Source: Candidatus Aquicultor sp.
Lineage (GTDB): Bacteria; Actinomycetota; Aquicultoria; Aquicultorales; Aquicultoraceae
Direction: 5' to 3'
DNA: 34,321 nucleotides
Assembly (NCBI GenBank): GCA_030682615.1
Contig: JAUXNY010000069.1
Location: 1-34,321, forward strand
Positions within the stretch are counted from its first letter, which is position 1. Each line of letters begins with the position of its first letter. Made by a program: the position numbers and the translations under genes. The notes under the pieces are model-generated. The model did no database searches. It was given only the letters and a program-made list of their open reading frames with translations, and had not been told where the DNA came from. Positions 1-34,321 of this stretch are shown here, piece after piece.

Positions 1-46
1 TAATGGTACGAGGATGAGATAAGCGATACGATAGTACATCGCTCAA

Positions 47-709
47 TCAACTCTTTTTGGCGAGGCCGATTATTTCCTGTACTACCTGGCCTATCGTCTT
101 CTCTGTGGTGTCGACGACGTATGCATCGGCCGCTTTTGCCAAGGGTCCGGTAGCGCGTGTGCTATCGGTCTTGTCCCTTTTGAGGATGTCTCGTTCAACC
201 GAGACGACCTCTATCCGGTGGCCTTTTTCTTTCAGCTCGCGCTGGCGGCGTTTAGCCCGCTCGCCAGGCAAGGCCTGGAGGTATATCTTAATGTCCGCGT
301 CGGGAAAGACGGCCGTGCCGATATCGCGTCCTTCGACTACCATGTTCGGGTAGATGTCCGCATAGCCTTGCTGTTTTTTAACGAGCGTGGCGCGCACGCC
401 CGGTAGCTTCGCGACCGACGAGACCGCCGCGCTCACCTTCGGCTCCCTGATGGCCTCAGTCACGTCTTCGCCGTCTATCGTGACTGCGTAACGCGTGTCC
501 TCGAGTTCGCTAATGGTAATCTCCGCATGTCTTGCCAGGACCGTTAGCGCGTCCTCGCTCGATATGTCGACCTTATCGCGGAGCGCTTTCCAGGTAACCG
601 CCCTGTACATCGCTCCCGTATCAATATACTTAAAGCCGAGGCGTTTCGCCACTTCCCGCGCTACTGTGCTTTTTCCAGAGGCCGCCGGCCCATCAATCGC
701 TATAATCAT
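47..709 (-). CDS. cmk: Cytidylate (CMP/dCMP) kinase
   Basis: Cytoplasmic nucleoside monophosphate kinase that phosphorylates CMP and dCMP with ATP. The protein opens with the family P-loop GPAASGKST directly after the first beta strand (IIAIDGP), followed by the substrate-binding YIDTGAMYR and the conserved VEGRDIGTAVFPDA segment. The length of 220 residues fits the family. An upstream ATG at 721 would add four residues; neither start has a clear ribosome binding site, and I prefer 709 because family members usually begin just before the IAIDGP strand. In many Gram-positive genomes cmk lies directly downstream of aroA. Here aroA lies about 29.5 kb away on the same strand, with the defence block and other genes between. 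Confidence 0.93.
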   Translation of the reverse strand: MIIAIDGPAASGKSTVAREVAKRLGFKYIDTGAMYRAVTWKALRDKVDISSEDALTVLARHAEITISELEDTRYAVTIDGEDVTEAIREPKVSAAVSSVAKLPGVRATLVKKQQGYADIYPNMVVEGRDIGTAVFPDADIKIYLQALPGERAKRRQRELKEKGHRIEVVSVERDILKRDKTDSTRATGPLAKAADAYVVDTTEKTIGQVVQEIIGLAKKS

Positions 710-763
710 GCTTAATATCATAGCAAATCGAGATATCCATAGCTATGGGGCTTAAGAACACCC

Positions 764-785
764 TGAAAGTCATCGTAGACTTTCA
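764..785. other. 8-bp stem-loop between res and cmk
   Basis: A perfect inverted repeat, TGAAAGTC and GACTTTCA, with a 6-base loop lies in the 111-base gap between the res stop and cmk. It could end or attenuate the transcript of the defence block, but no run of T follows on either strand, so a standard intrinsic terminator is not supported. Confidence 0.35.
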
Positions 786-832
786 ATCTTTCAATAACGA
801 TGGCTGCTATTGCCGTCCGGTGCAGCGCCTTA

Positions 833-3526
833 TTATATTTTCTCTTTGTATTCCCTGAAGCCATCATCCAATTGCCGGAACGAGGCGGGTTTGTATTTTT
901 CAAAGCTCTCTTCGTCCACGTAAACGAAGTCGTATTCCACGTCTGCCTGCACCCGATTGATGTCTTCGCACCATTGGCGCAGCCGCTCCAGCTTCAGCGG
1001 CACGTCCAGGTCTTCCTGTCCCTTGGTTTCGACAATGAATATCCGCTTGGCGGACAGCTTGACCAGAAAATCCGGATAGTAGTTGGAAATCTCGCCGGCG
1101 GCGTTCACGTAATCCAACTTGAAATGCACCGCCAGATAATTCTTGGCGTATGAAACCACATCGTCGCAATCCTCCAGAAAGCCGGCAAACAACAACTCAA
1201 AACGGCTATCCCCGATGATGCGGTTGAAAACGCTCTTTTTCGGGATGAGGTAGCCCTGGTCCTTGGCCACAAAGGGGCGCGTCTGCCGTAGCTTGATGGT
1301 GTCGCGAATTTCGGCGTCGCCTTTGTCTTGCACGGTCAGCGCGTTGATCGCCTTCTTAAACGTCTCGATCAAGGTTTTAGTAGCGGCCAGTTCCGAGAGG
1401 TTTCGCAATGTATTCGGGTCTTCGAGTTCCACCGCGCGGTCAAACAACTGCTCTTGCACAAACGCCTTGACCTTGGCGTACAGGACATCGTAGCCGCTGA
1501 CCAGCCGCAAATCCTTCATCATAGTCTGCGCGAAGTAGCCGATCACACTGCGATAGTCGGCAATGCCCGCCGTGTCGAGAATAGTGGTATGCGTCACCTC
1601 GCCGGTAGTAATGTCCTTGAAGACGATCTCCCGTTGTTCTTCCTCGCTGAACTGTCGATATGCCACGCGCTGATGCCCCTGCGCGCCTACATCCAGCGCG
1701 CTCAAGTTCTTGTATTCCCGGTAGACACGCGGCGTCAGCACCGGGATTTCAATATCCAGCGCTTCAATATCTTTCTTGATGTTTTCCTTATCGATCTCCA
1801 CCACCAGAGGGGTTTTGGCTTGCGTGCCTTCGCCCATCGGTTTGCGCTCCAGCACCACACCTTCGGCCTGGATGGATTCTACGAAATCCATAAAAGCATT
1901 GGTGCCGACCACGCTGACGTATTCTTCCACACCGCCGGGATACATTTTGCGCAAGCCGCGTCCCAGGGTCTGTTCGGGTAAAATGTTGCTCTTGGCGGAA
2001 TAGGCGCGCAAGCCGACGATGGTGGTGACGTTGCGCACGTCCCAACCCTCTTTGAGCACCATCACGGAGATGATGGCCTTGCAGGGGCTGTCCAACCCGT
2101 CAATCGCGTTGGCTTGCTCGCGCAGCTTGTTCAACGCTTCTTTGCTCTTGCCTGACGTTGATTCAGAAATCTCGCCGTTGCTCTTGGTGTGAATGACCAG
2201 CACCGCGTCGCCCTTCAGGTCGGGGTAGTGCCCCCTCAGGTACTCGGCCACATCATCACAATTGCGGGTGTCGTCGGTCATCACGAATAGGATGGCTTTC
2301 TTGCCCATTTTTTTGTGTTCGTCATACGCCTTGCGCCACTCGACCACGCCCAGGTGAATATAGTCGGCGTATTTCTCGGTGTATTTGGCGCTCTGGCGCT
2401 CCACCAGTTTGGCGCGGCTGGCGGCGTCGGGCAGCACCGGATGCTTGACCACGTTTTGCGAAATGGCTTCCACCAGCGGGTAATCGGCGACGGTCTGCAC
2501 GAAGATCGCGCCGTTGTTGTGTTTGGGCGTGGCTGTCACGTCTATTTGCAGGGCGAGCGCGGACCCCTTTTGCTTCAGCCGGTTGTGGATGTCCTCGATG
2601 GATTTGAACCAGGCCATGCGCGGGTCGTGAATATGGTGCGCCTCGTCGTTGAGCACCATCAGTTCGTCAATGTCGCGCACAATCATGCCCAAATCTACTT
2701 TGGAGTCGGTGGTCGCGCCGCTGGGCCGCTTGCCCAGGAAATAGTCCATCGTGTCTTCATCATCGGGCGAAGCGGGAATGTCGTCGCCGGCATAGACGCG
2801 GTGGATGTTGGTCAGAAAGATGTTGCCGGTCGGTCGGGTTATGCGCACTTCGTCCTGCACGTGCAGGGTCAGTTGAAAATCGTCGCGCCAGTTGCGCCCG
2901 TCCACGCCGTTGTCGGGCAAGACCGGGTCGTCTTTCAAAAAGATACGGAGTCCCTGAAAATCCTTATAGATACGATCCAGAACTATGATGTTGGGGGCGA
3001 TCACCAGAAAGTTGCGCGCCAGTTGCGACTCCGGCTCGTACAGTTTGTGATAAAAACTCCAGGCCAAAACCAGACTCAGCACCTTCGTCTTACCGGAGCC
3101 GGTCGCCATTTTCACCACAAAGCGCCGCCAGGTCTCGTCAAACATGCCGGCGGAGACCGCGCCGGAACCGTCAAAGCGCATCAGGTCGAACTTGTCCTTT
3201 ACCCCCACCGCGTCGTACAGGTAAATGATGGTTTCCAGCGCCTCGCGCTGGGCAAAGTAATACTGGAACTCGGCCATCGTGCCGTCGGCCTGGGTCAGCA
3301 GGTGTGGGGTGTTGAACCACCAGTTGAGCAAGCTATTGCTCGTGTTGGTCGCGCCGACGTAGCCGCTGTCCCGCCATTCTTTCACCTTGCGGCGCAGCTG
3401 CGACACCAGCGGCGGCATCAGCTTTTCAGAGCTTGACTCCCGCAGCGCTTCATCCGCCGGAAACCAGCGGATATCCGGGTCGAGAATGGCGTAGGGCGAT
3501 TCGGGAAAGTTTTTATGCAGGGCCAT
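833..3526 (-). CDS. Type III-like restriction enzyme, Res subunit (DEAH helicase plus PD-(D/E)xK nuclease)
   Basis: ATP-dependent restriction subunit of 897 residues, expected to work with the methyltransferase encoded upstream. Visible superfamily 2 helicase motifs in order are Walker A ATGSGKT (about 141-147), NDEAHH (293-298), VTATPK (about 333) and QTLGRGLRKM (about 530). A C-terminal nuclease core follows: YYPDF with D819, then VETKG with E833 and K835, matching PD-(D/E)xK. All motifs needed for ATPase and nuclease activity look intact. The start codon overlaps the stop of the GIY-YIG gene as TAATG, which suggests translational coupling. It is the last gene of the minus-strand defence block. 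The Res label rests on motif order and on the neighbouring Mod; the helicase could also belong to a related defence nuclease family. Confidence 0.85.
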   Translation of the reverse strand: MALHKNFPESPYAILDPDIRWFPADEALRESSSEKLMPPLVSQLRRKVKEWRDSGYVGATNTSNSLLNWWFNTPHLLTQADGTMAEFQYYFAQREALETIIYLYDAVGVKDKFDLMRFDGSGAVSAGMFDETWRRFVVKMATGSGKTKVLSLVLAWSFYHKLYEPESQLARNFLVIAPNIIVLDRIYKDFQGLRIFLKDDPVLPDNGVDGRNWRDDFQLTLHVQDEVRITRPTGNIFLTNIHRVYAGDDIPASPDDEDTMDYFLGKRPSGATTDSKVDLGMIVRDIDELMVLNDEAHHIHDPRMAWFKSIEDIHNRLKQKGSALALQIDVTATPKHNNGAIFVQTVADYPLVEAISQNVVKHPVLPDAASRAKLVERQSAKYTEKYADYIHLGVVEWRKAYDEHKKMGKKAILFVMTDDTRNCDDVAEYLRGHYPDLKGDAVLVIHTKSNGEISESTSGKSKEALNKLREQANAIDGLDSPCKAIISVMVLKEGWDVRNVTTIVGLRAYSAKSNILPEQTLGRGLRKMYPGGVEEYVSVVGTNAFMDFVESIQAEGVVLERKPMGEGTQAKTPLVVEIDKENIKKDIEALDIEIPVLTPRVYREYKNLSALDVGAQGHQRVAYRQFSEEEQREIVFKDITTGEVTHTTILDTAGIADYRSVIGYFAQTMMKDLRLVSGYDVLYAKVKAFVQEQLFDRAVELEDPNTLRNLSELAATKTLIETFKKAINALTVQDKGDAEIRDTIKLRQTRPFVAKDQGYLIPKKSVFNRIIGDSRFELLFAGFLEDCDDVVSYAKNYLAVHFKLDYVNAAGEISNYYPDFLVKLSAKRIFIVETKGQEDLDVPLKLERLRQWCEDINRVQADVEYDFVYVDEESFEKYKPASFRQLDDGFREYKEKI

Positions 3527-3900
3527 TAGTTACCTCTTTCTCGTATTGCACCATTGTCATCTCGACCTTTTTCTTTGTTGTCATCTCGACCAAAGGGAGA
3601 GATCTCAAACCACCCATCACTCAGATCCTTCCACTCAGAATTGACGGTGACAACCAGATTGTTTTTCTTCTCGCGACGCCATTTCTTGATTTCCTTTTCC
3701 CTGGTTAGAGCGGTGTGGACATCCTGCGTTTCCTCGAAGTAGACCAGCTTGTTCACGTTGTACTTTTGCGTAAAACCCGGAATCATCTTCGTCTTGTGCT
3801 CATACATCCGCCGCTCAAGATTGTTGGTTACGCCGACGTACATGACCTTGTCGTTCTTGTTCGTCAATATGTATACGTAGTAGCGATGCTCTCTGGGCAT
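3526..3900 (-). CDS. Small GIY-YIG family nuclease
   Basis: Single-domain nuclease of 124 residues. The N-terminus carries the variant GIY-YIG pair YYVYIL and YVGVT, then NNLERRMYEHK with the conserved arginine, and REKEIKKWRR further on, as in the YhbQ/UPF0213-like small GIY-YIG proteins. Its role in this locus is unknown. The last roughly 30 residues, from EISPFGRDDN onward, are encoded by a repeat-like sequence and probably are not part of the fold. A second, inverted copy of that repeat lies immediately upstream of the ATG and supplies a GGGAG ribosome binding site 7 bases before it. The stop overlaps the res start as TAATG. It sits between mod and res, where a type III system normally has nothing, so it is probably a later insertion. 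Confidence 0.8.
   Translation of the reverse strand: MPREHRYYVYILTNKNDKVMYVGVTNNLERRMYEHKTKMIPGFTQKYNVNKLVYFEETQDVHTALTREKEIKKWRREKKNNLVVTVNSEWKDLSDGWFEISPFGRDDNKEKGRDDNGAIRERGN
3579..3606 (+). repeat. 28-bp REP-like repeat, copy at the 3' end of the GIY-YIG gene
   Basis: This 28-base element starts TGTCATCTCGACC and ends GAGATCTC. It matches the reverse complement of 3901-3928 at 25 of 28 bases, so the two copies bracket the GIY-YIG gene in inverted orientation. A truncated extra copy (TGTCATCTCGACC) lies at 3555-3567. From memory, similar sequences are dispersed repeats in many environmental genomes; that part is not checked here. Confidence 0.7.
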
Positions 3901-3928
3901 GAGATTTCTCCCTTCGGTCGAAATGACA
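3901..3928 (-). repeat. 28-bp REP-like repeat, inverted copy just before the GIY-YIG start codon
   Basis: Read on the minus strand it starts TGTCATTTCGACC and ends GAAATCTC, directly followed by the ATG of the GIY-YIG gene. Its internal AAGGGAG serves as the apparent ribosome binding site. It differs from the 3579-3606 copy at three positions. Confidence 0.7.
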
Positions 3929-3941
3929 CATGATGCTTATC

Positions 3942-4124
3942 TCATCGCCTTGGACGGATATCTTCTCTGCCATTACGCATTTCCTGTTCCTGGTTCCAAA
4001 CCCCTCGAATTCGAGGGGTTTGGAATTCGTGTTGTTCATTTGCTCCTATTCTAATTGTGGCGAATTCGCCGCAATTTAATCCCGTCGAATTCGACGGGAT
4101 TAACATGATGAAAGTGTTCGCCAT
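3942..4124 (-). CDS. Possible 60-residue ORF coupled to mod, overlapping three palindromes
   Basis: The ATG overlaps the mod stop codon as TAATG and opens a 60-codon frame ending in REDIRPRR. I recognise no domain. The same stretch holds three long palindromes with GAATTC at the centre. The palindrome cores fall in different codon phases (PSNSTG, CGEFAT and PRIRG), so the DNA symmetry rather than the peptide may be what is maintained. An alternative 74-codon frame starts at 4039 behind an AGGAG. Coding status is uncertain; this may simply be a repeat-rich spacer. Confidence 0.3.
   Translation of the reverse strand: MANTFIMLIPSNSTGLNCGEFATIRIGANEQHEFQTPRIRGVWNQEQEMRNGREDIRPRR
3994..4025. repeat. 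32-bp perfect palindrome centred on GAATTC
   Basis: Left arm TTCCAAACCCCTCGAA is followed without spacer by its exact reverse complement, giving 16 of 16 pairs. It can form a strong hairpin in RNA or a symmetric protein site in DNA. It is the first of three palindromes in the mod to GIY-YIG spacer. Confidence 0.9.
4053..4076. repeat. 24-bp imperfect palindrome centred on GAATTC
   Basis: Left arm AATTGTGGCGAA pairs with the right arm at 11 of 12 positions; the single mismatch is 4058/4071. The centre lies 55 bases from that of the first palindrome. It abuts the third palindrome at base 4076. Confidence 0.8.
4076..4103. repeat. 28-bp perfect palindrome centred on GAATTC
   Basis: Left arm TTAATCCCGTCGAA is followed without spacer by its exact reverse complement, 14 of 14 pairs. 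It begins 20 bases beyond the mod stop codon in the direction of transcription. It shares the TCGAATTCGA core with the first palindrome but has different outer arms. Confidence 0.9.
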
Positions 4125-6319
4125 TATTTCTTCCCTCCCACGGTAACCTCGACAATGGTCATCGTATCGTTGCCGAAGATATCCACCACTTTGACCGCCA
4201 CCTTGCGCCGCCCCGGTATGCATTCGTGAAAGACGCTGGTCAATTCCAGCGAGCGGTCTTTCTTGGTACGGAAGGATTGCCACTCGTTCTCAAAGATGTA
4301 ATCCCCAGTCCAGCGCTCTTCCCATTCGCCGCTTTCTTCGTTCTTCACGCGGACAATCTCGCGCTTGCTCTCGAAGTTGAAATCCACCGCCCAGTAATCA
4401 ATCCAGTCCGTCCACTTCTTGGTGAGCGTCTCGCGGCTGACAATGCCGTCCTTGTCCTTGCTCACCTTCACGATCTGCCCCTTCTCTACTACGATCTTGC
4501 TGGCTTTGTCCTTGAGCGACGCTTCGGCGGCGGCGATGGAATCCTGCGAATAAAAGACCGAGAAGTCGGTCAACTCCACCGCCACGCTGTTCTTCTTGAC
4601 ATGCGGCTTGACCTCGATAGCCGCCACATCGTGGAAGACCACCTGGTTCTTTTCCACCGCCCGCTTGTCGAACACCTCGGCGGGGATGTACTTGGGGGCG
4701 ATGTCGATGCCTTTGGCCCGGGCTTCGTCCAGCACGTTGGGGAACAAGCCCATCTCGAACTCAAAGCCCAGAATGTCCACGCGGGTGATGTGCTTCTTGC
4801 GGCATTCCAGGATGACCTCTTCCACGAACAGGCGCGTCACCGGCAGGTTGACCGGCCCCACCGCCACCAGCCGCCCGGCCTTTTTGCCGTGGAAGGTGTT
4901 AAAGCCCTCGGTCCTTTCGGCGCGGTAGGCGCGCAGGATGAGGTCAACGAAGGCGGCTTCCTTTTCCGCCAGTTGCTTTTGCTGTTCCGCTTCGCGCAGA
5001 TTGGGGTTGACGCCGATGTAGTGCTGGCGCTCGTACTTGCCCAGGTTGAGGATTTCGAAGGCGCGGTAGTCCTTGCCTTCTTTTTTGAGTTGACGCTGAA
5101 CACCGATCATGCGCTTGCGAGTGGTGTGAATGGCGAACTTGCCCAGGTCGCTCACAATCCACTTACGCCGCAACTTTTCCGCCACTGCCGCCATCGTGCC
5201 GGAGCCGCAGAAGAAGTCGGCCACCAGATCGCCTTCGTTGGACGAGGCTTTGATGATGCGTTCGAGGAGGGCTTCCGGTTTTTGGGTGGCGTAGCCAGTA
5301 TCTTGAATGGCTTGAGAGTTTACGGGTGGAATATCTGTCCAGAGTGTATCGACGAGAACACCCTCAATATCATCAAGATAAATTTTATATCTATATTTTC
5401 CACCAGACGTAATTATGAGTTTGTTCTCAGACTTTAGTCTAGAAAGGGTCTGCTCTGAATAAGTTGCAAGCTCGGCATCTTTGTAATATCCCTTATCATC
5501 CCTTTGTTTGAATCTTTTTTCGATCTCTTCTTTTGGATATTCAGCAAATGTTTTGTTAAAAATGCAATTCGATGATTTTGTAAAATAGTAAATTGTATCG
5601 TGATCTGCGCTATATTTTCTTGCCCTTGCTTTACTGCTGCTTGGCGACTGTCTTTTCCAGATTAATTCATTCTGAAAGAAGCTCTTCCCAAAAACTTCAT
5701 CCAAAACAAGTCGCATAAATCCTTGTACCCGCCAATCGCAATGCACATAAATGCTGCCTTCCTCCGCCAGCAAATCCCGCATCAGCACCAGCCGCTCGTA
5801 GATCATGGCGATGAAGCTGTCCGCGCCCTTGCCCCAAGTGTCGCGGTAAGCGATCTCCTCCAGAATGTTGGGCTTCTTGGTGAAGGTGTCGCCGCCAATC
5901 TCGATGTCCATGCTGAAATCCGCGCCCACATCGAAGGGCGGATCAATGTAGATCAGCTTGAGACCGCCTTGCTTCTCGATTTCCTCGCGCAGCGGGCCGT
6001 TCTTCAGCGATGAGAGAATCAGCTTGTTGTCGCCCCAGATAAGCTTGTTGGTCCACCCCTTGAGCTGGCGTCCGCGCTCGTCCAGGTCGAACATGCTCAT
6101 CTGCAAGCGGGTGTCCTTCTCGGCACGCGGCTCATCCACCTGCTCGATCACCTGAAAGGGCAACACGATATTGCTGACCTCGCTCGACTTGCCGTTCCAG
6201 ACAAGCTCCACCTCGCGTTTATCCTCAAACAGCAGAAAACGAAACTTGTCCGGCAGCGGTTTGTCCGCCTCCAGAAAGCGGATAATCTCTTGTTGTTCCT
6301 GTTCAGTCAGTCGTGGCAT
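4124..6319 (-). CDS. Type III-like site-specific DNA methyltransferase, Mod subunit
   Basis: SAM-dependent DNA methyltransferase of 731 residues that both recognises and methylates the target and would guide Res. The catalytic motif DPPF lies at 126-129 and the SAM-binding FCGSGT at 370-375, with [11 protein letters not shown] at 345-355 just before it. This order (catalytic motif first) is the beta class typical of type III Mod proteins, so N6-adenine methylation is likely. The stretch between the two motifs is the expected target-recognition region, and there the DNA turns AT-rich: about one third GC over 5341-5640, against about 60-65% in sampled flanks. This suggests a swapped specificity domain. 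The start is 13 bases after the gajB stop, so it is probably co-transcribed with the Gabija genes. Lysine-rich N- and C-terminal extensions are unassigned. Confidence 0.88.
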
Positions 6320-6332
6320 AATAGTTTATTCC

Positions 6333-8162
6333 TTACAGCGTCTCTAGAAATCTCGATATCTTTCTGGATTTGTAATCACCCCACGGCATTAATCTTTTTT
6401 CTGGCCAAGTAACAAAAAGAAACCGCTTAGAGCGGGTAAATGCTACATATGCATTGTTCTTTTCCTGCTCCAACTCTGTACCACCGTTTTTGATAGCCCG
6501 ATAATCAGGAAATGTTTCATCGTCCATCCCCATTAGAAAAACAATATCATATTCTTGACCCTTCATGGTGTGTACGGTACTAAGGGTTATGCCATTTGGT
6601 TGAGCCAATGGATGCGTTTTGCCAAGTGCCATTGAATTCTTAAATTGTTGCAAAGATTTCTTGTTCGCTTTCTTCGCATATTGGTACCAATGCTCCAAAA
6701 GTTCTTTGATATCATTCAGTATCATACCTTTTTCATTTTCGTCTTCGATAATGTTTTCAATTACTTGCGAGAGAGTTCTTAGGGAAGCTTTTAAATTGCT
6801 ACCATCGGCACTTAGCCCAATTATTGTACTTAGGATTTCTTTATATTGTTTCTCGGTTGTAGTATTGAATAGTTCCGATAAATTCTTGGCTCCTTGATTA
6901 CCAAGCAAATCAATTAGTCTAAACCAATGCAACGTATCGTGCGGGTTTAGTTTAACCCGAAATGCCATATCAAAAATGTTCATCAATTTCGATTCGAATT
7001 TAATGGCACCGGGGGTAATTTTATAATAGAAGGGCAGCCCTTTAGCGTTAAGGCTTTTTGTCAAATGATTGAATACGTACTTATTCCTAGCAAGCACTGC
7101 GATTTTTTCATAAGTTATGCCCCCCTCTATATCATCATGATTGCCCAAACTGACAAGTTTCTCGATTTTCTCAGTGATCCATGTTGCTTCTGATTCTTCA
7201 TCGGCCAATTTGTGCATTTCAAACATACCTTCAATGACAGCATTAGCAATGTCACATGAGTCTGGTATTATTTTTTGCGCAGCAAGCAAAACGCGTTTTG
7301 CGGAACGGTAATTCTCTTTCAATTCAATAGTCAATGGCTGATAATCTTCAATGAACATTTTGGTCATGTATTCCGAAGATGAGCCGTTGAAAGCGAATAT
7401 TGACTGATTGGGGTCACCTACCATCATAATATTACTATGCTCACCCATGGTTAGAGCTCTTAAAAGTTGATATTGAGCATAGTTCAAATCTTGTGCTTCA
7501 TCAACGCAGATGTACTCATAAGTCCTACGGTATAAGGCAGCTATCTTCGGATTGGTTGTAAAAAGATTATATGTCAGCAAAATAAGATCATCAAAGTCTA
7601 TTGCATTCTGAGAGGTTAAAATATCTTGGTATGAAGAGTAGAGCAGAATAAGGTCTCTATCGGCGTTATCCTTTTGTAAGCTTTCTTCTGTTGAAAGCCT
7701 GCGCTTTACCTCAGAAATGAAATTCAATGCATTATAGCAAAGTTGCCTTTGTTGTTTGGTATCTTGTTGTTTATAAATATATAGATAACTTGGGGTTTGT
7801 TGAATTGCCAGTTCTACTAATTTGAGTCGGTCGGTTTCATCCTCAAAAATATGAGGAATCTCGGGGAAACCGATCAATTGCCCGTGACTTTCAAGCACCT
7901 GTTGACAGAAACCGTGGAACGTACCAACAAAGAGTCGGGTAGTTATATCGGGTAGATCCCCAATTCTTGCTTTCATTTCTTCGGCTGCTTTATTTGTAAA
8001 GGTAATTGCGAGTATCTTTCTTTTAGTTAGATCGCAAAGTCTTTTAATTCTTTCAGTGAGAACCCTTGTTTTTCCACTGCCAGCACCAGCTTTTACTAGA
8101 ATGGCGCCACGGTCAAAAGTAACGATTTGTTGCTGAATAATAGATAAATTAACCTTACTCAT
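6333..8162 (-). CDS. gajB: Gabija protein GajB, UvrD-like superfamily 1 helicase
   Basis: Helicase subunit of 609 residues, forming an anti-phage Gabija complex with GajA. UvrD/Rep motifs appear in order: KAGAGSGKT (24-32), AITFTNKAA (52-60), VGTFHGFC (79-86), CVDEAQD (219-225), GDPNQSIFAFNG (249-260), KENYRSAKR (282-290), STVHTMKGQEYD (about 527) and AYVAFTRSKR near the end. In Gabija, GajB is thought to sense or unwind DNA ends and so release GajA activity. The start ATG overlaps the gajA stop by 8 bases (ATGAGTAA), strong support for the pair. It is longer than the roughly 500-residue GajB of the Bacillus reference system. The codons are AT-rich compared with mod and res, which points to separate acquisition. 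Confidence 0.88.
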   Translation of the reverse strand: MSKVNLSIIQQQIVTFDRGAILVKAGAGSGKTRVLTERIKRLCDLTKRKILAITFTNKAAEEMKARIGDLPDITTRLFVGTFHGFCQQVLESHGQLIGFPEIPHIFEDETDRLKLVELAIQQTPSYLYIYKQQDTKQQRQLCYNALNFISEVKRRLSTEESLQKDNADRDLILLYSSYQDILTSQNAIDFDDLILLTYNLFTTNPKIAALYRRTYEYICVDEAQDLNYAQYQLLRALTMGEHSNIMMVGDPNQSIFAFNGSSSEYMTKMFIEDYQPLTIELKENYRSAKRVLLAAQKIIPDSCDIANAVIEGMFEMHKLADEESEATWITEKIEKLVSLGNHDDIEGGITYEKIAVLARNKYVFNHLTKSLNAKGLPFYYKITPGAIKFESKLMNIFDMAFRVKLNPHDTLHWFRLIDLLGNQGAKNLSELFNTTTEKQYKEILSTIIGLSADGSNLKASLRTLSQVIENIIEDENEKGMILNDIKELLEHWYQYAKKANKKSLQQFKNSMALGKTHPLAQPNGITLSTVHTMKGQEYDIVFLMGMDDETFPDYRAIKNGGTELEQEKNNAYVAFTRSKRFLFVTWPEKRLMPWGDYKSRKISRFLETL

Positions 8163-9921
8163 TTGCGCTCCTACTTATTAAAATAGCCTCAAGCTTTTCA
8201 AAAAGTGCTACAATTTTCGGCGGCAATGGCTTGTTGCTTTCAATAATAGCTTCTGCTATTAAAGGTCCGAATTGCGCTTTTGAGCCTTCTATTATACTCA
8301 TAATCTTTGCATTGTCATATGCTGCAATTTCTTTCTTTTTTGCTTTCATATGTTGAGGTGTAGAACATTTAGAGATTTCTAATTTTACTATTGCTACCCG
8401 AATTTCATCAATATAACCGTCGTCTACTAATTGTTTCTCGAAATTATTGCCATCCGACAAAAAGACAATGATATCAACTTCCTGCTCGGCTGATTTGCAA
8501 TCAGTAAATTGTGATCTCACACTGGTCTTCACGTTAGCCTCTGCATCACTGAATATGAACCATGGGATTTTTAGAGATTCTGCAACTCGTAAAAAAGGCA
8601 GATAATTTCCACAACCACCAACACCAACAAAATCTATGCCTGCCTCTACATGGCTTACCTTAAAAAAGTGCTCCGCAAAGATCGGCAAGGCTTGCTCTTC
8701 TGTTTCACCCTCAAAAAATATAATGACTTTTGAAAAGAATAATTCACCGCGCGTATTTACAACATGTCTTTCGATCTTTCTAATATCTTCTGGAGTCAAT
8801 AACTTTGTATTGATGGCACCACAACAAACGGATTCATCATTTTTATAAATATTTCTTAGCTGGCGTAGCTGCGCAGACGATGCAATATAAGGCGAATGTG
8901 TTGAAATAATTTTCTGTCCTTCGATACTATCAATTTGGTTATATAGCTTTTTCTGTGCATTAGGGTGAAGATGTGCTTCAGGTTCTTCTATTGCAAGGAT
9001 AGGGAAAAATGGAGTTTGTTCTTTTATAGCGCCCTTATCTCTTAGATTGATAAATGCTTTTAATGTAAGCAAAGACGACCAACTCCGAGTACCCATACCA
9101 TGGTACTCCATAGGGAAACTTTCCTTGTTGTCACTGTAGGAAATGTTTATGCCTTTATTTAAATCGCGTATTTTCTTTGTAAAAGGCGTAATTTCAACAC
9201 CCTCGCTTTTTGTATCCATTGCTGAATCTAACTCTTTTAGAGTTGCCTTAATGTTTACAAGAATGGAACTACTGTTTACAGCTTTCTCGTTCAATTCTTT
9301 TATCTGGTCTTCAATTAACTTTATATCTTCTTCTGAGTATTCTATCTTAGAAATCATTTTACCAAAATATGAACTCCTCATTTTCATGTCTTCGAGGATA
9401 TCCCGCTGTGCATCCATGTAGTAAAATGGAACTTCATCGAAATGAAAAGTCCTTTCTTTGCCATTGCTGCCTTCATACCAAAGTTTATGCTTTGCATCTT
9501 CAAATTGTGGCCATTCTGGCAAGATATATTGCCTCGTTTTATAGCTGGCAGCGATTGGGTCATATGTCACAATAGTCCGCAGCGGTATTGAAGAATTACT
9601 CTCAACATCAATCATTATCCTGTCTTCCGTAAATAGCACTTCCCAATCTGCATCAAAATCTGCACAATGTACGCCATCTTTATCTACCGGCACTATTTTA
9701 ATGTCAATTATAATTTTGGGGGCACTATTATTGTCTTTAACATTGAAATCATCTTGGGTAATGAATTGTGAATTGCCTAATGCAATCTGCATCGCTTTTA
9801 AGAATGATGTTTTACCAGTATTGTTCATACCGGTTAGAACTGTTGTTGCTCCAAGTTCTACATGTATATTCTGTAGACCCCGGAAATTAAAGACTCTTAC
9901 CTGCTCAATTAAGATGCTCAT
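8155..9921 (-). CDS. gajA: Gabija protein GajA, OLD-family ATPase and TOPRIM endonuclease
   Basis: ATP-regulated DNA endonuclease of 588 residues, close to the 578 of reference GajA. The N-terminal ABC-type ATPase shows Walker A GMNNTGKTSF (31-40), a signature-like GMGTRSWSSLL (275-285), Walker B with AIEEPEAHLHP (310-320) and the STHSPY switch (340-345). The C-terminal TOPRIM nuclease shows FFEGETEEQA (402-411), GVGGCGNY (433-440) and FSDAEAN (457-463). The conserved acidic residues for metal binding appear present. The start has AGAGGT six bases upstream. It lies 78 bases after the stop of the Rad50-like gene, so it may be co-transcribed with it or use its own promoter; no convincing promoter is visible in that gap. 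The DNA is AT-rich, for example about 25% GC over 9301-9360. Confidence 0.9.
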   Translation of the reverse strand: MSILIEQVRVFNFRGLQNIHVELGATTVLTGMNNTGKTSFLKAMQIALGNSQFITQDDFNVKDNNSAPKIIIDIKIVPVDKDGVHCADFDADWEVLFTEDRIMIDVESNSSIPLRTIVTYDPIAASYKTRQYILPEWPQFEDAKHKLWYEGSNGKERTFHFDEVPFYYMDAQRDILEDMKMRSSYFGKMISKIEYSEEDIKLIEDQIKELNEKAVNSSSILVNIKATLKELDSAMDTKSEGVEITPFTKKIRDLNKGINISYSDNKESFPMEYHGMGTRSWSSLLTLKAFINLRDKGAIKEQTPFFPILAIEEPEAHLHPNAQKKLYNQIDSIEGQKIISTHSPYIASSAQLRQLRNIYKNDESVCCGAINTKLLTPEDIRKIERHVVNTRGELFFSKVIIFFEGETEEQALPIFAEHFFKVSHVEAGIDFVGVGGCGNYLPFLRVAESLKIPWFIFSDAEANVKTSVRSQFTDCKSAEQEVDIIVFLSDGNNFEKQLVDDGYIDEIRVAIVKLEISKCSTPQHMKAKKKEIAAYDNAKIMSIIEGSKAQFGPLIAEAIIESNKPLPPKIVALFEKLEAILISRSANE

Positions 9922-9999
9922 TACAAGACCTCTATATGTTTGACTATACCCGAACCTTTATTTGCAAAGTATCCCTACTATGACGCCAGTAACACCTGC

Positions 10000-12633
10000 T
10001 TACAGTGGAACAACAGCAGCCTCCCCAATAAAAGCATATCTTTCAGGAACACAGGTAAAAATGACAATTTGACATTCCTTGGCAGCTACCGCCAATACGG
10101 CGCCCATCAATTTCAGACGCTCCTGGTCGGTATAACCCAGCGCATCATCCAAAATGACCGGTGTTCCGCCATCCTTTGCCACTATCATGGAACACGACAA
10201 CCGGTACATCAAAGAAAGTTGTTCTCTTGTACCCCCGCTGAGGGAATCGAAGGGGACCGTGACACCAGAGACCGTTCTGCTGGTAATTTTCAAATCATCA
10301 CCAATAGTCACCTGGAATGAAGGGTCAAAGACCAAACGACCAAGTCTTTCAATTTTATCTTTAAGCGGGGCCACATACGCGCGACTCGCCTTGTCCCGCT
10401 CTTCGCACATGGTATCAAAAAGGTATTTGGCCGCATTGGCTCTGAGTGTGGTCGCCCGGTTTTTGAACTCCAAATGTTCAAGTTGATTCTCGGCCGCGTT
10501 TAATTTTTCGTGAAGGCCCTCTTCGCCCATTATTTTAAGACGGGTTTGGAGTTCTATGAGTCCCTTGTCTCTTGAATCATGACTATTTCTTATCGTTTTC
10601 AAGGAACCTTTGGCGGAATCTTCCAGGGCTTTTACCTGTTCAGGGTTGAAAGCCTTTAAAGAGTCTGTGGCTAAACGGTATGCAGTATCTTCTGAGAGCA
10701 CCGCCATATTGGCAGCGGTCAGGTTGGTTTCCAGTGTTTCGTCAGATTCTTTCTTGCGGCCCTTATCGAGGTTTTCTTGAGTCTGTTTGAGATCTTTACT
10801 CAACTGCTCAAGTTTTGCCCCGGCTTCCCTGTGTTTTATATTTACACCTTGGAACAAGGAGCGGGCAGACTCGAGAGCCTTACGCGTATTGTCCAATTCG
10901 CCACTTGCAGTCTGAGAATTCGCTTCGGCCTTTGTCCATTCCTCTTTTGACGTGTCGAAATCCGGGCAAATCGCGGGGTCTTTAACGCGCCCGACAAGGT
11001 AGTTCGGCACGCTCTGCTGGAGACTATGCAACCTATGTTCAAGGCTTTCGTAAGTAAGGTCCCTAAGGTTTTCCTTCTCGACCCGAACTTTGTTATCAAC
11101 ATCCCGCAATGCCTCTTGGCGTTCGTCATACGCTTTTCTGGCTTCGTCCGGGCCTGCCACAGTGGCGGCGGCACAGGCGGCGTCGAGGGCATGTCGAGCG
11201 TCTTCAACCTTTCGGGTAAGCCCTTCTATGCTGGAGCCTGCGGTTATTTCGATATCAAGGGTTCCCGGAATGGACACGGTGGTTCTATCTGCGACAGATA
11301 TTTTACGGACTTCATTAGTATCGAGTACAGCCTCTATACCGTCAATGGAGAGGCGACATTTGGAGATGGAACGAAGGAGAATATTTGGTGAACCTATTTC
11401 CATCCGCGCACAGGCGTTCTTATAACCGAGTTCAGCTTCCTTTATCCTGTCTAAGGCACCGGCATCCACCTTGTTCTTCGCCAACACCGTCTCTGCCTGG
11501 GCGGCGTCTCTACGGGCCTCGTCAATTCGTTGTTTTCGTTCGAACAACTGATCCATGTCAAGCTTGTCACGATAATAGTCGAAATCCGCCCTCTTCAAGG
11601 CGGCAAGAGATTCCGCTTCCTTCCTTTTTCTTTCGGCTTCGTCGGCCGCAACCCTGGCTTTATTGAGGGATTCCTCGGCCTGAGACAAAGCCGGCAGGGC
11701 CATTGCACTACTTTCTTGAAGTTCCCTGTGTGCCTTGGCAGCGTTCTCTGCCGTGATTATCGTATCCTGACGGATTTTTTTGGCGCCCTGAGCCGCCTGA
11801 AGGGTTTTTTGAGCGGACTCCAGTTTTAAAGCGGCCGCGGACTGAGTGTTTTCGAGCGAGCTAATTTGCTCAAGCTTCGCGGTGAGGTCTATCAGCTGTT
11901 GAGATAGTGCTTCTTCCTGCTTCCTGAGCTGGGTCAGCTCCCGTTGCAATACAGGGACACGGTCGATATCGGTTTCGAGTTCACGGATGGCCTGTTCAAT
12001 CAACCCAACCTCAGTCCGCTTTTCGGCCAGGGTGTTCCGCAAGTCTTGGAGTTCCTTCTTCTCGGTCCCACGACCAATCGTATAGTAGAGTTCATATTCC
12101 TGCGAAACCCTTTTGAACAAACTGAGCTCTTGCGGGGCGGCCGGATGAACCCCTGCCGCCTTGTCGAGCGCCGCAGACAATGCCTGCTTGTTTTTAAGAT
12201 CCGGTTGGCCAATCGCCTCACCCTGCATAATAGACAAGGCCTTCCATAAATCGACATCGAGTGTTTCTTTAAGAATTTCATTCGCCCGGTCATGCGCCTG
12301 GCGACCCGTGAGATTTTCGGGGTTCGGTTTTGAAATAGTAAGCTTGGTCTCAGGCTTTTTTAAGAATCGCTTGAAATATGTAAACACATATTTGCCGGTT
12401 TCCATTTCCAGTTCAATTTCAGGGCCCACATCTTTATGAACAGGCTGGATGGCTTGAATGTCTTGGTTTTTGCTGTTGTCCTGGTAGTCAAAAATCGTGT
12501 TTATGGCCTCTCCGAGACTGGACTTCCCCGACTCGTTCGGGCCTTCTATGCGGGTAATCCCCAGGGGACTAAATTTTACCTCGCGTGTATTAATGCCACG
12601 GTAATTGACAACCTTGAGACGAAGGAGCTTCAT
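10000..12633 (-). CDS. Rad50/SbcC-like coiled-coil ATPase
   Basis: SMC-type ATPase of 877 residues, expected to form an ATP-controlled nuclease complex with the phosphoesterase encoded just upstream. Walker A EGPNESGKSSL lies near residue 30. Long charged heptad-like coiled coils fill the middle, interrupted by a beta-rich insert around 395-450. At the C-terminus are the ABC signature LSGGTREQLSL (about 798) and Walker B PVILDDALGYTD (about 825). The zinc-hook position has only a single cysteine, ICPDFD at about residue 556, rather than CxxC. I chose ATG 12633 because it overlaps the previous stop as ATGA and follows AAGGGG; a GTG at 12639 is also possible. Bacterial YhaN and SbcC are relatives; which is closer cannot be settled here. 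Confidence 0.8.
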   Translation of the reverse strand: MKLLRLKVVNYRGINTREVKFSPLGITRIEGPNESGKSSLGEAINTIFDYQDNSKNQDIQAIQPVHKDVGPEIELEMETGKYVFTYFKRFLKKPETKLTISKPNPENLTGRQAHDRANEILKETLDVDLWKALSIMQGEAIGQPDLKNKQALSAALDKAAGVHPAAPQELSLFKRVSQEYELYYTIGRGTEKKELQDLRNTLAEKRTEVGLIEQAIRELETDIDRVPVLQRELTQLRKQEEALSQQLIDLTAKLEQISSLENTQSAAALKLESAQKTLQAAQGAKKIRQDTIITAENAAKAHRELQESSAMALPALSQAEESLNKARVAADEAERKRKEAESLAALKRADFDYYRDKLDMDQLFERKQRIDEARRDAAQAETVLAKNKVDAGALDRIKEAELGYKNACARMEIGSPNILLRSISKCRLSIDGIEAVLDTNEVRKISVADRTTVSIPGTLDIEITAGSSIEGLTRKVEDARHALDAACAAATVAGPDEARKAYDERQEALRDVDNKVRVEKENLRDLTYESLEHRLHSLQQSVPNYLVGRVKDPAICPDFDTSKEEWTKAEANSQTASGELDNTRKALESARSLFQGVNIKHREAGAKLEQLSKDLKQTQENLDKGRKKESDETLETNLTAANMAVLSEDTAYRLATDSLKAFNPEQVKALEDSAKGSLKTIRNSHDSRDKGLIELQTRLKIMGEEGLHEKLNAAENQLEHLEFKNRATTLRANAAKYLFDTMCEERDKASRAYVAPLKDKIERLGRLVFDPSFQVTIGDDLKITSRTVSGVTVPFDSLSGGTREQLSLMYRLSCSMIVAKDGGTPVILDDALGYTDQERLKLMGAVLAVAAKECQIVIFTCVPERYAFIGEAAVVPL

Positions 12634-13757
12634 GCGCACCCCTTGGAAAGGCGGAGAAGGAGCATGAATGCATCGCGGGCAACGGAGCCTTCAGGCCCAC
12701 CCTGGTCTATTTTATCCCGAAGCCTTTTTACCGTTGCATCGGCAAAGCCCGAAAAACCAAGATCGGTGAAGTCCGTATCATTGGGAATCACAAGGAGGTT
12801 GTCTTCGTTGATCACCGAACCCGCCAAGACATCCTTGGCTGCAAGAAGGTGGCTTTGAAAAACCCCGTGCAAAGAAAGTGTGAGCGAACCCTTAAGGTCC
12901 AGTTTGACAGCTGCCCGTTCCCTGTTCGGGATGTCTTCCAGCTTTTTCCGCAGCGATTCCACATCGTCTTCGGTATTCAGGTCCATTAGCGCTTCTATAA
13001 AACTCCATTGTCCAATTTTCACTTCTTCGGTGGAGACATCATCGCCATCCATATTAACAATTTGACAGAACCCTGAATGGTCTTCGCGGAAATCGGTGGA
13101 TTCGGGGGTCCCTGAATACCAGATTCTATGGCCAGAACCCACTTTCGTGAGGGAATGGCGATCGCCTAAAGCTATAAAATGGACCTTGCCTTCCGAAATT
13201 GCGGCTTCAAGCTTGGAAACCGCAATCACATTTTCTGCTTCTTTATCTGGAGTAAATATGTCAATAATACCATGCCCCACACAGATACGCTTTATACTCC
13301 CTGCCGGAGGAAGCGCATTGAGCAAATCAACAATTGGGTTGCCGTTCGGCCGTTTAGACAGCCAAGGGGCGCCTACCAGTTCGAAACCCTCGCCCACTTG
13401 AACAGGAGCCGTGTCCTCGATGATCTGGACATGGGCCGGTTTCTTTTCTACGAAAGTGCTGGAGCGGTAAACGGAAGCCGCATTCAAGGGGTCATGATTA
13501 CTGGGAAGGAGATAAACAGGAACCGACACTTCTTTGAGTGCTTCGATTGCCCGTGCGACGGTTTTACGGTCCACTTGGTTTGACTCGAAGGAATCGCCGC
13601 ACACCAACATAAACTGACATTGTTTTTCTTTGGCAATACGGCCCATTGTTCGAATAGCATCAAACCGCGCCTGAGTATAGCGCGCATGGGCCTCTTCCGA
13701 AAGGAAGCGGCGGGTCATACCCAATTGCCAATCGCTGGTATGAAGGAACCGAATCAT
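12630..13757 (-). CDS. Mre11/SbcD-like metallophosphoesterase
   Basis: Calcineurin-like phosphoesterase of 375 residues, the likely nuclease partner of the Rad50-like ATPase. The metal-binding motifs are recognisable but altered: TSDWQLG has Q11 where SbcD has histidine, CGDSFE supplies D55, SNHDP supplies N87-H88-D89, VGHG supplies H162, and LGDRHS has D199 where SbcD has the first histidine of GHxH. The remaining ligands are present, so activity is plausible with a different metal site. It overlaps the ATPase gene by four bases (ATGA), a strong sign of a two-protein complex. It is the first gene of the minus-strand defence block. No strong ribosome binding site or promoter is visible upstream. 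Confidence 0.82.
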   Translation of the reverse strand: MIRFLHTSDWQLGMTRRFLSEEAHARYTQARFDAIRTMGRIAKEKQCQFMLVCGDSFESNQVDRKTVARAIEALKEVSVPVYLLPSNHDPLNAASVYRSSTFVEKKPAHVQIIEDTAPVQVGEGFELVGAPWLSKRPNGNPIVDLLNALPPAGSIKRICVGHGIIDIFTPDKEAENVIAVSKLEAAISEGKVHFIALGDRHSLTKVGSGHRIWYSGTPESTDFREDHSGFCQIVNMDGDDVSTEEVKIGQWSFIEALMDLNTEDDVESLRKKLEDIPNRERAAVKLDLKGSLTLSLHGVFQSHLLAAKDVLAGSVINEDNLLVIPNDTDFTDLGFSGFADATVKRLRDKIDQGGPEGSVARDAFMLLLRLSKGCA

Positions 13758-13960
13758 GGGTTTATTCTTTCGTTTAATTTATTGAGAAACTATGGATCCA
13801 TATAATACGCTAAAGATACTATGAGTGCCGTATCAGATGCCTGCGTCAAATATCGCTTCCCGTCATAACCAATAATATATCAAGCGGTTGAGTTACGGTA
13901 CTGTTTTTATCATGGGTAAGGGGACGTACATCGACTATATCGGATTCCAGCTACGCGATG

Positions 13961-13997
13961 GGAAGCGAAAATCGGCTAAATCCGATGCCCGTCCCTT
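13961..13997 (+). repeat. Direct repeat flanking the relE locus, left copy
   Basis: This 37-base sequence begins GGAAGCGA and ends with AAATCCGATGCCCGTCCCTT, which is identical in the right copy at 14740-14776; 32 of 37 bases match overall. The left copy lies inside a 34-codon plus-strand frame (13912-14016) without a ribosome binding site, which I read as repeat-derived rather than a gene. Confidence 0.75.
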
Positions 13998-14010
13998 GAA
14001 GAGGGTCGTT

Positions 14011-14118
14011 TTATAAGTCATCCGGTGTAAGCCCCGTACGCTTAGCGATTCGCGCAAGCATGCGAGGTCCAATTTCTACTGTATTCAATTCCATCCACAT
14101 GGACAAGTCCATCATCAT
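14011..14118 (-). other. 35-codon frame after relE, possible gene tail
   Basis: A frame opening with three consecutive ATG codons and ending RTGLTPDDL lies 23 bases beyond the relE stop. The composition looks protein-like and the frame stays open upstream into relE. No ribosome binding site is visible. It may be the 3' tail of a gene destroyed when the toxin-antitoxin pair arrived, or a chance frame. Confidence 0.25.
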
Positions 14119-14141
14119 CTGGCGAGCGGGGCGAGCCGCTT

Positions 14142-14402
14142 TTAGATTTCTTTCTCATAAACGTCTTTCCTGTGCCCTATTCGAAGTATGAGGACATCAT
14201 CCCCGAGAATAGCATAGACAACTCTGTAGTCACCGACGCGATATTTTCGAAGACCCGCAAATTGGCCTTTGAGAAGCGGATATGTGTCACCGTTCTTTGA
14301 AAGGTCTTCCTCAATTTGATTTAGAATGTGCTGAGCTTCCGCTTTGCCGAGCTTTTTCAAATCACGCTGAACCGACTTCTTGTAAACGACATTATAAGCC
14401 AA
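14142..14402 (-). CDS. relE: RelE-family toxin (mRNA interferase)
   Basis: Toxin of 86 residues of the RelE/ParE fold, expected to cut ribosome-bound mRNA and to be neutralised by the antitoxin encoded immediately upstream. Family features visible are the N-terminal VVYKKSVQRDLKKL helix region, the PLLKGQFAGLRKYRVGDYR segment and the C-terminal RIGHRKDVYE with the basic and histidine residues typical of RelE. The length is normal. The start overlaps the antitoxin stop by 11 bases, the usual coupling in these operons. The pair lies between two copies of a direct repeat. Confidence 0.9.
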   Translation of the reverse strand: MAYNVVYKKSVQRDLKKLGKAEAQHILNQIEEDLSKNGDTYPLLKGQFAGLRKYRVGDYRVVYAILGDDVLILRIGHRKDVYEKEI

Positions 14403-14610
14403 GGGATTTCCTCAACTCTTCGCCTGAAACAACCGGTTCTGTTTTATCATGGAGTCGATCCAAGGCTACCTGGAGATCCGCGTAGTCTTCTATGTAAGAC
14501 TCCAGGGCTTTCTGGATGATATAAGAGCGAGGTCTCTCTGTTTCCTTGGCTATGCTGTCCAATTGGTCGGCAAGAGCCTTGGGAAGCCTGACTGATATTG
14601 CTGTACTCAT
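14392..14610 (-). CDS. Ribbon-helix-helix antitoxin
   Basis: Antitoxin of 72 residues. The N-terminal TAISVRLPKALADQLD forms the DNA-binding strand and first helix of a CopG-type ribbon-helix-helix domain, with SYIIQKALESYI as the second helix. The C-terminal part (HDKTEPVVSGEELRKSL) would wrap the RelE toxin. It has a textbook AGGAGG at 14617-14622, six bases before the ATG, and a good promoter just upstream. Such antitoxins normally repress their own promoter together with the toxin. Confidence 0.88.
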   Translation of the reverse strand: MSTAISVRLPKALADQLDSIAKETERPRSYIIQKALESYIEDYADLQVALDRLHDKTEPVVSGEELRKSLGL

Positions 14611-14616
14611 AACACA

Positions 14617-14667
14617 CCTCCTGATGCTTGTGTCTTACATTGTATGGCGCGTAATACGATTAGTCAA
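14617..14667 (-). promoter_or_regulatory. Sigma-70-type promoter and ribosome binding site of the toxin-antitoxin operon
   Basis: On the minus strand TTGACT (14667-14662) is followed after 17 bases by TACAAT (14644-14639), close to consensus in sequence and spacing. AGGAGG at 14622-14617 precedes the antitoxin ATG. The operator is presumably nearby, but no clear inverted repeat overlaps the promoter. Confidence 0.75.
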
Positions 14668-14700
14668 CGGTCCAGAATCAACTAACGAGCGGAGTAACCC

Positions 14701-14719
14701 AGACATTCCATGAATGTCT
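14701..14719. other. 8-bp stem-loop upstream of the toxin-antitoxin promoter
   Basis: A perfect inverted repeat AGACATTC and GAATGTCT with loop CAT lies about 35 bases upstream of the -35 box. It is not followed by a T run, so a terminator role is unlikely; it might be an operator or part of the repeat boundary. Confidence 0.3.
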
Positions 14720-14739
14720 CTAACTTATGTGATAAGAAT

Positions 14740-14776
14740 GGAAGCGATGACCGACCAAATCCGATGCCCGTCCCTT
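14740..14776 (+). repeat. Direct repeat flanking the relE locus, right copy
   Basis: Right copy of the 37-base repeat, 779 bases from the left copy and in the same orientation. The last 20 bases are identical in the two copies. Confidence 0.75.
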
Positions 14777-14829
14777 TGCGTTTTTTAAGATGGTTCTCAC
14801 TCGAGTTTAAGTAATTGTTACCTGTGCCC

Positions 14830-15045
14830 TTATTTATCTTTAGCGAAGTTACTCTCGGCTGCCTTGCCGATTACTCCGAGCCCATCGGCCGGAACAAAAA
14901 TATTCTCATCGGGGTTATATATCTCGGGCTTCTCCGGGATGGGCATGCCTTCGTAGCTCAGCGCCATGAGTCCGGAATCCTGATGCACCAACGCCTGTCC
15001 CAAATCCTTGTATCCGCTGTACCAGCGGATTATATAATTATTCAG
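14830..15045 (-). pseudogene. Gene remnant in frame after the small lipoprotein
   Basis: After the stop codon of the lipoprotein gene at 15052, the same reading frame reads one leucine, a second TGA and then about 71 sense codons to a stop at 14830. The peptide is protein-like, including RWYSGYKDLGQALVHQ, YEGMPIPEKPEIYNPDENI and a final AAESNFAKDK. It has no good start codon or ribosome binding site of its own. It reads like the C-terminal part of a protein whose beginning is lost, or a former extension of the lipoprotein. I do not recognise the family. Confidence 0.45.
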
Positions 15046-15051
15046 TCAAAG

Positions 15052-15453
15052 TCAGGCAGAGCCTTTCTTATTCGCCGATGTCACAGCACGCATAATATCC
15101 CAGAAAACCGGGTCTTGCGCATTAAAGCTACTTAGAACAGTCTCTTTCTCCCGGTCGTCGATAATATCCGCTATAACCGAGATAACTACCTTGTCAGCAC
15201 CCTTGACGGCATTATAGAGACCAGCGGTTTCTGTCGTTGGTTTTATCGTGAGCGCTTCTTCCGCCGCATCAAACTGTTTTTCCGTCTTGCTGCTCCGGCT
15301 CAGGCTTTCGATTTCGCGCATCTTTGTCTCAGACTTAGCCTGGCTTTCCGGTTGCGCTGAATTACAAGCACAGCCCTGCAGCCCTAGACCTACAACCATA
15401 AGCAGCAACGCCATCGACACTAACACAGCCGGCCGCTTACCTCTAAGTGCCAT
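15052..15453 (-). CDS. Small predicted lipoprotein of unknown function
   Basis: Protein of 133 residues with a lipoprotein signal peptide: basic start MALRGKRPAV, a hydrophobic stretch, and the lipobox LQGC with C28 as the lipidated residue. The mature part is charged and helical with no recognised domain. I chose the ATG at 15453 because AAAGGAG lies seven bases upstream, rather than a longer frame start at 15537. It is transcribed divergently from the large lipoprotein at 15811; the gap of about 360 bases should hold promoters for both, but none is close to consensus. An Lgt-like enzyme is encoded nearby. Confidence 0.65.
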   Translation of the reverse strand: MALRGKRPAVLVSMALLLMVVGLGLQGCACNSAQPESQAKSETKMREIESLSRSSKTEKQFDAAEEALTIKPTTETAGLYNAVKGADKVVISVIADIIDDREKETVLSSFNAQDPVFWDIMRAVTSANKKGSA

Positions 15454-15810
15454 TTCATACTCCTTTATTAGGCTCTCACAAACTATATTGTAGTTGGATG
15501 TAGCAGCATCGTATATATGATTAAGGTTTGGCGACAATGATTGCTGCTGCAGATGGAATGCATCGGCGGAGCCAGAAATATTACGAATCGCGATTCCACG
15601 CTTTTAGGATAGGCCATGATGGTTTGCGCTGGTAGCAAGTTGGGTCGTATCCGGCACTCGCTTGCTAATCTAGGCCTTAAACTGCTTGCGCATTATAAGT
15701 GGTGGTGATACTTTTCTATTATGCTTACCGCAATCACATGGCGTCACTAACAACTTGGTGTCACCGAGCCGTTACTTTACATCGTACTAATTTATGAAGA
15801 GGTGGTCGTT

Positions 15811-18348
15811 GTGGAAAAACCCTGGTCCGTGAAGCTATGTGGATTATCTATGAAGCGTGCCGTAGCGATGCTGCTTATTGCGCTGCTCGCAAGCTCGAGT
15901 TTGCTTGTCGGTGGCTGTGGGCTCCTTGGCAAAAAGCCACAAGGCCCATTTACTACTGAGTTTGAAATCAGCGAGAGTAATATCGACTTCTTCCTCGCTA
16001 ATGACACACTGGAGACAGCGATAACCGGCGGACCGTTCTACAACGGGGCGCAGCCGCTGCCATCGCAAAATACGGCGGAGTTCGACACCGCGCGCGCGGC
16101 CAAGGTCGAAGAGATAAAGACCGAAGCTGCAGCACTCGTCAAAGCTTGCGATGGAGCAAAACCGGCGCTGGCCGCCCTCAGGAGCGAGTACACCGCATTT
16201 TTAAATGATGTCTACAGGGACGAGCAAGGCCTCGAAGACATCGCTCTCGAGACGCTCGACACAGTGGTGCTCCTTGGCACCAAGGAAGTCCTCGTCGAAG
16301 AGCAATATAACTCGCTCGTTTCGCAAGAGACCACCCAGACCTACGCAGTCGCAATGCAAGACTATTTGGCCTCTTCCAAGGCCGTTGAACTCGCCGGTCT
16401 CTACCTTAAGGATGCCGACACACTCGCAAGCTACTCCGCGCTCATGGTCAACAACCTTGCAGGCTCTAAAAACGATAAGGTAAAGAAAGCCGTCTCTGCC
16501 TACGACGGCAAGATGGAAGCTCTAGTGGGCGATGCAATTAAGGCGCTTGAGCCGGTATCGCAACACGTCGCCAATGTCGACCTCGGGCTCAAGCAGCTCG
16601 CGAGCGCCGACTACTACTTCTCACTAGAGGCCATCGCGTGGATGAAGGCCGAGCAGGCCAAGCTCGACCCCGTGGTCGCCGGCCTAGCCCCCCGCGAAGG
16701 CCTCACCCAGAAAGACGTCGACGATATCAAAGTATTCTACGGGGCATTCAAAGAACTCAACAGCTCCATGGAGCAACATGCCGCCTCCATAGACACCAGC
16801 AAACTAATCGAGGTGGCCGAAGCGCCGTTCCCGAAACTTGGAATCGAGAACGCTTACGCGGCAGAAGACTATGAGCCCGGCAAGAACTACACGGCCGGAA
16901 CCCAAGTCATGCAGCAGCAAGCCCAGGCCGAGCCGCCCAAGCAGGGCTGGCTTTCCTCGGGTTGGAGCGCAATTAAGACCGGCTTTGGCAAGGTCAAGAC
17001 CGGCGTCGGCGTCGGCGTGGACGCACTCGGGCTTGGCGTGCGCAACATCACCTCGGTCGGCGCGGGCATCTACTACGGCAACAGCGGCAAGGACATCATC
17101 GAGGACGTCATGACCAACACCAAAGAGGCCATGGACAACTATAAGAACGGCGTCTCCGGCGCGAGCACCTTCAAGACGGCAAACGACTATGTCGAGGGTG
17201 TCGAGACAGGCGCCGGCGAGGCGGCAGGCGGTGCGACCGAGTGGACGCTCACGAAGATATTCGGAAAAGGCAAGATATCCGGAGGCGCCGGCTGGGCGGT
17301 CAACGGCATCACAAAAATCTCTGTCGGCATGTTCACCGGCATGGCCAAGGGCATCTATAGGGTCGCAAATAAAGAGTCGTCCACTGCGGACGTCGCCACC
17401 GGCTTCATCGAAATCGGTCTCGGCGCTGTCGGCGGCAGCAAGATACTCATCAAGGCAAGTCACCTCCCCGGCCTGCTCAAGGGCGGCACCGAGGGCGTTA
17501 AAGCGTTCTCTAAAATCGTAACCGGGATGGTAGGCAACGCCGCCAATGCTTCAGAGCGCGCCAATATCGCCAAATCCCTCGCCGAGCTGCTCATAAAAAA
17601 AGGGATGACGCCCGATAAGGCGAAACTCCTTATCTCTAATACCATCAAACTCGAAATCAACCAGGCGGTGGGCCTGCTAATCAAAAACAGCCGCGATGCT
17701 ATGATAAAGAAAATCAGGGACCTAGTAGCCAAGGGCGGCGCCGGATTCCTCACCAACTTCAGCGATACGATAAAAAGCTCGCTTCAAGACCTGGTCAAGA
17801 AGGGCTTTTCGAAGACGTTCAAAGGATTCCTGGACGCGGGAACGACGGTTATAGGGGCTAACGCCGTCGACTACATCGACAACCTGGTCGCCGCCGGCCT
17901 TAGCGACGGTATGCTCGTCGACCTCATAAAGTCGGCGCTCGCAATCCCGCCCGACCCTGCCCAGGTCAACGGCACCTGGAAGGGCTCTATCACCATCACC
18001 AAAGTCGACATCCCCGAAAGCGAAGACAAGCGGGCCGAAGAAGCAGGTTGCGAGAAGGCGTTCAAGGAGCTGGAGGGCAAGAACAACGCTATGACGCTCG
18101 TTCTCAGCTTAAACGAGTCGGGCTCGGGGACGGCCGTGCTCTCCGGCGGAACGGGCGACGGCTCCGGCACGGCCACCTACTCAGATGGCGCAATCCAGAT
18201 GACTATCTCAAGCGCGGGCAGCGCGTTTACGTTCAAAGGCACCGTTGCCTTCAAGAAAGAGGGCGGCATGACGATGGGCGGCTCATGGAGGGCGCCGTAC
18301 CAGGGCTCGAAGATCATCATGTCCGGCAGCTTCTCGGCGGCAAAGTAG
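15811..18348 (+). CDS. Large predicted lipoprotein of unknown function
   Basis: An 845-residue protein with a lipoprotein signal: MKRAVAMLLIALL hydrophobic core and lipobox LVGGC, the cysteine being residue 36. Three parts can be seen. First comes a mostly helical, charged region to about residue 340. A glycine- and alanine-rich middle (about 370-600) follows, with amphipathic and weakly hydrophobic stretches such as VKTGVGVGVDALGLGV and IEIGLGAVGGSKILIK. A C-terminal domain from VNGTWKGSI onward has short beta strands and glycine turns, like a small beta-barrel. I do not recognise the family. The glycine-rich centre recalls membrane-inserting regions of secreted toxins, but this is only resemblance. 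GTG 15811 is preferred because AGAGGTG precedes it; GTG 15802 and ATG 15850 are alternatives. An Lgt-like gene starts 7 bases after its stop. Confidence 0.7.
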   Translation: MEKPWSVKLCGLSMKRAVAMLLIALLASSSLLVGGCGLLGKKPQGPFTTEFEISESNIDFFLANDTLETAITGGPFYNGAQPLPSQNTAEFDTARAAKVEEIKTEAAALVKACDGAKPALAALRSEYTAFLNDVYRDEQGLEDIALETLDTVVLLGTKEVLVEEQYNSLVSQETTQTYAVAMQDYLASSKAVELAGLYLKDADTLASYSALMVNNLAGSKNDKVKKAVSAYDGKMEALVGDAIKALEPVSQHVANVDLGLKQLASADYYFSLEAIAWMKAEQAKLDPVVAGLAPREGLTQKDVDDIKVFYGAFKELNSSMEQHAASIDTSKLIEVAEAPFPKLGIENAYAAEDYEPGKNYTAGTQVMQQQAQAEPPKQGWLSSGWSAIKTGFGKVKTGVGVGVDALGLGVRNITSVGAGIYYGNSGKDIIEDVMTNTKEAMDNYKNGVSGASTFKTANDYVEGVETGAGEAAGGATEWTLTKIFGKGKISGGAGWAVNGITKISVGMFTGMAKGIYRVANKESSTADVATGFIEIGLGAVGGSKILIKASHLPGLLKGGTEGVKAFSKIVTGMVGNAANASERANIAKSLAELLIKKGMTPDKAKLLISNTIKLEINQAVGLLIKNSRDAMIKKIRDLVAKGGAGFLTNFSDTIKSSLQDLVKKGFSKTFKGFLDAGTTVIGANAVDYIDNLVAAGLSDGMLVDLIKSALAIPPDPAQVNGTWKGSITITKVDIPESEDKRAEEAGCEKAFKELEGKNNAMTLVLSLNESGSGTAVLSGGTGDGSGTATYSDGAIQMTISSAGSAFTFKGTVAFKKEGGMTMGGSWRAPYQGSKIIMSGSFSAAK

Positions 18349-18355
18349 ACGCCCG

Positions 18356-19309
18356 GTGCACCCGATTCTCTTTGAGCTGGCGTTGCCCGATGGTACCTCG
18401 CTTGAAGTTACGTCATATCGGTTCGCTTATATGGGCGCGGTCTTCGTTGCGCTGACGATTGCTTGGCTGCTGGCGCGCCGCGACGGCCTGCCGTCACGGC
18501 GCTCGCTTGCCGTATTGCTGGTGACCGCAATTGCCCTGCCGGTGGGCGCGCGTCTGTGGCACGCGATAACAAACCCCGAGACCTATGCGAACGAGCCGTG
18601 GCGCCTCTGGACCCTTCAGGCGAGCGGGCACGCGCTCTTTGGCGGTGTGTTCTTGGCGTCGGTGGCGGGAGTGCTCGCGGCGAGACAGTTGCGGGTCGAT
18701 CTCTGGCGGCTGGCCGATGCTGCCGCGCCGGCGCTCGGCGCCGGTATCGTCGTGATGCGCCTCGGGTGCTTCGCGAACGGCTGCTGCTTCGGCAAGCTCA
18801 CCGACGGGCCGACCGGCGTCACCTTCCCGCCCGGCAGCTATGCCCACTTCTGGGAGCTTGCCCATGGGTACATCAAGCTCTTCGAAGGGCCGCTCCCGGT
18901 ACACCCCGCGCAGTTATATGAGGCTGCGGGGGCGCTGGCGTGCGTGGCTGTGTGGGCGGTTGTAAGGCGTTTTAGGGTTCCACATGACGTAGTTAGTGAC
19001 ATGCCAAGCGGCACATCAAACGGCACGGCACGCGGGATTCCCGATGGTGTGCCGTTTCTCTCGTTAGTTACCGTGTTTGCCGTCGTTCGCACGCTCAACT
19101 GGACACTTCGAGTCCCCCCAGACACGCTCACCGAACCCGGCATCTACTGGCCGATTTACGCCGCGACTGTGGCGGTGTGCTTGGCCTTGGTGGTTGTGCG
19201 GTTTGTTGTCACGCGCCGTAGCTATTCCACAGCCCCTTCCGACTCAACCTCTGCCAACGTTGAACCTTTGGAATCACAGTCACGCAAATCCGCCAAATTT
19301 GCAGAATAA
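18356..19309 (+). CDS. Lgt-like prolipoprotein diacylglyceryl transferase
   Basis: Integral membrane protein of 317 residues with about seven hydrophobic segments. Lgt transfers diacylglyceryl from phosphatidylglycerol to the lipobox cysteine. Family signs are GARLWHAI (64-71), SGHALFGG (90-97), MRLGCFANGCCFG (134-146) corresponding to the Lgt signature around its essential arginine, and VHPAQLYEA (182-190). The signature has the GCC variant seen in divergent Lgt-like paralogues rather than the canonical GNFING form, so it may not be the housekeeping enzyme. A polar loop near 210-235 and a Ser/Thr-rich tail are additions. GTG start, 7 bases after the large lipoprotein stop: the two are very likely an operon, and the lipoprotein a plausible substrate. 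Confidence 0.82.
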   Translation: MHPILFELALPDGTSLEVTSYRFAYMGAVFVALTIAWLLARRDGLPSRRSLAVLLVTAIALPVGARLWHAITNPETYANEPWRLWTLQASGHALFGGVFLASVAGVLAARQLRVDLWRLADAAAPALGAGIVVMRLGCFANGCCFGKLTDGPTGVTFPPGSYAHFWELAHGYIKLFEGPLPVHPAQLYEAAGALACVAVWAVVRRFRVPHDVVSDMPSGTSNGTARGIPDGVPFLSLVTVFAVVRTLNWTLRVPPDTLTEPGIYWPIYAATVAVCLALVVVRFVVTRRSYSTAPSDSTSANVEPLESQSRKSAKFAE

Positions 19310-19451
19310 TCCCCGTTTGCTTTTTCGCCGCCCATAAGAATACTATGCGATGTCCCCGTCTCTTCTGGCCCGTTCTATCGGGTCTGCTCGATTGCTATAG
19401 AGGCCTAATCATCTGTCGTTCGGCCATCATACAAATGGGTACAAGATATAC

Positions 19452-20195
19452 ATGAACGCGTTTATTGAGGGTATGCGTGAAAGTAATAGTGGTCGAACGG
19501 TACTAATTACCGGGTCAACACGCGGCATAGGGCTAGCCACAGCGGCTGAGTTTTTGCGAAACGGCGACAACGCGGCTATTTTCTGCCGCCACAAGAGCCA
19601 TGTCGATGAGGCTGTGGATAAGCTCGTTGCGGGTCTCAGCGCTAACGGCAAGTCCAAACGCATATTGGGCTTGGTCGGGGATGTTCGCGACGCCGCTGAC
19701 GTTGAGAACATCGTCGCAGCCGTGCTGGAGCAGTTCGGGCGTATCGATGTCCTGATAAACAACGCCGGGATTGCTGTTTGGGAGCCGATTGAAGAAACCA
19801 CCGAGGCAGAGTGGGACGATGTCATGGATACGAATCTTAAGGGAAGCTTTCTCTTTATGCGAAACGTCGTGCCTGTAATGAAGCGGCAAGGCGGCGGCGT
19901 TATTATAAACATCTCCTCCGGTCTAGGCGTGCAGGGTCAAGCCAACTATTCGGCTTATAGCGCGTCAAAGTTCGGCCTTGTCGGCCTGGTGCAGGTCGTA
20001 GCCGATGAGACAAGCGGAACCGGAATCAAAGTCTACGCCATCCTCCCCGGCGGCGTGGCCACGAAACTCCATCTCGATATCCACCCCTGGGAAGACCCGT
20101 CACGGATGATGACGCCCGAGCATGTTGCTAAAACAGTCTTCGAGGTCGCTGAGGGAGAAAGGCATTCGGGGTCGTCGGTTGAGGTTTATTCCTAG
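19452..20195 (+). CDS. Short-chain dehydrogenase/reductase (SDR)
   Basis: Classical SDR oxidoreductase of 247 residues using NAD(P)H. Visible are the cofactor glycine motif TGSTRGIG (20-27), NNAG (103-106), the catalytic serine in INISSG (153-157), YSASK with Y169 and K173, and the structural asparagine in DTNLKGS (127-132). It resembles 3-oxoacyl-ACP reductases, but the substrate cannot be named from sequence alone. A second ATG at 19473 is an alternative start; neither has a strong ribosome binding site. It stands alone on the plus strand, and its last four bases overlap the end of a small convergent ORF. Confidence 0.88.
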   Translation: MNAFIEGMRESNSGRTVLITGSTRGIGLATAAEFLRNGDNAAIFCRHKSHVDEAVDKLVAGLSANGKSKRILGLVGDVRDAADVENIVAAVLEQFGRIDVLINNAGIAVWEPIEETTEAEWDDVMDTNLKGSFLFMRNVVPVMKRQGGGVIINISSGLGVQGQANYSAYSASKFGLVGLVQVVADETSGTGIKVYAILPGGVATKLHLDIHPWEDPSRMMTPEHVAKTVFEVAEGERHSGSSVEVYS

Positions 20196-20371
20196 AGGTG
20201 GTGACTGCTGATCTCATTTCCGCATAAGACACGCTCTTGGTCCATGCGCTTGACGACTAGTGAAATCTCATCCAGGTGCGTTAATACAACGTCGAAAGAG
20301 TGGCTGAACTCGCCCCTCATATCATCTAAGTCTTGCTTAGTAGCGATGTATTTAAGGATGTTCTCGTCCAT
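20192..20371 (-). CDS. Small hypothetical protein, predicted coiled coil
   Basis: A 59-residue frame beginning MDENILKYIATKQDLDDMR, charged and helical throughout, with a GGGAG seven bases before the ATG. It resembles, from memory, short coiled-coil proteins of the type MDE..LKYIATK.DLD found next to many unrelated genes. The last residues (GNEISSHHL) may be a truncated end, since the stop overlaps the SDR gene on the other strand. No function assigned. Confidence 0.5.
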   Translation of the reverse strand: MDENILKYIATKQDLDDMRGEFSHSFDVVLTHLDEISLVVKRMDQERVLCGNEISSHHL

Positions 20372-20562
20372 GAACATGCTCCCGGGTAATGTTTGTCTGA
20401 TATATACCCCGCTTAGGCAAAACGTTGAACCTGCTTTAGAAATGGGTATGCAACTACCCTATCGCTAAAGTGATGAGTTGTCAATAGCTGTGCCGTTGTG
20501 CGTTTGTATCATGGCGTATGTATGTTTTATTGCAGCCTGCGTATAAATATCAAAAACAACGG

Positions 20563-20697
20563 TTAAAGATGGAGCGCCTTGCTGTTTCGCGGCATCGGCG
20601 TCTCGCCGACCCCACCGCTGTAGCCATCGTTCGCGGATGCTTGAACCGGGAGCATGAATAAAAGCAGGGCAATCGCTGTGAGAAGATGGCGCCTCAT
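20563..20697 (-). CDS. Short secreted peptide, possibly the remnant of a larger exported protein
   Basis: A 44-codon frame with AAAGGA seven bases before the ATG and a clear signal peptide: RR start, LLTAIALLLFMLP core and a likely cleavage after VQASA. The mature part is only about 20 residues (NDGYSGGVGETPMPRNS). The combination of an intact start with almost no mature protein suggests a gene broken just after its signal sequence. Function unknown. Confidence 0.4.
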   Translation of the reverse strand: MRRHLLTAIALLLFMLPVQASANDGYSGGVGETPMPRNSKALHL

Positions 20698-20716
20698 GGG
20701 CTCGTCCTTTAATCCC

Positions 20717-20860
20717 CTAAACAGCAAGGTATTTAGCGAAGGAATGTGGTTCTGGTACCGGTAAATCATCTTCTTTTAGCCCTTGTACATGAAGCTTGAT
20801 GGCATCATGCATATTTTGCTCTGCCTCTTCAGGTGTTGAACCTGTAGCGACACAGCCAGG
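20717..20860 (-). pseudogene. hicB: HicB antitoxin fragment (C-terminal half)
   Basis: The peptide PGCVATGSTPEEAEQNMHDA through PVPEPHSFAKYLAV matches the second half of a typical HicB antitoxin domain, including the PGC.A.G turn, the amphipathic helix and the PVPEP tail. The N-terminal strand of HicB is missing: upstream sequence instead encodes, in another frame, part of a zinc-ribbon protein. No hicA gene is adjacent. It is a decayed toxin-antitoxin remnant; an intact hicBA pair lies at 29771-30183. Confidence 0.6.
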
Positions 20861-21014
20861 CCGTAGATTCCCCGCTCCGCCGCTTCCATGGATATGGGAG
20901 AGGATGGCCATATAGCTTTCGCTTACCACTCTCATCCCTGTAACATTCCCAGGGACCAGAGGTTTGAACTGTATAGTCGCATGCATTACACTGGTGTATA
21001 TATCCTGCACCCAT
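20861..21014 (-). pseudogene. Zinc-ribbon-like protein fragment with a frameshift
   Basis: From ATG 21014, behind an AAGGTAGG, the frame reads MGAGYIHQCNACDYTVQTSG and continues with a YRDESGKRKLYGHP segment. A CxxC pair is visible and the remainder of the zinc site is missing. At about 20890-20896 the sense moves to another frame, which reads MEAAERGIYGLAV, and then runs into the HicB fragment. I take this as a broken gene with one frameshift and a lost 3' end. The family assignment rests on memory of similar short zinc-ribbon proteins. Confidence 0.45.
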
Positions 21015-21189
21015 TGACAAACCTACCTTATGACTCCGCCCATAAGCATCTAACATTAATCATAAAACCTAAACATCGAGCGGCGCCCGTTTTTTCGAAA
21101 GCTGAACTTGCATATTAGCCTTGATTTAGCCCGCATACAAATGCAACACAGGGCCCTTAAATTGCGCTGCCTGTATATCCAACAAAAGA

Positions 21190-22755
21190 CTACTCCTTTG
21201 TTGGGGGCGCAATCTGAGCATACTCTGCATCGCGCACTACAGTATATACGCTACCGTCGATACTTTTTACATGCACGGCTGTGGCTCCCTTAGAAGAAAT
21301 CGTGTATGCAAGAATATCGCCATCCAGCGACCATACAAGATCTTTGATGCTTATCAAGTCGTCCAGCAATGACCAGGTCTTATGATTGCCGCCATCGAGA
21401 CCGACGGTGCGTACGCTATTCTCTACGACATTGTCATTACCCTCTACAAAATAATCCTTATACGCAAATGCTACTATCGGCAATTTCGGGTTCGCAGCTG
21501 CATGGCTCTCCTCGCCATCTAGATCAATTAGCTGCTCTAGCTTCGAGTCGGCCAAATCATACTTCTTCACTTCGCCCTTACCATCAATGCCACCCCTGGC
21601 ACTGAAAACAATGCTCTTGTTGTCGTTCGTCCAAGACGGGTCGCCGCTGGCAACAACGCCATTTATAGGTTGCGGTTCGCCACTGGGAAGTGCCACGCTC
21701 CCACAACCTGCCAATCCTTTCTCGGTGAAGATGCTAAAGGCGAGCGACTTTTTGTCGGGTCTTAAAGATGCACTCTGCGCAAAACCATGAGGCAGAGGTT
21801 TTGCGACCATCCGTGAATCTTCCTTGTCGATCTCAAAACGAAAGACTCCAAAGTCCTTCTGTGCCGTGCCTGAATTATATCCCCCTCTGTGCTTGCCATA
21901 GAGTATCGAGTTATTGTTATACCATAGCGGTGAATTATCATGCTGCTCGCCAAAGTCATCCGACGTTTCATCATTTGAGACATCATAACGCTGCGACTTA
22001 TTCTCTTTGACCATGTATATGACCAAGTTCCATCTAGCATTCTCATCTATCTCCCACCACGCGAGTTTTTGTCCGTCCGGCGACCAAGCCGCTCCCGTGT
22101 TCGGCGGCACCCTGCCCGCACTTGAAGCTTGAACAAATTTGCTGCCGTCCAAGCTAGCAATGCAAACGTCACCATTGCGAACAAAAGCAATTAGCTGTCT
22201 GTTGTTGCGCTCTTGGATGTCGCGAATATAAGCTGGCGAGCATCCTTGTTTTTCAGTAATAATTCCATCGTTAAACGTAAACTCAACACCACCAAGAGCA
22301 CTCTCTCCACCCCACCACTCAACCCTGTAGCGCAGCGGGAGACCGACCTTGTTCATGTCTTGTTTCTTATGCCTATAAACAGAGGTCAACATTTGCGACT
22401 CAGGCCCAATAGTGAACTCGCCGCCATCCTTAAAATTCGCAACGTAAACGTCGCCTTTATCGCTATCAGAAAAATCATCTTTAACAGGCCTAATGCTGCC
22501 CGTAATGTTATACCATTTTGCCTTGATATCTTTGTGTTTACCGGCGGTTTCAGTATCTACTCGTAGTATTGCGACTAATTCCGAGTCTTGTGAGAGCGCT
22601 GGCGATATTTCAACCTTTGGACCTGCATTTGTGGTGCTAGTCGTCTGTGTTTGTTGCGCTTCACTTAAGCCTGAACCAGGCGCACAGCCTGTCAACGATA
22701 ATGCCATCGTACCAGTAATAATTAGAGTAGTGACCGCTTTTGACCTGAGTTGCAT
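21190..22755 (-). CDS. Predicted lipoprotein with TolB-like beta-propeller repeats
   Basis: An exported 521-residue protein with lipobox LTGC (C24) after a short hydrophobic core. The mature protein carries a threonine-rich linker, an N-terminal beta-rich part and then repeats of the WD40-like PD40 type: AAWSPDGQKLAWW, LRPDKKSLAFSI, SWTNDNKSIVFSA and LVWSLDGDILAYT. Such propellers bind proteins or ligands at the cell surface; a specific role cannot be given. An AAGGAG eight bases before the ATG supports the start. It is divergent from addB and not obviously in an operon. Confidence 0.75.
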   Translation of the reverse strand: MQLRSKAVTTLIITGTMALSLTGCAPGSGLSEAQQTQTTSTTNAGPKVEISPALSQDSELVAILRVDTETAGKHKDIKAKWYNITGSIRPVKDDFSDSDKGDVYVANFKDGGEFTIGPESQMLTSVYRHKKQDMNKVGLPLRYRVEWWGGESALGGVEFTFNDGIITEKQGCSPAYIRDIQERNNRQLIAFVRNGDVCIASLDGSKFVQASSAGRVPPNTGAAWSPDGQKLAWWEIDENARWNLVIYMVKENKSQRYDVSNDETSDDFGEQHDNSPLWYNNNSILYGKHRGGYNSGTAQKDFGVFRFEIDKEDSRMVAKPLPHGFAQSASLRPDKKSLAFSIFTEKGLAGCGSVALPSGEPQPINGVVASGDPSWTNDNKSIVFSARGGIDGKGEVKKYDLADSKLEQLIDLDGEESHAAANPKLPIVAFAYKDYFVEGNDNVVENSVRTVGLDGGNHKTWSLLDDLISIKDLVWSLDGDILAYTISSKGATAVHVKSIDGSVYTVVRDAEYAQIAPPTKE

Positions 22756-23118
22756 CGACGTCTCCTTAGTTATTTTCAGCGTTAATTAGAACAGAAACTT
22801 CTGAGCATGGGTGTGATCTTATCTAGATACTATATTATTCGCCTCAGTATTTGGATATCCTTCGAGTTAAGGCGATCTGGTTTTCGAAATACCCCAAGTT
22901 TCAGCGGATTGAGAAGCCTGCCTGGGACCGTATACTAGTATCCTGCAAAAACTAATGGTGGCTACTACCCCTCTCTAAATATCCATTCCAACTTTCATAC
23001 TACGAGTGTTATTATAGCGCCCATTTGATACAATAAGACTCAGCCATTCAACAAACACAAGTGAGGCATAAGCGCGCCATAGCCCCATGTCCTGCGAGAT
23101 TTAGAGATTGGAATAGAC
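22756..23118. other. Intergenic region between divergent lipoprotein and addB genes
   Basis: 363 bases without a credible gene. It must hold the promoters for both divergent genes. AT-rich stretches such as GATACAATAAG (near 23030) and TTATTATAGC (near 23010) could be -10 elements for addB, but no well-spaced -35 box was found. No terminator, tRNA or repeat seen. Confidence 0.4.
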
Positions 23119-26100
23119 ATGTCGCTAAACGTAATAATCGGCCCCGCGCAGAGCGGCAAGAAAGAGGCGCTTCTCAAGCTTTTCATCGAGAATATCGGGA
23201 GCAATCCCCTGCTTGTAGTGCCGAGCACGCCTGAAGCTCACTATATCCGACGCGAATTGCTGCGGCTTTCGGGGGCGATTATCGGCGCGGAGGTCGTGAC
23301 TTATTCGAGGTTCATAGATGACCTGGCTGCGCGCGCGGCGTTAACACAGAGACGCATCAATAATACCCAACAGAAATACATCGTCCAGCACGTCACGGCC
23401 GCGACCGAGCTGACCGCGCTGGCGAAATCCTCCCAATATCCGGGCTTCTACGAAGCGATAGCGGGCTTCTTTAATGAGCTGACCGAGGGTATGAACAGCC
23501 CCGAAGCCACGGCTAAAGCTTTTGCCGAGTGGGGCAAAACGCGCTCGCGCGGCGCGGATTATCTTGGTGATATCGGCGGCCTCTACCGCGCGTATATGGA
23601 CAAGCTGGAGCAGCTCGATGTCCTGACCGAGCAACTTCTTAGGTGGGAGATTGTGCGCGCCCTGGAAAGCGGCGAGGTATCGGAGGCGCGCCCCATCTTC
23701 ATGTATGGTTTCGACGATTTCACTACGAGCCAGCGACGAATAGTAGAGCTTTTGAGTGTCGACACAGACATCACATTCACCTTGACCTACGAGGATACGG
23801 CGGCGTTTGAGTCGCGCAAAGACGCGGTCATGACGCTCCTTGAGAACGCGAGTTCGGTAATCGAAGCGCATAGCTTAACTAGCGGCTTGCGACCAGCCCT
23901 TCATCCGTCGCAGCCATCGAGTGAATCTCAACCGCCACAACCGCCGAACCAGGCGCAAACATCCAGCGCAAACAACATACAGCAGCCAGCACAGCCCCCA
24001 CAGCCATCGCAACCGATAGCGCCGCAAGAGATAACGTATCTGGCGGCGGCGGGAGAGCGCGGCGAGGTCGAGCTGGCCGGTATCAAAATACTCGAGCTTC
24101 TCGGGAGCGGCAAGTATAGACCTGATGAGATTGTGGTCATCTTGCGCGACCCGGTGCTCTACTCAAGGTCGCTCGTCCAGGTATTCGAGGATTTCGATAT
24201 CCCCTACTCCTTGAACGAGCCGCTCCCTTTGAGATATAGCGCGCTCGGGCGCGCCATCCACGCGCTGACGCGATTCGCCTACGAGGGCGGGGCCAACGCG
24301 GATTTGGTCACCTACCTTCGCATCCGCTATCCCGATTTACAGGAGGCCGCGGACGACTTCGAGCGCTCCATTCGTCTGGGAAAGATAACCGACCCACAGG
24401 CAATGCCGGCCGAGTGGTCGAGGATATCGGATACCCGGGATAGCAAAGTCGAGGCGCTACTCTCGGCGACCGGTCTATCCGCTGCGATACCGCTCATTCT
24501 CGATATCGCAGCCGACGCGCTCCAAGTCATACTGGAACAGGGCGCACGATTCAAACTCAATCGCGGCGAGGGACGCGGGAACCTCTTTACCTTTGAAGAG
24601 CGCGCTTCAATCGAAGCATTCACCATCATCAAGCGCCTGCTGACCAGCATAGAGCAGCTTAAGGCCATAGACGGTTCCTTCGAGCCGCAACTACTCGAGT
24701 TGCCGCCGATGCTCGCGCAATCAAATATTCGTTTAGGACGCGAGGCCGAAGCCGGAAAGGTCCACGTCTTTAGGGTCCACCGTGCGCGAGGACGCCTCTA
24801 CAAGGCGGCGTTTGTGCTCGGCTTGAACGAGGGACGGTTCCCGAAAGCGCTGCGTGAAGACCCCTTCTTCAACCGCGAAGAACGCCGGCAGCTGGCCGCT
24901 CTTGGGTTGGAGATTATGACGCGCGACGACAGCGTGGCCGAAGAGCGCTACCTGTTTTATGTAGCGACCACGCGGGCGACCGAGAAGCTCTACCTAAGCT
25001 ACCAGCGCGTCGATAACGACGGCGACGAGCTACTCAAATCATCGTTTATCAGCGATTTTGAAGCAGCCCTTAGCGACTCGGGCCGCGCGGGCGCAACCAT
25101 CAAGCGGCCGCTCTCAAGCATCATCTTCGACGGGGTCTCTCTGCCGATACCAAACACTAAAGAGGCGTTGAGATACGCGGCCAGCGAATATCAGGCCCGG
25201 CCAGAGTTCGCCCGGGAGATATCGGATAGCGTTGAGCGACGCACCGACCTGGAAGACGCCGCATCGTGCGCGCCGACTCCAACACCGGCGTTTCAAGGCG
25301 AGGAAGCCCTGGACGAGCTGGCGGGTAAAGATACTTTTAGCGTCTCAGAGCTGGAATCGTTCTTGCGCTGCCCTTTCAAATGGTTTGTGGAGAAGAAGCT
25401 TAAACCCCAGGACTTCGAGACAGAGCTCGATGCGCGCATCAAGGGCTCGATATACCATACGACCCTAGAGCGATTCTACCGGGCGCTTCCGGAGAAATTC
25501 GGTGAGAGCATGCCGGTCAAAGAGAAGCTCCCCGAGATGGAAATGTTCATTGTCGAGCTTTTAGAGGATGTTTTTACCGCCGAATCACCCGACACGACTA
25601 GCGTCAACGCGCGTTTCACTAAGCACGAGATGTCCGAGAACCTCAAGCGGTTGATACGGGCGGAAGCCGCACGGCCCTCCCCGTTCACGCCCCGCTATTT
25701 CGAGGCGAAATTCGGCATGCCGGATGAAATCGGCAACCCGGGCAGCCGCGAAGAACGGCTGTCGCTCGGCGAAGGCGTCTATATGCGGGGCGTGATCGAC
25801 CGCATCGACACCGATGACCGAGGCCGGGCTGCCGTCATCGATTATAAAAGCAACAAGATATCGGGCGCGAACGACCTGGCCAAGGGTAAGAGCCTGCAGT
25901 TGCAGGTCTACGCGATGGCCGCAAGCGAGCTTTTCGGGTTGACGCCGGCGATGTGCGCCTTTGTCTCCATCGCGAAAACAAGAATAGACGGTATGTATAA
26001 CAGCGACATTCTAGAGCGAGCGCCGCTACCCAAAAACGCGGCCCGAAACAGCGAAGATTTCGAGGCGATTCTCGGCAACGCGCGCGAAACACTCATCGGG

Positions 26101-26199
26101 CTCGCCGATGAGCTGAAAAAGGGTGAGTTCAAGCCGAACAAAGACGCCGACTGTCGATTCTGCCCCCTCCCCCATATTTGCAGAAAGGGGCGTGCGTAG
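23119..26199 (+). CDS. addB: AddB-type subunit of the ATP-dependent recombination nuclease
   Basis: Subunit of 1026 residues of the AddAB helicase-nuclease that resects double-strand breaks for RecA-dependent repair. The C-terminal nuclease shows RGVIDRID and AVIDYKS (the PD-(D/E)xK core). Four cysteines form the iron-sulfur staple: C751 (FLRCPF) and C1012, C1015, C1021 (CX2CX5C), the same spacing as in Bacillus AddB. The N-terminal nucleotide loop is GPAQSGKK, lacking the Ser/Thr after the lysine of a normal Walker A, so ATP binding here may be weak or lost. A proline- and glutamine-rich linker covers about residues 258-304, with no counterpart I know in AddB. addA follows after one base. 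Confidence 0.85.
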   Translation: MSLNVIIGPAQSGKKEALLKLFIENIGSNPLLVVPSTPEAHYIRRELLRLSGAIIGAEVVTYSRFIDDLAARAALTQRRINNTQQKYIVQHVTAATELTALAKSSQYPGFYEAIAGFFNELTEGMNSPEATAKAFAEWGKTRSRGADYLGDIGGLYRAYMDKLEQLDVLTEQLLRWEIVRALESGEVSEARPIFMYGFDDFTTSQRRIVELLSVDTDITFTLTYEDTAAFESRKDAVMTLLENASSVIEAHSLTSGLRPALHPSQPSSESQPPQPPNQAQTSSANNIQQPAQPPQPSQPIAPQEITYLAAAGERGEVELAGIKILELLGSGKYRPDEIVVILRDPVLYSRSLVQVFEDFDIPYSLNEPLPLRYSALGRAIHALTRFAYEGGANADLVTYLRIRYPDLQEAADDFERSIRLGKITDPQAMPAEWSRISDTRDSKVEALLSATGLSAAIPLILDIAADALQVILEQGARFKLNRGEGRGNLFTFEERASIEAFTIIKRLLTSIEQLKAIDGSFEPQLLELPPMLAQSNIRLGREAEAGKVHVFRVHRARGRLYKAAFVLGLNEGRFPKALREDPFFNREERRQLAALGLEIMTRDDSVAEERYLFYVATTRATEKLYLSYQRVDNDGDELLKSSFISDFEAALSDSGRAGATIKRPLSSIIFDGVSLPIPNTKEALRYAASEYQARPEFAREISDSVERRTDLEDAASCAPTPTPAFQGEEALDELAGKDTFSVSELESFLRCPFKWFVEKKLKPQDFETELDARIKGSIYHTTLERFYRALPEKFGESMPVKEKLPEMEMFIVELLEDVFTAESPDTTSVNARFTKHEMSENLKRLIRAEAARPSPFTPRYFEAKFGMPDEIGNPGSREERLSLGEGVYMRGVIDRIDTDDRGRAAVIDYKSNKISGANDLAKGKSLQLQVYAMAASELFGLTPAMCAFVSIAKTRIDGMYNSDILERAPLPKNAARNSEDFEAILGNARETLIGLADELKKGEFKPNKDADCRFCPLPHICRKGRA

Positions 26200-26200
26200 A

Positions 26201-29200
26201 ATGACCGAGAAGGCCACCTTCAAGCCGACAGTCGAGCAGGCGCGCGCTATCGCGATGCGAAAAGGCAATATCTTCGTGAGCGCGGCTGCGGGCAGCGGAA
26301 AGACCAAAGCTATGACCGAGCGTTTCGCGGAGGCGGTTATAGAGGATAACACACCGATAGAGCGCATCTTAACGATAACCTTTACCAACGAGGCGGCGTC
26401 GCAACTCCAGAAGAAGATACGAAACCGCCTCGCCGAAGCGGGAATGATTGAAGAAAGCCGCATGGTGCCCGACGCCTATATAAGCACGATTCACAGTTTC
26501 TGCACGCGGATTTTGCGGGCCTATCCCTTCGCGGCGGGACTCGACCCCCACTTCACCGTTTTGGAAGAAGTTGCGGCAAAGACCTTGGGGCGGGAAGCCA
26601 TCGACGAGGCCCTGGACGAGTTCGCCAACACAGACGAAGAGCGCCTGGAGTTTGTTTACCAGGCCGGAAAAAACGCCCTTGCCGAGCAGGTGATAAAGCT
26701 TCACGAAACGCTCCGCTGCGCCGGATACTTTAACCCCGCAGAGGGAATGCCCGCCAACACAGCCCACCCTCACGACAAAGCAAGTATAAACAGCCTTATA
26801 GATGAGCTTAAAGGTGCGGTCGCGGATATAATCGCGAACGCAAGTAGAGATTCGAACCTGACGACCTATCTAGCCAACTTCGATATTGTCGAGAATTTGC
26901 TCGAGTACCTCGACGTACACGGATATGACCTGCGGCCGGGGCTCGGAGTGAGTTTCAAACTGAAGATGAACGCCGGCATCTCGAAAGAAGTCTTCGGGTC
27001 CATTAAACGGCTTATCGATACAATCGACGAGCAGCTGGCCGAAGACCTCGCCTACCATTACCAACTCTACTACACCGAACTCCTAGGCCTCTACGCCCAA
27101 GGGTTCAAAGAGAAGAAAGAGCAGCTATCAGGCCTTGATTTCGAGGACCTTCAGCTCCACGTTATGGACCTGTTCGAGCGCCACCCCGATATCAAGGAGA
27201 GCTACCGGTCGAGATTCGACATGATTATGGTGGACGAGTTCCAAGACACCAACCGCCTGCAATGCGCGATAATCGACCTTATCGCCGACGACAATCGCTT
27301 TACCGTTGGCGACGAATTCCAATCGATATACCTCTTCAGAAACGCCGATGTATCGGTATTTCGCGGCCTGCGAGAGAACACGCTTAGTGGAGAAGGCGAA
27401 GCCATCAGCTTCCCGACCAATTTTAGGAGCCGCGAGAATATATTGCGCTTTGTCAATCGCATAGGCACGAGCGAGCGCTTCTTCGGCCTAGACCATTTGG
27501 AGCTCGTGCCGGGCAGGGATACCGCAAGCTTCAACCGCGACCAGGAGAACATGGTCGAGCTCGCCATAGTCGACGAGACGTGGAAGAACGACGAGGATGA
27601 AAACGCGATTTCGCCGGCCCAAGCCGAAGCCCGTTTCATGGCCCGGCGCATCGATGAGATTTTAGCGGAGGGTGTGTATAAGCACAATGACATCGCCATC
27701 CTCATCCCTAAGCGTACGAATCTGCGCCATATCGAGGACGCGCTCAAACTCTATGATGTCGATTACTACACTGTCGGCGGCGTCGGCTATTATGAGGCCG
27801 ACGAAACAGCTGAAATCAAAGATGTGCTCTCGGTCTTGGTCAACCCGTACGACGATTTCTCTCTCATCGGCGCATTGCGCGGGCCGTGTGTGCGGCTCAG
27901 TGACGACGCGCTCTATATGTTGCGCAAAGCAGCTGGCAAAATCAACGGTAACGACGCGCCCTTGTGGAACGGTGTCAGAAACGGCGTCGCCATGCCTGAA
28001 CCCGATATGGCGAAGCTGGATGCCTTTAGGGAGACCTTGCGAGAACTGCGGTGGCGCGCCACGCACATGAGGCTCTCCTCCCTTATTGAGCTGACCGTGG
28101 AGACGCTCGGCTATGACCTGTGTGCGCTAATGCGCGACCACACCGCGGGCCGGCGATATTCGAACATCAAGAAATTCATGCGCCTAGCTGATTCTTACGA
28201 GGATGTCCACGGCTCCGACCTGGCCGGTTTCGTCGACTATCTGAAGCTGCAGAAGACTCTTTCGGGCAAAGAGGGCGAGGCCGCGTTCGCCGATGAGGAT
28301 ATCGGCGCGGTCCGCATAATGACGGTGCACGCCGCTAAAGGCCTCCAATTCCCGGTGGTCTTTCTCGCCTTATCCAAAAGCGGAGCGTCGAGCGCCGGCG
28401 GATCGATTCTGTATCAGGGCGAAAAAGGTTTGCCTGGCTATTCCGGCGCAAGCGCAAGCGCCATCGCATTCAAAGTGGCCGGTATATCCGAGAACTTTGA
28501 TGGTCCAGGATATGACGGACTGAAAGAGCTGAAAAAGCACGATTCGGACGAAGAGAGCCGGCGCCTGCTCCACGTCGGGATGACGAGAGCTGAGGAGATG
28601 CTGGTTTTGACGAGCATCTGCCATATAGATAAAAAGAACCCGGAAAGGAGCACCAACAACTCGTATATCGAGTGGCTTATGAATGTGCTCGGCTACGAAC
28701 ATGGTGCACTCGTGGCTGCTCGAAATCACGGCGAATACGCGCTCACGGACGAAAGCGGCATGTTTCAATGTAGAATCGTAACCCCTAAAGCGAACCCGGA
28801 GCTGAAAGATGATGCCGTACTTAAAGATTTCGCTGAGCGCAAGAAGGCTGCTGCGGACGCCGGAGCGATTCGTTTCATCGATATAAGCGGGCTCGACAGT
28901 GCGCTACATAGAATCGTGGACAGCCTGAGCTATAGCGCCATCAAGAACTTCATCGAATGTCCCTACCGCTTCTATCTGCAACGCGTCGTCGGCGTCGAGC
29001 GCGACGAGCGGGCGGATGAAGGGGCCTTTGGAGCGATAGCGCCGGCAGAATTCGGCACCATCGTCCACGAGGCACTCGAAACGCTCGATATTAAGAGATT
29101 GTCAGAGAATAGGTCTGCCACAATCGAGCAGGCCCTCGAGGCATGCGCGCTGCGATACCCGAGCCTATCAGCAGAGAATACCGCACGTATCGCGACCATC

Positions 29201-29662
29201 CTCAATGCTTACGCCGATTCTCCTATCGCACAACAATTGGCAAATGCTCAAGTTCTCCAACGAGAAGCGCCGTTTTCGTTCCTTTTAGGCGATACCGTCG
29301 TCTCCGGAAAACTCGATGTACTCGCTGATGTAGACGGGCGGACCCTTATCGTCGATTACAAGACCGGCAGTAAAGGGATGAGCGGCGCTGAACTCGCCGA
29401 CAAATACGGGCTACAGATGGACCTGTACGGGTTAGCGCTCTTAAAGAGCGGTGCGCCCGAGGTCGAGGTCATCACAACTGCCCTCGAAAATGACGGCGTG
29501 GCGGGGACCAAAACATACGCGACGTCGGATATAGCGACCCTTGAGGACAAGCTGCTTGAGATAATCTCAGATTTGAACGACCCTGCTCAGAAATGGGCTA
29601 AAATCGAAGATGAGAAAAACTGCGCCTTCTGTGATGTCAGCAGCTTTTGCGGTAAAGGCTAG
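26201..29662 (+). CDS. addA: AddA-type helicase-nuclease subunit
   Basis: UvrD-like helicase and nuclease of 1153 residues, partner of AddB. Helicase motifs: AAAGSGKT (28-35), TITFTNEAA, IHSFCTRILR, VDEFQDT (about 344), VGDEFQSIYLF, TNFRSREN, TVHAAKGLQFP (about 708) and HVGMTRAEE (about 795). The C-terminal nuclease has KLDVLADV and LIVDYKTG. Unusually for AddA, it also carries a four-cysteine staple: C920 (ECPYRF) and C1141, C1144, C1150 (CX2CX5C). ATG 26201 lies one base after the addB stop with AAAGGGG upstream; a longer in-frame start at 26123 inside addB is unlikely. Confidence 0.88.
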   Translation: MTEKATFKPTVEQARAIAMRKGNIFVSAAAGSGKTKAMTERFAEAVIEDNTPIERILTITFTNEAASQLQKKIRNRLAEAGMIEESRMVPDAYISTIHSFCTRILRAYPFAAGLDPHFTVLEEVAAKTLGREAIDEALDEFANTDEERLEFVYQAGKNALAEQVIKLHETLRCAGYFNPAEGMPANTAHPHDKASINSLIDELKGAVADIIANASRDSNLTTYLANFDIVENLLEYLDVHGYDLRPGLGVSFKLKMNAGISKEVFGSIKRLIDTIDEQLAEDLAYHYQLYYTELLGLYAQGFKEKKEQLSGLDFEDLQLHVMDLFERHPDIKESYRSRFDMIMVDEFQDTNRLQCAIIDLIADDNRFTVGDEFQSIYLFRNADVSVFRGLRENTLSGEGEAISFPTNFRSRENILRFVNRIGTSERFFGLDHLELVPGRDTASFNRDQENMVELAIVDETWKNDEDENAISPAQAEARFMARRIDEILAEGVYKHNDIAILIPKRTNLRHIEDALKLYDVDYYTVGGVGYYEADETAEIKDVLSVLVNPYDDFSLIGALRGPCVRLSDDALYMLRKAAGKINGNDAPLWNGVRNGVAMPEPDMAKLDAFRETLRELRWRATHMRLSSLIELTVETLGYDLCALMRDHTAGRRYSNIKKFMRLADSYEDVHGSDLAGFVDYLKLQKTLSGKEGEAAFADEDIGAVRIMTVHAAKGLQFPVVFLALSKSGASSAGGSILYQGEKGLPGYSGASASAIAFKVAGISENFDGPGYDGLKELKKHDSDEESRRLLHVGMTRAEEMLVLTSICHIDKKNPERSTNNSYIEWLMNVLGYEHGALVAARNHGEYALTDESGMFQCRIVTPKANPELKDDAVLKDFAERKKAAADAGAIRFIDISGLDSALHRIVDSLSYSAIKNFIECPYRFYLQRVVGVERDERADEGAFGAIAPAEFGTIVHEALETLDIKRLSENRSATIEQALEACALRYPSLSAENTARIATILNAYADSPIAQQLANAQVLQREAPFSFLLGDTVVSGKLDVLADVDGRTLIVDYKTGSKGMSGAELADKYGLQMDLYGLALLKSGAPEVEVITTALENDGVAGTKTYATSDIATLEDKLLEIISDLNDPAQKWAKIEDEKNCAFCDVSSFCGKG

Positions 29663-29715
29663 GATAGCGCTCTGCGTCTTGCTGTTCGCTTTTACCAACG
29701 CGCCTTGCCAAACAT

Positions 29716-29744
29716 TTGAGCCACTTCAAGTGCTATGCTAGAAT
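29716..29744 (+). promoter_or_regulatory. Promoter of hicBA
   Basis: TTGAGC (29716-29721) and TAGAAT (29739-29744) are separated by 17 bases, in the right place ahead of hicB. A ribosome binding site GCGGGG follows shortly before the ATG at 29771. Confidence 0.65.
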
Positions 29745-29770
29745 ATTCCTAGAGAAAGCGGGGTAAAACC

Positions 29771-29971
29771 ATGAAATTTAAGGTAATCATTGAGAAAACC
29801 GAGGGTGAAGGCTACTCCGTCTATTGCCCTACCCTAAAGGGCTGCTGGTCCCAGGGTAAGACAGAAGCAGAAGCACTTGAAAACATCAAAGACGCAATCA
29901 AAACATACTTAGAAACGCTTGAGGAAGTGACCAAGACAAAGCATACTCACGACGTCGAAGTAGCAGTTTAG
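29771..29971 (+). CDS. hicB: HicB-family antitoxin
   Basis: Antitoxin of 66 residues with the HicB fold: FKVIIEKTEGEGYSVYCPTL strands, the LKGCWSQGKTEAEALENI turn and helix, and IKTYLETLEE. It is a short form without a C-terminal DNA-binding domain. It should block the HicA RNase active site. The stop codon overlaps the hicA GTG by one base. Confidence 0.88.
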   Translation: MKFKVIIEKTEGEGYSVYCPTLKGCWSQGKTEAEALENIKDAIKTYLETLEEVTKTKHTHDVEVAV

Positions 29972-30183
29972 TGGGCAAAATTCCGCAAATATCGCACAAG
30001 CGTGCGATTCGGGCTTTTGAAAAGTTCGGTTTTAAGGTTATCCGTCACAGCAAGCATGTGTCGATGTATGACGGGCGAAACATTATCATCATTCCCCGTG
30101 CTAATCCGATTAATACCTATACTCTTAAAGGAATTATCGATGATGCAGGTGTTGAGATCAGCGATTTCTTAAACGCCCTTTGA
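29971..30183 (+). CDS. hicA: HicA-family toxin (mRNA interferase)
   Basis: Toxin of 70 residues with a double-stranded RNA-binding-like fold. The family pattern FGFKVIRHSKHVSMYDG carries the likely catalytic histidine, followed by a strand, IIIPRANPIN and TLKGIIDDAGV. It starts with GTG, overlapping the hicB TAG by one base, so translation depends on hicB. The order antitoxin-first differs from the classical hicA-hicB order but is common. Its end faces the end of aroA with 35 bases between. Confidence 0.87.
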   Translation: MGKIPQISHKRAIRAFEKFGFKVIRHSKHVSMYDGRNIIIIPRANPINTYTLKGIIDDAGVEISDFLNAL

Positions 30184-30218
30184 GTCTTTGGCTGTTCAGT
30201 ATGCGAGGAATGATGGTA

Positions 30219-31508
30219 TTACCCACCGATAAGAGCAGCTAACGTCCCCTCAAACTCGAGATAAGAAATCGCAATCGCCTCGCTGTCTTCGACGGTCGTC
30301 TCGCCGTCTGCTACCAGGCCGGCTACTGCGAGTGACATCGCGATGCGGTGGTCGCCGTGGCTATTGACGTGTGCTCCTTTTAGGGGAGTGGGGCCGTTTA
30401 TTATCATGCCGTCTTCGAGCTCTTCGATGTCGGCGCCCATCTTGCATAGCTCCTGAGTTAGGGCTGCTATCCGGTCACTCTCTTTGACACGTAGCTCGCC
30501 GGCATCCCGGATGACGGTCGTGCCGTGTGCTTGCGTCGCGGCGATGGCTATGATGGGTATCTCGTCGATCAGGCGCGGGATGAGGTCGCCTTCGATGGTG
30601 GTAGCGTTGAGTTGCCTTGCTGAAACCAGCAGACTCGCGCGGGGTTCGTTGCTCAAGTTAGACGAGTTCGCAAGCTCTATCCCGGCACCCATAGCGTCGA
30701 GCGCGTCCAATATCCCCGTGCGCGTCTCGTTTACGCCGACGTTCTCTATGTTCACCGTCGAATCGCCCGCAATCAACGCCGCAACCATGAAGAACGCCGC
30801 GCTCGATATATCGCCAGGTACGTCAACTGTGGCCGCCGTGAGCTGCTGACCTCCGGTTATCGTGTAGCGGTTCCCATCTATCGATAGGCGCGCGCCGAAG
30901 AGTTCGAGCATGCGCTCGGTGTGGTCTCTCGATTTGGAGGGCTCCGTCAGAATCGTCTCGCCGTCCGCGAGCAAACCGGCCATCAGTAAACAAGTCTTGA
31001 CCTGGGCGCTCGCGACCGCAAGGTCGTATCGTATACCCTTGAGTGTCGAACCGTTTATAGCAAGAGGCACGTAGGTGCCGCCGCCCCTGCCCCAAATCTG
31101 GGCGCCCATAAAGCGAAGCGGCTCCACGACCCGCGCCATCGGGCGCTTGCGTATCGAGGCGTCTCCGGTCATGACCGCGAACAAGTTTTGCCCCGCGAGA
31201 ATCCCGGTCAGAATTCGGGTTGTCGTCCCTGAGTTGCCGGTATCGAGCACGACGCTCGGCTCCTTCAATCCCTTCAGGCCGGCTCCATTTATCTTAAGCT
31301 CAGTCTCGGAAAGCCGCTCAATCTCGACGCCGAGCGCCTCAAAGCAGTGCATGGTGCTTATGCAATCGTCGGCCGCGAGGAACCCGGTCACGTGCGTTAC
31401 GCCTTCGGCGAGCGCGCCGAACATTATCGACCGGTGCGATATCGATTTATCACCCGGCACGCGGATGGTGCCTTTTAAGTTGTGCGCTTTTTTAACAGTC
31501 AGTTCCAT
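30219..31508 (-). CDS. aroA: 3-phosphoshikimate 1-carboxyvinyltransferase (EPSP synthase)
   Basis: Shikimate-pathway enzyme of 429 residues that joins shikimate 3-phosphate and phosphoenolpyruvate. Clear family motifs: PGDKSISHRSIMFGALA near the N-terminus, LDTGNSGTTTRIL, KRPMARVVEPL, RVKESDRIAAL and HGDHRIAMSLAVAGL near the C-terminus, all with the conserved catalytic residues. The length is normal. It follows tyrA on the minus strand after a 66-base gap, so it is the last biosynthetic gene of the cluster here. The usual downstream neighbour cmk is about 29.5 kb away. Confidence 0.96.
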   Translation of the reverse strand: MELTVKKAHNLKGTIRVPGDKSISHRSIMFGALAEGVTHVTGFLAADDCISTMHCFEALGVEIERLSETELKINGAGLKGLKEPSVVLDTGNSGTTTRILTGILAGQNLFAVMTGDASIRKRPMARVVEPLRFMGAQIWGRGGGTYVPLAINGSTLKGIRYDLAVASAQVKTCLLMAGLLADGETILTEPSKSRDHTERMLELFGARLSIDGNRYTITGGQQLTAATVDVPGDISSAAFFMVAALIAGDSTVNIENVGVNETRTGILDALDAMGAGIELANSSNLSNEPRASLLVSARQLNATTIEGDLIPRLIDEIPIIAIAATQAHGTTVIRDAGELRVKESDRIAALTQELCKMGADIEELEDGMIINGPTPLKGAHVNSHGDHRIAMSLAVAGLVADGETTVEDSEAIAISYLEFEGTLAALIGG

Positions 31509-31574
31509 AAATTCTTTCTCGACGTCGGTGGGTATGAGGTTTCCTGCTCACAGCTCTTCACCGCATCCTAAACC

Positions 31575-32681
31575 CTAGCCGCCTGTCGTTCGCATATCGA
31601 CCTCGTAGCCGCGTTCGATTAAGGCTTTCGCTACTTTATCGGCATTTTCCTTCTCGGGAATCATCAATCTGAGCGTGCCCGAGTGCTCGGTCGCGTGCAG
31701 GATTTCGATATCTTCTATGTTCACGCCGAGCTGACCAACGGCGAGCGTGATATCGCTGATGACGCCGGGTTTGTCGCTGACGGGTATGTAAATCTCGTAA
31801 AGCTGCCCGATTTCTTTGCCGAGCGCCGCCGGTAGGTTCAACCTGCCTTTTTGAGCCCGCTCCAGCATATCCGCGATGGCGTCGCGGTCGGCCGCATCTA
31901 TCTCGTTTCGCAAGGTGTTGAGCATCTCGCCCATCTTGTCTATCGAATAAAGGATGGCGTCGCGGTTGTCGAGGCAGATATCTATCCACATCCGGGGGCT
32001 GCCCGCCGCGATTCTCGTCGTATCCTTGAACCCGCCCGCCGCCAGCATCAAGACGTTCTCTGTGTGGTTCGTCTCGCTGCTCGCGAGGTTCATAAGGACC
32101 GCGGCGAGCATGTGCGGGAGATGGCTGATAATGGCTACCGCCCGGTCGTGCTTTTGCGGCTCTATCGCCAGAACATTCGCGCCAATCGACGTCAACATAG
32201 AGTGGAGCTTTTTGTACGCGACCATATCGGTCTTGAGCGTAGGGGTCAAAAGATAGTGCGCGTTTCTAAATAGCGCGGGGTTTGCGGCCGCAACGCCTGT
32301 CTTTTCGGAGCCGGCCATCGGGTGTCCGCCTATGAAATGGACTCCATCGGGGACCTGCGGCTCGACCTCGGCCACGATAGTCGTCTTGGTGCTCCCGACA
32401 TCCGTGATTATCGTCCCCGGTTTCGCCGCTTTCGCCGCGCGAATCGAGAACTCCGGTATATAGCCGACCGGCACGCAGATGAAGACCACATCGGCAGCCG
32501 CAGCCGCTTCTTCGATGCTTGCGGCGGCCCGGTCGATTATCCCTCGCGCTATGCCTTCGGCGACCGCGCCCGGGTTGTGATTGTACCCGACTACCTCATA
32601 ATCATCGGATTGCTGTTTGAATGCCGCCGCCAGCGAACCTCCAAGCAAGCCGACACCGACTATCGCAATCGTCGTCTTCAT
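31575..32681 (-). CDS. tyrA: Prephenate dehydrogenase with C-terminal ACT domain
   Basis: Tyrosine-pathway enzyme of 368 residues converting prephenate to 4-hydroxyphenylpyruvate with NAD. The Rossmann motif GVGLLGGS lies at 9-16, then DVGSTK and the active-site GGHPMAGSEKTG. A C-terminal ACT domain (about 295-368, PGVISDITLAVGQLGVNIED) probably gives feedback control by tyrosine. The start overlaps the aroF stop as TAATG, so translation is coupled. Confidence 0.94.
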   Translation of the reverse strand: MKTTIAIVGVGLLGGSLAAAFKQQSDDYEVVGYNHNPGAVAEGIARGIIDRAAASIEEAAAAADVVFICVPVGYIPEFSIRAAKAAKPGTIITDVGSTKTTIVAEVEPQVPDGVHFIGGHPMAGSEKTGVAAANPALFRNAHYLLTPTLKTDMVAYKKLHSMLTSIGANVLAIEPQKHDRAVAIISHLPHMLAAVLMNLASSETNHTENVLMLAAGGFKDTTRIAAGSPRMWIDICLDNRDAILYSIDKMGEMLNTLRNEIDAADRDAIADMLERAQKGRLNLPAALGKEIGQLYEIYIPVSDKPGVISDITLAVGQLGVNIEDIEILHATEHSGTLRLMIPEKENADKVAKALIERGYEVDMRTTGG

Positions 32682-33706
32682 TAGCTGACCTGCCCCATCA
32701 CTTTATCAAACGCCGGCGCGGCCTTCTTTACTTTGCCCATCAACGATGCAAAATGCTCGAAGGTGAGTGATTGAGGCCCGTCGCACATCGCATTCTCGGG
32801 GTCTGGATGGACCTCGACGATAGCGCCGTCGGCACCCGCCGCCAGCCCCGCCAGCGTAAGCGGCTCGACCAGGCTTCGCTTACCCGCTGCGTGGCTCGGG
32901 TCGAGGATGACCGGGAGGTGGCTTAGTTGTTTTATTAGCGGAATCGCGCTGATATCGAGCGTGTTTCGCGTGTAGGTCTCAAAGGTCCTGATGCCGCGCT
33001 CGCATATGATTATCTGGGTGTTCCCACCTTTTACGATATACTCGGCGGCCATGAGCGTCTCTTCTATGGTGTTCCCGAGGCCCCTCTTTAAAAGGACGGG
33101 CTTGTCTATCATGCCGACTTCCTTCAAAAGGAGAAAATTCTGCGCGTTCCGGGCGCCTATCTGCACTATATCAGCGTACTCGACGACGACGTCGAGGTCA
33201 CGCACATCCATAAGCTCGGTGACTATCGGTAGGCCGAATTCCTTGCGCGCTTCGGCAAGTATCTGCAAGCCCTCGACACCCATCCCCTGGAAACTATATG
33301 GCGAGGTCCTCGGCTTGAACGCTCCGCCGCGCAGGACGGTCCCGCCAGCGGCCTTGACCGCTTTGGCCGTCGCCATCATCTGCTCGGCTGATTCCACCGA
33401 GCACGGCCCGGCCATCACGTTGAAAAAACCTTCGCCGATTGTGACGCCCCCGACCTTTATCATCGTCGGCTCATGGCGGAACTCTTTACTTACGAACTTG
33501 TACGGTTTGAGAATGCGGATGACCTCTTCGACGCCATCGAACGCTCCGAGCTGGAGCTCAGCTATGGCTTCTTTGTCTCCGATAATCCCGATCACCGTCC
33601 GATATTGGCCTCTTGAGACGTGGACATCCGCTCCGCCATCTTCTATTCGCTTTAATACATGTTCTATCTGCGCATCGGTTGCGCCTTCACGCATTATGAC
33701 CATCAT
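32681..33706 (-). CDS. aroF: 3-deoxy-7-phosphoheptulonate (DAHP) synthase
   Basis: First enzyme of the shikimate pathway, 341 residues, joining phosphoenolpyruvate and erythrose 4-phosphate. It is the type I-beta form with an N-terminal ferredoxin-like regulatory domain (about 1-65), seen in Thermotoga and Bacillus relatives. Catalytic motifs include AGPCSVES, LRGGAFKPRTSPYSFQG, QIGARNAQNF, KRGLG and DPSHAAGKR. ATG 33706 lies 10 bases after AGGAG; a TTG at 33712 is also possible. It begins 15 bases after the hisC stop. Confidence 0.94.
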   Translation of the reverse strand: MMVIMREGATDAQIEHVLKRIEDGGADVHVSRGQYRTVIGIIGDKEAIAELQLGAFDGVEEVIRILKPYKFVSKEFRHEPTMIKVGGVTIGEGFFNVMAGPCSVESAEQMMATAKAVKAAGGTVLRGGAFKPRTSPYSFQGMGVEGLQILAEARKEFGLPIVTELMDVRDLDVVVEYADIVQIGARNAQNFLLLKEVGMIDKPVLLKRGLGNTIEETLMAAEYIVKGGNTQIIICERGIRTFETYTRNTLDISAIPLIKQLSHLPVILDPSHAAGKRSLVEPLTLAGLAAGADGAIVEVHPDPENAMCDGPQSLTFEHFASLMGKVKKAAPAFDKVMGQVS

Positions 33707-33721
33707 AATCAAATCACTCCT

Positions 33722-34321
33722 CTATAGGACATTCTCCAGCTCGCTGATAAACCTGGCGTTTTCGTCGGGTGTGCCGACGCTGACGCGTAGATGCTGCGGG
33801 TAGCCAAAAATGTCTCCCGACCTTACTATTACGCCCCTCTTCATAAGCTCGTTCGAGAGCGCGCGCCCATCGACACCGACATCCAATAGGACGAAGTTTG
33901 CGTGTGACGGTACATAGTCGAGGCTTAGCCTCTCGAATTCTTTATAGAGATGGCGGAGTCCTTCATCGTTAAGGAGGCTGCGTTCCTCGACCTCGGCGGT
34001 ACAATCGAGGCTCACAAACGCCCCGACCTGAGCGATAGTGTTGACGTTGAAAGGCTCGCGTACCTTGTTTATCGCCTGGATTATGAATTCGGGGGCGATT
34101 CCGTACCCGACCCGGCAACCAGCCAAGCCGTAGACCTTCGAAAACGTGCGGAATACGACCACCGGCCGCTCGCCCGCTATATAATTCATGCCGTTCGGAT
34201 AATCATTGTCCCGAACCAGCTCAAAGTATGCCTCATCGAGAACTACGACGACATCCGTCGGTATTTTTGCCATAAACGCTTCGACTTCGCCGCGCGTCAT
34301 CATCGTGCCGGTCGGGTTGTT
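33722..34321 (-). CDS. hisC: Histidinol-phosphate aminotransferase, partial (5' end beyond the window)
   Basis: PLP-dependent aminotransferase, truncated by the window edge; 199 codons are visible. The open frame at the edge reads the NNPTGT substrate motif. DEAYFE follows, then TFSKVYGLAGCRVGY with the PLP-binding lysine, and near the C-terminus ANFVLLDVG and HLRVSVGTPDEN. This matches HisC, though it could serve aromatic amino acids, as its place ahead of aroF and tyrA suggests. The stop lies 15 bases before the aroF start. Confidence 0.9.
   Translation of the reverse strand, partial: NNPTGTMMTRGEVEAFMAKIPTDVVVVLDEAYFELVRDNDYPNGMNYIAGERPVVVFRTFSKVYGLAGCRVGYGIAPEFIIQAINKVREPFNVNTIAQVGAFVSLDCTAEVEERSLLNDEGLRHLYKEFERLSLDYVPSHANFVLLDVGVDGRALSNELMKRGVIVRSGDIFGYPQHLRVSVGTPDENARFISELENVL

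Follow-up and report, generated by a model that had tools for sequence, protein, structure and literature searches.

The window, a stretch of 34,321 nucleotides of Candidatus Aquicultor sp. (contig JAUXNY010000069.1), carries a pair of genes for an SbcD/Mre11-like nuclease and an SbcC/Rad50-like ATPase. The genes and features of the locus are as follows.

12630..13757, minus strand: SbcD/Mre11-like phosphoesterase, 375 aa; DxQ (Q11), GDxH (D199)
10000..12639, minus strand: SbcC/Rad50-like ATPase, 879 aa from GTG; without CxxC hook; Walker B DD; H-loop Cys
8155..9921, minus strand: GajA of Gabija (OLD-like ATPase-TOPRIM nuclease); PADLOC PDLC00067, 726 bits
6333..8162, minus strand: GajB of Gabija (UvrD-like helicase); PADLOC PDLC00132, 769 bits
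4124..6319, minus strand: N6/N4 DNA methylase, type III-like; PDLC03633, 366.6 bits
3526..3900, minus strand: GIY-YIG nuclease-domain protein; PF01541, 1.5e-18
833..3526, minus strand: ResIII helicase, BPTD_3080-like restriction endonuclease (REase); 253 bits, below the family cut-off of 800
748..14116, no strand: island of ~13 kb, absent from congener G060

The sbcD and sbcC genes form a two-gene unit with overlapping ends; sbcC starts at GTG or at an in-frame ATG two codons on, which overlaps the sbcD stop. The Gabija assignment is given by adjacent gajA and gajB genes (Pfam PF13175, PF20469, PF00580), and the open reading frame at 833..3526 has a sub-threshold C-terminal TnsA-like match. 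With Gabija, the methylase, the GIY-YIG protein and the REase alongside, the pair does stand at the head of a defence block, as a sequence-only reading of this DNA had proposed. The island is missing from three congeners (G060, G020, G351), and in G060 the matches to window positions 1–747 and to 14117 onwards are separated by 4 bases. In the island ORFs that were scanned, Pfam recognised no integrase; no target duplication was seen in the junction stretches examined, and the CGAATTCG pattern is no commoner across the genome than a control pattern. The GC content of gajAB (0.37–0.38 versus 0.50 for the pair) suggests that Gabija here is of other origin than the pair. AddAB-like genes are also present in the window (23119–29662).

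Nuclease and ATPase of the pair

The nuclease has DWQ in place of DxH and GDxH in place of GHxH, with Q11 and D199 at the positions first read from the sequence. Pairwise phmmer alignments with 1ii7 and 4lty place Q11 opposite the His of DxH and D199 opposite the first His of GHxH, weakly, as the stretch containing D199 scores just −3.8 and 4.0 bits. In an alignment of 68 rows both residues fall in single columns that hold His in 32/32 canonical bacterial rows. D9, D55, N87, H88, H162 and H201 are retained in the window nuclease and, together with D199, are invariant in 19/19 rows; on the tree Q11 reverts to His in two lineages and D199 is constant. GDxH and DxQ also appear in separate phage SbcD lineages, some of them long-branched, in a 68-row tree that includes phage rows, and this independent occurrence suggests a working variant site. 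By sequence comparison the pair is under purifying selection, with dN/dS of 0.15–0.24 (window, L046 and L047 compared).

The nuclease has a predicted Mre11 fold. In its structural model (mean pLDDT 71.9) the best 50 structure matches list Mre11/SbcD chains in rows 1–39 (Z 24.6 to 20.2), followed by other phosphoesterases with Z of 19.0 or lower, among the folds listed by VIA-align 2. The matches include 3tho_B (Z 24.6, rmsd 5.0 over 306 residues) and 4lty_B (Z 24.4, rmsd 3.2 over 274 residues), and the best E value of the structure search for the Mre11 fold is 9.6e-15.

The ATPase motifs had been described as intact, which holds for Walker A (GPNESGKS) and the signature (LSGG) and does not hold for Walker B and the H-loop. 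Walker B is LDDA, where Asp replaces the catalytic Glu in 25/25 family rows; the H-loop is TC, with Cys in 23 of the 25 rows and Ser and Ala in one each. The corresponding E. coli SbcC motifs are LDEGFG and ISH. The absence of CxxC from the SbcC-like protein was likewise noted correctly, and its interpretation as a broken zinc hook marked by the CPDF cysteine is ruled out. This cysteine (residue 558, GTG numbering) is one of eight in the protein and occurs in only 3/25 aligned full-length family members, the closest kin (window, L046, L047), so it is no remnant of a hook; CxxC is absent from all 25 of these full-length rows. Across 32 ATPase rows it occurs in two, both pieces of split genes (L048, where sbcC is read in two frames, and L081). 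The predicted coil is broken near residues 412–465 by a non-helical stretch, judged by eye and from a low-confidence SbcC model (pLDDT 44).

Relation to known Mre11-Rad50 systems

The tree puts the window nuclease outside both the ordinary SbcD and the YhaO-like clades, in agreement with the earlier suggestion that the pair is not housekeeping SbcCD. The first tree was built from 68 of 73 selected rows, leaving out short or split ones; for the tree with phage sequences 8 near-duplicate rows were removed and 7 phage rows and L200 added. A distinct clade of five rows (100/99) contains E. coli SbcD together with the ordinary SbcD of this genome; once the phage rows are added, the split from it has support of 96/95. 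This second, canonical SbcD (DLH/GNHD/GHIH) is encoded on contig C95, where it adjoins a HerA-like ATPase gene; the contig stops at this point, so that no sbcC partner was found. The sequence-only reading had named as its own undoing a pair lying inside ordinary SbcCD in a genome with no other sbcCD; given the separate clade and the SbcD on C95, neither is the case. The window branch itself sits on a stem of its own, 0.42 long (100/100).

The profiles for ordinary SbcD give the same picture. TIGR00619 (SbcD subfamily, cut-off 77.65) scores 41 bits over residues 3–96 only, and PF12320 (SbcD_C) has no match in the window nuclease at E 0.001; the E. coli control scores 68 bits. The pair shares with SbcCD/Mre11-Rad50 the Mre11 fold over model residues 1–314 (4lty and 4m0v, E. 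coli SbcD; 1ii7, P. furiosus; 3tho, T. maritima), the two-gene order, and a Rad50-like ATPase with long predicted coiled coils. It differs in the DxQ and GDxH motifs, the lack of SbcD_C and CxxC, the Walker B DD, the H-loop Cys and its own clade.

The YhaO-like clade contains six rows (100/99), apart from the window nuclease. Its name comes solely from the AAA_27 (PF13514) match of the ATPase partner at L134, on an Aminobacter plasmid. The L134 pair has the Walker B DD in common with the window and also lies in a defence island, beside relatives of the window's methylase and REase; unlike the window pair, its nuclease has DVH and GHIH and its ATPase retains the H-loop His. AAA_27 scores 219.9 bits over residues 2–203 of the L134 ATPase and 21.1 bits over residues 3–49 of the window ATPase, just under the cut-off of 22; L051, L209, L046 and L052 score 22.3–35.3 bits over their first 48–56 residues only. 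Closer in its residues is the Tsukamurella plasmid pair L051 (annotated as 'exonuclease SbcCD subunit D / AAA family ATPase'), which at 38% identity has DWQ, GDRH, no CxxC and the same gene order and, unlike the window, lacks Gabija in its stretch. M. tuberculosis Rv1277-Rv1278 is probably a pair of the L051 type.

LmuB of Lamassu resembles the window ATPase as a Rad50-like protein in a defence setting and is shorter, at ~650 aa; PMC10586767 describes some LmuB proteins without a hook and a Walker B altered from Glu to Gln. The LmuB profile matches the window ATPase weakly (37.4 bits, residues 1–94), and no LmuA or LmuC partner is among the PADLOC matches listed (up to 25 per list) for the 10 proteins scanned. 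On sequence grounds the pair belongs to a separate, apparently uncharacterised family of hookless Mre11-Rad50-like proteins.

Family distribution and Gabija neighbours

Defence specialisation had been read from the changed ligands and the lack of a hook. This reading was rejected: the traits are family-wide, and at some loci relatives with the same residues lie in ordinary chromosomal settings, so the residues do not mark a defence branch. Ordinary neighbours include genes for shikimate dehydrogenase and CbiX (L064), a solute-binding protein (L068) and an SDR (L077). In two actinobacterial families the neighbours of same-residue members are conserved, and some of these members lie on contigs of 4.5–6 Mb. 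Presence tracks genus lines in one actinobacterial family (28 strong matches, 81 genomes). Nor is a defence setting exclusive to the branch, as the non-branch pairs L128 and L090 adjoin genes for a Shango SngC-like helicase and a NERD-helicase, respectively, and L051 is close to a ZorD/DpdE-like helicase gene. The neighbour scan covered 10 hand-picked ORFs of 7 loci, partly in GC-rich DNA where ORF calling is unsure.

The hallmarks of the branch are its spread between phyla and its Gabija neighbours. Branch copies that are 86–95% identical were found in metagenome-assembled genomes (MAGs) of several phyla, for which binning may assign hosts wrongly; 3/5 of these copies are partial or interrupted. 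A phage origin of the branch was rejected, as none of 43 relatives on viral contigs exceeds 37% identity in its best segment and phage records gave one weak match (22%).

Gabija lies downstream of the pair in 3/7 branch loci (window, L047, L209) and in 0/25 loci from the rest of the family that have 2.4 kb or more of downstream DNA (Fisher p 0.007, calculated post hoc on related loci). The count starts from 37 loci, less five with short downstream DNA (L063, L076, L089, L127, L133); it never included the branch loci L049 and L050, which lack downstream DNA. The three GajA proteins belong to three subfamilies, being 22.8–25.5% identical in their main local alignments, and in L047 sbcC and gajA are ~1 kb apart, with a yhcG-like remnant in between. 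Four of the seven branch loci lack Gabija: L046 and L048 carry defence or toxin-like genes of other kinds, which brings the loci with such genes beside the pair to 5/7 (window, L046, L047, L048, L209); at L062 a YchF-like GTPase gene follows 1.8 kb past sbcC; and L210 lies near genes for glucokinase and transketolase, ~6 kb from a PADLOC candidate (PDC-S01).

Gabija is also met without the pair. An SbcD-like gene was found in 0/7 sampled genome loci of Gabija (within the fetched stretch), and none is listed in 4/4 plasmid loci, whose annotation is incomplete; one plasmid locus has Wadjet genes upstream. A Fisher test of 3/3 versus 0/11 was discarded, since the three loci had been found through the pair. 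The order pair–cargo–methylase–REase is common to the window and L046. A single fixed system of pair, methylase and REase is weakened as an explanation by Sinorhizobium L135, with methylase and REase and no match to the pair in 30 kb, and by L124, where GIY-YIG and REase genes likewise occur without a match to the pair. A literature search for Gabija together with Mre11 and Rad50 found no paper, and none of the titles and abstract openings among the matches listed links Gabija to an SbcD/Mre11-like pair, which does not establish absence from print; PMC12342005 uses both terms, each in a different passage.

Possible roles of the pair

We tentatively favour the reading that the pair is a DNA-end nuclease recruited into defence, likely beside Gabija, to which it may be coupled. 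It would be an Mre11-Rad50-type complex in which an ATP-gated nuclease binds and cuts DNA ends. The dimetal site would be active, each metal having one ligand replaced by an oxygen donor if the ligands are shared between the two metals as in Mre11 structures. The arms would join through a non-zinc coiled-coil tip instead of a zinc hook. In the branch, the complex would serve as a defence component attacking the ends of phage DNA, whether linear or capped by protein. Gabija is proposed to be licensed by phage proteins that bind DNA ends and exclude RecBCD (PMC12407980), and SbcCD cuts near protein-blocked ends (PMC6265447); the pair and Gabija, encoded in a single gene cluster, could therefore act on one shared substrate, in a host that also has AddAB-like genes.

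We further speculate, and regard it as rather unlikely, that SbcD-SbcC-GajA-GajB form a four-gene composite. The complex would clip or strip phage proteins capping linear ends and so license or complete the attack of Gabija on the same DNA. It would be immune to phage inhibitors of ordinary SbcCD/RecBCD because its nuclease, ATPase and tip differ, and the pairing would have been assembled anew three times or more, with different Gabija subfamilies.

Island genes are often passengers. It is conceivable, if somewhat unlikely, that the pair works as an enzyme of general DNA-end repair and rides in defence islands with no defence role, its adjacency to Gabija coming from the frequency of Gabija and the clustering of islands. 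The conserved neighbours in two actinobacterial families, the ordinary metabolic genes at L064, L068 and L077, the presence by genus lines, the 4.5–6 Mb contigs and the ordinary genes beside branch loci L210 and L062 are consistent with such an enzyme, as are the groupings at L135 and L124. Against it stand the defence or toxin-like genes at 5/7 branch loci, the Gabija count of 3/7 versus 0/25, and the near-identical branch copies across several phyla. A rather unlikely possibility is a stand-alone anti-phage or anti-plasmid system with Lamassu-like logic, in which the Rad50-like part would sense ends or replication structures and the nuclease would cut, the Gabija and restriction-modification genes being separate neighbours. 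The Rad50-like Lamassu (PMC10586767) is a precedent; the two-gene operon with overlapping genes, the varying cargo (Gabija, PIN-YhcG-RelA/SpoT, Zeta-like) and the helicase genes beside the more distant relatives L128 and L090 and near L051 would fit, whereas other family members lie beside ordinary genes and PADLOC models are weak on the ATPase (AriA 44, LmuB 37 bits) and give nothing on the nuclease. It is very improbable that the two replaced His ligands leave an inactive nuclease in a complex that just binds, tethers or signals DNA ends, even if the Walker B Asp and H-loop Cys could slow ATP turnover, since the remaining ligands are invariant and the recurrence of the changes in phage SbcDs, with Q11 back to His twice and D199 constant, argues for a tuned and not a decaying site.

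The hookless Mre11-Rad50 family, defined from sequence by an altered dimetal site, ATPase catalytic residue, H-loop and coil tip, is natural material to ask which Mre11-Rad50 features are needed. PMC12407980 proposes that the self/non-self rule of Gabija hinges on who occupies DNA ends. With the recruited DNA-end nuclease as our preferred reading, the branch that stands before three different Gabija systems offers a testable tie of DNA-end processing to Gabija.

Phylogenetic position and metal-site residues of the nuclease

The SbcCD-like pair and the Gabija genes that follow it occupy these positions:

12630-13757, minus strand: SbcD/Mre11-like nuclease
10000-12639, minus strand: SbcC/Rad50-like ATPase
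8155-9921, minus strand: GajA
6333-8162, minus strand: GajB

In the tree, five ordinary SbcD proteins, among them E. coli SbcD and a second SbcD encoded by this genome, form one clade (support 100/99); a YhaO-like set forms another (100/99), and the window nuclease belongs to neither. The second SbcD has the motifs DLH, GNHD and GHIH, and its gene adjoins a HerA-like ATPase gene at the end of contig C95; its SbcC partner was not found in the draft genome. The sequence-only reading, which had taken the pair for a specialised branch on account of its altered metal ligands and broken hook, is upheld insofar as the pair is more than an ordinary SbcCD, but the signs cited are traits of the family of hookless pairs.

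All 19 aligned family members carry D9, D55, N87, H88, H162, D199 and H201. In a 68-row alignment, with groups named by the residues at positions 11 and 199, position 199 is H in 32/32 canonical bacterial rows and D in all 27 QD and HD rows; position 11 is Q in 22/22 QD and both QH rows, and H in the five HD rows. Since the QD, HD and QH groups were defined by these residues themselves, the alignment adds just that both sit in single columns. The histidine-to-metal assignment we take to be that of Mre11 structures. Four changes on the tree are needed for the four residue states: DxQ comes first (two QH rows) and GDxH next, Q11 reverts to H both in locus L052 and in a set of four related rows, and D199 is never lost. 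The 36-row clade is supported at 99/95 and the GDxH clade at 97/88 (97/95 and 92/83, respectively, with phage rows included). Phage SbcDs with GDxH fall at several places near ordinary SbcD, some on long branches; those on viral contigs L136, L138, L147, L148 and L157 are separate lineages, two of them also with DxQ, so the residue change arose more than once.

A search of 396 Actinomycetota genomes at E 0.001 gave matches in 132, many of these matches being weak and of the canonical type. A strong match is present in 28/81 genomes of one actinobacterial family, where its distribution follows genus, one genus being mixed.

The ATPase partner

None of the 25 full-length family members contains CxxC; C558 is common to the window, L046 and L047 only. 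The coil is broken at about 412-465, where the rows inspected by eye resemble one another and look beta-like, and residues 424-468 lack helix in a low-confidence SbcC model. All 25 retain the Walker A lysine and have DD at Walker B, and 23 have C at the H-loop position. E. coli SbcC, in contrast, has DE and H, and the YhaN-like ATPase of L134 shares DD with the family but has H at the H-loop. In L134 (Aminobacter plasmid pANY103c, island at 2917-16805) the YhaN/YhaO-like pair shares its island with close relatives of the window methylase (74%) and restriction enzyme (84%); hypothetical genes and a further AAA ATPase gene lie in between.

The island and the DNA behind the pair

The window corresponds to contig C60 in a draft genome of 2.14 Mb. 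The minus-strand order is the SbcD/Mre11-like and SbcC/Rad50-like genes, GajA, GajB, a type III-like methylase, a GIY-YIG gene, a ResIII-type restriction enzyme similar to BPTD_3080 enzymes, and cmk; AddAB-like genes also lie in the window. By ORF coordinates, sbcD and sbcC overlap, sbcC and gajA are 78 nt apart and gajB and the methylase 13 nt, whereas 223 nt separate the methylase from the GIY-YIG gene. The GC content of GajAB (0.37-0.38) differs from that of the pair (0.50) and of the methylase and restriction enzyme (0.53-0.56), in agreement with a separate entry of Gabija into the island.

Between the methylase and the GIY-YIG gene are palindromes at 3994-4025, 4053-4076 and 4076-4103, centred on CGAATTCG. 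Two are perfect (32 and 28 bp); 20 mononucleotide shuffles gave a mean of 0.05 perfect palindromes per window. A 24-bp core of the first recurs within a KilA-N ORF of L046 (19629-19654), and L047 has another palindrome after gajB (16633-16660). Palindromes are known cleavage substrates of SbcCD-type enzymes. At the island edge a ParE-like toxin gene is flanked by a 37-nt direct repeat (86%; 13961-13997 and 14740-14776). An 848-aa ORF that stands before an Lgt-like gene (ORF at 15802-18348) had no match in Pfam or PADLOC; its identity is 86% in congener G060 and 91% across 494 residues in congener G351.

The matches of G060 to window positions 1-747 and 14117 onwards lie only 4 bases apart. In a second congener, G020, 748-13914 is missing with 0.7 kb of other DNA in its place, and in G351 the missing part extends to 15671. 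The nuclease has no match in any of these three congeners and is present in 2 of 11 genomes of the host's family, its own and G083.

Branch copies at 86-95% identity occur in five metagenome-assembled genomes, one unclassified and the others named Nitrospirae, Smithellaceae, FCPU426 and Aquicultor; two of these copies (Smithellaceae and FCPU426) are partial and one (Aquicultor) is interrupted. Support for this branch is 100/100 (eight rows, L018 included), and two copies at 54-55% identity occur in the order of the Smithellaceae genome. In the Aquicultor locus L050, about 67 bp similar to the methylase 5' region lie directly upstream of sbcD (3195-3261), which looks like the product of recombination between two genes of the island.

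DNA downstream of the pair at seven branch loci (L numbers, loci of relatives)
Window: Gabija, 78 nt downstream
L209: Gabija of a third subfamily, 138 nt downstream; island also with type IIG-like enzyme, GmrSD and AbiE genes
L047: Gabija of another subfamily, about 1 kb downstream, behind a yhcG-like remnant
L046: PIN-YhcG-RelA/SpoT, then methylase, KilA-N and restriction enzyme
L048: Zeta-like kinase and YhcG-like fragment
L210: glucokinase and transketolase genes; PDC-S01 candidate about 6 kb away
L062: ordinary GTPase gene

Using GajA and GajB models built from ten loci, and counting loci where the downstream DNA reached 2.4 kb or more, Gabija was found downstream of the pair in 3/7 branch loci versus 0/25 other family loci (p 0.007, post hoc and with related loci). 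Seven of seven other genome loci with Gabija lacked an SbcD-like gene in the fetched stretch, as did 4/4 plasmid Gabija loci in their annotation, which is incomplete. In L048 and L047 the sbcC 3' end and/or DNA beyond it recurs downstream (second copy at 5738-5884 in L048 and 12046-12131 in L047), with cargo between the copies; the spot directly after sbcC therefore looks like a repeated entry site, possibly for defence modules.

Family settings and a possible role

Conserved neighbours are found in two actinobacterial families. Among 10 neighbour ORFs scanned from seven loci, no defence family appeared in L064 (shikimate dehydrogenase, CbiX), L068 (solute-binding protein and two ORFs without a match), L077 (SDR), L067 (DUF3891) or L062 (YchF-like GTPase). 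In the other two, L090 (4204-10045) and L128 (7243-13582), distant members of the pair family adjoin, respectively, a same-strand NERD-helicase gene of the kind met with reverse-transcriptase systems and an opposite-strand, full-length Shango SngC match of 881 bits. In L051 the pair is preceded by a PIN gene, with a ZorD/DpdE-like helicase gene further upstream. The family thus occurs in both settings.

The dN/dS of the pair, 0.15-0.24 between the window, L046 and L047, suggests purifying selection, and the pair would be active as an end nuclease, its metal site and its tip both being variants. E. coli SbcCD is established to use ATP for a cut some 20-25 bp away from an end blocked by protein, and to trim free ends (PMC6265447). 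Phage hairpin ends are shielded from Mre11-Rad50 by the phage protein TelN (PMC12624138), and a preprint (PMC12407980) proposes that Gabija targets linear DNA where phage end-binding proteins exclude RecBCD. The branch pair may serve defence alongside Gabija, by cutting phage ends that are blocked or by clearing them, in a host whose AddAB-like genes lie close by; the weak link in this reading is the move from gene neighbourhood to mechanism. The finding exceeds ordinary SbcCD. New here are the altered ATPase residues, the convergent occurrence in phages, the lack of the island in congeners and the presence of Gabija as a neighbour in three loci.
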